DNA of 64,000 bases from positions 62,001-126,000 of the forward strand of contig NZ_RHNN01000007.1 of the NCBI RefSeq assembly GCF_003946245.1, in the 5' to 3' direction. Below the pieces are notes generated by a model. It did not search any database. It was not told the origin of the DNA and worked only from the letters and a program-made list of their open reading frames with translations. The stretch's first letter is position 1, and the number at the start of each line of letters is the position of its first letter. The position numbers were made by a program, and so were the translations under genes. This document shows, piece after piece, positions 1 to 64,000 of the stretch. Source of the stretch: Levilactobacillus cerevisiae (GTDB lineage Bacteria > Bacillota > Bacilli > Lactobacillales > Lactobacillaceae).

Positions 1-98
1 ATTGTAGTCTTCACAACTAATAAGTCGCTCGACCCTTCGTAAACTTGGCCATCAGGGGTAACGATACTAACAGATAACACTGATTGATTATCAGCCAA
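1..98 (-). CDS. atpC: ATP synthase epsilon subunit, N-terminal part (cut by window edge)
   Basis: The reverse strand from base 98 opens with a TTG start preceded by a strong AGGGAGG site and reads (M)ADNQSVLSVSIVTPDGQ, the beginning of the F1 epsilon beta-sandwich domain. The rest of the gene lies beyond base 1. Epsilon couples rotation in F1 to the c-ring and can inhibit ATP hydrolysis. It is the last gene of the atp operon, 13 bp after the atpD stop. The TTG start fits both the ribosome site and the family's usual N-terminus. Confidence 0.9.
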   Translation of the reverse strand, partial: MADNQSVLSVSIVTPDGQVYEGSSDLLVVKTT

Positions 99-111
99 TT
101 AGAATCCCTCC

Positions 112-1533
<1,422 letters not shown>

Positions 1534-1549
1534 TTAATTCCTCCCGTCA

Positions 1550-2449
1550 TTAATTATTTAAGGCTTCCTGCCCACCAGTAATTTCGGTGATTTCAGTCGT
1601 GATCTGTGCTTGACGTGCACGGTTATAGTGCAGTTGCAAGGTCGCAATTAAATCATCAGCGTTATCAGTGGCAGACTGCATCGCGTTGGTACTTGATGCA
1701 TGTTCGGCCGTCTTTGCGTCCAGAATCGCACCATAAACTAAGCTTTCCGCGTATTGCGGTAACACAACCTGGAGCACAGCTTCATCAGAAGGCTCCGTGT
1801 CATATTCGGCCGTTAATGGCGTGGCTTCGGTATCGTTTGCCGCTTCAGTCGACATCGTTTCCTTGTCAACTGGCAACATCTTCTCAGCTCGGAAACGAGA
1901 TGAGATTCGGTTCACAAAATGGTTGTAGCACACGAAGAGTTCATCAAAGACCTCATCGTTGAACATCGTGGTAACGGTCTTAACAATTTCCCGAACTTCA
2001 TTAAATTCAGGAACATCGCTGACCCCACGGTATTCGTACGCCACATTAACACCCCGGTGCTTGTAGAAATCAGCACCGGTACCCCCAACGGCTAACACCA
2101 TGTAGTCGCTTGGATTGGGTGTCCGTTCTTTAATGAACGCATTGGCATCCCGTAAGACGCTGCTATTGTAGCTTCCCACCATTCCACGATCGGAGGTGAT
2201 AACTAAATAGGCGGTTTTCTTTACTGGACGGTTCGACTGTAGGCTACTTGAGGAATTATCCAACAGATGAGACTGCGAAAGATGCATGACGACAGCCTTA
2301 ACTTTAGAAACATAGTCTTGGTAGCCGACTGCTTGTTTCTGAATCTTATTTAACTTCGCGGTCGAGACCATGTGCATCGCCGCCGTAATCTGACGGGTCG
2401 CTTTCGTGGAATTAATTCGACGTTGAACGTCATGAATTGATTCAGCCAT
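1550..2449 (-). CDS. atpG: F1 ATP synthase gamma subunit
   Basis: A 299-residue central-stalk protein. The N-terminal helix ([21 protein letters not shown]) and the C-terminal helix ([21 protein letters not shown]) are the two conserved parts that form the rotating coiled coil inside the alpha3beta3 ring. The middle contains an acidic, low-conservation insertion near residues 195-215, as is common in lactobacilli. It lies 22 bp upstream of atpD in the operon. Confidence 0.96.
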
Positions 2450-2478
2450 TATTTCTCACCATCCTTCCTTCAAGTATC

Positions 2479-4032
<1,554 letters not shown>

Positions 4033-4047
4033 TTATCACCGTATTCG

Positions 4048-4590
4048 TTATGCTAGCAGTTGCTGCCGTAAACGATTAATTTTAGTTCGTAAGCTACCGT
4101 CAAGAACCGTATCAGCGGCCTTAATAATAACGCCACCGATCACAGCAGGATCAATCTTGCTGCTCAAGATAACCTTGTCCGCACCTACGCGCTTGGCGTA
4201 GACAGTTTCGATCTGCGCCTTTTGGTCAGCGGTTAATGCCACTGCCGTTGTCACTTCAGCGTAAACCGTGTTGTGGGCTTCATCATACAGCGTTTGGAAA
4301 GCATCGATAATATCGACTAAGTTTTCCATCCGACCGTAATCATAGGTCATTTGAATCAGGTTCTTGATATACGGTGATGCTTGCTTCAACATTGGTTGAA
4401 GCAGCGCTTCGCGATCAGCAACCTGCAGGCTAGCGTCTGAGAGCATCGTGCTCAACTGTGGGTTGTCCTGGAAGACACGCCGAAGTTCTACTAGCTCTGT
4501 GTAGCCTGACTCCAGTTGGTCTTTCTCGGACAACAATTCAAATAATGCTTTGGAGTAGCGCTTTGCTACCGTTGCCCTGTTAAGACTCAT
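4048..4590 (-). CDS. atpH: F1 ATP synthase delta subunit
   Basis: The ATG at 4590 ([16 protein letters not shown]) is preceded by a GGGGAAGC site and matches the family N-terminus. An upstream in-frame start would add 11 residues that do not look like the family. The protein has 180 residues. Delta ties the peripheral stalk (subunit b) to the top of F1. The start overlaps the end of atpF by 11 bp, which suggests translational coupling. Confidence 0.95.
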
Positions 4591-5095
4591 GTTGCTTCCC
4601 CAACCCTTCGATGTAAGAATCAATCAATGCCTTTTGGTCGTCACCTTTTAATTCTCGTTGAATGATCTTGGAAGCAATCTCAATAGATAAGTCCGCCACA
4701 TCGTCCCGAGCATTGGATAAAGCGTCTTGGCGCTCCTGCTCGATATCTTTTTGGGCATTTTGCTTCATTGTTTGAACATCCGTTTGTGCTTGCGTCACAA
4801 TTTGTTCACGTTGTTGTTGACCATTGGTCTTCGCATCGCTAACAATCGTTTGTGCCTCAGAACGAGAATTTGCTAAAGCTGCTTGGCGTTGTTGAACCAA
4901 ACCAGCTGCATCGGTACGGGACTTTTCCGCTGAATCAATATCATTACTGATCTTATCAGCACGATCCTGCATCATCTTCGTGACTGGACCCCAAGCAAAA
5001 ATTTTAACAATCCACATCAATAGTAAGAACGTAACGATGTAGAAAAGGGAATCTCCAAAATAAAGCGTCTGACCAATCATTAAATGTGAGAGCAT
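4580..5095 (-). CDS. atpF: F0 ATP synthase b subunit
   Basis: A 171-residue peripheral-stalk protein. One membrane helix lies at about residues 16-33 ([18 protein letters not shown]), followed by a long, highly charged, Ala/Gln-rich helix (about 45-165) that dimerises and reaches up to F1. A GGAGGTGTC Shine-Dalgarno sequence precedes the ATG. Its end overlaps atpH. Confidence 0.95.
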
Positions 5096-5151
5096 CTATT
5101 GACACCTCCTTTTGCTTTTAGATATTTACAATTTTATTAGTGGAAATGTCA

Positions 5152-5385
<234 letters not shown>

Positions 5386-5396
5386 TTAGATAAAAC

Positions 5397-6116
5397 TTAT
5401 TCCTCGACTTCTAGCTTTTGAGAAATATAAACTGATGACAACGTAACGAAAACGAACGCTTGGATTGCCCCTAAGAACAGAGAGAATCCTTGCCAAATCA
5501 TTTCGATTGGTATAGCAACCACCATCGTTGCAATACCGTGTGAAACTGCCAGATCCCAGATTACCCCTAATAGCATTTCACCAGAGAAGATAACCCCGAA
5601 AATACGGAGACCTAACGTCAAGAAGTTCGTGAATTCCTCAAAGATGCTGATTGGAAGCCAGAACACGAAAGGCTTCAGGTAGTTCGTGAAGTGTCGCTTA
5701 TATCCCAATTTCCAAACACCAGCGAACTGGGCAACCATCATGGTCATTAACGAAAACGTTAACGTCGCAATTGGGTCAGACGTTGGACTACGAACAATTG
5801 CCGCACCCCCACGTGTCGCCACTTGGATGAATAATCCCAATTCGTTAGAGATGAAGAGAAACATGAATAAAGTGAAACCCCACAAGCCAAACTTACCGAC
5901 ATCGCCGGCTGAAATCGACCCTTTCAAAATTCCGTTGGTAAAATCAATTAGCCATTCCAGGAAGTTTTGTCCCTTAGTAGGCTTCATGGCCAATTTTCTG
6001 GAAGTGAAAAAAACGACTGCCACAATCAGCACAAAAACAACTAGGCCGGATACAACGTTGGCAGTACTAAATGTCAGTCCCAAAAATTGGAAGGTTGAAA
6101 CTGGATCATCACTCAC
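5397..6116 (-). CDS. atpB: F0 ATP synthase a subunit
   Basis: A 239-residue polytopic membrane protein forming the proton half-channels against the c-ring. The LGLRIFGVIFSGEMLLG segment carries the essential Arg. The start is GTG at 6116, six bases after GAGGTGAT. It is the first gene of the operon. No atpI-like gene precedes it; instead there is about 1 kb of repeat-rich, gene-free DNA. Confidence 0.96.
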   Translation of the reverse strand: MSDDPVSTFQFLGLTFSTANVVSGLVVFVLIVAVVFFTSRKLAMKPTKGQNFLEWLIDFTNGILKGSISAGDVGKFGLWGFTLFMFLFISNELGLFIQVATRGGAAIVRSPTSDPIATLTFSLMTMMVAQFAGVWKLGYKRHFTNYLKPFVFWLPISIFEEFTNFLTLGLRIFGVIFSGEMLLGVIWDLAVSHGIATMVVAIPIEMIWQGFSLFLGAIQAFVFVTLSSVYISQKLEVEE

Positions 6117-6778
6117 CGAATATCACCTCTTTTCCACACTATATGAACGCAATCCCCAAGCCAACTCCCACAATAATTTCAGGCTTTTTCTCAAGAATAG
6201 CGGAATAGTGAACGAAGCGAGCGCTCCATTCAAACACACTGGAAATGATACCACCAATTCAGATAAAAGACAAAACAATTTTTCACAGTCTAAACATTCA
6301 TATGAACCAACCGAAAATTCAGGCTAGAAAAGGATTGTTATCGGTTCCAAGGTGTAGTTGCGTGCGCACTCGCTAGCACAAAAGTTTCGCAGTTCACCCA
6401 ACGTCTAGTAACTATTATCGCTATTGTGTTCAATTTCAACCGGCAAAGGGTCATCCTACCACAGATTGCTCCACTTCAGCAGTTAGTTAATCAACTTTGC
6501 AGCTGAACTTTGGCGACTTGAAGTGCTTATTTCGTTGGTTACCTGTTCCGCTTGTTCATTGTTCACTCAAAGATACTGCAATCAAAATCGATTGCATAAC
6601 CTTATAACTGATGAGCCTAGTGTTCAGAGCAGTTAAGAGTGATTTAAAGGCACTTTTTAGACGTGTTTCTACCATGTTAGTGTTCTTGATGGCAAATGGT
6701 CTGGCGAGGCTAAGACGAGCCGCTAGCGGGATTCTTTTAAACGCATTCTGCGAGCTGACTTTAAGTGTTTTACCCTGA

Positions 6779-7010
6779 TTCGGCCGTAGCAAGTCTTTTG
6801 ACTTAGTTCGTTTGACTTGTCCTCGTCAAAGGCATCCTAATCCTGGCGGCTTCCGAAACGCGCTCCACGAGCCAGGTCCTTGCGCTTAACCCCGGTTCAG
6901 CCGTCGCAAGTCTTTAAGCTTAGTTCGTCTGATTGGTCTTCGCGCATAGTATCCCGAGTCTGGCAGCCTTTGAAACGCGCTACGCAGGGCAACTGGTTCC
7001 GCTTAACAAC
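6779..7010. repeat. Two tandem imperfect copies of a 117-bp unit
   Basis: The segment beginning CGGCCGTAGCAAGTC at 6781 recurs as CAGCCGTCGCAAGTC at 6898, a spacing of 117 bp. Further shared parts follow at the same offset: CTTAGTTCGT then TGA, a TC/GTCTTCG run, (A)TCCT/CGAGTCTGG, and CCGAAACGCGCT versus TTGAAACGCGCT. A weaker third copy may precede 6779 (TTTTAAACGCATTCTGCGAGC). There is no coding potential. Confidence 0.7.
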
Positions 7011-7092
7011 AGGAAGAAACTAATCCAAGCCCGGGATTAGTCCCTTCCTGCCGTTAATGCTCGCCAGTTAACCGCCCTGCTCCGCGCTCTTA
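6976..7092. repeat. Long imperfect palindrome upstream of atpB
   Basis: The two arms pair over most of about 115 bp. The outer part GCGCTACGCAGGGC faces GCCCTGCTCCGCGC. The middle parts AACTGG and CCAGTT, then TTAAC and GTTAA, also pair. The inner AGGAAG..ACTAATCC (7011-7026) faces GGATTAGT..CTTCCT (7034-7049). It has no T-run, so it is not a plain intrinsic terminator. Confidence 0.7.
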
Positions 7093-7097
7093 CCCAA

Positions 7098-7136
7098 ATA
7101 AAGAAGAGACTCGACCCAAAGGCCGAATCTCTTTAA
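7098..7136 (-). terminator. Intrinsic terminator after upp
   Basis: On the reverse strand GAGATTCGGCC and GGTCGAGTCTC form a stem directly after the upp stop, followed by TTCTTTATTT. It ends the upp message before the repeat region. Confidence 0.85.
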
Positions 7137-7139
7137 CGT

Positions 7140-7775
7140 TTATTTCGTTCCGAACAGGCGGTCACCGGCATCCCCGAGGCCTGGGACAATGTAGCCGTCG
7201 TCGTTTAAGTGGTCATCCAGTGCTGCGGCGTAAATATCAACGTCTGGGTGAGCTTCGCGTAAGGCTTTGACCCCTTCTGGTGCGGATACCAGGCAAACAA
7301 ACTTCATGTTCTTTGGATCAGCGCCACGCTTTTCCAAAGCATCGATAGCCATCATGGCTGAACCACCAGTAGCTAACATTGGGTCAACGATGAAAATCTG
7401 ACGTTGATCAATGTCGGATGGCATCTTCACGAAGTATTCATGAGGCTGCAGGGTTTCTTCGTCACGGTACATCCCAATGTGACCAACCTTTGCAGCTGGA
7501 ATCAATTCCAGAATCCCATCAACCATACCAATACCGGCACGTAAGATTGGAACAATGGCAACTTTCTTTCCTGAGAGTTCCTTGGCAGTCATCTTGCCCA
7601 TTGGCGTCTCGATTTCTTTATCCTTCAATGGCATATCGCGTGAAACTTCGTACGCCATCAAAGTCGAGATTTCGTTAACGACCTCCCGAAAACTGCGAGT
7701 CCCACAGTCTTTGTTCCGGATAATCGTTAGTTTGTGTTGAATCAACGGGTGGTCAAGTACTTGAAACTTCCCCAT
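7140..7775 (-). CDS. upp: Uracil phosphoribosyltransferase
   Basis: A 211-residue cytoplasmic enzyme that joins uracil and PRPP to make UMP in pyrimidine salvage. The PRPP loop [10 protein letters not shown] is at 131-140, and the C-terminal uracil-binding segment [16 protein letters not shown] is intact. A short 5' gap with its own -10 and a downstream hairpin suggest a monocistronic message, although glyA lies just upstream in the same direction. Confidence 0.97.
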
Positions 7776-7800
7776 GAATGAGCGCTCCTTTATGATTTCT

Positions 7801-7810
7801 TACAATTGTA
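7801..7810 (-). promoter_or_regulatory. Probable upp promoter -10
   Basis: The reverse strand reads TACAAT at 7810-7805, about 30 bases before the upp start. The -10 lies inside the perfect palindrome TACAATTGTA. No good -35 is visible, so the assignment is moderate. Confidence 0.45.
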
Positions 7811-7871
7811 CCATGAATTTCCGCTACCAAAACGTCTAATTTAAAATGAAAACGTTTTTATTGCGAATTTG

Positions 7872-9113
7872 TTAATCCAATGCTGATAATGGATGGGCAC
7901 TAGTTAACTGATGAACACTTTGCCGGACTTCAGCTAGGACCGCTTCGTCGTCCGGATTAAGGATTGTCTTCACGATTAACCGCGCCACTTCGCGACATTC
8001 GTCGGCATTAAACCCACGAGTCGTCACGGCTGGCGTCCCCAAACGAATCCCTGACGTCTTGAACGGACTGAGCTTTTCGATGGGAATGGCTTCCTTGTTG
8101 GTTGTGATCATCACACTATCTAACAGCTCTTGCGCTTGCTTCCCATTGAGAGTGGTCTCAGACAAGTCGAGAGTCATCAAGTGATTGTCAGTACCACCAG
8201 AAACCACACGGACAACGGGTGCCTGATTGAATTCATCGGCCATAGCGTGGGCATTTTCGATGATTTGCTTGCCATAATCGGTAAATTCTGGCTGGAGGTC
8301 TTCAAAGAACGCTGCGGCCTTCCCGGCAATCACGTGTTCCAACGGTCCGCCCTGAGTACCAGGGAAGACGGCGGAGTTAATGCGTTTGGCATTTTCAGCT
8401 TGGGACAGAATCAAACCGCCCCGTGGCCCGCGTAAGGTCTTGTGCGTCGTTGTTGTGACCACGTCCGCAATTCCAACTGGGCTTGGATGTAATCCAGCGG
8501 CCACCAAGCCAGCGATATGAGCCATATCAACCATCAGGTATGCGCCAACTTCATCAGCAATCTTCCGGAAAGCATGCCAGTCGATAATCCGTGAGTAAGC
8601 CGAGGCACCCGCAACAATCATCTGCGGTTTCACTTTCAACGCCAGATCCCGAATCATGTCATAGTCCAGGAGTTCGGTATCTGGGTTGAGGGCGTAACTA
8701 TAAGCGTTGTAAATCTTACCCGAGAAGTTCACCTTGGCACCGTGGGTTAAATGGCCCCCGGCGTCCAGCCCCATCCCCAAAATAGTGTCTCCAGGCTTCA
8801 AAAATGCCGCATAAACGGCCTGGTTGGCCTGAGAACCGGAATGAGGCTGCACATTGGCATATTCGGCGTTAAACAGCTTCTTAGCACGGTCAATCGCCAG
8901 TTGCTCCACAACATCGATGTACTGGGTGCCCCCGTAGTACCGCTTGCCCGGATAGCCTTCCGCATACTTGTTGGTTAACACGGACCCTTGCGCCGTCCGA
9001 ACGGCTTCACTAACGATATTTTCGGAAGCAATCAATTCAATAGTGTCTTCTTGGCGTTCTTCTTCCTTAGCAATGGCGCCCCATAATTCTGGATCTTTTT
9101 CTTTAAAATTCAA
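7872..9113 (-). CDS. glyA: Serine hydroxymethyltransferase
   Basis: A 413-residue PLP enzyme interconverting serine and glycine with tetrahydrofolate, the main source of one-carbon units. The PLP lysine is Lys225 in [14 protein letters not shown], and the ELIASEN N-terminal motif is present. It lies between tsaC and upp in the order common in Lactobacillales. A GGAGGGACC site precedes the ATG. Confidence 0.97.
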
Positions 9114-9344
9114 TGGCGGTCCCTCCTGAACTGTGATTAGTCCTATTCTACCAAATTTTTCCTGCCAACGGGACTACTTCGCACTATTTATTATTTTATA
9201 AATGGCGCATCCTGTCTAACTAGCGCTGTGCCCTAAACTTAACCATAACTTGGCTTCCACAACTACACAACTAAAACACCTTCACAGCTGAAGCTCAATT
9301 CGGCTACGTTACCAACTAGCACGTAACCATCCAACATTTTTCCC

Positions 9345-9383
9345 CAAAAAAATACGCCAGACGGTTAACGCGTCCAGCGTAGA
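9345..9383 (-). terminator. Intrinsic terminator downstream of tsaC
   Basis: On the reverse strand TACGCTGGACG and CGTCTGGCGTA form a stem with a short loop, followed by TTTTTTT. It would end the prfA-prmC-tsaC message before glyA. Confidence 0.8.
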
Positions 9384-9465
9384 TTATGTCACTTATTTCG
9401 GATTCGGGACAAAAAACTAGACTCGTTTTGTATCTCTAAAACTATATTGCTGAGACGTGGGACAA

Positions 9466-9534
9466 AAGACAGCTGGCTCTGCTTAACAATGATGATCAGC
9501 TAACCGCCTTTCGTCCCACTTTTTTACTTCTCAA
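9466..9534 (+). repeat. GTGGGAC-type hairpin at the tsaC stop codon
   Basis: GTGGGACAAAAG..CAGCTG pairs with CAGCTAAC..CTTTCGTCCCAC, and a T6 run follows on the + strand. On the reverse strand the arm starts at the tsaC stop codon and lacks a good T-run. I remember similar GTGGGAC hairpins in other lactobacilli. It could be a bidirectional terminator or a repeat. Confidence 0.5.
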
Positions 9535-10540
9535 AATGTTGTTGCCCGGCAGACTTGTTCAACCGGTTCATGTATGCTGCACCCAAGCCCTCAGCATCAA
9601 AGCCTTGCGCCAAGATACCGGTGACGGGCGACTCCAAATCAAAGTGGCGAAGCCCCGCAAACAGGCGGTGACTGGCACTCGCCATATCGGCACCCAACGA
9701 GAACGCCTCGGTGTTAGCTGGTAGCGTTTCGTTTTCGAGTGTGCGGTCTAACGCCATTACCCCAATCGTGCCGTCCTGTTGTGCGGCCCAAGTCAACGCA
9801 GCCGGCCAATCTGCCTCGTCATCCACAATGGTGACCTGCGCGTTAGGGGCATAGTGCTTGTATTTCATCCCCGGCGCCTTGGGAATCTCTCCCTTGCCCA
9901 CCTTGTGGTGATTCGACTGGACGGTGCCAATCACAGCTTCCAATTGTTCTTCCGTCACGCCACCTGGCCGCAAAATGGTCGGGATTGCCGTGGACATGTC
10001 TAACACGGTAGATTCAACACCGACTCGAGTTGGGCCATCGTCCAAGATGCCAGCGATTTTGCCATTCAAATCATGATAAACGTGCTTGGCCAGCGTCGGA
10101 CTCGGCTTCCCAGACGTATTGGCAGAGGGCCCCACCAGTGGTACCCCGGCAGCCTTGATCAAATCTAGGGTTACCTGGTTCGCTGGATTGCGGAAAGCGG
10201 CCGTATTCAGACCACCCGTCACGGCCTTCGATAACGCTCCTGGTTGTAAGTTAAAAATCAACGTCAACGGACCCGGCCAAAACGCCTTGATCAACGCCTC
10301 CGCCTTAGCAGACAGTGGTTGCGCATAGTGCTTGACGGTGTCTTCACCAGTCACGTGCACAATCAGTGGGTTGTCACTAGGCCGGCCCTTAGCCAGATAA
10401 ACCTGCTTCACGGCAGCTTCATTCGTGGCGTCGGCACCTAAACCGTAAACAGTTTCCGTTGGGAAGGCCACCAATTGACCGGCCTTAATGGCCGCGGCCG
10501 CCTCGTCAATTTCATTTGGTTGAAAAATCTTGGTTTCCAT
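9524..10540 (-). CDS. tsaC: L-threonylcarbamoyladenylate synthase (Sua5 type)
   Basis: A 338-residue protein that makes threonylcarbamoyl-AMP from threonine, bicarbonate and ATP, the first step of the t6A37 tRNA modification. The YrdC domain (about 10-195) holds KGRPSDNP at 51-58 and GPSANTSGKPSPT at about 136-148. The extra C-terminal Sua5 domain (about 240-335) makes it the long form. It follows prmC by 28 bp in the release-factor operon. Confidence 0.95.
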   Translation of the reverse strand: METKIFQPNEIDEAAAAIKAGQLVAFPTETVYGLGADATNEAAVKQVYLAKGRPSDNPLIVHVTGEDTVKHYAQPLSAKAEALIKAFWPGPLTLIFNLQPGALSKAVTGGLNTAAFRNPANQVTLDLIKAAGVPLVGPSANTSGKPSPTLAKHVYHDLNGKIAGILDDGPTRVGVESTVLDMSTAIPTILRPGGVTEEQLEAVIGTVQSNHHKVGKGEIPKAPGMKYKHYAPNAQVTIVDDEADWPAALTWAAQQDGTIGVMALDRTLENETLPANTEAFSLGADMASASHRLFAGLRHFDLESPVTGILAQGFDAEGLGAAYMNRLNKSAGQQHFEK

Positions 10541-10568
10541 ACTGATTCTCTAATCTCCCATCCTAAAC

Positions 10569-11411
10569 TTACAGCTGAACCCGAACCATCCGGTCATGAC
10601 CATCAATATCAGCCTTAATTGTCACCGTTGCATTAGGCAACGCCGTTTGAAAAATCTCGCGCACGGCTGGCCCTTGGCGGTAGCCAATTTCAGCAAAAAA
10701 TTGACCGCCCAATACCAAATAGTCCCGGAGTTCCGCCGCAAATCGTTGGTAAAATGCCAATCCGTGATTCGCCGCAAACAGCGCGCCCTGAGGCTCATAG
10801 CGTTTGACCGATTCGTCCATCTCGGACAACTCCGTCCGATCGATGTAGGGCGGATTCGATACGATGATGTCAAATCGCTGACCGGTTACTGGTGTAAATA
10901 AATCACCCACAGCAAAGGTCACATCGCTATTTAAGCGCTGCGCATTGGTCTGAGCAACCGCCACCGCGTCAACCGAAATATCCGTCGCCGTGAGTTGCCA
11001 ATTCGGCCGTTCAGCCGCCAAAGTAAGCGCAATGGCGCCACTCCCAGTCCCCACGTCTAAGACCCGTACTGTTGCGTCAGTCGCCGTTTCCATGATCCAC
11101 TCAACCAATTCTTCCGTCTCCTGGCGCGGAATCAACGTCGCCGGGGTGACGCGAAACTCTCGCCCATAAAACGGTGCGTGGCCTAACACGTACTGAGCAG
11201 GCTCACCCGCACACACCCGCGCGACCCGCTTTTCATAAGTAGCTAGTCCCTGCGCTGTCAGTGGTTCGCGGTAATGTTGTACCAATTGGGTAAAGGACCA
11301 GCCTTGCCCCTCTTGCATCAAGTACTGGGCAACGCTGGTCTCTAATCCCGCCGCCGACAGCTGTTGCTCGGCAGCCTTTAACGCCATCAAAATGGTGGTT
11401 GTTTTAGCCAT
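10569..11411 (-). CDS. prmC: Release factor glutamine methyltransferase
   Basis: A 280-residue SAM-dependent enzyme that methylates the Gln of the GGQ motif in RF1 and RF2. The SAM loop GTGSGA is at 121-126 and the substrate-Gln motif NPPY at 186-189. An N-terminal helical recognition domain spans about 1-85. It overlaps the end of prfA, its own substrate, by 8 bp, which suggests coupled synthesis. Confidence 0.97.
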
Positions 11412-12489
11412 TGTTCTTTAAGTTTTCGAGCTTAGCCGCCTGATCAGATAGAATCAGAGCATCAATGATGTCATCTAATTCCCCGTTCATCACGCGGTCC
11501 AGCTTGTTCAACGTCAAGCCGATACGGTGGTCAGTTACCCGGTTTTGCGGGTAATTGTAGGTCCGAATCCGTTCAGAACGGTCCCCGGTCCCCACGGCTG
11601 ATTTCCGTTCGGCGTTGTAGGCGTCTTCTTCTTGCGTCTTGTAATAGTCGTAGACCCGTGCCCGTAAAATGGTCATGGCCTTCGCCCGGTTTTGTTGTTG
11701 TGACCGTTCGTCTTGCATCGCAACCACGATTCCCGTAGGCAAGTGGGTCATCCGCACAGCAGAGGATGTCTTGTTAATATGTTGGCCACCGGCGCCAGAG
11801 GAACGGTAAACGTCGGTCCGAATGTCCTTCGGGTCGATATCAATGTCCACGTCTTCTTCTTCTGGCATGACCCCAACCGTGGCGGTACTGGTATGCACCC
11901 GACCGGCTGATTCCGTTGCGGGTACCCGTTGCACTCGGTGAGCCCCGTTTTCATACTTCAGCTTAGAATAAACCTTGTCACCCGTGATCATCAAAACGAT
12001 TTCCTTGAAGCCACCAACCTCGGTCGCGTTCTCGTCAACAATTTCAATTTTCCAGCCCTGACGTTCGGCATACTTGGAGTACATGCTGAAGAGGTCTGCC
12101 GCAAACAAACTGGCTTCGTCACCACCGGCTGCCCCGTGGATTTCCATAATGATGTTCTTGTCATCATTCGGGTCCTTCGGCAAAAGTAGAACTTTAATGT
12201 CGTCTTCCAGCTTTTCCTTTTGGGTGGTCAGATCTTTCAATTCATCTTTGACCATTGCGTCCATGTCATCGTCGAGCTTTTCGCGTAACATCTCGTCGTC
12301 ATCGGCGATTTGCTGCGTGACTTCTTGATATTGGTGGTACTTGTCCACCGTCTCACGAAGTTCCCCCTCTTCTTTAGAGAGCTTCATAAATTTTTGTGTA
12401 TCGGCAATGACTTCAGGGTCACTGATTAATTCGTTCAGTTCATCGTAGCGATCCGCTACGGCCTGGAGCTTGTCAAACATTTCATCCAT
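11404..12489 (-). CDS. prfA: Peptide chain release factor 1
   Basis: A 361-residue factor that ends translation at UAA and UAG. The GGQ motif is at 234-236 ([12 protein letters not shown]). The codon-recognition PAT tripeptide typical of RF1 is near 190-192. The N-terminal coiled coil is intact. The start at 12489 has GAGG nine bases upstream. prfA, prmC and tsaC form one operon. Confidence 0.97.
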
Positions 12490-12562
12490 CTGATTTAACC
12501 TCGTTTCAAATTATCATGCGATTACGTCTGTAGCGAACCAAACTGGTACTTGATTCGCCTCC

Positions 12563-12731
12563 AGGATAGTGAAAATGGGACCGGAACGCTGTGGGCGGAC
12601 GCTCGGAGCCAAAGGACGGTCTCCAGCTTACTTTGAACCACTGAGAAACGCGTTTCAAAGATACCAATCTTCTAAGTGGCAAATACCACCGCTAAGAAGA
12701 TTCCCACGGCTTGGCCCATTTCACTATCCTT
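12563..12731. repeat. Family-1 palindromic intergenic element, copy 1
   Basis: The ends AGGATAGTGAAAATGGG and CCCATTTCACTATCCT are inverted repeats. Nested inside are GCTGTGGG/CCCACGGC, a CGGAG..GTCTCC pair, CTTTGAA/TTTCAAAG and AATCTTCT/AGAAGATT. It lies between tdk and prfA, upstream of prfA. It belongs to a four-copy family in this window. Confidence 0.8.
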
Positions 12732-12945
12732 GCAGCTGACACAGTTTTTATGGGCAACGCCGTATTCATCGTTGCCATTTCATAAGCGACAATTAAAGCG
12801 TGAAACTCAGGCACAGTGTCACATCTTGATGCAATTTTACAGCATCCGTGCGTCTATCAGTCGAATCTATTCAGACCGAACCACCAGTGTACCATAGCTA
12901 GCGCCTACTGTAACTGTCAAACACGCTTTACCTACTGTACATTTC

Positions 12946-13542
12946 CTACTTTGGTCGCGACTTTCCAATCTGGTCCAATGGTGGGTTGAAATAGTGCCGC
13001 CGACAAACGGGGTAATAGGCCTCGTTGCCGCCGATTTGGACCTGTTCGCCTTCGTAGACTGGCTTATTGTCGTGGAACCGTAAATTCATGATGGCCTTCT
13101 TGGTACAGAACCAACAAATGGTCTTCATTTCCTCGATTTTATCCGCATACAGCAACAGGTATTTAGACCCTTCAAACAGTTCGTTGCGGAAATCATTTTT
13201 CAGTCCGAACGTCATGACCGGAATCTTGAGTTCGTCGACCACGCGGGCCAGTTGGAAAACGTGTTCCTTGGTCATAAACTGCGCTTCATCAATCAGCACA
13301 CAGTTTGCCTTGGCATCGATCCGTTGAATTTCGTCGTACAGGTTTGTATCCTTTTCAATTGGGTGTGCTGTGCGTTTCAACCCAATGCGACTAGCCACTT
13401 GCCCTACGCCCTCGCGCGTATCCAAGCCACTGGTCATGATGATGACCCGCTTGCCTTGTTCCTCATAGTTATGGGCGACCTTCAAGATTTCAATGGTCTT
13501 CCCGCTATTCATTGCGCCGTACCGAAAAAATAGCTGCGCCAC
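12946..13542 (-). CDS. tdk: Thymidine kinase
   Basis: A 198-residue salvage enzyme that phosphorylates thymidine. The P-loop GAMNSGKT is at 9-16, the Walker B-like CVLIDEAQF at 81-89, and the zinc site uses CWFC plus a C-terminal CRRHY. The start is GTG at 13542 behind AGGTGGGAG. About 455 bp with a family-1 repeat separate it from prfA. Confidence 0.96.
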
Positions 13543-13640
13543 TTTACTCCCACCTTTTTGACAGTTTCTATCTATTATAGCCGATTCCCCTAGAAAATTC
13601 GACCGTCACGTAAAAATTAAGCCGGTCGTTGTTGGCGCCT

Positions 13641-13812
13641 GCCGGGCAGTTGAAAATGGGATTGGAACGCTGTGGGCAGGACGTCCAGAGCCAAAGAACG
13701 GTCTCTGAACTTGCTTTGAACCGCTGAAAAACGCGTTTCAAAGTCACCATTTATCGCGAAGTTCACGCGATAAATCCCACGGCTGAACCCATTTTCAACT
13801 GTCCTCTCGGCA
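13641..13812. repeat. Family-1 palindromic intergenic element, copy 2
   Basis: The ends GGGCAGTTGAAAATGGG and CCCATTTTCAACTGTCC pair, with GCCG/CGGC outside them. Inner stems are GCTGTGGG/CCCACGGC, CTTTGAA/TTTCAAAG and ATTTATCGCG/CGCGATAAAT. The last stem is wholly different in sequence from copy 1 but pairs perfectly. Confidence 0.8.
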
Positions 13813-13942
13813 AACGGCGGTTAATTTACGACGTGGAACATTTTTCAAGGAAACGTGGGCTACCAATCGGTAACTTCCGGTATCAATAAATGTCGACAAG
13901 CAAGTGTTACTTGTATAACAACACTGTCAGTGTCCCCATTTT

Positions 13943-14098
13943 GGTGAAAATGGAACCAGAACGCTGTGGGCGGACACCCAGAGCCACAGGACAGTCTCTG
14001 GGATGCTTTGAGCCGGAGCCCCCGTCTCAAAGGCACCAATTCCCTAAGCGGCAAAACCCACCGCTAAGGGAATTCCCACGGCTGGGCCCATTTCACCA
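13943..14098. repeat. Family-1 palindromic intergenic element, copy 3
   Basis: The ends GGTGAAAATGG and CCCATTTCACC pair. Inner stems are GCTGTGGG/CCCACGGC, CCCAGAG/CTCTGGG, CTTTGAG/CTCAAAG and AATTCCCTAAGCGG/CCGCTAAGGGAATT. It stops nine bases short of the transposase relic. Confidence 0.8.
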
Positions 14099-14106
14099 GC
14101 CTGTGG

Positions 14107-14290
14107 CTAACGTCTGTTTAATTCGCTAGGTTTGTGTTCTCTTTTTTCCTCAATGTTTCCGTGTTCCTTCAAAGTTAAAGGGTGACCCTTGGGACGATTC
14201 ATGGTAAGCTGTTCTTGCATCAAGACGAAGACCTCTTTCATTGTTTGTGTAGGAACTCCAATGATACCTGAGATTTACGTCTTGGTGTAT
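14107..14290 (-). pseudogene. Relic of an IS30-like transposase gene (5' end only)
   Basis: On the reverse strand, ATG at 14220 opens a short frame reading MQEQLTMNRPKGHPLTLKEH and stopping at 14107. This resembles, from memory, the N-terminus of IS30-family transposases of lactobacilli. The upstream sequence (TTAGGACAAAATAAATACAC onward) may be the element's end. Only about 38 codons remain, and the rest is replaced by a family-1 repeat. The IS30 assignment is tentative. Confidence 0.45.
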
Positions 14291-14546
14291 TTATTTTGTC
14301 CTAAATTCTAAGTGGCTAACTTGCCGCAAAAAATTAGACTGTACACCAACGCCTGCAAAATACGCGATTGAACCTATTTGGAAGCAAACTTCTCTCTCAG
14401 CAATCACAGGAGATGACATCCCAATAATTAAAGTTGTCCAGCAAACGCGAAACACCACGCCTAAACCGTGAACACAAGCCCACCTCCCCCGCTAAGTGAC
14501 CGCCGTGGCCGCTCCCAACAACCTTCCCGGACAACACACCATCAAG

Positions 14547-14742
14547 AGCCGGAGGAAGCCAGGACGGAGCCAGCTGTGTCGATGGCGTTAGACCGAGCGT
14601 TCTTCTCGGCCTTACGCCATGGGACAACCTTTGAGACGCGCGAACTTCGCGGCTTAAAGTTGAGGTGGAAGCCCGCTCTCCAGGCTGGAACCGGCCCCAC
14701 AGCAGGCGTAGTCCTGGAAGCCGCAGGCGGCCAATCATCCAC
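14547..14742 (+). repeat. Family-2 structured intergenic element, copy 1
   Basis: It has the family landmarks GCCGGAGG, AGCTGTGTCGATGGCGTTAG, a hairpin GACCGAG..CTCGGCC, GGGACAACC, a second hairpin CTTTGAG..CTTAAAG with an inner CGCGAA/TTCGCG, a CCGCTCTCCAGGCTGG block, CCCACAGCAG and GCCGCAGGCGG. No ribosome site or conserved frame is seen. Confidence 0.75.
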
Positions 14743-14915
14743 AAGCTGCTCTCAAATACGTTCTGTTAGAACAGGCCATTCCGGCGGTTTCCTTGCGTTT
14801 TTAGAAAGTTCGGGCGTTGTGCTCCCTTTCAAGCGGAAAAAATGCTAAAATTAAGGCTTGAATATTAAGGAAACCGACACTAAAAAATCTTGTCGCGATT
14901 AAGGAGCGAAATTGC

Positions 14916-16265
14916 ATGTCATTCAGAAGCGGCGTTGCCACCTTCGCGGGGAAATCCTCTTACTGGTTTCTCCACACGTTTCTACACGGGGGGAGTTCCC
15001 TGCCCGGAAAAATCACGTTAAAGCTTGACCCAAATATTTTGCGTACATTGGGTGCCAAGTACGACGTGGTTGTGATTACAGGAACCAACGGTAAAACGTT
15101 GACGACGGCCTTGACCGTCTCCGTTTTACATGAAAAATTTCCGACGATTCTGACGAATCCGACTGGCTCCAACATGGAACAAGGGATCGTCACGACTTTT
15201 TTAAACGCTAAAAATCCTAAGACCGGCCGACCTTTAGCCGTGTTGGAAGTCGATGAAGCCAACGTGATTAAGGTCACCCAATATATTGAACCGAAAGCAT
15301 TTGTCTTCACGAACATTTTCCGGGACCAAATGGATCGCTACGGTGAAATTTACACCACCTACCAAAAGATTTTAGATGGCGTAGCACTGGCGCCCAAGGC
15401 AACGATTATTGCCAACGGGGACTCCCCCATTTTCCATTCCAAGGAGTTACCAAACCCCATCGAATATTACGGTTTCGATGACCAGCCCGATACCGACATG
15501 AAGGCAAAACCCAATACGGACGGCGTGTTGTGCCCCAACTGTGAGCACATCCTGCACTACCATTCACTGACCTACAGCAACCAGGGCAAGTATTTCTGCC
15601 CCAACTGTGGCTTCTCGCGGCCAGAATTGACCTACCGGCTGACGAAACTAGGCGCACAAACCCCAACGTCTTCTAAATTTGAAATTGACGGTCACCCCTT
15701 CAAAATTCAAGTTGGGGGCACCTACAACATTTATAACGCCTTGGCAGCGTATGCCGTGGGCCGTTTCATGGGTGTCGAGCCGGAACAAATCAGTAACGCC
15801 TTCAATGCCAATCAACAGGTCTTCGGGCGCCAAGAAGTCATCGACGTCGACGGCAAGCGGGTCACCATTATTCTGGTCAAGAACCCAGTTGGATTGGATC
15901 AAGTGTTGCACATGATTGGTACCGATACCCAGCCCTTCTCTTTGGTTGGCCTGTTAAACGCGAACTACGCCGATGGTATCGACACCAGTTGGATTTGGGA
16001 CGGCGACTTTGAACAGTTAGCTGACCGCGACATCCCCACGGTGATTACCGGTGGCGAGCGTTACAAGGACATCACGTTCCGGCTAAAAGTGGCTGGAATT
16101 CCAGATGACCGCCACATTGTCGAGCCCAATTTGGAAAAAGTGGTCGACGAAATTAAGAAGGTTACCACTGACCACGTCTACGTGCTGGCAACTTACACGG
16201 CTATGCTCCAGATGCGCAAAATTTTGGCTGATAAAGGTTACGTCAAGGAGGGACTCGGAATATGA
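14916..16265 (+). CDS. murT: Lipid II isoglutaminyl synthase, MurT subunit
   Basis: A 449-residue Mur-ligase-like protein. With GatD it amidates the alpha-carboxylate of D-Glu in the lipid II stem peptide. The central ligase ATP loop GTNGKT is at 56-61. A four-Cys ribbon (CPNC at 206-209 and 228-231) is inserted in the ATPase domain. A DUF1727 domain ends the protein. It overlaps gatD by 4 bp (ATGA). Confidence 0.96.
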   Translation: MSFRSGVATFAGKSSYWFLHTFLHGGSSLPGKITLKLDPNILRTLGAKYDVVVITGTNGKTLTTALTVSVLHEKFPTILTNPTGSNMEQGIVTTFLNAKNPKTGRPLAVLEVDEANVIKVTQYIEPKAFVFTNIFRDQMDRYGEIYTTYQKILDGVALAPKATIIANGDSPIFHSKELPNPIEYYGFDDQPDTDMKAKPNTDGVLCPNCEHILHYHSLTYSNQGKYFCPNCGFSRPELTYRLTKLGAQTPTSSKFEIDGHPFKIQVGGTYNIYNALAAYAVGRFMGVEPEQISNAFNANQQVFGRQEVIDVDGKRVTIILVKNPVGLDQVLHMIGTDTQPFSLVGLLNANYADGIDTSWIWDGDFEQLADRDIPTVITGGERYKDITFRLKVAGIPDDRHIVEPNLEKVVDEIKKVTTDHVYVLATYTAMLQMRKILADKGYVKEGLGI

Positions 16266-16966
16266 GCTACGAACTAAACGTCGCCCACTTGTACGGCGAC
16301 CTGATGAACACTTATGGCGACGTTGGAAATATTCTGGCGTTGAACTACTATGCCAAGCAAATGGACGTGACTTTGAACGTCAAGGTGGTTAGTCTGGAAG
16401 AAGACTTTACCTCTGCTGCTTACGACCTCGCCTTCTTCGGTGGTGGCCAAGACTTTGAGCAGACCATCGTCTCGCAAGACATCCAAACTAAAAAAGCCGA
16501 ATTAACTAAATTCATCGAGTCTGGCGGCCCACTTTTAGCCATCTGTGGCGGGTTCCAATTGTTGGGCCACTACTACATTGGGGCTGACGGCGAAAAACTG
16601 CCCGGTATTGGCGCTCTGGACCACTACACGTTGGCCCAGGACCACAACCGGTTCATCGGTAACATTGTCATCAAAAACCAGGAAACTGGCGAAACTTACC
16701 ACGGCTTTGAGAACCACCAAGGCCTCACCTACCTAGGCAAAGATGAGCGGCCACTGGGTAACGTGGTCTCTGGTAAGGGGAACAACGGTGAAGACGGTAC
16801 GGAGGGCGCTATTTATAAGAACGTTTATTGTTCTTACTTCCACGGCCCCATCCTGACACGGAACGGCGACATTGCGAAGCACCTGCTGATTGCGGCCCTG
16901 CAACGCAAGTACCCGGACGTCGACTTCAGCAAGCAGGAAGCTTTACCCATTCCAGCGACCTTCTAA
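16262..16966 (+). CDS. gatD: Lipid II isoglutaminyl synthase, glutaminase subunit GatD
   Basis: A 234-residue class I glutamine amidotransferase of the CobB/CobQ type, which frees ammonia from glutamine for MurT. The nucleophile is Cys95 in AICGGFQLLG, and the catalytic His is His194 in SYFHGPIL. It overlaps murT by 4 bp, as in other Gram-positives, and is followed by a strong terminator. Confidence 0.96.
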   Translation: MSYELNVAHLYGDLMNTYGDVGNILALNYYAKQMDVTLNVKVVSLEEDFTSAAYDLAFFGGGQDFEQTIVSQDIQTKKAELTKFIESGGPLLAICGGFQLLGHYYIGADGEKLPGIGALDHYTLAQDHNRFIGNIVIKNQETGETYHGFENHQGLTYLGKDERPLGNVVSGKGNNGEDGTEGAIYKNVYCSYFHGPILTRNGDIAKHLLIAALQRKYPDVDFSKQEALPIPATF

Positions 16967-16995
16967 TGACTTTGAACAGAACATATTAACGCCAA

Positions 16996-17050
16996 CAGGC
17001 ACTAGTACATTCCCACTTTGTGAGGATGTGCTAGTGCCTGTTTTATTCTT
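16996..17050 (+). terminator. Terminator after gatD, possibly two-way
   Basis: CAGGCACTAGTACAT pairs with ATGTGCTAGTGCCTG and is followed by TTTTATTCTT on the + strand. The hydrolase gene converges from the other side, so it may serve both, though the T-run is only good on the + strand. Confidence 0.9.
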
Positions 17051-17052
17051 CC

Positions 17053-18093
17053 CTATTTGCTAAAATCAGCTTGATTGTACCGGCTCTTTTCCGCCAAATA
17101 CGTGCCAATCACGGCGTTGCGTTGGTCTAAATACGGTTCGTTAGGCGCCACCGGATGAACCCGATTGGTCAGGAAGACCATGGACTGATGCGCCTGCTGG
17201 TCAATCACCAGGTAGGTCCCGGTGAAGCCCGAGTGCCAAATCACGCGGTGGGGCGTCGGCCATTGGGTCGTGGTCAGCGCCCAGCCCAGTGAGCGGCCAG
17301 CCGTACCGGTGGGCGTCAAATCCGTTGCCAGCTGTTCAATCAGCACCGGTGGCAAGACTGCCGGCACCTTTTCCGGTTGACAATAGGCCTGGCAAAAGCG
17401 TGCTAAGTCATCGACCGTGCTGAACAAGCCCGCCGAACCACACCGCCGCTGGAGGACGTAACCTTTGGGATCGTGGACTTCTCCACGAATCAATCCCCGT
17501 TCCGTCGTCTGAGCAGTGGGTACGCAATTTAATGGATTGGTCGGCGTAAACGTACTGTGCACCATGCCTAAGGGGGTTAACACCCGCCGCTGAGCGACCA
17601 CTTGAATCGGCTCCCCCAACACCTTTTCCACAATCCACCCCAGAAAAATATAGTTCACATCAGCATAAACCATTTGCCGGTTAAACGTCGGCCCCACGTG
17701 TAGGTGGGATAACGCGACCGTTAGCTCGGAGGCCGCTAATTGGTTGCGGTTGGGGATGTAGCCCGTAATGCCTGACGTGTGCGTGAGTAAGTGCTGCACC
17801 GTCACCCGCGTGTCTGACCACTCGGGTAAGTAATCGCTGAGGGGGTCATCTAACCGTAACCGCCCCTCCGCTAAGAGTTGAAGAACTACACTCAGCGTCG
17901 CCACCACCTTGGTCAAGGAAGCCACGTCATACAACATCCCTGGTCGCAAGGGTTCGGGTTGCGGAATCAGTGCCGCTTGCCCGTACTGGCCAGTTTCTAC
18001 TCGGTCACCGTCAATCAGCGCAAAGCTCACGCCAGGGACTACTTTTTCCGCCACCAGCCGCTGCAGGGCCGCTTTCGTTTGCGTATACGTCAT
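17053..18093 (-). CDS. Serine hydrolase of the class C beta-lactamase family
   Basis: A 346-residue protein with ATG at 18093, eight bases after GAGG. Counting from an earlier in-frame GTG, SLTK (62-65) is the active-site SxxK, YADVNY (146-151) takes the place of YxN, and HSGFTGT stands where KTG/HxG is expected. There is no signal peptide, so it is probably cytoplasmic. Relatives are esterases, D-amino peptidases or lactamase-like enzymes. The substrate cannot be told from sequence. Confidence 0.85.
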   Translation of the reverse strand: MTYTQTKAALQRLVAEKVVPGVSFALIDGDRVETGQYGQAALIPQPEPLRPGMLYDVASLTKVVATLSVVLQLLAEGRLRLDDPLSDYLPEWSDTRVTVQHLLTHTSGITGYIPNRNQLAASELTVALSHLHVGPTFNRQMVYADVNYIFLGWIVEKVLGEPIQVVAQRRVLTPLGMVHSTFTPTNPLNCVPTAQTTERGLIRGEVHDPKGYVLQRRCGSAGLFSTVDDLARFCQAYCQPEKVPAVLPPVLIEQLATDLTPTGTAGRSLGWALTTTQWPTPHRVIWHSGFTGTYLVIDQQAHQSMVFLTNRVHPVAPNEPYLDQRNAVIGTYLAEKSRYNQADFSK

Positions 18094-18210
18094 GGATTGC
18101 ACCTCTCTCTTCTCTACTAGCCCCCATTGTACCCATCCGCCACCTCGGTTGGCAATCCAAGATTGTGTTAAACCTTAGTGGTAGTTTTATTTGGCCTCGC
18201 CAGTGCCTCC

Positions 18211-18377
18211 GGGCTGGTGAAAATGAGACCGGACCGCTGTGGGCGGCCGTCTGGAGCCGAAAAGCGGTCTCCAGACTTACTTTGAGCCGCTAAGAAACGC
18301 GTCTCAAAGATACCAATTGCCTAAGCGGCTGACGCCACTAAGGCAATTCCCACGGCTTAGCCCATTTTCACCAGCCC
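18211..18377. repeat. Family-1 palindromic intergenic element, copy 4
   Basis: The ends GGGCTGGTGAAAATG and CATTTTCACCAGCCC pair. Inner stems are GCTGTGGG/CCCACGGC, GTCTGGAG/CTCCAGAC, CTTTGAG/CTCAAAG and AATTGCCT/AGGCAATT. This copy gives the clearest fold of the family. Confidence 0.8.
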
Positions 18378-18982
18378 TGCGGCTTACATTGATTGAATCC
18401 GTACCACGCGTTTGACGTCTGCGGATTGTCCGGTGTGTTCGCCATCACTGGTTATCCCAATGTTCCAGTACTAAGGTTCGTCTCCGTTGTCACTGGAAAC
18501 GCAGCGTTCTAACAATCTTCCGCCTCGCTTTACCCAGCCGCACATTTCCAAGGTCGTCCCACGGCCTGACCTGAGAAAATCACTCAGCTAATGCCATCGA
18601 CACAGCTGGGCACCTTGACTCGCCTCTGGTCACTCACACGGATGCACTAAGTTTCAACAAATGTTAATTGCCGTTGGCTCATTATTGCTGGCTTATTTTC
18701 ACTAGCCTTTCATATCAAAACGGTTGAACCCGTGCCAAGCATTTAATGTCTGAGCCATATTTCCAGTTTGCCACCATGAATTGAATTCATCACCGGCTAA
18801 ACTGTCGGGAAGTCGTTCACAAAAGTTAGGCTGGAGCACCGAGGAAGAAATGAGTGTGGCCGTGTTAAGCGAACCCAATTGCCACCTGACGCACGTTTCG
18901 GCAATGTAAAGTCGAATGACCAAATCCCACGGCTGAATCTACAGGGACAGTAACCATTTATTATCGCAAATTATTATAGACG

Positions 18983-19217
18983 AACGTTGCCAGTCCAGCG
19001 ATAATCACATCAATGTCACGTTAAGAACAACCATAACCGGAGGAGGCCAGAGGTGGAGGTAGCTGTGTCGACGGTGTTAGCTGGGAACCAGCTTACATCG
19101 TGGGACGCGTTTGAAGCCTGTCGTTTTTGGACAGGCTTCAAACCGAGCCGGAGGACCGCCCCTCAGGCCGCAGGCGGTCCCCATAGCAGCCGGAATCTCT
19201 GACAGCCGCAGGTGGTA
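18983..19217 (+). repeat. Family-2 structured intergenic element, copy 2
   Basis: The left end AACGTTGCCAGTCCAGCGAT is shared with copy 4 and with the deleted copy. Then come CCGGAGGAGGCCAGAGG, AGCTGTGTCGACGG, the hairpin AGCTGG/CCAGCT, GTGGGACGCG, the long stem GTTTGAAGCCTGTC/GACAGGCTTCAAAC, GAGCCGGAGGACCGCC, GGCGGTCC and GCCGCAGGTGG. Confidence 0.8.
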
Positions 19218-19346
19218 ATCTCCAACCAACTTTATGGCTAGCATCCCTGTTAGCTGGGCTTTCATTCTTCAATCCAAAAGAAAAGTGCCCCGCCAAGCAT
19301 CTGGTAGCGCACAAATTTTCCTTTTAACGTCGGACACACACTTAGC

Positions 19347-21188
19347 CTAAGCCAAGTCGTTGCCCGTGAATTGACTGTTGTAGAGGTCGGCGTAGAAGCC
19401 ATTGGCCGCTAACAGCGTGTTGTGATTCCCCGTTTCGACAATGTGGCCGTGGTTCATGACCACAATGTTTTCGGCATTTTGAATCGTTGACAACCGGTGA
19501 GCGACCACAAAGCTGGTTCGGCCCGCCAAGAGGCGCTTCATGGCCTGTTGAATCAACATTTCTGTCCGTGTATCGACTGAACTCGTGGCTTCATCCAAGA
19601 TGAGGACATCTGGATCAGCGACGAACGCCCGGGCAATCGTCAACAGTTGCCGTTGCCCTTGCGAAATGTTCGTGGCTGCTTCGTTCAGAACAGTATCATA
19701 CCCTTCAGGCAGCTGCCGGATAAAGGTGTCCGCGTGGGCCGCTTTAGCAGCCTTGTAAACGTCCTCTTCCGTCGCATCTTCCCGCCCGTATTTGATATTA
19801 TCAAAAATCGAGCCGGTAAAGAGCCAAGTATCCTGGAGCACCATCGCAAAGTGACGGCGCAAGTCTGTCCGCCCAACGGCGTGGGTGTCCTGACCACGGT
19901 ACTTGATTTGGCCAGCATCGACGTCGTAGAAGCGTTCCAACAAGTTGATGATGGTCGTCTTCCCGGCACCGGTTGGCCCGACAATCGCGACCATTTCGCC
20001 CGGTTTAACCTTCAGATTGAAGTCCTCAATCAACGGGTTATTTCCCACGTACTTGAAGGCCACGTTATCAAATTCAATGACATTGCCCGCTTCGGCCGTG
20101 TGTTCTGGCAACTCAGCGGTCTTCGTTTCGGTCATGTTTTCTTCGTCCAGCACGGAGAAAATCCGTTCTGCGGAAGCAATCGTGGCTTGAATCGTGTTGG
20201 TCAAATTGGCCATCTGGGTGATTGGCTGTGAAAACTGGTTAGTGTATTGTAGGAAGGCTTGCACGTTCCCCAAGCTAACCGTCCCGTTGGCCACTTGAAT
20301 CCCACCGATAACGGCGACGGCCAAGTAGTCCAGGTTCTTGACGAAGTTCATCAGGGGAAAAATCAAACTAGAAACAAATTGGGCCTTCCACGCTGATTGG
20401 TAGTACTTTTGGTTATGCTCTTCAAATTCTTCTTGGGTGGCATCCTCGCGGTTAAACGTCTTGACCACGGTATGGCCAGCGTAGGTTTCTTCAACCGTAT
20501 TGTTCAGGAGCCCCAGGTTCTTCTGTTGACTCGCAAAGAACCGCTGTGACTTTGGTGCCACGATTCCGACCACCAGAATACTCAGTGGCACGGAAATCAG
20601 GGCAACCAACGTTAACCACCCACTGATGGTCAGCATCATGTACAGAACACCGAAGAACGTTAAGAAACTCGTCACCATTTGCGACAAGGTCTGTTGCAGC
20701 GTGCCCCCGATGTTATCCATATCGTTGGCCATCCGAGACATCAGATCCCCGTTGCTATGGGTGTCGTAGTAACTAATTGGCAAGCGTTGCATCTTTTCCT
20801 TCAGGTCGCGCCGTAACCGGTAAACGACCTTTTGGGAGATCCAACTCATAATCAGCTGTTGCACAATCCCAAATAAAGCGGCACCGGCATACATGATGCC
20901 GACGACCAGGAGAATGTGGCCAATCTTACCAAAGTCAACTGGCAGGCTGTGAATCGCGATTCCGGCCTTAATTTCAGCCGTCCCCTTCATCACGCCTTTA
21001 AACAGTTCGGTCGTGGCCTGCCCCAAAATCTTAGGCGTCTTAATTTGTAAGACTACCGAGACGATGGCGAAGACTAAGACGACGAAGATACCGGGAAGCC
21101 AGGCTTTCATGTAGCGGAACAACCGGAAAGTCGTTCTCCAAAATTTTTGTGGCCGTTGTTTGGTAGCGGCACCGCGTCCATTACGCAT
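19347..21188 (-). CDS. Heterodimeric multidrug ABC exporter, subunit with the catalytic ATP site
   Basis: A 613-residue protein with six membrane helices (about 30-330) and an ATPase domain (about 370-600). Walker A GPTGAGKT is at 404-411 and Walker B LDEATSS at 531-537 keeps the catalytic Glu. The switch AHRLST is normal, but the signature reads ISQGQ (508-512) instead of SGGQ. That pattern fits the LmrD/TM288 side of exporters with one degenerate ATP site. It overlaps the partner gene by 8 bp. Confidence 0.9.
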   Translation of the reverse strand: MRNGRGAATKQRPQKFWRTTFRLFRYMKAWLPGIFVVLVFAIVSVVLQIKTPKILGQATTELFKGVMKGTAEIKAGIAIHSLPVDFGKIGHILLVVGIMYAGAALFGIVQQLIMSWISQKVVYRLRRDLKEKMQRLPISYYDTHSNGDLMSRMANDMDNIGGTLQQTLSQMVTSFLTFFGVLYMMLTISGWLTLVALISVPLSILVVGIVAPKSQRFFASQQKNLGLLNNTVEETYAGHTVVKTFNREDATQEEFEEHNQKYYQSAWKAQFVSSLIFPLMNFVKNLDYLAVAVIGGIQVANGTVSLGNVQAFLQYTNQFSQPITQMANLTNTIQATIASAERIFSVLDEENMTETKTAELPEHTAEAGNVIEFDNVAFKYVGNNPLIEDFNLKVKPGEMVAIVGPTGAGKTTIINLLERFYDVDAGQIKYRGQDTHAVGRTDLRRHFAMVLQDTWLFTGSIFDNIKYGREDATEEDVYKAAKAAHADTFIRQLPEGYDTVLNEAATNISQGQRQLLTIARAFVADPDVLILDEATSSVDTRTEMLIQQAMKRLLAGRTSFVVAHRLSTIQNAENIVVMNHGHIVETGNHNTLLAANGFYADLYNSQFTGNDLA

Positions 21189-22914
21189 CGACGGTATCCC
21201 CCTTCCGCAGTTGTGATTCCAGAATTTCTTGGTAAGTCTTGTTGGTGTCCTTCAATTCATCGTGTGTCCCTTGACCAACAATCTTCCCACCGTCGATGAC
21301 CAGAATCAAATCGGCATCGGCAACCGTGGAGACCCGTTGGGCAACGATGACCGTCACACCATTTTGCACCTGTTCATCTTTCCGCAAGTCCTGTCTTAAC
21401 AGGGAGTCCGTCTTGAAGTCCAAGGCAGAGAACGAGTCATCAAAAATGTAGACACTGGCGCGTTTCAAAATCGTCCGTGCAATCACCAACCGTTGGCGTT
21501 GACCACCGGAGAAGTTATCTCCGTTCTGTTCAACCACCCCGTCGAGGCCGCCCTCTTCTTTGATGAAGTCACTCGCTTGCGCAACGTCCAGGGCGTGCCA
21601 AATCTCAGCGTCCGTCGCCTCTGGCATCCCAAACACCATGTTGCTCCGCACGGTACCAGAGAACAGCACAGCTTGTTGCTGCGTAATGGAAATGGCTGCG
21701 TGCAAGGCTTCTTGGCTCATTGCGGTCAACGGCGTGCCGTTCAACTTAATTTGGCCGCTTTCCGGATCAAACAGTCGCGGAATCAGGTTGACCAGCGTGG
21801 ATTTACCCGAACCGGTCCCCCCAATAATCGCCACCGTCTGCCCGGCCGTCGCCGCAAAGTTCACGTCCGCCAAAGCCAATTTCTCAGCCCCAGTATAGCG
21901 GAAGTTCACGTGATCAAAGACTAAGCTGGCAGTGTCGGTCTTCAAATCGACTGGTTGGTCAGCATCATTAATTTTGCTCTTCAAGTCCATGACTTCGTTG
22001 ATCCGTGCAGCAGAGGCTTGCGCCCGGGGTACAAACACGAACACCATGGAAACCATCATGAAACTGATCAGTAACTGGGTAGCATATGTCATGAAGGCAA
22101 CCAAATTACCCACTTCCATTGCTTGATGGCCAATCAATTGGCCCCCATACCAGACAATCCCAATGTTAGTCCCACTGACAATCAACGTAATTACGGGGAA
22201 CATCAGGGAGACAATCATGAAGACTTTAATCCCAGTACTGGTGTAATCCTGGTTGGCACCTTCAAATCGGTCTTGTTCAAATTTATCCTGGTTAAAGGCC
22301 CGGATGACCCGGACCCCAGTCAAGCCTTCCCGGAAGACCAAGTTAATCCGGTCAATCTTCTTTTGCAGGCTCTTGAACAATGGCACGGCAAAGTACATGA
22401 TCAGCCCAGTAAACAGTGCCAAGATTGGCAAAGCAACCAGGAAGACCATGGTCAACCGGGGACTCTTCACGTAGGCCAAGATCCCGGCCCCAACTAACAT
22501 AATTGGTGCCATCAACATCATCCGCAGCATTTGCACCATGACGTTTTGAATCTGCACCACATCGTTGGTCGTCCGGGTAATCAATGAAGCATTCCCGACC
22601 GTTTCAAACTCTTCGGTAGAAGCAAACGTAACTTTCTTAAATAAATTGGTCCGGATTCGTTGGCCCATCTTCTGCGACTGAGTCGACGCAAAATAAACGT
22701 TACCAGCGGCACCCAGCACCCCAATGAAGCTCAACAGGAGCATCTGGCCACCAGTCCGCCAGATGTAGCCGATATCGTTGTTGGCAATCCCTTTATCGAT
22801 GATGTCCGAAGTCAACGTCGGTAAAGAAAGGTCACAGGCAACTTGAATAATCATAAACCCAACAGCAAGGGCTACAGCCCACCAGTCCAAGTGTTTTCGG
22901 GCAAGTCGCATCAT
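21181..22914 (-). CDS. Heterodimeric multidrug ABC exporter, subunit with the degenerate ATP site
   Basis: A 577-residue protein with six membrane helices and an ATPase domain. Walker A GGTGSGKS is at 365-372 and the signature FSGGQ at 468-472. The Walker B end is FDDS (491-494), with Asp in place of the catalytic Glu, and the switch His is Gln526 (AQRVST). These are the marks of the LmrC/TM287-type partner. A good promoter with a palindrome just behind its -10 precedes the gene. Confidence 0.9.
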   Translation of the reverse strand: MMRLARKHLDWWAVALAVGFMIIQVACDLSLPTLTSDIIDKGIANNDIGYIWRTGGQMLLLSFIGVLGAAGNVYFASTQSQKMGQRIRTNLFKKVTFASTEEFETVGNASLITRTTNDVVQIQNVMVQMLRMMLMAPIMLVGAGILAYVKSPRLTMVFLVALPILALFTGLIMYFAVPLFKSLQKKIDRINLVFREGLTGVRVIRAFNQDKFEQDRFEGANQDYTSTGIKVFMIVSLMFPVITLIVSGTNIGIVWYGGQLIGHQAMEVGNLVAFMTYATQLLISFMMVSMVFVFVPRAQASAARINEVMDLKSKINDADQPVDLKTDTASLVFDHVNFRYTGAEKLALADVNFAATAGQTVAIIGGTGSGKSTLVNLIPRLFDPESGQIKLNGTPLTAMSQEALHAAISITQQQAVLFSGTVRSNMVFGMPEATDAEIWHALDVAQASDFIKEEGGLDGVVEQNGDNFSGGQRQRLVIARTILKRASVYIFDDSFSALDFKTDSLLRQDLRKDEQVQNGVTVIVAQRVSTVADADLILVIDGGKIVGQGTHDELKDTNKTYQEILESQLRKGDTVDA

Positions 22915-22963
22915 GAGAAATTTGGCCTTCTTTCTTCTAAGGTTACTCTATAAAACATCAAAA

Positions 22964-23004
22964 CGCATATGCGATAATTATACTCGCCTGAATTGTGTTT
23001 GCAA
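22964..23004 (-). promoter_or_regulatory. Promoter and possible operator of the ABC exporter operon
   Basis: On the reverse strand TTGCAA (23004-22999) and TATAAT (22982-22977) stand 16 bases apart. The perfect 10-bp palindrome CGCATATGCG (22973-22964) follows at the likely transcription start, a usual place for a repressor site. No regulator gene lies next to it. Confidence 0.65.
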
Positions 23005-23316
23005 TAAAGGATTCTCGCAATTATTTATCTGCACTCAGGGGCTGGCCGACAAACGTCCTAACCCTTTCGATTGGCAGTGAAATACAAGCCATTTTGCCAA
23101 CAATCCACCGCAATTGTCCCGTTCACCGAAAAAATTATGATTTAAAAATTCAGCAATAATTGTATCCGTTTCCAATCCAGCAACACCAAACTTTAGCAGA
23201 TTTTCAGGAGCCATCCTTAACCGCCAAATCCGGAAAGAACCCACTAGTATCAAGCCTCTTAAGCTGGTAAACTACAAAAGATTTGTTACAATGGGGTCAC
23301 CGAAGGGAGCATAAAC

Positions 23317-23646
23317 ATGGCGAGTAATTCAGATTCAATCTATAATGTCCTAACCTTTATCCACCGGCACCAAGACAAGGTGCGCTTTATCTCGCAGCGC
23401 AATAGCAACGTCATCGCCATCGGCGTCCCCGACACGGTCCCCGTTGCCAATCCGGAACTGTACTTTCCGGTTGGCCACTTGCTGGTTAACCGCATGGATG
23501 ACGACTTCCTGGCAATGAACGGTGATCTGCTCAACGATTTCTTCGAAAGAACGCAAAGTTCCAAACTAGACTATCGTGAGGTCTGGATCACCACCAGCCA
23601 CATCCCCGCCGAACAGGCGTACCTGGTAGAGCTGTCATTCGAGTAA
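23317..23646 (+). CDS. Small conserved-looking protein of unknown function
   Basis: A 109-residue soluble protein with no recognised domain. The start ATG at 23317 has GAAGGGAG upstream, and TACAAT 30-odd bases further up can serve as the -10. A strong terminator follows about 60 bp after the stop, so this is its own transcript. The sequence mixes hydrophobic strands (VRFISQRNSNVIAIGVP) with an acidic middle. I do not recognise it. Confidence 0.7.
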   Translation: MASNSDSIYNVLTFIHRHQDKVRFISQRNSNVIAIGVPDTVPVANPELYFPVGHLLVNRMDDDFLAMNGDLLNDFFERTQSSKLDYREVWITTSHIPAEQAYLVELSFE

Positions 23647-23703
23647 GCCACGCAGTGAAATTATTTTTAACTGGGTTAACCAACCTAAAATCATCAATAG
23701 TAA

Positions 23704-23735
23704 AGGCCCGAGACGCGTTGTCTCGGACCTTTTTC
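23704..23735 (+). terminator. Intrinsic terminator after the 109-residue gene
   Basis: GGCCCGAGAC and GTCTCGGACC form a stem with a short loop, followed by TTTTTC on the + strand. Confidence 0.9.
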
Positions 23736-23891
23736 GTTAACGCAAAATTAAATTAATTGAGGTAGAAACTATCGATGATGCCATCACCAATACAAGGATT
23801 GAACTGAAGGAACAGCCCGCGGAGATATCCGCCGCGTCCAGTGAGTACTGATAATGCAGCTGAACGCGCTCAGCTAGCAGCCAACAGTAGC

Positions 23892-24075
23892 GTAGCCGGA
23901 GGCAGTCAGTAATCGGCAGCTGTGTCGGTGGCGTTGGCTGGGGTTCTTCCCAGCCTACACCACGGGGCGTCTTTGGAAACTCGCCGCACTTTGCGAGCTT
24001 TCAAAGCGAGCCGGAAGACCGCTTCCCAGGCTGGAGGCGGTCCCCACAGCAGGTGCGTCCTGAACTGCCGCAGGC
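23892..24075 (+). repeat. Family-2 structured intergenic element, copy 3
   Basis: Landmarks are GCCGGAGGCAG, CAGCTGTGTCGGTGGCGTTGG, the hairpin GGCTGGG/CCCAGCC, CACGGGGCG, the stem CTTTGGAAACTCGC/GCGAGCTTTCAAAG, GAGCCGGAAGACCGC, GGCGGTCCCCACAGCAG and CTGCCGCAGGCG. It ends about 20 bp before the stop of the small membrane gene. Confidence 0.78.
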
Positions 24076-24094
24076 GAAGCGAAAGTCAAAGCGG

Positions 24095-24301
24095 CTAGCT
24101 GAAAAGAGCGTGGGAGGCCCAGAGGCCGCCGCCGATGACCAGCACCGCCACGATAAAGAACCGGAACAACGCCGCAAACGCTACCAGGACGATAGCGCCG
24201 ATAATCAGCGTTCCCACCAGGCCCAACAACCAGCCGGCCATGCCGAAGACCAGTCGTAAGATGGGAAAAAGTAGTAGTAACAATAACAGTAATAAAATCA
24301 C
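24095..24301 (-). CDS. Small, very hydrophobic membrane protein, function unknown
   Basis: A 68-residue protein that is nearly all membrane helix: a Leu-rich start (ILLLLLLLLLFPILRLVFG), then two more hydrophobic stretches. The start is GTG at 24301 with GGAG eight bases upstream, which supports translation. A family-2 repeat lies just past its stop. The function cannot be inferred. Confidence 0.55.
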   Translation of the reverse strand: MILLLLLLLLLFPILRLVFGMAGWLLGLVGTLIIGAIVLVAFAALFRFFIVAVLVIGGGLWASHALFS

Positions 24302-24440
24302 GATGATCGCTCCATTCTACCCGGGGGTTTCCCGGTTAATTGGTATTCTACACGATTTTGTGCAAGACCGCATGGATTTGATATTTAAATATTTATAAAG
24401 CGTCGCTGATTCCGGTAACGGTTAGCGCCCTTACCTACCG

Positions 24441-24478
24441 CAACAAAAAACGACCACCACTGACTGGGGGCCGTTTCA
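24441..24478 (-). terminator. Terminator after the GGDEF gene
   Basis: On the reverse strand ACGGCCCCCA and TGGTGGTCGT form a stem followed by TTTTTTGTTG, 13 bp beyond the stop. Confidence 0.8.
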
Positions 24479-24490
24479 TCGTCGAAATCG

Positions 24491-25615
24491 TTAACCAATG
24501 GTAATTCGGTGACGGCCAGTCTGCTTTGAGTGGTACAGATTGGCATCGACCCGTTTGTAGAAATCTAACGGGTTGTGGTCCCCTTCATTTAACACGGAAA
24601 CACCGACAGAGATGGTCACCTGTAGGGTCTCCTCATTGTACGGAATTTTCAAGTTCTTTACCGCGTCAAAGGCCGCCTCCGCGACCGGTCGCGTCCGGTT
24701 AATGTCGTACCCGGGGAGCAGAATGTTGAATTCCTCGCCACCCGTTCGGTACAGAATAATTTCTGGGTTGATGGCCTTGATCGCATTGGCAACCTCGCTG
24801 GCTACCCGTTTCAAGACTTCATCCCCCGCCAAATGGCCGTAGGTATCGTTCACCCGTTTAAAATGGTCGATGTCAAACATCACCATGGCCAGGTCCTTGT
24901 TGTGCATGACACTCTCCCGGAAATGATACCCGATGGCGCGGTCATACGCCGCATAGTTCTGAACGTGTGTCAGGGCATCCCAATTTGCTGACTGGAAAAG
25001 GCGGTCTTTGATGCGGCGATCCTTGTCCTGGATTTTGAAATAGCCATACATCAAGCTTGCCAGGACCAGATAGTCCCCCATTTCAATCCAGTACGTCGTC
25101 CAAGGCAAGTGAAACCGAAATTTCACGAACAACCACAAGGCCAGACCAAAGCACGTCGCCACAGTGATGTAGCGGGTGTATGGTGCGCGCCAGAGATGGG
25201 TACTTTGTTGGTAAGAAAACATGTAGAATAGAACGAAGAGCAACGTGTAACCCCACGACAGGATTGCAGAAATGTTGCCGTTCATCAGCATGAACCCAAT
25301 ACCAGCCAGTAGGATCAGCCAGTTGGGAATTTTTAGTTGTAGGAAATACGCCACAAAGATCAACAGTAAGAGTTGAAAATTCGTAAACGTCCAGGACAAA
25401 TGGCTGTCACGAACAATGAGTTGGAGGGCAAAAACCGAGATGACCGCACAGCTCGTTCCCAAGATAACCTGAACCCGTTTAACGTTATAGGGCTTGCTAC
25501 TGGATTCGACCTTCGCCGTGACCCAGGTGAAAATTGACCAATAGAGTGTGATGATTCCTAAGACAAAGAAAATACTAGTAATGATCGGCGGCACTAGCCA
25601 CATACTCCATGACAT
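24491..25615 (-). CDS. Membrane-bound diguanylate cyclase (GGDEF protein)
   Basis: A 374-residue protein. About six membrane helices fill residues 8-195, and a complete GGDEF domain spans about 208-374. The domain keeps FDIDHFK (247-253), NDTYGHLAGDE, and the active-site GGEEF at 292-296. The RxxD inhibitory site expected just upstream is absent, so product inhibition of the usual type is unlikely. It would make cyclic di-GMP from GTP at the membrane. It is divergent from an EAL gene. Confidence 0.88.
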   Translation of the reverse strand: MSWSMWLVPPIITSIFFVLGIITLYWSIFTWVTAKVESSSKPYNVKRVQVILGTSCAVISVFALQLIVRDSHLSWTFTNFQLLLLIFVAYFLQLKIPNWLILLAGIGFMLMNGNISAILSWGYTLLFVLFYMFSYQQSTHLWRAPYTRYITVATCFGLALWLFVKFRFHLPWTTYWIEMGDYLVLASLMYGYFKIQDKDRRIKDRLFQSANWDALTHVQNYAAYDRAIGYHFRESVMHNKDLAMVMFDIDHFKRVNDTYGHLAGDEVLKRVASEVANAIKAINPEIILYRTGGEEFNILLPGYDINRTRPVAEAAFDAVKNLKIPYNEETLQVTISVGVSVLNEGDHNPLDFYKRVDANLYHSKQTGRHRITIG

Positions 25616-25903
25616 GGAATCAGTCTCCTTATGACAGTAATGAATTAACTGGTTGAGCCAGTTTACGGCTTAAGAATCAATCTAATCTACAGTATACCGC
25701 ATAAATTTATTCATAACAGCCACTTGATGTAAGTTTTACATAATTAATCCATATCCTGCTATATACATTAATATATCAGGGGTTGAACGATTAGCCACTT
25801 TCGTAATCACCCCCTATTTGAATTTTCTGAGCAACCCCCTATTCTATTCCGTCAAAATAAAGTATGATAGGAGCAGACACTTTGGAAGGAGGACACATTC
25901 ACC

Positions 25904-26566
25904 ATGTACCGCTATTTTCTACAGCCGCAACTAGACGTTTCCAACAATTCGTTGATTGGGTACGAAATGCTTATTCGCCAACAAGTTGACGACAAGTGGG
26001 TCCTCCCACAAGACTTTGAGTCGATTCCCATCGACATTCAAGCCGACCTCATTCAACGGACTGCCCAAAAGTTACGTCTTAAAATTGGCTCCGTTTCGTA
26101 CAATGTCAATCAAAGCCAGTTTGTTGACCCTACGATTGCCGAAGCCATTATTGCCGCGCAGCAACAGATCTATCCGGTTAACCTGGTACTCGAAGTGACG
26201 GAAGAAGAAACCGATAAAGCCGTTTCCAACGAACAGATCATTGAGCAGGTCCACTACTTCGACGATCGTGGTATCCAGCTGAGTCTGGACGACATCAGCA
26301 CCGGCGTGAATACTTATGACCATTTGAAACCGATTCTGCCCTACGCTTCCGAAATTAAATTCGCTATGCAAAACTTCCGGGCAGAGAATCGGGCAGATGA
26401 AATTCCAGAACACCTTATCTTCTGGAAAAAGATTGCCAAGGAATATAAACTCCGGATGATTCTTGAAGGCGTCGAAAATCAGGAAGAAGCCGACATGGCT
26501 GACGACCTGGAACTGGACCTCCGTCAGGGATGGTTCTATGGCAAGCCCCACCTGTTTAAGCTATGA
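25904..26566 (+). CDS. EAL-domain protein, probable cyclic-di-GMP phosphodiesterase
   Basis: A 220-residue stand-alone EAL domain, soluble. Likely metal and catalytic residues are present: Glu21 (EMLIR, the EAL position), Asn67/69, Glu97, Asp129-Asp130, Lys152, Glu188 (LEGVE) and Gln208 (QGW). The loop-6 motif reads DDISTG instead of DDFGTG, and the usual KID reads KFA, so activity may be altered. AAGGAGG precedes the ATG. It faces the GGDEF gene across a 288-bp gap. Confidence 0.85.
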   Translation: MYRYFLQPQLDVSNNSLIGYEMLIRQQVDDKWVLPQDFESIPIDIQADLIQRTAQKLRLKIGSVSYNVNQSQFVDPTIAEAIIAAQQQIYPVNLVLEVTEEETDKAVSNEQIIEQVHYFDDRGIQLSLDDISTGVNTYDHLKPILPYASEIKFAMQNFRAENRADEIPEHLIFWKKIAKEYKLRMILEGVENQEEADMADDLELDLRQGWFYGKPHLFKL

Positions 26567-26734
26567 TTTTATTAGTGATTTTATATTGATGATATTATTT
26601 ATCTTGAAGGCTATTGAAGGTTGCTATTAGCAGCAATCTTTGATAGTCTTTTTAAATGGTTCACGTTTGAATAGCATTAGATAAATCAGCTAAATATTGG
26701 TTATTAGCAAACATTACTTTTGGAGGAAACTACT

Positions 26735-27802
26735 TTGCACCCATCCCACCAGCGTCATCCACTAAATTGGCTCAAGCCGCTGCGAGTTGGGGTACAGGAC
26801 GCCTTTCAACTTAACTCTCGCCTAGACCGCGCGAACTTCTGGTGGCTAATCTTAGATCTCGTATTGCTGAACAGTGGCCTGCTTATCACGCTGTTGAATA
26901 CGATTCTCCAGTACCCTGCATTCCGGTTTCAGCCGGCATACTTCAACCCAGCAAAAGTCCTCCTGTTATTCGTGATTTCGTTACTCACGGGCGGCACAAC
27001 CATCGTTGGCTTCACGGCTACGGTGCGCCGCCTGCATGACACGAATCGTTCTGGTCATTATCTGTGGTGGCTTTTACTTCCAGGCGTTGGCCCGTGCTTG
27101 GTCCTCGTCCGCCTGTTAGCACCCAGTAAGGCTCTCACCAAATTCAGCGAGACCCACGTGTCTGGCAACCACCCCTGGCGGCACCAGGTAGCGGGCTGGC
27201 TACTACTCTTCCTAGCTACCGTTGCCTACGCTGGCTTCTTTAACGCTTTTAGCACGGCCGCATTAACCGTTCCCAACCACAATTTCGCTGCAAACGGTCA
27301 TCGGCAATCAACGACCACGACCGAATACCTAGCCCTGGGCAAACACCAGATTTCCATTGCCAGCCAACAGGCCCACCCCACCACTAACCGGAACATCAGT
27401 TGGGGCCCGACTACGTTTACGATTGATCGGCTAACAGTCTATAAAACTTATGGACCATACAGTCTCCTCACCAATGACGGTCGTCGAACCATCAATGGTC
27501 TGATCAAAGTCCACATGAAAATTCATGCCGGCCGTGCGCTGACGACCTATCCCGCTCAAGGCACGCTACTGACCAATGATGGTCAACTGTTAAGGGCAGA
27601 TTTATCGAACAGCGACTGGTTCGCAGGCATGCTCAATAAGGGCATCAACACCGCTGGTAACATTTACTTTTTGGTGCCCCATCTGAATAAGCCAACGGAC
27701 TTAACCAAGGCCCATTTCAGTTGGACGGCCGCGAACCAGGCAATCAATGGCCAGCAGCCGATGGAAAAGCAGTTCAGTGCTGTACTTGACCTTGCGCATT
27801 AG
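26735..27802 (+). CDS. DUF805-type membrane protein with a long extracellular tail
   Basis: The TTG at 26735, eight bases after GGAGG, is the best start; a TTG at 26720 would lie in front of that site. The protein has 355 residues. Four membrane segments fill the first half, with the DUF805 signature RLHDTNRSG. The second half (about 190-355) is Thr/Asn/His-rich and probably outside the cell, with two LTNDG motifs. The function is unknown. Confidence 0.75.
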   Translation: MHPSHQRHPLNWLKPLRVGVQDAFQLNSRLDRANFWWLILDLVLLNSGLLITLLNTILQYPAFRFQPAYFNPAKVLLLFVISLLTGGTTIVGFTATVRRLHDTNRSGHYLWWLLLPGVGPCLVLVRLLAPSKALTKFSETHVSGNHPWRHQVAGWLLLFLATVAYAGFFNAFSTAALTVPNHNFAANGHRQSTTTTEYLALGKHQISIASQQAHPTTNRNISWGPTTFTIDRLTVYKTYGPYSLLTNDGRRTINGLIKVHMKIHAGRALTTYPAQGTLLTNDGQLLRADLSNSDWFAGMLNKGINTAGNIYFLVPHLNKPTDLTKAHFSWTAANQAINGQQPMEKQFSAVLDLAH

Positions 27803-27829
27803 ATTCGATCCACAAAATTGCTTATAATC

Positions 27830-27890
27830 TGCCACCTGTGGCAGTTCTTGAACAGGACGGTACTCTAATCATCGCTGGACTGGCAACGTT
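27830..27890 (-). repeat. Internally deleted family-2 element (termini only)
   Basis: TGCCACCTGTGGCAG at 27830 matches the right end of family 2 on the reverse strand, and ATCATCGCTGGACTGGCAACGTT at 27868-27890 matches its left end. About 170 bp of the interior is missing. This defines the element's limits. Confidence 0.65.
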
Positions 27891-27948
27891 GGTAGATAAA
27901 GTTATTGCCAATGTTTCATCCGCGACCGCCAACTAAAGACCAAAAAGG

Positions 27949-27993
27949 CCGTCAATTCAACGTTTTCACGTTTGATTGACGGCTACTATTTTG
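27949..27993 (+). terminator. Hairpin terminator downstream of the DUF805 gene
   Basis: CCGTCAATTCAAC pairs with GTTTGATTGACGG, followed by CTACTATTTTG. It is the only clear stop signal after this gene, about 145 bp past its end. Confidence 0.65.
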
Positions 27994-28184
27994 TTGATTG
28001 GATAATTGCCAATATCTCTAACGACAGTTCCCAGCCCACTAAGCCTAAAAGTGGCTGCCATTTTGGCTACGTTTTGACGACATTTCTGTAATTTTTTACG
28101 CATACCACAAAAAAACGGAATGTACTAAAAAAGCCGTCATATCAACCCCCGTGAGGTCTAATGACAGCTAATGAAAAACAATAA

Positions 28185-28256
28185 TTGGGTATACTGGGCT
28201 CGAACCAGTAACTTACGGATTCAGAGTCCGCTGCCTTACCATTTGGCGAATACCCA
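28185..28256 (-). tRNA. tRNA-Gln (anticodon CUG)
   Basis: The reverse strand folds as a full cloverleaf: acceptor TGGGTAT/ATACCCA, D stem GCC/GGC, anticodon arm GCGGA-CTCTGAA-TCCGT, T arm ACTGG-TTCGAGC-CCAGT, and discriminator A. The CCA is not encoded. The anticodon CUG reads CAG. A strong divergent promoter lies directly upstream. Confidence 0.9.
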
Positions 28257-28287
28257 ATGATGGTTGTCTTGCGTCAACAACTATTTA

Positions 28288-28316
28288 ATCTTAACTTGTT
28301 CAGCTTTTGCTGTCAA
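28288..28316 (-). promoter_or_regulatory. Promoter of tRNA-Gln
   Basis: On the reverse strand TTGACA (28316-28311), a 17-base spacer and TAAGAT (28293-28288) stand about 30 bases before the tRNA. Confidence 0.85.
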
Positions 28317-28384
28317 CAGATTTTCAGTAAAAATCCCAACTTTTGCATAAAATCCCAATTCTGTGTAACTTCATGCAAAAAATG

Positions 28385-28413
28385 TTGACATTTTTTTACG
28401 AATAGCGTAAATT
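28385..28413 (+). promoter_or_regulatory. Promoter of tRNA-Glu
   Basis: TTGACA (28385-28390) and TAAATT (28408-28413) stand 17 bases apart, 22 bases before the tRNA. It is back to back with the tRNA-Gln promoter. Confidence 0.85.
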
Positions 28414-28435
28414 AGATATTGCTAGTAAAGATCAT

Positions 28436-28509
28436 TGCCCGCTGGTCAAACTGGTTTAAGACGTCGCCCTCTCAAGGCGGAGCTACGGGTTCGAGCCCCG
28501 TGCGGGCTA
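28436..28509 (+). tRNA. tRNA-Glu (anticodon CUC), with an unusual first acceptor pair
   Basis: The fold is acceptor (T)GCCCGC/GCGGGC(T), D stem GTC/GAC, anticodon arm TCGCC-CTCTCAA-GGCGG, and T arm ACGGG-TTCGAGC-CCCGT, with discriminator A and no encoded CCA. The anticodon CUC reads GAG. In my alignment bases 1 and 72 are both T and do not pair, where G-C is usual. It has a strong promoter and terminator, so it is probably expressed. Confidence 0.75.
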
Positions 28510-28514
28510 TAAGT

Positions 28515-28559
28515 GGTCCACAAACGTTGGTCAAGCAGCGTTTGTGGACCTTTTCTTTT
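28515..28559 (+). terminator. Terminator after tRNA-Glu
   Basis: GGTCCACAAACG and CGTTTGTGGACC form a perfect 12-bp stem, followed by TTTTCTTTT. Confidence 0.93.
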
Positions 28560-28629
28560 GTCCCAAATTTGAGCAACAGAGAATTAGCAAAATTGTCAGG
28601 TCTATACCAATTGCCGCTATTAAACGACC

Positions 28630-29088
28630 CTAACCCGGTTGCGCACCCACTGGCGCCGTCAGCTTATTTAGTTCTTGTTCAAAATCGGCAACGCCGGCGC
28701 CGGTCACTGCAGAAAGCTGGTAGATTTGCGCAATGCCCGCCGTATTTAACTGCGCCTGAGCGTAGGCAATCTGATCAGCATTCGCCTCATCAATCTTAGA
28801 AATAATCCCAATCGTCTGAACGGGAAACATCGTAGTAAATGCGGGCGGGAACACCGCTCGCTGGTCAATCGCGCTTTGAATCGCAACGATTAGCTTGGCC
28901 CCCGTCGCCATGGTCATCAATGAGGGGTATAAGTATCGGTGCTCCACAAATTCCCCCGGCGTGTCGATAATTTCACCGCGAAATTCAACCGCCTGGGTCT
29001 TATCATAGCTGATTGGTTCATGGTGTAGGCGCTGAATCAGTGTCGTCTTCCCGCAACCAATCGCCCCCACGAACATCGCTTTTCTCAT
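28630..29088 (-). CDS. pduV: PduV/EutP-family small GTPase of the pdu locus
   Basis: A 152-residue Ras-like P-loop protein. The Walker A motif GAIGCGKT is at 8-15, the G3 motif appears as DTPGE, and SKID stands for NKxD. In Salmonella, PduV associates with the microcompartment surface and is linked to its movement. Here it is the last gene of the locus, just after the EutJ-like gene. No clear terminator follows on this strand. Confidence 0.88.
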   Translation of the reverse strand: MRKAMFVGAIGCGKTTLIQRLHHEPISYDKTQAVEFRGEIIDTPGEFVEHRYLYPSLMTMATGAKLIVAIQSAIDQRAVFPPAFTTMFPVQTIGIISKIDEANADQIAYAQAQLNTAGIAQIYQLSAVTGAGVADFEQELNKLTAPVGAQPG

Positions 29089-29113
29089 GTCAATCCAGTC
29101 CCCCTCTCACTGA

Positions 29114-29965
29114 CTATTCGCAGTCATACATCGCAATCCCAATTGGTGTCACAAATTGTGGAAACTTGGGCTTAACCGCCGCCGTCCCCAATGCTTTACT
29201 GAAGGTGGCAATAAAGTCTTTGAAGTTAATAGCCCCACCAACCACGATGACGGGCTCCTGTGGCTGGCCCTTGGTCGCCGTCTTCGTGATGGCGGCCATT
29301 TTTTCGACAACCGGTCGAATGGTGGCGAAGACTTCCAATTCCTGTGACGGATCGCGCTTCACTTGTTCCGCCTGGTCCGTCGTCCAGTGATTGTGTCCTG
29401 CTAGAACCATGGTCATGTGTGAGCCACCGGTCGCTTCATCCGTAACGAACACCAATTTCTTTCGTTTAAAGACACTGATGCCAGTCGTGCCACCACCGAT
29501 GTCAACGACGGTCCCTTCTTTCAAACGCAAGAAGCGTGCGGCCGCCGTCGGTTCATCCACCACTGCTCGACAGGTCAGCCCAACGGATTCAATGACGTTG
29601 GCAACGATCTTGGCGCTCCCCTCACCAGTTCCCGGTGGAATTGCCCCACAGGCCGTCGTCAGAGTCGTCCCGAGCACCGTTTCGGCCTGTTGCTTGAGCC
29701 GTCCTAAAATGCGTACGGAGTCCAGAAAATTAACCACCAATCCGTCACGAACGGCGTGGGCGTACTCAAACGCGCCGTACAAAATCTCATCGTTTTGATC
29801 CAGGACCACCAACACAATGGATGAGGTCCCCAGATCAACGCCCACCCGTAACGTGTCGTCCGCCGTGACCGGTCGCGTTGCCTGGTCGCCATTAACCACT
29901 TCGGCAAACGTGCTAAGTTGCTGGTCAGCTTTTTCTAGTCGGTTAATTTTCTTTGTGATCATCAT
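29114..29965 (-). CDS. eutJ: EutJ-family actin/Hsp70-fold protein
   Basis: A 283-residue protein with an ASKHA ATPase fold: phosphate-1 loop GVDLGTSSIVLVV (about 42-54), phosphate-2 VDIGGGTTGIS, and an adenosine-side VVGGA motif. EutJ is thought to act as a chaperone or reactivator in ethanolamine and propanediol microcompartment operons. The start has GAGGTGTAG upstream with tandem ATGs. It lies between the FMN reductase-GNAT gene and pduV. Confidence 0.85.
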   Translation of the reverse strand: MMITKKINRLEKADQQLSTFAEVVNGDQATRPVTADDTLRVGVDLGTSSIVLVVLDQNDEILYGAFEYAHAVRDGLVVNFLDSVRILGRLKQQAETVLGTTLTTACGAIPPGTGEGSAKIVANVIESVGLTCRAVVDEPTAAARFLRLKEGTVVDIGGGTTGISVFKRKKLVFVTDEATGGSHMTMVLAGHNHWTTDQAEQVKRDPSQELEVFATIRPVVEKMAAITKTATKGQPQEPVIVVGGAINFKDFIATFSKALGTAAVKPKFPQFVTPIGIAMYDCE

Positions 29966-29989
29966 CTACACCTCGTTATTCAGCATTAT

Positions 29990-30820
29990 TTAGAGACACA
30001 GGGCCTTTTGAATCGCTGGATGTTCCTTGAAAAACCATTGCGAGTAGGAACAGCCCGCCACAATCCGCAAATGAAATAAGCGCGCCATCATGATGAGTTT
30101 GAGCATCAATTGACTGGCAAATCCTTGATGTTGCTGCGCCGGGTCAACGGTGATTGACTGAATCACTAGCAACCCCGTGCTCCACTCAAAAGTTGCCTGT
30201 GCCACTGACTGGTTGTCCTCCATGAGACAAAGTTTATCGGCACCAATTTTGAATGTCAGCGCTTCCATTTTATCAGTTGTGATCTGCTCTGCCGCGGCGG
30301 ATAAGTTCATCATTGCCGACCTTAACAGCGGTAGCACCGTTTCATCCGTCAACAGCGCGTGCTCGTCAAACAACTCTTGCACACAGCTTAAATAGAGCTC
30401 TGTGGGCTGGACGGGCTGCATGCCCAGCACCAACGCCAACTGCTTCAACTGCTGACTGGCACTCAAGCCACCCAACTCACCGGTGGAAACGGAAACAATC
30501 ACGACGGGCTTCTGTGCCCACAGACTGCCAGTATCAGAAACCGATGCCATATCCAACGCATTTTTCAGACATCCCGGAATCCCCCGGTTAATCTCCGGCG
30601 TCACCAGGCAGAAGCCGTCCATTCGTTGAATCTGGTCCTTAAAGTCCCGACAAGCCGCCTGCTCCTGTTCGCTTAACCGATCGCTCAATAAGGGTAAGTG
30701 ATCAATCGAAATGGGCTCTACCAGCACCGTGTTGGGCACCAGTAATCCCAGGTTGCGGACCACTTTGCGGGCATACGATTCTGCACGTAGACTACCCGCT
30801 AACAAGCCAATTCGTTTCAA
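29990..30820 (-). CDS. NADPH-dependent FMN reductase fused to a GNAT-like domain
   Basis: TTG at 30820, eight bases after AGGAGG, gives 276 residues starting MKRIGLLAGSLR, the flavodoxin-like FMN reductase N-terminus. This domain runs to about 175, with the LVTPEINRGIPG flavin loop. Residues about 190-276 resemble YjdJ-type GNAT acetyltransferases (ITVDPAQQHQGFASQLML and a late CSYSQWFFKEHP). Such a fusion is unexpected in a pdu locus. It could reduce flavin, or cobalamin for PduO, but that is inference. Confidence 0.8.
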   Translation of the reverse strand: MKRIGLLAGSLRAESYARKVVRNLGLLVPNTVLVEPISIDHLPLLSDRLSEQEQAACRDFKDQIQRMDGFCLVTPEINRGIPGCLKNALDMASVSDTGSLWAQKPVVIVSVSTGELGGLSASQQLKQLALVLGMQPVQPTELYLSCVQELFDEHALLTDETVLPLLRSAMMNLSAAAEQITTDKMEALTFKIGADKLCLMEDNQSVAQATFEWSTGLLVIQSITVDPAQQHQGFASQLMLKLIMMARLFHLRIVAGCSYSQWFFKEHPAIQKALCL

Positions 30821-30922
30821 GAAACCCACCTCCTTTGTGCTTTAATCCTAGTGTATCATGAAATGCCGACTTACCGTGCGCCAAATTTAGACGGACGGAT
30901 AAGGACTAGCCTCAGCAATACC

Positions 30923-30970
30923 AAAATTCCCAATAATCCAGCGCTAAAACGCCTAATCATCGGGAATTTC
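30923..30970 (-). terminator. Terminator-like hairpin between the phosphatase and reductase genes
   Basis: On the reverse strand AATTCCCGATGATTAGGCG pairs imperfectly with CGCTGGATTATTGGGAATT, followed by TTGGTATTG. It begins at the stop of the phosphatase gene. With the 139-bp gap it may end or weaken the main pdu transcript, leaving the last three genes as a second unit. Confidence 0.5.
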
Positions 30971-31769
30971 ACGCTAAATCTGTCGTTAAGTAGAGCCGTT
31001 GTAACTGGTGGATCATAGCTTCGGATAAACCTATGTAATCCACTAGGTAGGGCTTTATCCCACCAAACTCGCCGTCAATCAAGGTCAATGCTTGGTCAAA
31101 ATAATCACCGGAGACCGTCGACAAATCAAGGATCGACGATTGAAAGTTTTGGTTCATGTGGTGTCTTCGTGCATCACGAATTCGCCGCACAACGGCTGGT
31201 AGGCAAACCAGATTTGTCGCCAAATAGTCCTGCTTAATCTGTGCGATGGGCACGCCCAACACCCCCAACAATAAGAGGGTACACATACCGGTACGGTCCT
31301 TGCCAGATGTACAGTGGTAAAGAATCGTGGTTCCCGCGCCCCGCGTCGCTAACAGCTCAAAGAACCGTTTATACGCCTGCCGTGGCTGTGCACTAAGGAC
31401 CAATCGCCGGTAAACCCGGAGCATGCGCCGATAACCATTCCGGGGATCATCAGCGTAATACCGATTCAGGCGTTGAATCGTCTGCGTGCTTTCAGTTTCA
31501 TCGTTGTTAAAGATGGGCACGTGACAAACCTGAATCGACTGTGGCACCTTGTCCGGCGCGGTCACCCATTCAGCGTGTGAGCGCGTATCCACCACCACGG
31601 TCACGCCATAAGCCACCAATTTTCGTTGGTCCGCCAGGCTTAACTCGGCGAGATTGTCGGCTCGTAGCAAGGCATGGGTCCGAACACGTTGGCCACTGCG
31701 GGTAACGTACCCGCCAAGCTCACGGGTATTGGGGGCACCGGTCAAAGCTAACGTCCGCTGGCTCAGCAT
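30969..31769 (-). CDS. Tyrosine/serine protein phosphatase-like protein in the pdu operon
   Basis: A protein of about 266 residues of the DSP/PTP family (Y_phosphatase3 type). It has the N-terminal NTRELGG motif and the P-loop HCTSGKDRTG, whose Cys and Arg are the catalytic pair. I prefer ATG 31769 (GGGG eight bases upstream) over GTG 31778. It starts only a few bases after pduU, so it is co-transcribed. It might act on phosphoproteins, phospholipids or nucleotides; the substrate is unknown. Confidence 0.82.
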   Translation of the reverse strand: MLSQRTLALTGAPNTRELGGYVTRSGQRVRTHALLRADNLAELSLADQRKLVAYGVTVVVDTRSHAEWVTAPDKVPQSIQVCHVPIFNNDETESTQTIQRLNRYYADDPRNGYRRMLRVYRRLVLSAQPRQAYKRFFELLATRGAGTTILYHCTSGKDRTGMCTLLLLGVLGVPIAQIKQDYLATNLVCLPAVVRRIRDARRHHMNQNFQSSILDLSTVSGDYFDQALTLIDGEFGGIKPYLVDYIGLSEAMIHQLQRLYLTTDLA

Positions 31770-31782
31770 TTCGACCACCCCA

Positions 31783-32127
31783 TTACGTCCGTGTGATGTC
31801 GGTCACATCAAAGCCCAGCAGGTCGCGGAGGGTCGTCACAACCTGACGTAAGGCCGCTTCAACCTCGGACACTTCACCCACAATGACCACTGACCCGCTG
31901 AACCGATCAATAAAGCCCAAATCAACGTTGCTAGCCTTCGTGGCAATATCCCCAGCAATGATTGACGTTTCACTGGGGGTGATGGTTAAAATTCCCAACG
32001 CATTTCGCGTCGTTTGAATCCCCAGTTTCACGTAGATATCGGGTGTCGGATTGGCAATAATGTGGGCCAGCGTTACCTGCTTACCAGGAACATACTCTTG
32101 AATTGAACGGGCAATGTCTCGAGCCAT
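31783..32127 (-). CDS. pduU: Microcompartment shell protein PduU
   Basis: A 114-residue circularly permuted BMC-domain hexamer protein. The N-terminal [19 protein letters not shown] strand is the PduU/EutS mark that forms a small barrel over the pore. AGGAGAAGG precedes the ATG. In Salmonella it is a minor shell protein. It lies after pduW and before the phosphatase gene. Confidence 0.93.
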
Positions 32128-32142
32128 TTTATTCGCCTTCTC

Positions 32143-33324
32143 CTAACTGTCCAAAACTTTCTTTGTCTCCCGTGCAATCACTAATTCTTCATTGGTTGGA
32201 ATGACCAAGACCTTCACGTGACTGTCCGCCGACGAAATATCCAGGTCATTATCCTCATTGGCATCGGCATCAATCTTCACGCCCAAATAGCCCAAGGCGG
32301 CACATACCCGCTCACGAATTGGTGCAGAGTGTTCACCCACGCCGGCTGTGAAGACCAAGGTTTGGAGACCGCCCAAATCGGCCGTATAGGCTGCGATGTA
32401 GGTTTGAATCTGATGGACGTACACTTGAAGTGCTAATTTAGCCCGTTCGTTGCCGTCAGCTTCTGCCTTAAGCACGTCCCGCACATCATTGGAGACGCCC
32501 GAGAGTCCCAACAGGCCCGACTTGTGATTCAATAGTTGCCGCACGTCCGCCGCACTCAAATGCTCCTTCTCTTCCAGAAATGGCAGGATGTTGGGATCGA
32601 CATCCCCAGAACGCGTGCCCATCACCAACCCAGCCAGCGGCGTGAACCCCATTGACGTGTTCACGGACCGTCCGTCCTTAATGGCACAAACGCTGGCACC
32701 GTTACCTAGGTGACAGGAAATAATTTGTCGCGAAAAGTCCTGGTCGTACCGGCGATTGACCTCACTATAAATGTACTGGTGAGACTGACCGTGAAAGCCG
32801 TAGCGCCGAATGCCATATTTTTCGTAGTACGCGTATGGCAACGCATACATATAGGCCTTTGCCGGAATCGTACTGTGAAATGACGTGTCGAACACCGCCA
32901 CTTCCCGGGCATTGGGAATGAGCTTTTCAAACGCCTCAATTCCCAGCAAATTCACCGGATTGTGTAAGGGTGAAACGTCTGCCAGATCGGCAATCTTCTG
33001 TTGAACCACCGGCGTAATCTCGGTCGATTGCGTATAGTCACGACCACCATGCGCTACCCGGTGGCCAATACCGACAATCTCGGACTTGTCACCGATTGCG
33101 CCACTGTCTAGCAAAGCATCTGTGACCAGTTGCACAGCTGCCGTATGGTCCTGAACATTCTGAACGGTTTGATGATGGCTGCCTTGATAATCATAAGTAA
33201 ATACGGCGTCCGAATGCCCAATCCGGTCAACCAGGCCGCTGATGATCACGGTCTCGGCTGGCATGGCATACAATTTAAATTTCAGCGAGGAACTCCCCGC
33301 ATTTACTGATAAAATTTTTGGCAT
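32143..33324 (-). CDS. pduW: Propionate/acetate kinase
   Basis: A 393-residue acetokinase-family enzyme making ATP and propionate (or 3-hydroxypropionate from glycerol) from the acyl-phosphate supplied by PduL. N-terminal NAGSSSLKFKL and the GHRVAHGG and DTSFH motifs are present. AAGGAAAG precedes the ATG. Its place in the pdu locus marks it as PduW, though by sequence alone it could be called ackA. Confidence 0.93.
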   Translation of the reverse strand: MPKILSVNAGSSSLKFKLYAMPAETVIISGLVDRIGHSDAVFTYDYQGSHHQTVQNVQDHTAAVQLVTDALLDSGAIGDKSEIVGIGHRVAHGGRDYTQSTEITPVVQQKIADLADVSPLHNPVNLLGIEAFEKLIPNAREVAVFDTSFHSTIPAKAYMYALPYAYYEKYGIRRYGFHGQSHQYIYSEVNRRYDQDFSRQIISCHLGNGASVCAIKDGRSVNTSMGFTPLAGLVMGTRSGDVDPNILPFLEEKEHLSAADVRQLLNHKSGLLGLSGVSNDVRDVLKAEADGNERAKLALQVYVHQIQTYIAAYTADLGGLQTLVFTAGVGEHSAPIRERVCAALGYLGVKIDADANEDNDLDISSADSHVKVLVIPTNEELVIARETKKVLDS

Positions 33325-33353
33325 ACGTCATCTTTCCTTTATTTCCAAATTAG

Positions 33354-34475
33354 TTACCGAATCACTTTCTGATATACGGCTTTCAAGTCCTCATCACTTG
33401 GCACGACCGGATTTCCCACGAAGGTTGCATCCAGCTTGGCATCATCAATCACGACTTGGGTCTTGGCTTCAGCATCCTTCACTTCAACTCCGAAGGCCCG
33501 CAACGTCAGCGGACAATCCATTTGAATCATCATTTGATGAATCCGATTGCGTAAGCGTTGAATCGCTAGCCGGTCGGACAAGCCCCGTGAAGCCAGTCCC
33601 GCTTTGCGCGCGGCCTCAGCATATTTATGCATGGCGACCTCGGAGTGTTCGGCGTTATAAGTCACAACATAGGGCAACAGCATCGCGCAGGCCAAGCCGT
33701 GGGGCACGTGGAAATTAGCGCCCAATTGATGGGCCATCGCGTGACAGAAACCCAGTCCAGCATTGGTAAAGGCCATCCCGGCTGCACAAGAAATTTCATG
33801 AACCGTTTGCCGCTTCGTCACGTCATCTCCATGCTGGTAACAATCTACTAAATCATGGGTGATGACATCAATGCCCTTCTCGGCCAAGGCATCCGTGATC
33901 GTATTGGCCCCCTTGGAAACCAACGCTTCCAGCGAGTGGGTCAACACGTCCATGCCAGAATAAGCAGTCACGGCCTTCGGAGCCGTCATGACCAATTGCG
34001 GATCAAGCAGGGCCACGTTAGGCGTTAAGTATGGCTCGCTCAACGGAACCTTAGTGTGATTCTGGGTATCCGATACCACCGCAATGTTGGTGACTTCGGA
34101 GCCCGTACCACTTGTGGTTGGAATCGCCACGAAGTCTTCTAAGTGCGTGTGATTAATTTTTTCACCGAAGAAGCGAATCGCCTTCCCCGTATCAATCGCC
34201 GAACCGCCACCGATACCAATCATGACGGTTGGTTTGACCTGATTGAATTGGGCCACACCAGCCATAATACTGGTCAGTGGTGGGTCCGGCTTCACATCCG
34301 AGAACACACTCACTGTGTTGGATTGATCAAGCCGTTGTTGAATCCCGGCGAGCGTAGGTGTGTCGGGTAAAAACGAATCGCAAACCATCAAAATTTGTTT
34401 ATTCTTCAGTCGCTTTAACCAATCGAGACTATCCACACCGGAAAAAATTTTCGTTGGAATTTGAAATTCTTCCAT
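33354..34475 (-). CDS. pduQ: Iron-dependent alcohol dehydrogenase PduQ
   Basis: A 373-residue type III (Fe) alcohol dehydrogenase that reduces propionaldehyde (or 3-hydroxypropionaldehyde) to the alcohol and regenerates NAD+ for PduP. GGGSAIDTGKA is the nucleotide loop, and the metal His residues lie in GFCHAMAHQLGANFHVPHG. GGGAGG stands eight bases before the ATG, and the gene begins 3 bp after pduP. Confidence 0.94.
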   Translation of the reverse strand: MEEFQIPTKIFSGVDSLDWLKRLKNKQILMVCDSFLPDTPTLAGIQQRLDQSNTVSVFSDVKPDPPLTSIMAGVAQFNQVKPTVMIGIGGGSAIDTGKAIRFFGEKINHTHLEDFVAIPTTSGTGSEVTNIAVVSDTQNHTKVPLSEPYLTPNVALLDPQLVMTAPKAVTAYSGMDVLTHSLEALVSKGANTITDALAEKGIDVITHDLVDCYQHGDDVTKRQTVHEISCAAGMAFTNAGLGFCHAMAHQLGANFHVPHGLACAMLLPYVVTYNAEHSEVAMHKYAEAARKAGLASRGLSDRLAIQRLRNRIHQMMIQMDCPLTLRAFGVEVKDAEAKTQVVIDDAKLDATFVGNPVVPSDEDLKAVYQKVIR

Positions 34476-34478
34476 GGT

Positions 34479-35933
34479 CTAAGCCTCCCAGTTTCTCAGT
34501 GAAAATCCTTCAGGGCTGGTAAACCGACGACGACGCGTAAAGGTCTTGGTCGTCGTGGTCCCTTCGCCAGTTGGCGTAGCAATCGTGAAGGCCGCAGCCC
34601 CCGTGAAGTACCCGTCGTCGCCAACCCCGGTTGCGGCAAACGTTGGTCCGTTGGCCACGAAGATTGACGTGTTCATGCGGTGTGCCGCTTGGTTGATATG
34701 CGGCATATTTTCGGAGTGAATGGATGCCGTGTGATGATGGCCACCCTCGACTTCGACAGCTGTCTGCAAAACGCTCTTGAAATCTGGGCAACTGACAACT
34801 GGCAGAATTGGCATCAACATTTCCGTCGTTACTAGCGGCTGGTCCTTGGCGGCTTCAAAGATAATCACTTTCGGGTCACCGGTATACGGAATCTTCGCAG
34901 CCTTGAGAATAACCGCGGCATCCTTGCCAATGTAATCGCGACTTGGCGTTCCGTTCTCTTGAATCGTCATCTGTGTTAACGCAGCAACTTGATCGGCATC
35001 CGTGATGAGAAAGGCACCCGCGGCCTGCATTTTTTCAATCAGCGCATCCTTCACGCTAGCCTCAACGACGACTTCCTTTTCGGCCGTGCAGAGAATGTTG
35101 TTATCAAATGCACAGGAGGTAACCAAGTCATGCGCAGCGAGGTCCAAGTTCGCCGTCTGATCGACCATGGCTGGTGGATTCCCAGCACCGGCACCCACTG
35201 CCTTTTTGCCACTGATCAACGCCTGATGAACCACGTCCGGGCCACCGGTCACAGCAAGCATGGCAATGTCTGGATGTTTCATCATTTCCTGAACGGATTC
35301 GATTGAAGGTACGTCCAGGGAGACGACCATGTTTTTCATACCAGTTGCTTTTTCAACATACTTGTTCAGGTGTTCGATCATCCAGCGAGTAATGTTCTTG
35401 GCACCAGGATGGGCCCCAAAGAACAAGGTGTTCCCGCCAGAAAGCATCATGATTGAATTGTTGATCACCGTTTCGCCAGGATTGGTGCTTGGACCAACCA
35501 CACCGATGACCCCAAATGGCGTGTACTCATACATGGTCATGCCACCGTCGCCCGTTTTGACTTCGGGATCCAGCAACTCAACGCCAGGCGTGTTGTACAG
35601 GGCATCCTTGAGCTTCGCTTCCTTGGCTGCTACGGTACCCATGTCCGTCTCGTCCTTAATCGCTTGGGCAATTTCCTTGAGGTGCGGACCGAAACCGTCC
35701 TTGATGGCCTGAATGACCTTTTTCCGGAAGGCAATCGGCTTATCGGCATAGATTTCCTGTGCTTGCTTTGCCGCAGCCACCGCTTCATCAACGGTTTGAT
35801 AAATTCCGTTACCCAAGCCCTCGGATTGTGCCGCATCGGCAGCCGGTGCCGCGTCGGTCGTCCCTTGCTTGGCCAATTCCTCTGATAATATTCTCCTAAT
35901 TGTTTGCTCTAAATCACTCGTCTGCATATCCAA
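34479..35933 (-). CDS. pduP: CoA-acylating propionaldehyde dehydrogenase
   Basis: A 484-residue NAD+-dependent enzyme that turns propionaldehyde plus CoA into propionyl-CoA inside the microcompartment. The catalytic Cys is Cys282 (LCTAEKE). Residues 5-22 (TSDLEQTIRRILSEELAK) form the amphipathic encapsulation helix, followed by an Ala-rich linker. The start is TTG 35933 (seven to eight bases after GAGGAAG); ATG at 35927 is the alternative. Confidence 0.94.
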   Translation of the reverse strand: MDMQTSDLEQTIRRILSEELAKQGTTDAAPAADAAQSEGLGNGIYQTVDEAVAAAKQAQEIYADKPIAFRKKVIQAIKDGFGPHLKEIAQAIKDETDMGTVAAKEAKLKDALYNTPGVELLDPEVKTGDGGMTMYEYTPFGVIGVVGPSTNPGETVINNSIMMLSGGNTLFFGAHPGAKNITRWMIEHLNKYVEKATGMKNMVVSLDVPSIESVQEMMKHPDIAMLAVTGGPDVVHQALISGKKAVGAGAGNPPAMVDQTANLDLAAHDLVTSCAFDNNILCTAEKEVVVEASVKDALIEKMQAAGAFLITDADQVAALTQMTIQENGTPSRDYIGKDAAVILKAAKIPYTGDPKVIIFEAAKDQPLVTTEMLMPILPVVSCPDFKSVLQTAVEVEGGHHHTASIHSENMPHINQAAHRMNTSIFVANGPTFAATGVGDDGYFTGAAAFTIATPTGEGTTTTKTFTRRRRFTSPEGFSLRNWEA

Positions 35934-35934
35934 G

Positions 35935-36408
35935 TCACGCTTCCTCTAAAAATTCCTGAACGGCTACTTCGCAGATTGCCTGGTCTTCCTCGACCAAGCC
36001 GCCACTGACACCAATGGCCCCAACGAGTTTGCCGTCAATCATCAACGGTATCCCGCCCGGAAAGGAGACCAATTTACCGTCGAGCATGGTTTCCATTTGA
36101 TATAAAGGTCCCCCCGGTTGCGTCTCACGGTTAATTTGCTTGGTTGGTTCCTTCATCGCAATCGCCGACCACGCCTTCTTGGGCGCCAGTAACGAGCCGA
36201 CCAAGTTGCCATTGGGCATGTGGTACAGCATCTGCACGGTCATCGTGAGATCCATGAAGCAGATGGTCACGCCAACGTGCAGGTCATCTGCCTTAGCAAC
36301 CGCCGCATCAATCACCCGTTCCATCTTTTTTCGGTCAAATAGCTGAGGTGGGCTTTGTTCCGCCATCACGCCGCGGACAATTTGGCTGAGTTGTTTTGCA
36401 TCCATCAT
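35935..36408 (-). CDS. HbpS/GlcG-like (PduO C-terminal type) protein
   Basis: A 157-residue protein. The core (about 25-155) is the HbpS/GlcG fold found as the C-terminal half of Salmonella PduO, with the GGIPLMIDGKLVGAIGVSGG motif. The first 20 residues (MDAKQLSQIVRGVMAEQSPP) look like a microcompartment encapsulation helix. It overlaps pduO by 4 bp. Relatives bind heme or corrinoid; a cofactor role with PduO is inferred. Confidence 0.85.
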   Translation of the reverse strand: MMDAKQLSQIVRGVMAEQSPPQLFDRKKMERVIDAAVAKADDLHVGVTICFMDLTMTVQMLYHMPNGNLVGSLLAPKKAWSAIAMKEPTKQINRETQPGGPLYQMETMLDGKLVSFPGGIPLMIDGKLVGAIGVSGGLVEEDQAICEVAVQEFLEEA

Positions 36409-36989
36409 TGATCACCTTCCCTGACGGCCTCAAGGTAGCGTTTGCTGACCTGTGCAACGATTGTCTGCAGGCGTTGTTCGTCGTCTTCTGACCGCGCAAT
36501 GATATAGAAGAAATCTGACAAGCGGTTCACGTACCGCTCCAGCTCCGGTCGCACGGGATGGTCCTTCATAAAGGCCACCAGCAACCGTTCCGCTCGCCGA
36601 CAGACTGTCCGACAGACGTGCAACTGCGCACCGGCCGTGCTGGATCCCGGTAAAATAAACTGGTCAATCTTGGGCAACTGGGCCGTCTTGTCATCAATCG
36701 CCTGTTCCAAGAACTGGACGTCTTCGGCGGTAATCAACCGGCTGTTCGCTTGAAAGGTGGTTGCGTGCTGCGAAGCCAGTTCGCCTTGGAGAAAGAACAT
36801 GTGGTATTCGACCCACCGCAGAAGCTTGACGTTTTCTGGATTCTGACAAAATTTATCTGCGAGACTCACGTTGGCATTCAATTCATCAAACGTCCCGTAC
36901 ACGTCGACCTGCAGGGAATCCTTGGAGACCCGTTGGCCATCGTACAAACTGGTCGACCCTTTATCGCCGCCTTTGGTATAAATTGGCAA
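36405..36989 (-). CDS. pduO: ATP:cob(I)alamin adenosyltransferase
   Basis: A protein of about 194 residues of the PduO family, which transfers adenosyl from ATP to cob(I)alamin to make coenzyme B12 for PduCDE. N-terminal YTKGGDKGSTSL is the ATP loop, and VCRTVCRRAERLL with the C-terminal NRLSDFFYIIAR shape the active site. TTG 36989 lies eight bases after AAGGAG and gives MPIYTKGG, the usual start. The C-terminal half of enteric PduO is encoded by the next gene. Confidence 0.93.
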   Translation of the reverse strand: MPIYTKGGDKGSTSLYDGQRVSKDSLQVDVYGTFDELNANVSLADKFCQNPENVKLLRWVEYHMFFLQGELASQHATTFQANSRLITAEDVQFLEQAIDDKTAQLPKIDQFILPGSSTAGAQLHVCRTVCRRAERLLVAFMKDHPVRPELERYVNRLSDFFYIIARSEDDEQRLQTIVAQVSKRYLEAVREGDQ

Positions 36990-37007
36990 GACAACCACTC
37001 CTTCTCA

Positions 37008-37271
37008 TCAGACATCGACGGTATCAATAATCCCGACGATTGAACAATCATTGACGTCGTTGGCCACGTTGTTGACCGTGGCGTGCCGTGCACCAGCACC
37101 ACGCGCTAAGAGCACCCGCTCACCGATACCAGCACCCACCATGTCGGCCGCAACTTCCTGGGCACGCATGGCCTTGCCATCTGCATTAATCGGCTGAACA
37201 ATCATTAACTTTCGTCCGACCAATGAAGAATCCTTTTGCGTTGCAACGACGCTACCAACTACTTTTGCCAT
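37008..37271 (-). CDS. pduN: Microcompartment vertex protein PduN
   Basis: An 87-residue EutN/CcmL-family pentamer protein (MAKVVGSVVATQK...). Pentamers of this type close the vertices of the shell. The ATG at 37271 overlaps the end of pduM by 13 bp; a TTG two codons earlier is possible but does not look like the family. The pore motif region GAGIGERVLLARG is intact. Confidence 0.92.
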   Translation of the reverse strand: MAKVVGSVVATQKDSSLVGRKLMIVQPINADGKAMRAQEVAADMVGAGIGERVLLARGAGARHATVNNVANDVNDCSIVGIIDTVDV

Positions 37272-37762
37272 ATACAATCTTCATCAGTCCTTACCTGTTG
37301 CGTGATGTGCTTTTGCGCCATGGTGGTCACCGCGTCGCTCGTCAGCCGTTGCTTGGTCGAAACAATTAGAATGGCTTGATCCGGCAACGCGGCAATCTCA
37401 GAGCGGCCAATACTGGTTTGATAAAATGCGCGAATCACCCTAGTCGACCCAACTTCAAAGGTGACTGGCCAGTCCCGCAACATTTTTAACGGGATGAAAT
37501 TAATCAGATTACCATTCAGCTGAAACGTAAAGTGCACATCGTAACTCATTCCTTTCAGCAACCACTTAACCCAAGGATCCTGCTCATTCACCCGATACAA
37601 GTTCACCAGCAACTCAATCGTGACGCCCTGGATGGTGATTTGCCCAAAATCAATCAAACTACGGTCACTAGGTAATGGGCCTTGGCGGGAATACGGAATC
37701 GCTTTCATTTTACGTTGCCGTTCAGCAATTCTTTTCAGAACCTCTGCAATAATACGGTCCAT
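37259..37762 (-). CDS. pduM: Microcompartment assembly protein PduM
   Basis: A 167-residue protein of the PduM family, needed for proper microcompartment assembly in Salmonella but of unknown mechanism. The assignment rests on its place between pduL and pduN, its length, and the N-terminal helix DRIIAEVLKRIAERQRKM, itself similar to encapsulation helices. It is the least conserved enzyme-region protein here, so the confidence is moderate. Confidence 0.8.
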   Translation of the reverse strand: MDRIIAEVLKRIAERQRKMKAIPYSRQGPLPSDRSLIDFGQITIQGVTIELLVNLYRVNEQDPWVKWLLKGMSYDVHFTFQLNGNLINFIPLKMLRDWPVTFEVGSTRVIRAFYQTSIGRSEIAALPDQAILIVSTKQRLTSDAVTTMAQKHITQQVRTDEDCIWQK

Positions 37763-37784
37763 TCGTCGTCACCAACTTTCATGA

Positions 37785-38444
37785 TTAAAATGTTGACGGA
37801 ACCTTCGGAATGATGTGGGCTACCGTGTCGGCCTGAACGTTGGCGGCACTAGCCTCATCCGTATCCAGGTGCATCTCCAACGTAAAGTCCTTCCGCGGCC
37901 GCGCAATCACATCGTCAAAGATGGTCCGCCGGCCGTTCGAGTTGATTTCAACCGTCACGGTATCGCCGAGTTTCACGCCAAAGCGTTGCGCATCTTCTAA
38001 GCTCATGTGAATGTGGCGCTTGGCCACGATGACACCCTGGACGGTCACTTCGCCATCCTTCGTCCGGAGCTTGACCGATGGCGTGCCATCCAGGTCACCC
38101 GAGAGGCGCAGGGGCGCGTTGACTCCAAGCTTAAACGTCTCCGAATTGGCAATTTCAACCTGTGAATGGGACCGACACGGGCCGAGGACCCGCACGTGTT
38201 CCAGGCTGCCCCGGGGACCAATCACGTCACAGGTTTGTTCTGCGGCGAACTCGCCCGGTTGCTTCAACTGCTTAAACTTGGTCATTTGTTGGCCAGGAAA
38301 CAGCTTGTCAAAGTCTTCCTGGGCCAAGTGAATGTGATGATTCGAAATGCCAATCGGAATGGCATTGGGATCCGCCGTCACTTCCGCGCAGGCCACCACA
38401 ATTTGCCGAATTAACGACCGTAAATCATTTTCAGTTACTGCCAT
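37785..38444 (-). CDS. pduL: Phosphate propanoyltransferase PduL
   Basis: A 219-residue zinc enzyme that converts propionyl-CoA and phosphate to propionyl-phosphate and recycles CoA inside the shell. The two zinc-binding motifs are SNHHIHL (35-41) and AKRHIHM. The N-terminal helix ENDLRSLIRQIVVACAEV is a targeting peptide. It is unrelated to Pta. It lies between pduJ and pduM. Confidence 0.94.
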   Translation of the reverse strand: MAVTENDLRSLIRQIVVACAEVTADPNAIPIGISNHHIHLAQEDFDKLFPGQQMTKFKQLKQPGEFAAEQTCDVIGPRGSLEHVRVLGPCRSHSQVEIANSETFKLGVNAPLRLSGDLDGTPSVKLRTKDGEVTVQGVIVAKRHIHMSLEDAQRFGVKLGDTVTVEINSNGRRTIFDDVIARPRKDFTLEMHLDTDEASAANVQADTVAHIIPKVPSTF

Positions 38445-38468
38445 AAGTCATCATCCAATCTCGCTGAA

Positions 38469-38744
38469 TCACTTGTTGCCTGGTAAAATACCTTCAACTT
38501 CTGAGTGTGGACGTGGAATGACGTAGGATGAAATAATCTCACCGACATTGCCACCGGCTTGAACACCTGCATCGACGGCGGCTTTGACGGCACCAACATC
38601 CCCACGAACCATCACGGTTACCAGTCCACTACCAATCTTTTCTTGACCAATCATTGAAACGTTAGCGGCTTTGACCATTGCATCGGCCGCTTCAATTGAG
38701 GCAACTAAGCCTTTGGTTTCAATCATTCCCAGTGCATTATTCAT
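38469..38744 (-). CDS. pduJ: Microcompartment shell hexamer PduJ
   Basis: A 91-residue single-BMC-domain protein, nearly identical to PduA over its length ([20 protein letters not shown]). It is a major facet hexamer. The C-terminus is shorter than PduA and ends VEGILPGNK. It lies between pduK and pduL, as in enteric operons, which decides J rather than A. Confidence 0.93.
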
Positions 38745-38784
38745 AATCTATTCCTCCTGATTTTTCTCTTCGGCCTCTGCCTGC

Positions 38785-39393
38785 CTAGCTTTCGGGCTTA
38801 TCCGTTGGCTTTGGCTTAGGCGTTGCCGCTCTGTTGGTCGGTTTCCGACTGGAGCGTCGTCGACTGGCCGGCTTCTTTGCCGCGGGCTTAGCCTTGGCTG
38901 TTGGTGTAGCCTTGGTTTCTGGCTTGGCCTTCGCTGTCGGCGTGGCCTTAGTTTCTGGCTTAACCTTAACTTCCGGCTTAGCCTTCACTGGCGCCGTCTG
39001 CTTGGCCTGGACTGTCGGCACCTGAGACTCTCTGGTTGCCGGTTGGCGTTCGGCCTTTTGCGTAGTCGCCGCCTTTGGCTTGGACTGCGTCGCTTCAGCA
39101 GGCTCCTTTGCCGCTGGTTCATCCGTGAAAACGTTGGTCCGGCCCAGCTCAGTAATACCTTCAGCTGGATTGGCCAAGACTACGGTACTGACCACGTGCA
39201 CGCGACTATCGGCTGTGCCGGCTTCGATTGCCGCTTCAACTGCGGCAACATCCCCCGACACGGACACGGTAATCAGACCGCCAGTGGCATTTTCAATGTT
39301 CTTGATGCCGACTGAAGCTGCCTTCAGCATGTGGTCACCCACGATAATGGCATCCGCAAGACCAATCACTTCAACGTATCCAATTGACTCCAT
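38785..39393 (-). CDS. pduK: Shell protein PduK with a basic, repetitive tail
   Basis: A 202-residue protein. Residues 1-95 are a BMC domain (MESIGYVEVIGLADAIIVGD). The rest is a Lys/Ala/Pro/Thr-rich tail with two copies of AKPETKATPT near 149-172, and it ends in a very basic stretch (RRRSSRK) and KPKP. Enteric PduK has a short metal-binding tail instead, and no Cys cluster is seen here. The tail may bind nucleic acid, polyphosphate or acidic partners; this is inference. Confidence 0.9.
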   Translation of the reverse strand: MESIGYVEVIGLADAIIVGDHMLKAASVGIKNIENATGGLITVSVSGDVAAVEAAIEAGTADSRVHVVSTVVLANPAEGITELGRTNVFTDEPAAKEPAEATQSKPKAATTQKAERQPATRESQVPTVQAKQTAPVKAKPEVKVKPETKATPTAKAKPETKATPTAKAKPAAKKPASRRRSSRKPTNRAATPKPKPTDKPES

Positions 39394-39768
39394 TTAGCTC
39401 ACCTGCCCTTGCAACTTAAACGGTACACCCTTGACCAACCGCGCAGCATTGGCGCCAATAATTCTTGTCGCTTCAACGGTCGTGATTGGCTGTTCAAACA
39501 ACGGCTCCGTGGGTTCCAAATTCTTGTAGTGGACCACAACCTGATTGTGATCGTAGGCAACGCCTACTGAGAGGCGGGACCCCACCGCTGCATCATAAGC
39601 CCGACCCACCAGCGTTTGTGGTGAATCTGCCGTGGCTGGTACGAAACGATACGGAATCTGTTCCTCTTCAATGCCTAAGAGCATCGGCTGTAACCGCTCG
39701 GGCAGCGTCGTCCCGTCCTCCGGAAGTAAGGCAATCAGAATTGCTGGACTATCTGGGTCTTCACTCAT
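39394..39768 (-). CDS. pduH: Diol dehydratase reactivase small subunit
   Basis: A 124-residue protein. With PduG it pulls damaged cobalamin out of PduCDE in an ATP-dependent way. The fold resembles the dehydratase beta subunit (PAILIALLPEDG at the start, VGVAYDHNQVVVHYKN in the middle). Its start overlaps the end of pduG by 4 bp. Confidence 0.92.
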   Translation of the reverse strand: MSEDPDSPAILIALLPEDGTTLPERLQPMLLGIEEEQIPYRFVPATADSPQTLVGRAYDAAVGSRLSVGVAYDHNQVVVHYKNLEPTEPLFEQPITTVEATRIIGANAARLVKGVPFKLQGQVS

Positions 39769-41603
39769 GATTGCTGACGCCTACTTTCATCGGCATACGA
39801 TAGAATCAAACCGGTGGCGACGGCGTTCCGCGGTCCTTCAATCCCCCGAACGTTCCCGCGACCCGCCACTAAGTCATAGTGGGAAAGTTCATCGGTTACG
39901 AGTCCTGGGATTTCGAAGTCAAGCGCTGACCCACCAACGATGACGACAAACGGGATATCCCGGATGTTGCCGGTCGGACTGACGTGGTGCAGTGCCCGCA
40001 AGGCGTTGGTAACAAACACCCGCTTCTTAGCCGTCTGCCGAATCAATTTAATTTTCTCGATGCTCAAATTACCTGGAACCGGTTCGTAGCCATTTGGTTT
40101 CAGCACAACGACTCTGGCAAACAACTCGGCGGGTAAGGGCTTCTCGAAGAATTGAACGGAGCCATCTTCGTGCCGCAGTTGAAAGAGGTTTTCGACCTTG
40201 GCCAGCGGATAACGTTTGATATCCTCTGCTAGGTAGATGTCCTCTAAACCCAATTCTGAGTTGATGATCATTGTGACCATATCGCCAGCACCGGCTAAAT
40301 GAATCGCCACTTTCTGGTTCTGCTTGTTCACAATTGAGGCATCCGTGGAGCCCGCGCCTAAGTCGAGAATGGCGATTGGCTTAGTCGTCCCGGGCGTCGT
40401 CAACGCACCGAGAATGGCGGACTCAGCTTCAGCGCCCCCAATTTCAACGGGGATCCGCAATTCCTTTTTAATTAAATCGGCAATCAATTGCATCTGCAAA
40501 TGGTCCGATTTAACCATCGCCGCAATCCCTACGGCCTGTTCCATTGAGAATTCACCAGCCAAGCCGCCCCGAACTTTGACGGGAACGGACGTGTTAACCG
40601 CCAACAAATCCTGGATGGCGATGTCTTTGTTCGTCTTCCCGGTCAAGTCGGCCATGGTCTGACGCACCTTCTCCAACATGCCCCCGACGTTCGTGCCCGA
40701 TTCGCCGGCAATGTCATCGATTTGATCAAAGACGTTGATCTTGTCCATGATGCTCTGCGCACCGGTCGCCACGTTGACCTTTTGGTGACCCTTGTTGCCG
40801 GCAATGGTGATCGATCCGGCGGGGATGACCCGTGCTTTCACGTCACCCTTGGGCGTCTTGATCACCACGGCGGACCGGTTACCAATCAGGGCCCGTGAGA
40901 CTGGGACAATGTTCTTCGTCTCATCGGAGGTCAACTTGAACAGCGTCGCAATCCCATAAGGGTTAGACAGCTGTGAAATGACCTGACCTTGTGGCGCAAC
41001 TTCCACCGCCGCCAGCATATTGCGCGGCACCTTGTCAATCCGTGCCACTTCATCAACGATGGGAATTCTGTTCGCTAACCGATTATCAACTAGCACCCCG
41101 TCATCGCTCTGCAAAATAGCCGCCGTAATGTGATAACCACCACTGGTATAGGCGTTAATCAATTGGGCAACGTCCGCAAAGTCCATTTCCTTTGAAACAA
41201 TCACAATGTACGCGCGTTCCTTGTCGGTCTGGGCACGGAGATCTAGTAAATCCACCGTGTAGCCGGAACCAGTCCCCACACCACCAGGAGTTCCCGGATT
41301 ATGCCCAATCATCGTTGATTCGGTAATCACCGTTTCCGTAATGGTTTCCATGGCAACGTCGCCAATCACTGGGGTGGCCTCGTTGATCCGAATCAACGAA
41401 ACGTCCGCTAAATTTGTTTTGGTCGTCTCAATCACACGGTGGATCGCATCCTTGACACCAATCAGGTTCTTCTTCGTCCCCTTGATGCCAGTCGTCGGCG
41501 CAATCCCAGAGCCTAGGAAGTGAACCTCACCGGCCGCGGTCACGTCTGCTAAAGCAACTTCAGTCGAGGAATTACCAATGTCTACACCAATTACCCGTGT
41601 CAT
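39765..41603 (-). CDS. pduG: Diol dehydratase reactivase large subunit
   Basis: A 612-residue ATPase of the DdrA/GdrA family with an Hsp70/actin-like fold: the phosphate loop GVDIGNSSTEVALAD at the N-terminus and LDLGAGSTDASIV in the second half. It exchanges damaged cofactor on PduCDE. It lies directly after pduE and overlaps pduH. Confidence 0.95.
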   Translation of the reverse strand: MTRVIGVDIGNSSTEVALADVTAAGEVHFLGSGIAPTTGIKGTKKNLIGVKDAIHRVIETTKTNLADVSLIRINEATPVIGDVAMETITETVITESTMIGHNPGTPGGVGTGSGYTVDLLDLRAQTDKERAYIVIVSKEMDFADVAQLINAYTSGGYHITAAILQSDDGVLVDNRLANRIPIVDEVARIDKVPRNMLAAVEVAPQGQVISQLSNPYGIATLFKLTSDETKNIVPVSRALIGNRSAVVIKTPKGDVKARVIPAGSITIAGNKGHQKVNVATGAQSIMDKINVFDQIDDIAGESGTNVGGMLEKVRQTMADLTGKTNKDIAIQDLLAVNTSVPVKVRGGLAGEFSMEQAVGIAAMVKSDHLQMQLIADLIKKELRIPVEIGGAEAESAILGALTTPGTTKPIAILDLGAGSTDASIVNKQNQKVAIHLAGAGDMVTMIINSELGLEDIYLAEDIKRYPLAKVENLFQLRHEDGSVQFFEKPLPAELFARVVVLKPNGYEPVPGNLSIEKIKLIRQTAKKRVFVTNALRALHHVSPTGNIRDIPFVVIVGGSALDFEIPGLVTDELSHYDLVAGRGNVRGIEGPRNAVATGLILSYADESRRQQS

Positions 41604-41622
41604 GCTAAAACCCCTAACTTTT

Positions 41623-42141
41623 CTAGTTGTCGCCCTTCAGTTTCTGATGCTTTTCGTAATTGGTTGCGGCTTCCTTGAACCAGTTGGAGCAAATCGGTGC
41701 GTTGTACTTATTTGCCAACTCATCGGCAATGTCCAACAGGTCTTGCTTGGAAGAACGGAATGGCCGCAAAGCCCCGTACATTTCCAGTAACCGATCATCG
41801 GGAACACCCGTCAATTCGGCTGCTCGCTGGAAGTTATTTTGAATCTGGGACCGGCCAGCACCAGCAGAAATCTTCCCTTGCATTCTCAACGTTGAAGGCG
41901 CAATCCGCAATTCCTTTGAATCAACCTTGCCATCAACGATGTCTTGGAAAGTAATCGTTTTCAATTGCTTGCCAGATGGTGCCTTTACTAAGTCTGGGTG
42001 CTTTCTGAATAGTGGGAAGTCTTTCGCCGTTAAATTCGGTTCAGAACTTGCCGTATCCGTTGTGGGTGTCTTGGTTGCTGTCCCACCGTTGCCATTTAAC
42101 TCTGACATAATTTTGGCAACTAAATCGTCTACTTCACTCAT
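41623..42141 (-). CDS. pduE: Propanediol/glycerol dehydratase small subunit
   Basis: A 172-residue gamma subunit of the B12-dependent dehydratase. ATG 42141 has GGAGG eight bases upstream and gives MSEVDDLVAKIMSELNG, an amphipathic targeting helix. A TTG five codons earlier lies within the ribosome site. The core (LRIAPSTLRMQGKISAGAGR) is typical. Confidence 0.95.
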   Translation of the reverse strand: MSEVDDLVAKIMSELNGNGGTATKTPTTDTASSEPNLTAKDFPLFRKHPDLVKAPSGKQLKTITFQDIVDGKVDSKELRIAPSTLRMQGKISAGAGRSQIQNNFQRAAELTGVPDDRLLEMYGALRPFRSSKQDLLDIADELANKYNAPICSNWFKEAATNYEKHQKLKGDN

Positions 42142-42167
42142 CAATAATGCCTCCAATCACGTAATCG

Positions 42168-42848
42168 TTAATTAAAGTTAACCTCAATTTCTTCAGCGGG
42201 TTTCCCAACGACAACCTGCTTCGTTTCTTTAATGTGCATCAGGGCAGCCAATGCTTGGTACCGTGGCCGTGCCATTTGGTCGTTGACGGTTGGTACGGGG
42301 TTGGGAGACATCCCCTTGGCATACTGGGCGGCATTCTTCCCGATGGCCCGGAACGTATCGAGGGTCAAGACAGGTGCTTGTGGGAAGAGTTCCAAGTTAT
42401 TCAGCGGATCTTGATCCTTCTGGTGAATAATGGTGGTTCCTTTCGATTGAATGGCAATGGCGATGCCTGAACCTGAAAGCTGATCTGCTTCTGCCGAGAT
42501 AAAGGAAACGTCTGAGGTCCGGTAAACTTTCATGACCCGCGCCTTTAAGCCTTCTTCTTCAACCCCCGCAATCAATTGCCGTAACACATCTTTATGTGAC
42601 TGTTTGACAATCGTCTGCTTCATGACCGTCGCAAAGGCTGGGCCAACCGCAATGACCACTTCGTTCTTGGACCGGCCTGGCTTCGCAGGACCTACTGGTT
42701 TGAACCAGTCGACACTGTCTTCTTGACTAGGACCAGCCGTCGCAACCGCCCCACCGTTAAACGAAACTGGGGTATCAGCGCTCTTCATTTCTCCGAGGAC
42801 ATCACGGATGATGTTCTTGAGTAAAGTTTCATCAATTTCCTGACTCAC
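42168..42848 (-). CDS. pduD: Propanediol/glycerol dehydratase medium subunit
   Basis: A 226-residue beta subunit. Residues 1-22 ([20 protein letters not shown]) are the encapsulation helix known to bring the dehydratase into the shell. The core [20 protein letters not shown] contacts the cobalamin. It lies between pduC and pduE. Confidence 0.95.
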
Positions 42849-42871
42849 TGAACTTACCTCCTTACCTGACG

Positions 42872-44548
42872 CTAGAAGTCAACTTTTTGTGGATCCAAGG
42901 CCCAAGGAATATTCTTAATCTTATTCCACTGTGCTTCGTCTTCCCAAACACGATAGCCGGTTCCTGGCCCCATGTAGTCATTGTTATCGTTAATGGCAGA
43001 AATACAGTTCCAATCCTTATCAAAGATAGCTGAGGTCTGCAGGTAGTCCCCACAAATCTTCTGTTGGGCTAGCTTGAAGACGGCTTGGGCTGTGTCGTCG
43101 ATGCCGTGGTCATCCAACGCCTTGATAATGTCGGAGACCGTCACACCACGATCCATCAGGTCTTGTGCAGCCTTGATGTCCTGTGCCATATCCCGTTTTG
43201 GCATATCGCCTGAGGTACTGCCGTAGGTTGCCGCTTCAACTTCTTCATCGGTAATCTCTGGCAAGCCGAGGCCATCAAAGACGGCTTGAACGGCCTTGGC
43301 AGCTTTCTTACGGATCTTGATTGCTTGATCTTCAGTAATTGGTAAGATACCACCGTTGACGGCCAAGTCACGTTCCATGGATTCATAATCATCGTAGTCT
43401 AAGACATCCATGTTAGAGCCCGCGAAGGTGTTGTCAGAGTTTTCTTCACCAGCGTACCCAGATGAAATGTAGTCAGTCCCAGCAATGAATTGGCCCAACA
43501 TCCGTTCAGTCCGCCGAATATCTGAGTGAGAGAAGGTTTGGTCGTTACTGGAAGCACATTCCAGGTCCATCATCATGCACATCAGGTTTTCACCTAAGAC
43601 TTCACGCAGACCACTTGGAACCGCACTAGGAACACCGATACAACTAACACTCCCGTTTTGCAGGCCCTGAACACCAGATGCTTTGGTAATGTAAATGCAC
43701 CGTGATTCCAGGTAGAGCATGGACTTACCTTCGGTGTAGCCCATCAGGACTTCGGAACCAGAACCGGAACTGAACCGCATCTTCAAGCCACGTGAAGCGT
43801 AGCAGGAAGCCAAGAAGCCTTTAGACCAAGGCGTATCGTCACCATCAGTGAAGACTTTATCAGTCCCATAAACGGAAATGGTTTCGGCATAGGCGGTGAA
43901 GCCCCGCATCCCTAATCCCAGTTCAACCGCTTCTTCAACGGAGCATTGGGTGATCACACCGGGACGACCAGCTTGGGCACCGACCATCAATGAGATGGCG
44001 TTCAGTGGTGCGTAACGCGCAACCGCCGTGGTCGTTTCAAGCTCTGGGAAGCCCCGCAAAGCAGCTTCGGCACCATCGGCAGCAATTTCTGCTGGATTAT
44101 CCAAGGTGTTGGTAATGTGGGCTTGGGTAAATGGTGTCCGCCGTGGCCGCATCTTTTGCACCGCCATGATCATTTCAGCAAAGTTTAATTGGTTGATGAC
44201 ATCTGAGGCCTTCGCTGGCGTCAAGGCAGTCGTGACTTTAACGACTTCAGAACGCGAAACGTTGGGATCAATCAGCATCTTAGCAATGGATTGGGAGGAC
44301 ATGGCGTTGGCCTTTTCAGCGTTGGCAATGTTAATCCCGTACTCAGCAATGTACTGGTCGATTAAGTCAAAGTCTTCCCGCTTCTTACCATCTAATTCAG
44401 TAATGACCCCGTTTTCAACTTTGAGACTGGCATCTGGGTCGTTCTTGCTACGCATCGCAACAAGCCCTTCGTCGTCCCATTCCTTAACAAATCCGTCCAA
44501 ATGTACTGGACGCTTCTCAAGTTTTTCAAAACGTTTTTGCCGTTTCAA
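42872..44548 (-). CDS. pduC: Propanediol/glycerol dehydratase large subunit
   Basis: A 558-residue TIM-barrel catalytic subunit of adenosylcobalamin-dependent diol/glycerol dehydratase, which converts 1,2-propanediol to propionaldehyde and glycerol to 3-hydroxypropionaldehyde. Family motifs such as [14 protein letters not shown] and [16 protein letters not shown] are intact. Which substrate is preferred cannot be read from sequence here. It follows pduB closely. Confidence 0.96.
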
Positions 44549-44566
44549 TTAAAATCCTCCTCCCAA

Positions 44567-45394
44567 CTACTTAATGTATGATGGAAAATCATTAATCGGT
44601 TTGTCACCCAACTCAGCCAAGAGTTTCAGTCCAACCTCACGACCGGCCATAACGGCTTGCCGAACGGCGCCTGACTCACCACTGATGTGAACCATCCCTT
44701 CGTTTGAGAAGCTGGTTCCATGACCTGGTGACGCGAATGACAAAACATTGACGGAAGCTGTTTTAACGGCGGTATCGGCCATAACGACACCAATACCGGC
44801 AGGCGCGCCACAAATCAGGCCGTACGCTTTACCTTCGGGAGCCCCGAAAGCAAAGTTGCAGGCACCAGAAGCCCGCGCCGTAAATTGAAATTCCAGATGA
44901 CCGGCAGCGGAGTTGTAAACGTCACCGAACGTTCTGCTCAAATTATCCAGCGCCACGTTAATCGCTTGCCGTGCATCTGAAGGATCGTTCCCACCAACAA
45001 TAATTAAGGAACCATGTCCGGCACCACCCTTAGTATCACGGGGTAATTCGATGTCCACGACTTCAGTGTTGGTTTGCTTAACGGCTTCATCAATGGCCAT
45101 GATATGTGGCCCGGCACCAGAACGCGCACTGAGAATCCCTAGAACTGGATACTTCTTGGTGACGTGTAACTTCTCAAGCAACAGTGGATCGACGCTTGGA
45201 ATGACCATACCAATCGTGTCCCCAATTTTACGAGTGCCCACGAATTCTGGAACCACACTCGTTGAATTTAATAGGTCCTTGGTCTCCATTTTCTTGCCTC
45301 CCAACGAACTCATAGCTTCCTTAGGATCAATATTGATACCACGTTTCAGCAGTTCTTGCACAACTTTTTGAATCACATCTTTATCTTCAGTCAT
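44567..45394 (-). CDS. pduB: Trimeric shell protein PduB, with an internal PduB' start
   Basis: A tandem-BMC trimer protein of 275 residues from ATG 45394 (a TTG at 45403 would add three). Residues about 4-20 form an amphipathic helix (VIQKVVQELLKRG), the part that in Salmonella ties the enzyme core to the shell. A second start, ATG 45289 (METKDLLNST), has GGGAGGC six bases upstream and would give the 240-residue PduB'. The gene lies after pduA. Confidence 0.94.
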   Translation of the reverse strand: MTEDKDVIQKVVQELLKRGINIDPKEAMSSLGGKKMETKDLLNSTSVVPEFVGTRKIGDTIGMVIPSVDPLLLEKLHVTKKYPVLGILSARSGAGPHIMAIDEAVKQTNTEVVDIELPRDTKGGAGHGSLIIVGGNDPSDARQAINVALDNLSRTFGDVYNSAAGHLEFQFTARASGACNFAFGAPEGKAYGLICGAPAGIGVVMADTAVKTASVNVLSFASPGHGTSFSNEGMVHISGESGAVRQAVMAGREVGLKLLAELGDKPINDFPSYIK

Positions 45395-45413
45395 CTCTAT
45401 CAACCACTAATCT

Positions 45414-45707
45414 TTATTTGGCAGAATCAGGTGCTTGCTTGGGCAACAACTTCTCAACATCCGTATGTGGACGTGGAATGACATAGTTTGAAACAACTTC
45501 GCCAATGTTTTCTGCAGCTGAAACACCCGCATCTACGGAGGCCTTAACCGCACCAACATCTCCACGAACCATCACCGTAACCAGTCCATGACCAATCTTT
45601 TCTTGGCCAACCAGCGAAACGTTGGCTGCTTTAACCATGGCATCGGCCGCTTCGATTGAAGCCACTAACCCTTGGGTTTCAATCATTCCTAATGCTTCTT
45701 GTTCCAT
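45414..45707 (-). CDS. pduA: Microcompartment shell hexamer PduA
   Basis: A 97-residue BMC-domain protein ([20 protein letters not shown]), the main facet hexamer whose pore passes propanediol. It is the first gene of the operon, behind GGGAGG. The tail [11 protein letters not shown] distinguishes it from PduJ. Confidence 0.95.
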
Positions 45708-45786
45708 AATTTGTTACCTCCCATTAATCTAGAATCAAGCCCAGTCAGATTAATTTGATGGGGCCCGTTACCCTTGAAACACCTTT

Positions 45787-45815
45787 ATTATAAAGAAGGT
45801 GGGCACGACTATCTT
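45787..45815 (-). promoter_or_regulatory. Probable pdu operon promoter
   Basis: On the reverse strand TATAAT (45792-45787) stands 80 bases before pduA and is flanked by the dyad CTTTATTATAAAG. The -35 position reads AAGATA, far from consensus, as expected for a promoter that needs an activator such as the divergent AraC protein. Confidence 0.55.
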
Positions 45816-45895
45816 AATGAAAAGATTCACAAGGAAAGCCAAATTCAACCATCAGACTACAAATTTATACCCAAAAGACAAGATTGAGGCAAAAA

Positions 45896-45937
45896 TGAAA
45901 GCGCTATCTTGTGTTTTTCCTGGAACTAAACTAGAAT
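45896..45937 (+). promoter_or_regulatory. Promoter of the AraC activator gene with an overlapping cre site
   Basis: TTGTGT (45909-45914), a 17-base spacer and TAGAAT (45932-45937) make a good promoter. TGAAAGCGCTATCT (45896-45909) matches the cre consensus in 13 of 14 positions and touches the -35. CcpA bound there could repress or modulate the activator when glucose is present. Confidence 0.7.
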
Positions 45938-46002
45938 GAACAATAGATAAGGTCCTACTAATGATTCTGTCAGGTTTGAATTAACTAGGAAGGAAAATCG
46001 CT

Positions 46003-47076
46003 ATGTCTATTAGTACGCCGACCACTATTGACTACTCCGAACTCTCTGATTCATTTCAGTTATTTTCCAAGATTAGTCAAATCAGCACGTCATTTTATGA
46101 TTTCAGTGATACATTGTTGAAGGATGGAAAAGTTTTCCACGGCTTAAATGATATTCAGCACAATCTCGTTCTGAAGGACTCCGGCATCACGCTTCTGTTC
46201 CCGGTGATTGCCAATGACAATATCATTGGTTTCGTCATTTGTGATGACACCGGTGTCTCCCAGGAGCGGGTCAATCTGTCAAAGACTTACATAGCCAGCA
46301 TCGCCAACGATACGCTGGGCAAGGCGCTGAATACGTCCATTGAGATTCTCAATCCGCTGACGGCGCAAAACATGTCCCAGATGCGCAAGTTCGTGTTGCT
46401 CTTTAAGCCGACGCTCAATCAAATTGACCACGGAGCCACGGCCAAAACTGAAAACGTGGACATCAGCCGCAAGCCGTCGAGCATTGACGACATTCTGGCT
46501 TACGTGCAAAACAACATTCGCAAGCCAATCTCTTTGGAATCCGTGTCGCAAAACGTCTTCCTCTCCCCGTCCTATCTCAGTCGAATCTTCAAAAAATATC
46601 TCCATGTGAATTTTATCGACTACGTGAATTACCAGCGGGTAGCGATTGCCTGCAAATACTTAATGCTCACCGATAACAAGGTCAGTGTCATTTCCAGACA
46701 GGTGGGCTGTTCTCAGAATAGCTACTTCTCTAAAATCTTTAAGAAGGCCACGGGGATGTCGCCGCTGGCCTACCGTCGCACACACGCCGCCGTCCAAAAG
46801 GTCCTGACGATTCCCCGGGACTTGACTTGGCACGACCAGGACACTATTTACGACATCTCGCGCCGGTACTTCCAGAACTTAACGTATGACTTCTCCATTC
46901 AAACCGTTGATGGTTACCCCTACGTCAATCAGATTGGTACCCTGACGGACTCGGGGTCGCGGGGCTGGCTGTACTCGGTTGACTGCCAGCAGCCCACGTC
47001 GCCGTCCAGCACCATCGTTACCGCTGACAACGCTGTGATTCAATGGTTCTACACCAGTCAGGTCATGTCGCACTAA
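46003..47076 (+). CDS. pocR: AraC-family activator (PocR-like) with a transcobalamin-like C-terminal domain
   Basis: A 357-residue regulator. Residues about 9-110 resemble a PocR-type sensory domain, but without its usual Cys cluster. Residues about 160-258 are a full AraC DNA-binding domain with both helix-turn-helix units (SLESVSQNVFLSPSYLSRIF and VSVISRQVGCSQNSYFSKIF). Residues about 278-352 resemble DUF4430, the transcobalamin-like C-terminal domain (IYDISRR, GWLYSVDC, NAVIQWFYT). It faces the pdu operon and probably activates it. Confidence 0.85.
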   Translation: MSISTPTTIDYSELSDSFQLFSKISQISTSFYDFSDTLLKDGKVFHGLNDIQHNLVLKDSGITLLFPVIANDNIIGFVICDDTGVSQERVNLSKTYIASIANDTLGKALNTSIEILNPLTAQNMSQMRKFVLLFKPTLNQIDHGATAKTENVDISRKPSSIDDILAYVQNNIRKPISLESVSQNVFLSPSYLSRIFKKYLHVNFIDYVNYQRVAIACKYLMLTDNKVSVISRQVGCSQNSYFSKIFKKATGMSPLAYRRTHAAVQKVLTIPRDLTWHDQDTIYDISRRYFQNLTYDFSIQTVDGYPYVNQIGTLTDSGSRGWLYSVDCQQPTSPSSTIVTADNAVIQWFYTSQVMSH

Positions 47077-47592
47077 CGCTTTCTGAACCTCTCAGCAAAA
47101 GGTTACGAGTGCAGAACGGTCCAGCTAATAAGGACGTAATTCACAAAATTAGTTGGAAATTGCCACCTGCGGCTGCCAGAGATTCCGGCTGCTGTGGGAA
47201 CCGCCTGCGGCCTGGGGAACGGTCCTCCGGCTCGGTTTGAAGCCTGGCCAAGACCGCCAAGTCTCCAAACGCATCCCACGCTGTAAGCTGGTTCCCAGCT
47301 AACACCGTCGACACAGCTGACTCCATCTCTGGCCTCCTCCGGTTAACGTTGTTTTTCGGCCTGACAGTGATGTGATCATCGCTGGGCTGGCAACGTTTGT
47401 CCACAATAGTTGGTCGCTGTCTATATAAGCGTGTGTGAGTCAAATTAATGCCCAGTCTGCTGGGTTAGACAGGGTTGTCAATTTTCCAGCGTTGTTTTCT
47501 AACTATGTAGCGGATTATGCTGATATTTCAGCTTTCAAGTTTTAGCTCGCAATTCGATACCATGCCCTTTCATAATAATCACGTTATACATT
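47077..47592. other. Gene-free region after the activator gene
   Basis: Most of it is a family-2 element in reverse orientation (47159-47398). I see no gene and no clear terminator for the activator before the shared hairpin at 47593. Confidence 0.6.
47159..47398 (-). repeat. Family-2 structured intergenic element, copy 4
   Basis: In reverse orientation it carries the full set: AACGTTGCCAGCCCAGCGAT at its left end, CCGGAGGAGGCCAGAG, AGCTGTGTCGACGG, the hairpin AGCTGG/CCAGCT, GTGGGATGCG, a GTTTGGAGAC..GGCTTCAAAC stem, GAGCCGGAGGACCG, GGCCGCAGGCGGTTCCCACAGCAGC and GCCGCAGGTGGCA. Confidence 0.78.
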
Positions 47593-47631
47593 AAAACTAG
47601 CCACCCAGAATTAAGGGATGGCTAGTTTTTT
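47593..47631 (-). terminator. Two-way terminator between the activator and facilitator genes
   Basis: AAAACTAGCCACCC and GGGATGGCTAGTTTTTT pair. There are T-runs on both strands, so it can end the + transcript and, on the reverse strand, the facilitator message. Confidence 0.88.
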
Positions 47632-47661
47632 ATTCGTCTATGCAGGCGGAGCTGAACACCA

Positions 47662-48375
47662 TTAAACTGCTACCTTAATGGCCGTCGCAATGATCCCACC
47701 AACGAGCGGACCACACATTGGGACCCATGCGTACCACCATTCGCCGCTACCGCCATTGGGAACGGGCAAAATCGTGTAGGCCAAACGGGGACCCCAGTCA
47801 CGGGCTGGGTTAATCGCGAACCCGGTAGTCGTCCCCAAGCCAGTCCCGATAACGAGAATCAAGGTGCCGACGATGAAGGGCTTCAGGCCCTGAGTAAAGT
47901 CACCCAGGTTCAACAGGACAAAGACAAACCCAAAGGTCGCGACAACTTCAGAAACGAAATTATACATGGGTGACTTGATGGCTGGCCGGGTCGCGAAGAT
48001 GCCGACCGTGTTACCAGCCGCCTCATCCTTGCTGGCCTTAAAGTGTGGGGCGAATTGAAAAATCACAATCGCTGCCCCGACGAACGCACCTAAGAATTGA
48101 CCAGCTAAGTATGGCAAAACCTGAGACCAAGGAAAGAGGCCAAAGATGGCAAACGGAATCGTGACGGCCGGATTTAAATGACCATCGGATCCCAGTGCTC
48201 CGGCAACGTAGACTCCCATTGTCACAGCCAATCCCCAGGAAGTACAGACATACAACCAACTTGAACCTTTCGCATAGGACTTATTCAAGTTCAACCCAGC
48301 CCCGGTTCCGGCCCCGAGCAGGATTAAAACCATGGTCCCGAAAAACTCGCCGACAAATCCATTCAAAATTGACAC
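47662..48375 (-). CDS. pduF: Propanediol/glycerol facilitator (MIP channel)
   Basis: A 237-residue aquaglyceroporin with six membrane helices. The two NPA motifs are at 68-70 (GHLNPAVT) and 189-191 (AINPARD), and the Asp after the second marks the glycerol-channel branch. It would let propanediol or glycerol in. It lies beyond the activator and runs the same way as the pdu operon. PduF is inferred from context; GlpF is the alternative. Confidence 0.88.
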   Translation of the reverse strand: MSILNGFVGEFFGTMVLILLGAGTGAGLNLNKSYAKGSSWLYVCTSWGLAVTMGVYVAGALGSDGHLNPAVTIPFAIFGLFPWSQVLPYLAGQFLGAFVGAAIVIFQFAPHFKASKDEAAGNTVGIFATRPAIKSPMYNFVSEVVATFGFVFVLLNLGDFTQGLKPFIVGTLILVIGTGLGTTTGFAINPARDWGPRLAYTILPVPNGGSGEWWYAWVPMCGPLVGGIIATAIKVAV

Positions 48376-48541
48376 CCACCTTTTCTAAGTATTGCCATTT
48401 TTATTGGCAATTCTATCTTAGCAAAGACGGGCGGTAGAATTTTATCATGTTCATCTATGAGCAAAGCAAGACGGCTAAATTTTGATATTTTTTAGAATTG
48501 TGAGCGAGCTGGCCCTAATCTGTTTTAGTTGCAATTAACGC

Positions 48542-48570
48542 TTGCATTTCAGAACGCTTGTTCGTATAAT
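48542..48570 (+). promoter_or_regulatory. Strong promoter of the 85-residue gene
   Basis: TTGCAT (48542-48547) and TATAAT (48565-48570) stand 17 bases apart, followed by a GAGGTGAT ribosome site. Confidence 0.85.
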
Positions 48571-48589
48571 ATTGGAGAGGTGATTATAG

Positions 48590-48847
48590 ATGGATCAACG
48601 CGCAGTCAATGGAAAAATTTTTTCGGAACCGAAAGTCTTGAAGCTGAGTCCCCTGCTAATCTTCGTTAAGGTGTCAGACGAGCGGGGTAACGTACAAAAC
48701 TGCCTGGTCCATCAACACGGACTGAATTTCCTGTACCAGGCAACGGTCGGCTCACGAGTCGCCCTCTTTGGCCACGACAACCGCCGGAAACAGTTTGTGG
48801 TCACCCACTTTACCGTGATGGCCAGTTCTGCTTCAGTGGCTTCTTAA
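48590..48847 (+). CDS. Small protein of unknown function, well expressed by its signals
   Basis: An 85-residue soluble protein. It has a near-consensus promoter, GAGGTGAT seven bases before the ATG, and a terminator about 75 bp after the stop, so it is a real single gene. The sequence alternates short beta-like strands (LLIFVKVSDERGN, SRVALFGHDNRRK), which could be a small barrel. I do not recognise a family. Confidence 0.75.
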   Translation: MDQRAVNGKIFSEPKVLKLSPLLIFVKVSDERGNVQNCLVHQHGLNFLYQATVGSRVALFGHDNRRKQFVVTHFTVMASSASVAS

Positions 48848-48920
48848 CGATGAATTAGACACGTAGCGGTTTCCGCTATTTGGAGACACTAAGAGCCTGG
48901 GCATTTGCTTCAGGATCTTT

Positions 48921-48974
48921 TAAAAAACGCGCCAGATTCCTTACCACCGTGGCAAGAAATCTGACGTGTTTTTT
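48921..48974 (+). terminator. Two-way terminator
   Basis: AAAAAACGCGCCAGATT pairs with AATCTGACGTGTTTTTT around an ACC-rich loop. It can stop the 85-residue gene on the + strand and, read in reverse, the secreted-protein genes. Confidence 0.85.
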
Positions 48975-49157
48975 GAGGACACAAATCTGATGAGGAAGAA
49001 AAATCAATGTTCATGTCCAAAGGGAAATTGTAGCGATTACAGGATACTTTGTTGTGGAAAGTCTGGATTCGACTACATCCCCTTAGCCGCCAGCACAAAC
49101 GCTAACGGCCGGCATTGCCACCTTCTCTGGAGGTGAAAGTGGCAATGCCCTTATGAC

Positions 49158-49736
49158 TTATTTCTTTGGCCCAAATAAGGTGTCGTAGTTGTAGCCTTTC
49201 GGGTTCGTTTGCTTAGCCAGTTGCTTGCTGGTGTAGTAATACGGGATATCAACGGGTAATGAAGCCAAATGCTTATCATGAAGCACCTTAACCTTCTTGC
49301 CGTTCACTTTAGTTGTGACGACCCTGTAACTCGAAAGGGCATACTTAGCCGTCATCATACTCTTAGAGGTGTCCCAGCCACCTACTTTAGTCGATTTACC
49401 GGCCTTATAAGCAAAGATTCAGTTGTCTTTGCCCTTTTGCAGTTTTTTAGCTGGATTGTATTCGTGCAGCACCATTTTATCAGTGCTTGCCTTGGTAGTT
49501 CCCCACCCTGCCCAATTCTCGGTCATTTTCTTAGCCGTAAAGGTCAGCTTGCTATACGTAAACTTCCCGTTATCATTCTTCTCGTAATGGTACCAGGTAC
49601 GCCGCAAGGACTTTGGAAAAGTCTTCAACGACTTCTTGGCCTGGGCGTCTGCCGTCATGCCTGGCGTGACAACGGCGAATGCTACTCCCATGGTTGTTGC
49701 GACCATGGCTGCACTGACGATTTTCATTAGTTTCAT
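49158..49736 (-). pseudogene. Secreted protein gene interrupted by an in-frame TGA
   Basis: ATG 49736 (GGAG nine bases upstream) opens a signal peptide (MKLMKIVSAAMVATTMGVAF, cleavage near ADAQA) and a basic, Tyr/Trp-rich domain. The frame meets TGA at 49421-49419 after KKLQKGKDN, then continues open in the same frame (IFAYKAGKSTKVGGWDTS) to a normal stop at 49158. A single TGG-to-TGA change, or a sequencing error, explains it. The function is unknown. Confidence 0.75.
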
Positions 49737-49789
49737 GTGTATTTGCTCCTTTGAGTAGTCATCATTCAAGTTCTGACTGGTACCACGCT

Positions 49790-50509
49790 CTAGTCTAAGC
49801 GACTAACAGCTGTGCTAAGTGCCTGAGCGAAAGTCCCCATACTTGAAGAAACTTCATCTAGGTTATCCGTCATAGGTTCAAGACTGTCAAGTTTCTTAGC
49901 CATTGCGTCAAGGTTTGCCCGTTGAGACCCAGAAAAACGATTTTTAAAGACGCCATAAACACTCATCAAAGCATCTTTATCCTTAATGGCAGCTTTTACA
50001 TCACCAGCACGATCCTTAAATGAATTGCGTTCCCAATTTGAATTAATTGAGTCAGCCAGGTCTTCGTAACTAGGAGTACTTGGAGAATCTTGACTATCAG
50101 AACTAGCCTGCATTACTGCCTTCAAATAAGCCGTATAAGTATCATTCAACCGCTTCTGCTTGTTAAACGGTGCCTTCCCCGCCCGTAAATTGCTCTTGTA
50201 GATCCAGCCGGCCTTGCTCCCAGACTTGATGTAAGCTAGGGTAGCCTTTTTACCGTTCTTCTTGATGACAGCCTTTTTGGTAGCGGTCCACGTGGTATAA
50301 CGGTACTTGCTCATCTTGTACTTCCGGTGCGTCAGCTTGGCACTGCTGTAGATGTTGCCGGCACTCCCGTGATACACCTTGCTGGCCACGTTATTCGTTG
50401 AAATCACTTTAACCTTACTCTTGGCACTGGCTGGTGTCGTGAGACTTGGTACAACGAGTACCAAACTCAAAGCGGCTAACAGTCCTGTCTTCATCATTTT
50501 ATTCATCAT
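49790..50509 (-). CDS. Secreted protein with an SH3-like surface module
   Basis: A 239-residue protein. A signal peptide covers about residues 1-29 (cleavage near ASA-KS). Residues about 35-110 look like the Tyr/Lys-rich surface module common in lactobacilli (YSSAKLTHRKYKM, TTWTATKKAVIKKNGK, SKAGWIYKSNL), which often binds cell wall. The acidic, Ser-rich helical C-terminal half (about 135-239) is unfamiliar. AAGGA precedes tandem ATGs. Confidence 0.75.
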   Translation of the reverse strand: MMNKMMKTGLLAALSLVLVVPSLTTPASAKSKVKVISTNNVASKVYHGSAGNIYSSAKLTHRKYKMSKYRYTTWTATKKAVIKKNGKKATLAYIKSGSKAGWIYKSNLRAGKAPFNKQKRLNDTYTAYLKAVMQASSDSQDSPSTPSYEDLADSINSNWERNSFKDRAGDVKAAIKDKDALMSVYGVFKNRFSGSQRANLDAMAKKLDSLEPMTDNLDEVSSSMGTFAQALSTAVSRLD

Positions 50510-50615
50510 TAATCAGTCCTTCTTGAACGTATCGTTCTGTATTTGATGGTGCTTGTTACCTTGTTATTAAATTGAATCGCAAACATAAATGAAATCGCAG
50601 TCACTCTACACTGTC

Positions 50616-51626
50616 TTACTTGGTCAGTTCGAACAATTTCGTTTGATATTTCATGTCGGCGTGATTACCCAGCTTACTGATTTGTACCGTATAAGCATGG
50701 TTCACTTTGACCTTGCTTGGGGCTGGTAAATAAGAAATGCTCGTCCTATACCAACCATAACCGGCGGTACTATTGTCTACCGTCGTGTGTGAAACCTTTA
50801 CTTTCTTATGGGTTGTCACATCGGTAATCTTGACCGTTGGCTTTTGCGCCTGCTCACCAGAATCAGCTGAATACGACAGCGACCATACACTCCCGGCAAC
50901 TGCATTCACTGGAAAGACACCAGCTTTGGGATAGGCAACTTCTTTGGCTTGACTGGCCGCGTCCCCATAGGCTCGACACTTGGCACCACCCTCAAATACT
51001 TTGAAATCGCTGTACCCACCAGCTTGGCCAATCCCAATTTCAATCGTATTACCTAGGAGCCATTCCCGGTGTCCTGGGACGTAATCTGATTGCCCAGGAT
51101 CAATCAAGTAGTTCAAAACATTATCGTACGGCTTGGTTAGTCCCTCACCAAGATTACTGTAGCCAGTCGCATCGACACCCCGTTGCCAATCTGATTTTGA
51201 AACGTAAGCCGGTCGCTTAATTCCTACCAATTCGTGTGAAAGTCCCGAGTCAGCAGCAGCCATTGTTGACGCACCGTACTGTGCATCTTCGTTCCACTGT
51301 TTGTTGGCCACAATTGTGTTTAAGCCATACATTTTCCGGTAGAAATTAACTGACTTAACTGCGGCGTTAATATATTTCTGACTAAGCTGCCCAGTTCTAA
51401 AGGGTTTCTTTAGTGAGGGCTTTTGCACGTACATCCCTTTTGTACTATTAGAAATTCCCTGCACCTGTTGCCGATAATTCTTGATGGTCGTCCGTTCCTT
51501 AGACGTGAATGTGACTTTCTCCGTCGGTTCTTTGGCCTTAGTCTTAGCGGTGGCCGATTGCGTGCCAAGAGCGCCACTAATTGAAAGGGCTAAAAGAGCG
51601 AGAAAAATACTGCTAACTTTCTTCAT
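50616..51626 (-). CDS. Secreted CAP/SCP-like protein
   Basis: A 336-residue exported protein. The signal peptide is residues 1-27 (ending QSATA-KT). A CAP (SCP/PR-1-like) domain spans about 85-235: it has AAVKSVNFYRKMYGL at its start, the His in SGLSHELVG, a second His in PGHREWLLG, and IEIGIGQ. A beta-rich domain ends the protein. The role of bacterial CAP proteins is unclear. It begins 18 bp after the neighbouring upstream gene. Confidence 0.82.
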   Translation of the reverse strand: MKKVSSIFLALLALSISGALGTQSATAKTKAKEPTEKVTFTSKERTTIKNYRQQVQGISNSTKGMYVQKPSLKKPFRTGQLSQKYINAAVKSVNFYRKMYGLNTIVANKQWNEDAQYGASTMAAADSGLSHELVGIKRPAYVSKSDWQRGVDATGYSNLGEGLTKPYDNVLNYLIDPGQSDYVPGHREWLLGNTIEIGIGQAGGYSDFKVFEGGAKCRAYGDAASQAKEVAYPKAGVFPVNAVAGSVWSLSYSADSGEQAQKPTVKITDVTTHKKVKVSHTTVDNSTAGYGWYRTSISYLPAPSKVKVNHAYTVQISKLGNHADMKYQTKLFELTK

Positions 51627-51644
51627 GTAAGCAAATCCTCCTGA

Positions 51645-52187
51645 CTACTTGTAAGCGTGCACCTTAAAAGTCTTGTTCGCTGACAAAACAAAGAACACCG
51701 ACTTCCCTTTGACCTTACCATGATAGCCAGCACGAACGTTAACCTTCTTGGCTGTCGTCTTGACAACCTTACTGAAGGTTAGCTTCTTGGTTACCGGCGC
51801 AAACTTAACGTTGGTGTACGTGCTGATTTGAACCTGCTTTGCCGGGGTAAACACGCTCAAGGGAATATTGGTCACGACTAGCTTTCCGGTCACTTTGACC
51901 GACTTACCAGACTTGGTCCGTTTGACATGCACATTTGCCAGCTTATAGGTCCAACGATTTTCCTTGGCGTTCACGGCGTTGTCAGAAAGCAATCCCAATT
52001 TAACAGCTTGGACCGGTGTATACTGCTGACCATTGTATGTAATCGTCCTTTTACCATTCATCTTAGTTTCGGTCACTTTCACGGTCTGGGCTTTAGCTTG
52101 TGCTGTGATGCCCACCGTTCCCACAACAAAGCTAGTACCTAACGTCGTCACCGCTAACAGAGTGCCAACGACATGGCGTAATTTCAT
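51645..52187 (-). CDS. Small secreted basic protein, function unknown
   Basis: ATG 52187 lies eight bases after AGGAGG and gives 180 residues starting MKLRHVVGTLLAVTTLG, a signal peptide cleaved near AQAKAQ. The mature part is Lys/Thr/Val-rich and beta-stranded (VTGKLVVTNIPLSVF, VNVRAGYHGKVKGKS). A far upstream in-frame start adds residues with no ribosome site. It is likely the first gene of a secreted-protein operon with the CAP gene. Confidence 0.75.
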   Translation of the reverse strand: MKLRHVVGTLLAVTTLGTSFVVGTVGITAQAKAQTVKVTETKMNGKRTITYNGQQYTPVQAVKLGLLSDNAVNAKENRWTYKLANVHVKRTKSGKSVKVTGKLVVTNIPLSVFTPAKQVQISTYTNVKFAPVTKKLTFSKVVKTTAKKVNVRAGYHGKVKGKSVFFVLSANKTFKVHAYK

Positions 52188-52271
52188 TTTCATTTCCTCC
52201 TTTTTAACCGGTATAAATATCTCTATTCCGCCCGATTTGAATGATGGCTCAAGTACCACTGCCCTAAGCAC

Positions 52272-52933
52272 TCTTGATGATACACAATCTGCATGTCATA
52301 ATATGTCGTTCGAAATAATTAAACGGCTAAAACAGTAATTTTTTTACAAAAAAAGTCGTCAGCCTAAAATTCAGGTCAACAACGCCCTTACTAGTCTAGT
52401 GTGCGAAGAGTCTTGCTTACAGAAGCATCCACCTGAGGGCCACTAACCAACAAAACTTGGCACACCAGCTCTACCCGGTAAAGATACCGGCCACCTCCCC
52501 TAAAGGCTCGCTAAGCGGCTGACAGCCACGTTCACGGGTAAAGAACCACACTCACGGATAGCCGTAATGAATGTGAGTAACCGACTACCGACAAACATGG
52601 TACCGACCATAGCAAGACACCCCATCGATACAGTCTCAATTGGTTTCCCAGGCCGTCTCGTTGCCGATTAATCGTTGTGAGCGACCAGAGGCAGCCTTTG
52701 CGGACGCAGCTGTGTCGATGGTTTTGGCTGAGTGGACTTCTCAGCCTAGACCAAGGGATAACCTTGGAAATTCGCGAACGCCAGCAAGGTTTCAAGGCAA
52801 GCCGGAGGACCGCTTCTCAGGCCGCAGGCGATTCCCACAGCAGCGGGAGCAAGGAGCTGCCGCCGGGAGCGCAAATCAACGACAAAAAAGACACCGCCAC
52901 GAATGCAGCGATGCCTCAAACAATTATTTTGAT
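52272..52933. other. Gene-free region between the secreted cluster and pgi
   Basis: It holds the promoter of the secreted-protein genes on its left and a family-2 element on its right. No gene is seen. I see no clear T-tailed terminator for pgi inside it. Confidence 0.55.
52684..52870 (+). repeat. Family-2 structured intergenic element, copy 5
   Basis: Landmarks are CCAGAGGCAGCC, GCAGCTGTGTCGATGG, the hairpin GGCTGAG/CTCAGCC, CCAAGGGA, the stem CCTTGGAAATTCGC..TTTCAAGG, AAGCCGGAGGACCGC, TCAGGCCGCAGGCGATTCCC, ACAGCAGC and CTGCCGCCGG. It lies just past the 3' end of pgi. Confidence 0.78.
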
Positions 52934-54280
52934 TTAGAGCCGAGCGTTCAGTTCCTTACCCAACTTTTCAAATCCAGGCTTGCCCAACAAAGCAAACATG
53001 TTCACCTTGTAAGCTTCAACACCGGGTTGGTTGAATGGGTTGATCCCGTTCAGGTAACCAGAAATGGCAACGGCCACTTCGAAGAAGTAGATCAAGTAGC
53101 CCAATGTGTATGGTGTTTGATCAGGGATGTGAACACCCATGTTCGGCACACCACCATCGGTATGCGCTAAGACGACCCCTTGGCCAGCCTTGGTGTTGAC
53201 AAAGCTCATTGGCTTGCCTTCCAAGTACTTCAAGCCATCTAAGTCATCAGCTTCGCTAGGAACGTCGACGTCATTTTCTGGTTGGTCAACGGTGATGACC
53301 GTTTCCATCAAGTTACGACGACCTTCTTGGATGTATTGGCCCAATGAATGCAAGTCAGTCGTGAAGTTAGCGGAAGATGGGTAGATGCCCTTTTGGTCTT
53401 TCCCTTCGGATTCACCCATCAATTGCTTCCACCATTCTGCGAAGTACTGCAGACGTGGTTCGTAGTTTTCCAGCAATTCAGTGGTGTAACCCTTGCGGTA
53501 TAAGATATTCCGTAACGCAGCGTATTGGTAAGCTTCGTTCTTGGTTAAATCAGGGTTCGTGTAAGCATCTTCTGCGTCCGCAGCACCCTTCATTAATTCG
53601 TCAATATCAGCGCCAGAAGCGGCGATTGGTAATAAACCAACGGCAGTTAAGACGGAGTAACGACCACCCACGCCGTCAGGAATGACGAACGTTTCGTAAC
53701 CAGCAGCGTCGGCTTCAGTCTTCAAAGCCCCGCGTTGCTTGTCAGTGGTGGCGTAGATTCGGCTCTTAGCACCCTCTGCACCGTACTTCTTGATCAACAT
53801 TTCCTTGAAGATTCGGAAGGAGATGGAAGGTTCCGTCGTGGTCCCAGACTTCGAAATAATGTTAACGGAGAAGTCCCGGTCACCAATCAAGTTGATCAAA
53901 TCATGGACGTAATCTGGACTGACAGAGTTCCCAGCAAAGAAGACTTGGGGTCCCTGGCGCTTTTCAGCTGGTAAGTAGTTGAAGAACGTGTCGTGTAAGA
54001 AGTCCACGGCCATCTTGGCACCTAAGTAGGAGCCCCCAATGCCAATCACAATCAAGACTTCGGAGTCGGAACGAATCTTCTTCGCAGCGGCCTTGATGCG
54101 GGCAAATTCTGCTTTATCATAATCGTGTGGCAAAGCTAACCAGTCACGGAAGTCACTGCCGGCTCCGGTTCCTTGGCGTAATTCGGAATCTGCCGCGGTC
54201 ACGAGCGCTTGCATTTCTCCCAATTCGTTGTCATGAATAAACGGATCAAGTTTGGAACGATCAAAGGCGATATGTGCCAT
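52934..54280 (-). CDS. pgi: Glucose-6-phosphate isomerase
   Basis: A 448-residue enzyme interconverting glucose-6-phosphate and fructose-6-phosphate, the short form usual in lactobacilli. [11 protein letters not shown] and the [10 protein letters not shown] phosphate loop are intact, with the catalytic Glu region in [11 protein letters not shown]. It lies beside a glucose permease gene, so both serve hexose entry. In a heterofermenter it mainly feeds fructose use and mannitol formation. Confidence 0.96.
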
Positions 54281-54369
54281 ATTAAGATAACCTCACTTTT
54301 ATTGTTATTGACTAGTCCATTATACCGCATTCGCTCTAAAAGTAAATGGTCTAGTCCAAATATTTTGCG

Positions 54370-54408
54370 AAAATAAAAAGGACGGCAACCCACGTTAGCC
54401 GTCCTTTA
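54370..54408 (-). terminator. Terminator after the glucose-uptake gene
   Basis: On the reverse strand GGACGGCTAAC and GTTGCCGTCC form a stem followed by TTTTTATTTT, just past the stop. It separates this gene from pgi. Confidence 0.9.
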
Positions 54409-54411
54409 TAA

Positions 54412-55275
54412 CTATTTCATTAATCCAAGAGTTACCCCACCAGCAACAACTAACAGGGACCCAATTGTGATGTAGACCATTTCGCGTCCGGTCTTCTTTT
54501 CACCCAGTAACCAGATACTCCCGAAGGTGGAAATAACAATCCCACATTGTGCCAAGGAGTAGCTAATTGCCAAGCCGACCGTTGGAATGGACATGAACAT
54601 AAAGAAGTTCCCAATGCCCCATACCAAACCGGTAATGATGTTCTTGGCGGTTGCCTTGTGCCAAACTTTTTGGCGGGAGAACATCACGAAAATCAAGGCA
54701 CCCATGATCATCCCTAATGATTGCGGGAAGAGAATGGTTTTAGAATCCAACCCAGATGCCGTGACGATAACCGTGTAGAGTACGTACCCAATCGTAGAAA
54801 TCACGATGGCAACGGAACCCCGACCGGCTTCGACTGGTTGACTAGAACCAGCAGCGGCCCGCTTGTCCCGTAAGGAGGTCATGGCCGCACCGATAATTAA
54901 TACGATAACGGCAATGGTTCCCATGGTCACCATCCGCGTCGTCTTCCATTCATGAAAGAGCAAGACCCCGGCCAGCGCCGTCCCTACCAGTTGTAACCCG
55001 GTAGAAATGGGTACCGTCCGTGAAATCCCGATGAATTTCATGGATTGGAATTGTTCAAACTGACCAACTGACCAGCAGAGACCAGAAGCAATCCCGACTA
55101 ACATCGACATGCCCGTTAAGGCACTGTGAAAGTAGACCAATGAGAACAGGCCGAACAAAACGGCCCCAGCGGTCATCCCTAATGTCTGTTGGTAGGAGGT
55201 CCCACCCAGACGGCCACTGATCAATCCAATACTCCCCCAACATACCGTGGGGATTAAAGCTAATAATATACCCAT
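54412..55275 (-). CDS. glcU: GlcU-family glucose/ribose uptake permease
   Basis: A 287-residue protein with ten membrane helices and the GRP/DMT permease signature at its start (LIPTVCWGSIGLISGRLGG) and in the repeat (QSMKFIGISRTVPISTGLQL). The family imports glucose by proton symport, without the PTS. A possible cre site lies at 55315-55328 upstream. It may work with pgi downstream. Confidence 0.9.
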   Translation of the reverse strand: MGILLALIPTVCWGSIGLISGRLGGTSYQQTLGMTAGAVLFGLFSLVYFHSALTGMSMLVGIASGLCWSVGQFEQFQSMKFIGISRTVPISTGLQLVGTALAGVLLFHEWKTTRMVTMGTIAVIVLIIGAAMTSLRDKRAAAGSSQPVEAGRGSVAIVISTIGYVLYTVIVTASGLDSKTILFPQSLGMIMGALIFVMFSRQKVWHKATAKNIITGLVWGIGNFFMFMSIPTVGLAISYSLAQCGIVISTFGSIWLLGEKKTGREMVYITIGSLLVVAGGVTLGLMK

Positions 55276-55314
55276 AATAACCTCAACTCTCGTTTCAACT
55301 GTGTCGTTTCTCTC

Positions 55315-55328
55315 TGTAAGCGCTTCTT
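55315..55328 (-). promoter_or_regulatory. Possible cre site upstream of glcU
   Basis: TGTAAGCGCTTCTT resembles the CcpA site consensus in 12 of 14 positions and lies about 40 bases before glcU. It is only moderately convincing. Confidence 0.4.
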
Positions 55329-55455
55329 AAATCGCAATAGTAAGTGTAAATGTTTCTTTTCTAAAAGTAAACCATTGTTGTCAAAAAAAGAACCAATTGG
55401 TCAGTGGTCTATCCAACCAAGCGGTTCTTCTTGTGTTCGTTTTCAGTCGTTTTCA

Positions 55456-56604
55456 TTAATCAACCGACAACAGTAAACCCTTTAACGATTCGCTATGACG
55501 GTCTGCAACGTTGGTGAGAAAGTCATCAGGTGAGTTGTACGTATTGAAAGCTGTTACATGACCGGTATAATTTTCTACCGCGGCGTTAACCGTTGACTGT
55601 AAGTTCTTCATTGAGTACATTGGCGCCGTAGCTGTCACCAGGATTTTTGCCCCAGATTGGGCTACTTGGAACGCCTGCTCAACCAAAGCCTGTAAGTCTT
55701 GATCCAAGGTGAAGGCCCGTTTCTTGCCGCGAATAAAGGCAGGTGGGTTGATCATGATGGTATCAAAAGTCAGCCCATGCTTGATGGCGTAGTCCAGGTA
55801 ATTGGTCACGTCCATCGTCCGCATTTCAACGGGTGCTTGTTCCAAGTTGTTGGCAGCCAACTGGGCCTGTAGCGTCGTCGTTGCCCGGTTCGTTGGGTCA
55901 ACCGTGACGGCTTCGATGGCGCCACCGACCATGGCAGCTGTGACTAAACCAGTCTCGGCACTAAACAGGTTCAAGACCCGCTTGCGTTGACTCGTTTGCC
56001 GAGCCCAATCACGCGTTTCACGGAATTCCAAAGCCAGTTGTTGCCGACTCAACGTCAGGTCAACGGGATACGTCACGCTATTTTCCAGCACGTTCATGGG
56101 TTGGTCGGGCAATTGGCCGCTGATTAATTGCGTTGTTTCTTGGCCAGGCGTCGCAGCAACGACGACTTTGTCCTTGCCCATAATCCGTTCGAAGCCGGCG
56201 TAAATCAACCGGGCTTGTTGCTTCAACGCAGCATTTTGCCAACGGAAGACGTAGCAACCGTTGTAAACGTCAACGACTAAGCCACCCAGGCCGTCGCCGG
56301 TGCCGTTAAATAACCGGTAAGCTGCTTGGTCAGCGAAGGCGCCCCGCTTGGCTGCGGCAGCGCGAAACTTGCCAGCAAAGAAGCGTTCGTCGATTGGTTC
56401 ATTTTCCTTGAGACTCAGCACGTAACCGATGCCTCGGTGTTGTTTGGCGAAGTAGGCTGTGGCCACGAAATGACCGTGGTTTTCCAGTTGGACCCACGCG
56501 CCGCTCTCAAAGTCTTTGTTATTTTCTAAGTCAGTTAATGCGACAATGGGATAGCCGTCCTCAAACTTACGGACCGACTTCCCGGTAATTTGTACTCGTT
56601 TCAA
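55456..56604 (-). CDS. Class I rRNA methyltransferase, RlmI-like
   Basis: TTG 56604, six bases after AAGGAGG, gives 382 residues starting MKRVQITGKSVRKFEDG, a PUA domain (about 1-75). A linker domain and a Rossmann SAM-binding domain (about 215-380) follow. The family's GG motif region is drifted (NLFSAETGLVTAAM), and the substrate motif is MINPPAF. The likely target is a cytosine of 23S rRNA, as in RlmI, but the base is not certain. Confidence 0.82.
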   Translation of the reverse strand: MKRVQITGKSVRKFEDGYPIVALTDLENNKDFESGAWVQLENHGHFVATAYFAKQHRGIGYVLSLKENEPIDERFFAGKFRAAAAKRGAFADQAAYRLFNGTGDGLGGLVVDVYNGCYVFRWQNAALKQQARLIYAGFERIMGKDKVVVAATPGQETTQLISGQLPDQPMNVLENSVTYPVDLTLSRQQLALEFRETRDWARQTSQRKRVLNLFSAETGLVTAAMVGGAIEAVTVDPTNRATTTLQAQLAANNLEQAPVEMRTMDVTNYLDYAIKHGLTFDTIMINPPAFIRGKKRAFTLDQDLQALVEQAFQVAQSGAKILVTATAPMYSMKNLQSTVNAAVENYTGHVTAFNTYNSPDDFLTNVADRHSESLKGLLLSVD

Positions 56605-56670
56605 AAGTTTCCTCCTTAATGGTTCCCTCATTGTATCATGGATGGCCGCAAAATACCCCCGCGAACTCGG

Positions 56671-58140
56671 TTATTCCGTGGTTTTTGCGCGCTGCGAGTT
56701 GGTCTGATTCTGATCAGGGAAGATAACGGTAAAGGTCGTCCCGACCCCTTCCTTACTGGTAACACTGATTTTACCATGATGTAACTGGACCAGCTGATGA
56801 ACGATGGACAAGCCTAAACCGGATTCGCCATACTTGGTATTCTTCCGTGAAGGATCGGCCTTGTAGTAACGTTCCCAGATGTTCTGCAGCTGTTCGTCGC
56901 TCATGCCCATCCCCGTGTCGGCGACTTTCACAATGGTCTCCTCGTAACCCCGTTGTGCGGAAATGGTAATCGTTCCCTGCTGGGTAAACTGAATGGCGTT
57001 CTGCGTGATGTTAAACATAATCTGCACAAACCGGTCGTAGTCGGCGTACACCGGAATTTCCTTAGGTGCCTGCAACTCCAACGCATCCCCCGAGTCATCG
57101 GCCTTTTGCTTCAGTTGCTCGACGATGTTATGAAGGGCATCAACCGCGTTAAACTCGTGCAAATTCAGTGAAATCTGGTTAGACCGAATCTTTTCGTAAT
57201 CCAAGTTTTCGTTGACCAAGCGAATCAGCCGACTGGTTTCACTGCGCATCAGGTCGATGCTCTCTTCCTTGCTCTCCTCGGGAATGGCATCGTAAGCCAA
57301 GCCCTCCAGCAAGCCGTTGATGGTGGTCAGTGGCGTCCGCATTTCGTGAGATGCATTGGCCATGAATTCACGGCGGCGCTGTTCCTGTCGTTGAATCTCT
57401 TCTTGTGAATCTTTCAACGAGTGTGCCATACCATTAAAATCATTGATCAAGTCATCAATTTCATCGCGGTTACGACTGGCCATCTGGATATCGTAATTTC
57501 CTTTGGCAACTTGATTGGTAGCCTTTCGTAGCCGGTTGATTCGTGACGTGTAGTACCGCGCCAAAATGTAACTGGCCACAACCGCCACCAGGACGGACAC
57601 CAGCAAGGCCCGAATCAGGTTGTGATTGATCTGATTCACGTTGGTATTGATGTCCGAAACGAAGGCCCCCATGACCACGACCGCCACTAACTTGTGGTTG
57701 TAGAAGTAGGGTTTCATCACTTCAGTCATTGCTGGACTGACCCGGCCATTCTTGTTGCGCACGCGCCGGTCAACGACTTTGTGAATGATTTGGTTTTTCT
57801 TTAATTTTTGCCAATCAGACTTATTGATAGCCTGTTGGTAGACGTTGGCTGGAAAAACAATTTTATTGGTCGCACTATAAATCGTAGTGCTGACCGCCTG
57901 ATTCTGCAACAATTGCTCACTACTCTCAAGCGCAGTCGTATCAAATTGAACCGAGTTGGGTTTCTGTGAGCTAATTCGCAGCGATTGTTCAATCAGGCTA
58001 TTTGAATATTTTTCCAGAGAATTCCAGGTGTTACTGTACACCATGTGGCGGGTCATCTGTGAATAGGATACCCCCATTATCACCAGAATAATCATAATCG
58101 CCGCAAAGAACCCTAACATCTGTTGATACATTAGTTTCAT
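56671..58140 (-). CDS. Sensor histidine kinase
   Basis: A 489-residue membrane kinase. Membrane helices lie at about 8-28 and 175-195, with an extracellular sensor domain between them. HAMP covers about 196-250. The phospho-acceptor is His265 (ANASHEMRTPLTT), and the ATPase domain has N (QNAIQF), G1 (ADTGMGM) and G2 (GLGLSIV) boxes. It overlaps the regulator gene by 4 bp. The signal is unknown. Confidence 0.93.
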   Translation of the reverse strand: MKLMYQQMLGFFAAIMIILVIMGVSYSQMTRHMVYSNTWNSLEKYSNSLIEQSLRISSQKPNSVQFDTTALESSEQLLQNQAVSTTIYSATNKIVFPANVYQQAINKSDWQKLKKNQIIHKVVDRRVRNKNGRVSPAMTEVMKPYFYNHKLVAVVVMGAFVSDINTNVNQINHNLIRALLVSVLVAVVASYILARYYTSRINRLRKATNQVAKGNYDIQMASRNRDEIDDLINDFNGMAHSLKDSQEEIQRQEQRRREFMANASHEMRTPLTTINGLLEGLAYDAIPEESKEESIDLMRSETSRLIRLVNENLDYEKIRSNQISLNLHEFNAVDALHNIVEQLKQKADDSGDALELQAPKEIPVYADYDRFVQIMFNITQNAIQFTQQGTITISAQRGYEETIVKVADTGMGMSDEQLQNIWERYYKADPSRKNTKYGESGLGLSIVHQLVQLHHGKISVTSKEGVGTTFTVIFPDQNQTNSQRAKTTE

Positions 58141-58871
58141 TGCTGATCTGCTCCACTATCATCAAATTTATAACCCACCCCCCAGACGGTTTGAATAATC
58201 TGCGGGCCAACCTTTTCAATTTTCTGTCGTAGTTTTTTAATGTGGGCGTCCACGGTCCGTTCGTCACCGTAATACTCGTAGTCCCAGACCAGCTGGAGGA
58301 GTTGTTCCCGGGAGAAGACCTGCCGTGGCTTCTGGGCCAGCGTCTTCAACAGGTCAAACTCTTTCGGGGTCAAATCCGCAATTTGCCGGTCGTTTAGGTA
58401 GGCCTCCCGCGTCTTGGTGTTGAGCTTAAAGTTCTCGGTCACCACGTCAAAGGCTTCGGTGTCGTTGATGGCATCGTCCTCAGATGGCTTAGAAACGGGG
58501 CCCAATTCTGCGCGCCGGTGTAGTGCTTTGATCCGGGCAATCAGCGTGATGGGACTGAAGGGCTTGGTGACGTAATCATCGGCGCCCATTTCAAGACCCA
58601 AGACTTGGTCACTTTCAGAATCACGGGCCGTCAACATGATGATCGGCACCGTGGGTGAAAGCTTGCGGATTTCAGCGCTGACCTGCATCCCATCCATACC
58701 GGGGAGGTTCAAGTCTAACGTGACCATATCCCACTCGTTGGGTGTGGCAGAGAACATGGCGACCGCTTCGTTGCCATCATAGGCGAACTGGGCGTCCCAC
58801 TTTTCCTTTTTAAAAAACATGGACATCATTTGTGATACTGAATGGTTGTCTTCAATCATTAATAACTTCAT
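58137..58871 (-). CDS. OmpR-family response regulator
   Basis: A 244-residue regulator from ATG 58871 (GGAGG five bases upstream). The receiver domain has IEDN at its start, the phospho-acceptor Asp53 (TLDLNLPGMDG) and the Lys of YVTKPFSP. A winged-helix DNA-binding domain covers about 150-240 (LTPKEFDLLKTL, DERTVDAHIKKLR). It forms one operon with the kinase. Confidence 0.94.
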   Translation of the reverse strand: MKLLMIEDNHSVSQMMSMFFKKEKWDAQFAYDGNEAVAMFSATPNEWDMVTLDLNLPGMDGMQVSAEIRKLSPTVPIIMLTARDSESDQVLGLEMGADDYVTKPFSPITLIARIKALHRRAELGPVSKPSEDDAINDTEAFDVVTENFKLNTKTREAYLNDRQIADLTPKEFDLLKTLAQKPRQVFSREQLLQLVWDYEYYGDERTVDAHIKKLRQKIEKVGPQIIQTVWGVGYKFDDSGADQQ

Positions 58872-58883
58872 TGCTACCTCCAC

Positions 58884-59399
58884 TGATTCCTACGTTATCT
58901 GGATTCGGCGCCGGCAAAAAGTTAATAGGTCATAGTTATCCTGAAGTTAACAGGCTAATCAGAAATGGTCGTGATAGAACTATGAAGTTTCTGTAACTTT
59001 TCGCTGCTGACCCGGTTTAACTGTTTATTTGATTCGTAATCGCGGTTCGTCGTTGTCGTCAACTGGCTCTCAGGCCGTTCAACACTCACCGCTACGGTAT
59101 CCCCGAATTTACGCTGTGGTTCTGACTGGAAAAGATGGCTATTCGGCTGACAATCAACACTTGAATAGACAGTCCTGGCGACCCACTAGCCATGAATGAA
59201 CTCACTTCTGCCAGTATAAACTAATTTCCCAGTTTGAACTACTAGTCCCCGCTACCAACTGGCTGAAAAAGTAGCGTTACTTCATCACTGTGAGGTGCAA
59301 TGATTCTCATCTCACCGGATACCTTCCATTATACCCTATCAAGCTTAAGGGAAGATACGCTGTTTGGCCAGTTTTAGCAGGCAGGCCGATTCAAATATT
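58884..59399. other. Gene-free region between the two-component genes and ssrA
   Basis: It holds the promoter region of the response regulator on its left and leads into the ssrA promoter on its right. I see no gene, repeat-family copy or clear terminator. Confidence 0.5.
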
Positions 59400-59427
59400 T
59401 TGCAGAAACGCTGAGGTATGGTACACT
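59400..59427 (+). promoter_or_regulatory. ssrA promoter
   Basis: TTGCAG (59400-59405), a 16-base spacer and TACACT (59422-59427) stand 16 bases before the mature 5' end of tmRNA. Confidence 0.75.
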
Positions 59428-59443
59428 GTATCAGTATCGAAAT

Positions 59444-59811
59444 GGGGCCGTTCTGGATTCGACTGGTATAGGTTGAAGCTTGACTGCGCGTCGTAGCGGC
59501 ATCTACGTTAAAAGGTCCAGTTTATTATAACTGCAAAAAATAATAACAATTCTTACGCTTTAGCTGCTTAATAGGCGCTTAACGTAGATCCTCCTAGGCT
59601 TGCCCGCGGTCTAGATCTGGGTCCTAAATTTAACGGGCTTACGCTAACGGCTCCCACCTGAAGTACGTTAGAAGAGATGAATCAGGTTAGCTGAGTATGT
59701 GGGCCCTGACAGGCGGCAAGTTATTCAGTGAAACTTTAAGTAGTCTGCCTATGCGTGTAGACGTTAAGTTGGCAATATGCTAGGACGCGGGTTCGATCCC
59801 CGCCGGCTCCA
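59444..59811 (+). ncRNA. ssrA: Transfer-messenger RNA
   Basis: A 368-base RNA that rescues stalled ribosomes. The tRNA-like ends pair as GGGGCCG/CGGCTCC with discriminator A, and the T arm is CGCGGGTTCGATCCCCG. The tag frame starts with the resume codon GCA at 59533 and stops at TAA 59569-59571, encoding AKNNNNSYALAA, which targets proteins for proteolysis. CCA is not encoded. The pseudoknot region follows. Confidence 0.97.
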
Positions 59812-59817
59812 TAAATG

Positions 59818-59852
59818 ACTCGTTAGCTGCGCGGCTAACGAGTTTTCTTTTA
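59818..59852 (+). terminator. Terminator after ssrA
   Basis: ACTCGTTAGC and GCTAACGAGT form a perfect 10-bp stem, followed by TTTCTTTTA. Confidence 0.92.
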
Positions 59853-59977
59853 CCCAATTTTCAGAAAAGACCAAACTTCAAAGTTCACGATTTCAAATAC
59901 GGTCGAGAACTTTTTGGTTAGTTATTTCGACTGATTCAAACTCAGTTTAACGATTCAGTTCGTTCACCTGTTGAACG

Positions 59978-60026
59978 CAAAAAGAGTTGACGAGTGCTGG
60001 AAATCCAGCATTCATCAACTCTTTTC
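59978..60026 (-). terminator. Terminator after asnS, two-way
   Basis: AAAAGAGTTGACGAGTGCTGG pairs with CCAGCATTCATCAACTCTTTT with few mismatches. T-runs occur on both strands. It ends the asnS message on the reverse strand. Confidence 0.88.
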
Positions 60027-60052
60027 TAATGAACCACCTAATTCAAATAGCT

Positions 60053-61444
60053 CTAGAACTCAGCGTTACCCGGTGTCCGTGGGTAAGGGATCACATCGCG
60101 GATGTTCTCCATCCCCGTCACGTACATCAGTAGCCGTTCAAAGCCAATCCCGTAACCGGAATGTGGCGTTTCACCGTACTTCCGCAGGTCCAGGTACCAT
60201 TGATATTCTTCTTGTGGCAAGTTGTGATCTTTGATCTTCTTTGCCATTTCAGCCTGACGTTCTTCACGTTGGCTCCCACCAATCAATTCACCGATGCGAG
60301 GGACCAACAAGTCAGCGGCGGCAACCGTCTTGCCATCGTCGTTGTCACGCATGTAAAACGCCTTAATTTCCTTAGGATAGTCCGTCAGGAAGGTTGGCCG
60401 TTTGTAGACCTGTTCACACAGGTAACGTTCATGCTCTGCCTGTAAATCCAGTCCCCAGTAGACGGGCACGTCGAATTTAACGGACGCCTTTTCCAGCTCC
60501 TCGATGGCTTGCGTGTAGGTAATCTGTGCAAACTTTTCGTCGCTGGTCTGGTGCAGACGGTTCAACAAGTCCTCATCCACAGCACCGTTCAAGAAGTCCA
60601 ATTCATCCTTGGCATTCTCTAAGAGGTAGTCGACAACGTACTTCAACAGGCCTTCAGATTCATTGATAACATCTTGCAGGTCAGCGAAGGCCATTTCTGG
60701 TTCAATCATCCAGAACTCTGAGGCATGACGCGCCGTATGAGAGTTTTCAGCCCGGAAAGTAGGACCAAAGGTATAGACATCCCGTAAGGCTAAGGCAAAG
60801 GCTTCAACGGGGAGTTGACCACTCACCGTTAAGTTGGTTTCCTTCTTGAAGAAATCCTCGTGGTCATCCACCTTGCCGTCATCAGTCTTAGGCAGGTTGT
60901 CCAAGTCCAGCGTGGTGACCCGGAACATTTCGCCGGCCCCCTCGCTGTCGCTACTGGTGATGATTGGCGTGTTCACGTAGGTGAAGCCGTGACCCTGCAG
61001 GTATTGGTGAATGGCGAAGGCAGCCAATGAACGAATCCGGAAGACGGCGTAGAACGTGTTCGTCCGGGGCCGTAAGTGAGCCATCGTCCGCAGGTATTCA
61101 TAGGAATGTTTCTTCTTTTGCAACGGATAATCGTTGTCGGAAGCCCCTTCCAGGACAACTTCTGTGGCGTGGACTTCTAAGGGTTGCTTGGCGTCCGGTG
61201 TATAAACGACCGTGCCGACCACCTTGATGGTTGAGCTTAAGGGCAACTTAGTCAATTCAGCGTAGTTGTCAATATCACTCTTCATGACAATCTGTGCGTT
61301 CTTAATCGTAGACCCGTCTCCCAGTTCGATAAAACCGACCCGCTTGGACCCCCGGACCGTTTTCACCCAACCATGTAGCACGATTTCTTCGCTCTCAGCA
61401 AAATGTGTTTTGCCAAATAAATCTCTCACTAAAACTTCTGTCAT
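60053..61444 (-). CDS. asnS: Asparaginyl-tRNA synthetase
   Basis: A 463-residue class II synthetase charging tRNA-Asn. ATG 61444 (AAGGAG seven bases upstream) gives [13 protein letters not shown]. An open frame further upstream only reads through the T-box leader. An OB-fold anticodon domain covers about 15-110. Motif 2 lies in [20 protein letters not shown] and motif 3 in [14 protein letters not shown]-box leader controls it. Confidence 0.96.
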
Positions 61445-61464
61445 TGCGATTCTCCTTTTCTGAG

Positions 61465-61740
61465 CACTAAAAAAGACCCAACATCCCCATAAACAAGGGA
61501 CGAAAGATCTTTCCGCGGTACCACCCAAATTGTTTTTTAACTCAAAACCAACTTTAAATAAGCGTACTAACATACGCTCCGCCTGATAACGTGGCGGCTC
61601 ACGGCGCGGCCTACTCTCGTAATTTCAGCCTGCAACGAAAATGGGGTTAACCGCAACTGACAGTCGACTAAGCTCTCACTATCCTTAGCTCGCTATCTTG
61701 ACGTAGCAGATTTGGTGTTGTCCATTTTAAGTGTTTTTAA
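61465..61740 (-). promoter_or_regulatory. T-box riboswitch leader of asnS
   Basis: On the reverse strand the 275-base leader contains the T-box core TGGGTGGTACCGCGG (about 61525-61511). A terminator helix (GATCTTTCGTCCC/GGGATGTTGGGTC) with TTTTTT ends at about 61468. Uncharged tRNA-Asn would pair with the core and allow read-through. I could not fix the specifier codon; an AAC near 61640 (GGTTAACCCC) is a candidate. Confidence 0.88.
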
Positions 61741-61750
61741 AGTTATGCAA
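61724..61750 (-). promoter_or_regulatory. asnS promoter
   Basis: On the reverse strand TTGCAT (61750-61745) and TAAAAT (61729-61724) stand about 15 bases apart, at the 5' end of the T-box leader. Confidence 0.55.
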
Positions 61751-61827
61751 CTGTTGATAGATTAGCACAAGTTTCGCCTAGTTACAACTGAAATTTCTTG
61801 CACCATCACGCGTTTCACCGGCCATTC

Positions 61828-63444
61828 TCACGTCAACCAATCTTCAAACTGGATAACCTCATCAAATAATCCCGCCGTTGCCTCGTGGGGGGTATGACTG
61901 ATCATAATCAGGGTTAACGTTGGGTTCGTTAGTAAAAGTCGTTCAATCTTCACTGCATTACCCGCGTCCACAGCAGAGGTCCCTTCATCCAGTAGAATCA
62001 CGGGCACATGCCGCAAAAGTCCCCGTGCCAACGCTAACCGTTGTAGTTGACCCCCTGACAAGTTCCGACCGCCCTCACCCACATTCTTGTCTAGAAATTT
62101 ACGGCCAGTCCTTTCAGAGATGCACAACTTGGTCGCCAATAAGACCTGAATGAGTTCGTCATCAGAATAGTCATTGGTCAATACTAAATTACGGCGAACC
62201 GTTGTCGCCAACGCTTGGGGGCTCTGATCCAGGTACAAAATCCGGGTTCGCAACTGACTGACGGATAACGCTCGCATGGATTGCCCGGCAATCGTAATTT
62301 TCCCCGTGTAATTCGTCAGATAACCACCCAAGACTTTCAAAAAGGTCGACTTGCCGGAGCCGCTAGCGCCTAATATCAAATATTTTTTACCCGCAGCAAA
62401 CTGATAAGTCACGTGTTGAAATACAGCTTGATCTGGCTGATAGCCGTAGCTTAAATCCTGTACTGTCAACGTCGGGGCTGGTGCAATAACACGTGACTGA
62501 TGGGGATCGGAATTGCTTAGTGATTGCCGTTCTAAGGTGAATTTTGCAAAAATGGGCGCAACACCCCGAATCATTCCCAAATAATTACTCATGCTACCAA
62601 GATTGTTGAAAATATTTCCCGACAGGCTGCCAACAGCGCTGAGTGTCCCAATTGACACAATTTTGAAAATGGCTAACACACCACTCATACCGAGCAAAAC
62701 AACTTGAGAAATAACGTTGCCTAGCAACCCGACTACCATAACTGAGCTTTGTGCACGCATCCGATTGACGTTGACCTGTTTCAGACTCTGCGAAGCCGCA
62801 ACAATCTCCTGTTTCAAGAGCTTAAGTGACCGAAATGCATAGAGCAAATTGAACACCCCCAGCACACCTTGTGTTTGATCAACAAAGGCTTCATTGGCAT
62901 GGGTTAGTTGTTGGTTAGCCTGCAGAACGCGCTTGTCAAAGATTTTGGGTGCCAAAATAATCAGTCCCGCCAGCCCCAATGCCGTGAGTGCCAGGCTCCA
63001 ATGATAAGCAATCAACGTTATCAAGGCAAAAATCGTGCCAAAGATCCCCTGGACGACCGTAAAGTAGTTCTGCAACCCTTGAGTGTTGATTGTTTGAATG
63101 TCATTGTTGACCCAGGATTCGTAGACCCCTGTTGCCCGTGAATTGTAGGCTTCGTAATCCTTTTGCGTCAGAATATCCGCCAAGTCCTGTCGAATCGAAA
63201 TGTCAATATCTTGAATCACCCGTTCCTGATAGACCGCACTGACATAGTTGACGGCCGCGATACCTATCCACGTGACCATCAAAAGACCAATCTTGAACAG
63301 GAACAACCCGCGTTCACCTTTAATCAAGGCATTCAAAATATCTGCATTCAGGACTGAGCCATAAACCACCAAGCCCTCAATGAGAATCAGTAGGCCCATT
63401 TCAATACTCACTGCCAGCCTGTGCTGACCTAAGTAGTGCCGCAT
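61828..63444 (-). CDS. ABC exporter, fused permease and ATPase
   Basis: ATG 63444, seven bases after GGGGGA, gives 538 residues starting MRHYLGQHRL. Six membrane helices (to about 310) are followed by an ATPase domain with Walker A GASGSGKST, signature NLSGGQLQRL, Walker B ILLDEGTSAVD and switch ISHTP. It has no partner gene here, so it is probably a homodimer. The substrate is unknown; similar single exporters handle peptides, lipids or drugs. Confidence 0.88.
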   Translation of the reverse strand: MRHYLGQHRLAVSIEMGLLILIEGLVVYGSVLNADILNALIKGERGLFLFKIGLLMVTWIGIAAVNYVSAVYQERVIQDIDISIRQDLADILTQKDYEAYNSRATGVYESWVNNDIQTINTQGLQNYFTVVQGIFGTIFALITLIAYHWSLALTALGLAGLIILAPKIFDKRVLQANQQLTHANEAFVDQTQGVLGVFNLLYAFRSLKLLKQEIVAASQSLKQVNVNRMRAQSSVMVVGLLGNVISQVVLLGMSGVLAIFKIVSIGTLSAVGSLSGNIFNNLGSMSNYLGMIRGVAPIFAKFTLERQSLSNSDPHQSRVIAPAPTLTVQDLSYGYQPDQAVFQHVTYQFAAGKKYLILGASGSGKSTFLKVLGGYLTNYTGKITIAGQSMRALSVSQLRTRILYLDQSPQALATTVRRNLVLTNDYSDDELIQVLLATKLCISERTGRKFLDKNVGEGGRNLSGGQLQRLALARGLLRHVPVILLDEGTSAVDAGNAVKIERLLLTNPTLTLIMISHTPHEATAGLFDEVIQFEDWLT

Positions 63445-63542
63445 ACGACCATCCCCCATGTTACGAGAGATTATAGTCGCCAGCGGATGCTTTCGTGTGC
63501 TGACACCACTTAAGAAAGCGTAGTTAGCACGGTTGACTTAAC

Positions 63543-64000
63543 CTAGGCCATGGACGTCCCCAAATCAGCTATTTGTGCAGCAATAGCCTGATTGCTGGGC
63601 GCACACGTGATTGTGGCCCGGGCACCCAGGTGTTGCAGCTGCGGTTTACTAGTTACCCAAACACTGGTACTGGCCCCGGCTAACATTTCAACGTCATTCT
63701 GGTCATTGCCAAACGCCACGTAGTCGGTCACACCTAGCCGTTGGAGAGCTGTGGCCTTGTTAATATTCTGAGCCGTAATGTCCAAATTACCTTCGCCGGC
63801 ATAGGTGACCACTGACAGCGTCTTCCGGGCACTCAAAGTCGCTTGGAGCTCCGCCGCCTGGCGCGCAGGGAGGCCCAACAAAATAACCTTAACCGCCTGC
63901 TCAATCTTAGCCAATGACACTTTACGCGCTAAATTAGCCGGATCAATCCTCCCCGCCAGTGGATGTTCAACCGCCAATCTGGCCGCGTAATTCCACTGAC
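63543..64000 (-). CDS. HAD-family (Cof-type) phosphatase, C-terminal part (cut by window edge)
   Basis: The frame stays open to base 64000 on the reverse strand, so the N-terminal part with the DxD nucleophile lies outside. The visible part has the Cof-type cap end, LDITAQNINKATALQRLGV, and motif IV GNDQNDVEML that binds Mg2+. Such enzymes dephosphorylate sugar phosphates or flavin precursors. An internal TTG at 63977 is not needed as a start. Confidence 0.82.
   Translation of the reverse strand, partial: QWNYAARLAVEHPLAGRIDPANLARKVSLAKIEQAVKVILLGLPARQAAELQATLSARKTLSVVTYAGEGNLDITAQNINKATALQRLGVTDYVAFGNDQNDVEMLAGASTSVWVTSKPQLQHLGARATITCAPSNQAIAAQIADLGTSMA

Follow-up and report, generated by a model that had tools for sequence, protein, structure and literature searches.

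What does an AraC-type regulator beside a B12-dependent diol dehydratase operon sense with a C-terminal tail that the AraC fold does not account for? The question is raised by a gene in the 64,000-nucleotide stretch of Levilactobacillus cerevisiae DNA analyzed here (the window, G000:C67:62001-126000, from a home genome of 3.38 Mb), which stands divergent to a pdu microcompartment gene cluster (Table 1) and which was originally predicted to switch this cluster on through a transcobalamin-like domain that senses the cofactor. The reading frame is intact, running from an ATG at 46003 to a stop codon that ends at 47076, and the closest named relatives of its product are found in Levilactobacillus lanxiensis, wangkuiensis, and angrenensis. 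The product has the double helix-turn-helix (HTH) of AraC/XylS regulators (Pfam HTH_18, 64.6 bits; HTH_AraC, 57.9 bits), and its C-terminal residues are indeed foreign to this fold, as had been claimed, given that the HTH_18 match stops at residue 259 (E = 1.1e-17) and nearly 100 residues follow. The accompanying statement that no cobalamin synthesis genes adjoin the regulator also agrees with the window ORFs, among which, by eye, only the adenosyltransferase was seen.

Table 1. Features of the regulator locus (positions in the window) and cobalamin riboswitches at related loci (positions with a locus prefix).
Feature	Position	Strand	Evidence
AraC-family regulator with C-terminal DUF4430 (transcobalamin-like) domain, 357 aa	46003..47076	+	ORF, Pfam, family profiles
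N-terminal sensory domain, residues 8-118 (weakly PocR-like at most)	46024..46356	+	AF2 secondary structure
AraC-type DNA-binding domain, residues 160-262	46480..46788	+	Pfam HTH_18 1.1e-17; Foldseek matches to AraC-family structures
DUF4430 / transcobalamin-like SLBB domain, residues 263-357	46789..47073	+	Pfam, family profiles, hhalign; weak fold support
pdu microcompartment gene cluster, divergent from regulator	28630..45707	-	ORFs
B12-dependent diol dehydratase large subunit, in pdu cluster	42872-44548	-	Dehydratase_LU (PF02286) at G000:C67:104887-106545
Cobalamin adenosyltransferase, in pdu cluster	36405-36998	-	Cob_adeno_trans
pduA-like shell protein, first gene of the cluster (name by eye)	45414..45707	-	clusters with first genes of related pdu operons
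TATAAT, putative -10 of pduA promoter	45787..45792	-	sequence; conserved across 6 aligned loci
AAGATA box, -35 place, 17 bases upstream of -10; candidate activator site	45810..45815	-	sequence; partly conserved, 6 aligned loci
cre-like site between pduA and regulator promoters	45896..45909	+	sequence
MIP-family facilitator adjoining regulator	47662..48375	-	Pfam MIP 4.8e-39; same cluster beside many relatives
Cobalamin riboswitch before DUF4430 protein gene	L096:9586-9767	-	
Cobalamin riboswitch before DUF4430 protein gene	L089:4580-4747	+	
Cobalamin riboswitch before DUF4430 protein gene	L090:4956-5142	+	
Cobalamin riboswitch before DUF4430 protein gene	L091:4923-5109	+	

The tail had been assigned to DUF4430, the transcobalamin-like domain, with a Pfam profile search proposed as a check, and the outcome of this check depends on the level at which it is made. 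The window protein itself stays below the curated cut-off of 23.8 bits for DUF4430 (PF14478), scoring 14.6 bits (E = 0.046; residues 302-351) as a whole protein and 17.2 bits (E = 0.0072) as a tail alone, but profiles of its family do match. Since the Pfam score of the window protein is too weak alone, the identity was settled by these family-level matches. Specifically, all 43 members of our alignment A1 matched DUF4430 at E <= 1 (best, 4.6e-14), and the Pfam cut-off was exceeded by a paralog in the home genome (G000:C32, L037; 41.8-44.6 bits) and by the relatives L068 (53.1 bits), L050 (27.1 bits), and L043 (24.0 bits); the third home paralog, L038, is among the 43, though it gave no match at E <= 0.01. 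An hhalign comparison of 29 AraC tails with seven separate DUF4430 domains returned a probability of 96.8% (E = 2.6e-10). Further, an HMM from 26 tails, built without the window, L003, or the L005 ortholog, recovered all 13 of the separate DUF4430 proteins at the places surveyed, each of them above the Pfam cut-off, from among 1,061 ORFs (E = 1.4e-11 to 2e-4), and its remaining non-regulator matches below E = 0.8 were only a 778-aa Pfam-DUF4430 protein and a tail fragment broken off from a related regulator. The reverse HMM, built from separate DUF4430 proteins (cluster c14), found 34 of 47 regulator ORFs at E <= 0.01, with the window at 0.0088, and missed 13; beyond regulators and its own members, a 778-aa DUF4430 protein and the broken tail piece were again what it retrieved at this threshold. 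The motifs that had been named, a GW-Y-VN strand and a late W-Y strand, correspond to conserved columns in the 43 rows, where G321, W322, Q330, Q347, and W348 are invariant and Y350 nearly so. At the level of sequence comparison, the regulator tail is thus shown to be a DUF4430 domain and a relative of the transcobalamin beta domain, as the original prediction had it. A plasmid search with the tail as the query gave no match, and neither the tails nor the DUF4430 proteins matched transcobalamin in the PDB by sequence.

Structure prediction, also proposed as a check, lent weak support. The predicted order of strand, helix, and strands fits a beta-grasp with a hairpin insert, in a tail model that is weak (pLDDT 66.5), and a Foldseek search with this model placed transcobalamin in 8 of the best 50 rows (E = 0.28-1.5; best, 5no0 at rank 3). 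Transcobalamin chains are therefore among the fold matches, but none of their rows reached E <= 0.001, and PDZ domains had equal or better scores. The beta domains of transcobalamin and intrinsic factor have been placed in the same SLBB clade as the AraC-fused domain (PMC1796856). Transcobalamin and intrinsic factor are extracellular and have an alpha barrel as their second half, whereas the window regulator is a DNA-binding fusion with no alpha barrel; given that the human transcobalamin beta domain, made separately, binds corrinoids with lowered affinity (PMC5599065; compare the title of PDB 5np4), the alpha domain would be dispensable in principle.

At the other end of the protein, the N-terminal domain had been called PocR-like, a claim that is weakly supported: hhalign against PocR gave 59% with 8 domains and 18% with 12, against 25% for an HTH-segment control, and Pfam PocR (PF10114) had no match in the window protein at E <= 10. 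Salmonella PocR, also of the AraC type, activates pdu and cob and has a sensory domain at its N-terminus. The window protein differs from it in the missing Pfam match, in its extra DUF4430 tail, and in an NCBIfam TransRegPocR score of 92.2 bits against a cut-off of 500, in an alignment that starts at residue 67. Across the home genome, PF10114 had 0 matches at E <= 0.001.

Where regulators of this type occur offers a view of what they might respond to. Among 397 genomes of the family, the regulator was found in 36 (E <= 1e-25, with up to five candidates scored per genome) and the diol dehydratase (PF02286) in 47; both were present in 35, at the threshold used 12 of the 47 dehydratase genomes were without the regulator, and 1 of 350 dehydratase-free genomes had it. 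This sole exception, G155 (regulator at C2:638810-639766), encodes EutB of ethanolamine ammonia-lyase at C2:650184-651482; some 10 kb separate it from the regulator, and genes for EutH and EutQ lie in this interval. Ethanolamine ammonia-lyase is B12-dependent.

All 43 relatives in A1 stand at loci of B12 use, B12 uptake, or B12/cobalt supply. For 37 this follows from a strict rule, by which a dehydratase/reactivase, uptake, or cob cluster has to lie no more than four genes from the regulator; the other six were placed by inspection. Dehydratase or reactivase genes are the neighbors of 14, these together with uptake genes of 8, these together with cob genes of 4, cob genes of 6, and uptake genes of 5. 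The six left without a label by the strict rule are L057, whose near-copy L060 lies beside cob genes; L043 and L068, at the far end of pdu clusters, the latter with an adenosyltransferase; L067, a near-copy of L068 at a contig end; L005:13909-15033, at an ethanolamine locus; and L048, with CbiM and NicO nearby. L052 was labeled cob through cluster c51 alone and is actually at an ethanolamine locus. The regulators at L052:9694-10773 and L005:13909-15033 lie among EutH and other eut clusters, with EutB encoded in the same genomes. That two of the 43 regulators stand at ethanolamine loci favors B12 over the diol as the common signal, and the recurrence of one regulator type at diol, ethanolamine, B12 uptake, and B12 synthesis loci likewise makes B12 the more likely of the two. 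On the tree, locus labels assigned by a looser rule, which also took shell proteins and c51 (a phosphatase, by eye), need 18 changes against a minimum of 6, and the DUF4430 domain stays. The neighbor clusters are BLAST clusters, with some representatives named by Pfam or NCBIfam and others by eye.

Alignment A1 comprises 41 of 51 regulator places and two regulators from L005. Outside it are G317:C17, G111:C43, G264:C148, G316:C7, G199:C81, G347:C4, and G337:C2, as well as G326:C28 (an ORF called at 247 aa though its frame is open over 366), G388 (two pieces), and G084:C4:440345 (no tail); L006, a repeat of L058, is only in alignments A2 and A4. The G084 homolog (L075:9304-10242) lies beside a B12 uptake operon, and its frame stops at about 312 aa with no tail that matches DUF4430; the G388 regulator lies in two overlapping frames (L074:9358-9687 and 9590-10387), in a genome whose dehydratase is also in pieces. 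The DUF4430 domain itself is present in 123 of the 397 genomes, many of them dehydratase-free, and in genomes without diol dehydratase it often occurs in frames of about 130-150 aa.

Within the home genome, three of ten AraC-type HTH matches belong to the DUF4430-AraC family, and they are distributed over pdu (the window regulator, C67), uptake plus a second pdu (C32), and cob/hem (C23). The C32 paralog lies between the second pdu operon and an ECF-type uptake operon that encodes a CbiQ-like T component, a double ATPase, an S component, a protein of no known family, and a DUF4430 protein. The best PDB match of the S component is 6fnp_A (E = 1.6e-11), the B12 transporter ECF-CbrT. The second pdu operon (L037:15391-19957) thus has a DUF4430-AraC regulator of its own and is cut by the contig end. 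The 349-aa protein between the S component and the DUF4430 protein (L037:12506-13555) has a signal peptide by eye and had no Pfam, NCBIfam, or PDB sequence match; it is possibly a partner in B12 capture, perhaps as the alpha-barrel half. The C23 paralog adjoins cobU, a CobB/CobQ-type amidotransferase gene, a HemD-type gene, and further hem genes (these last by eye). The original prediction had noted that no B12 riboswitch was visible, and this extends to the whole home genome, where none was found with 150 of 184 candidates scored.

Elsewhere, regulator and riboswitch do coexist. With up to 52 candidates scored per genome, a cobalamin riboswitch above the cut-off is present in at least 7 of the 36 regulator genomes (at least 10 at E <= 0.001), and mutual exclusion of the two is rejected on this count. 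In G316, G326, and G336, the riboswitch directly precedes the gene of a 761-778-aa protein with a C-terminal DUF4430 domain, behind which follow a protein of no known family and then a second DUF4430 protein; in G199 it precedes the large DUF4430 protein only. By locus, this succession follows the riboswitch-led gene in L096, L089, and L090 and is absent from L091. The riboswitch-led 761-778-aa proteins have DUF1542 and DUF5776 in addition to the C-terminal DUF4430. Other riboswitches precede a member of a NicO-type cluster (G364) or lie beside genes of the adenosyltransferase and alcohol-dehydrogenase clusters (G295, and G084 as a partial match). The riboswitch-led DUF4430 operons look like a surface B12 capture system, where the separate DUF4430 proteins are termed secreted from N-terminal hydrophobic segments recognized by eye; secreted SLBB members have also been described beside CbiO/CbiQ-type transporters (PMC1796856). 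The predicted riboswitches suggest that DUF4430 proteins of the Lactobacillaceae are under B12 control, which in turn supports a corrinoid as the ligand of the DUF4430 domain. Genome context thus ties the tail domain to corrinoids.

The explanation that we consider probable as a whole is that the regulator is a pdu activator with a corrinoid-binding DUF4430 tail that gates activation by corrinoid supply. Its position, and analogy with the L. reuteri regulator discussed below, make control of the divergent pdu cluster, as an activator, the most likely role. The tail most likely binds a corrinoid, which may be cobalamin, pseudo-B12, or a precursor, and activation would then depend on corrinoid supply; for the pdu paralog, the corrinoid-bound state would more sensibly be the active one. 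More speculatively, the N-terminal domain, of unsure kinship, may sense the substrate. The candidate binding site is an AAGATA box where the pduA promoter would have its -35 element, and YAAGATA occurs in 17 of 35 pduA/ecfT upstream regions (38 minus one too short and two near-copies), compared with a mean of 3.57 and a maximum of 9 after shuffling, although these regions share ancestry and part of the motif excess is inheritance. Cre-like 8-mers are enriched in the same regions (e.g., TGTAAGCG, in 10 of 35 against 0.10 expected), and the cre-like site of the window is presumably one of CcpA control.

The alternative that survives best, which we nevertheless judge unlikely, is a different ligand for the DUF4430 domain: in place of cobalamin it may bind, for example, cobinamide alone, cobalt, the diol or aldehyde, or some other soluble ligand. 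This would fit the variety of ligands ascribed to SLBB domains, and a reviewer of the SLBB study cautioned that ligands other than B12 are possible (PMC1796856); the tails have also diverged widely from the separate DUF4430 proteins, which have 13-22% identity to the window tail. However, what diol, ethanolamine, uptake, and synthesis loci share is B12, not a substrate, and DUF4430 homologs sit in riboswitch-led operons. Slightly more doubtful is the notion of a ligand-free structural or dimerization module in an ordinary substrate-responsive activator, which the one tailless homolog (G084) and the weak structure models would suit, but which accords poorly with a tail that retains invariant G, W, and Q positions and that, across the 43 rows, has a mean pairwise identity of 0.452, above the 0.306 of the N-terminal domain and below the 0.535 of the HTH. 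That the tail match is a chance or compositional artefact, as the subthreshold Pfam score of the window protein alone might suggest, is so improbable that we reject it, given the contradiction at the family level by the 43 of 43 matches at E <= 1, the two-way HMM searches among the 1,061 ORFs, and the hhalign probability of 96.8%.

The idea of B12 sensing by a corrinoid-binding tail is not new, as the AraC-SLBB proposal dates from 2007, when Burroughs et al. reported SLBB domains fused to AraC regulators in Lactobacillus and suggested that the signal might be B12, one of its precursors, or another ligand (PMC1796856). Their fusion has the architecture of the window regulator and the same proposed one-component response to B12, a precursor, or another ligand; it differs in that one AraC example is named and, in the accessible portions of that paper, pdu, uptake, and cob loci are not surveyed. 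In Limosilactobacillus reuteri, Lreu_1750 ("PocR") controls the pdu and B12 operons and activates pdu and B12 synthesis, and reuterin and B12 were undetectable in its insertion mutant (Santos et al. 2011, PMC3162504). Like the window regulator, Lreu_1750 is of the AraC type and lies in the pdu cluster, and with 359 aa it has an unexplained C-terminal extension of about 60 residues relative to Salmonella PocR (PMC3162504), a paper from which the words "transcobalamin" and "SLBB" are absent. L050 (359 aa; DUF4430 at 27.1 bits) is likely Lreu_1750 itself or its ortholog; a difference is that the home genome carries three such paralogs, each at a locus of its own. A differing view, riboswitch control of B12 synthesis, has been suggested for two Lactobacillus strains (PMC6167548). 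We found B12 tested as a signal for such regulators in none of the accessible portions of PMC4122935, PMC5064896, PMC6167548, PMC7065357, and PMC11086012. Neither literature linking PocR to transcobalamin, SLBB, or DUF4430, or DUF4430 to AraC, nor a published test of the 2007 AraC-SLBB prediction of B12 sensing was found in a search that most subscription journals lie outside.

New here are the survey over loci of B12 use, uptake, and synthesis, the genome with three paralogs, the regulators at ethanolamine loci, and the DUF4430 homologs led by riboswitches. Few proteins are known to sense B12, CarH and EutR being examples. If corrinoid binding by the tail is confirmed, a relative of one domain of the human B12 carrier would serve as an intracellular bacterial B12 sensor, and a second input would be added to the type of regulator that underlies reuterin and B12 production. 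For the family at large, in a proposal for and against which we find the balance even, Lactobacillaceae may control B12 use (of diol and ethanolamine), uptake, and synthesis through an intracellular transcobalamin-domain AraC family that largely replaces cobalamin riboswitches, with paralogs tuned to different branches; on this view, the well-studied "PocR" of L. reuteri would sense B12.
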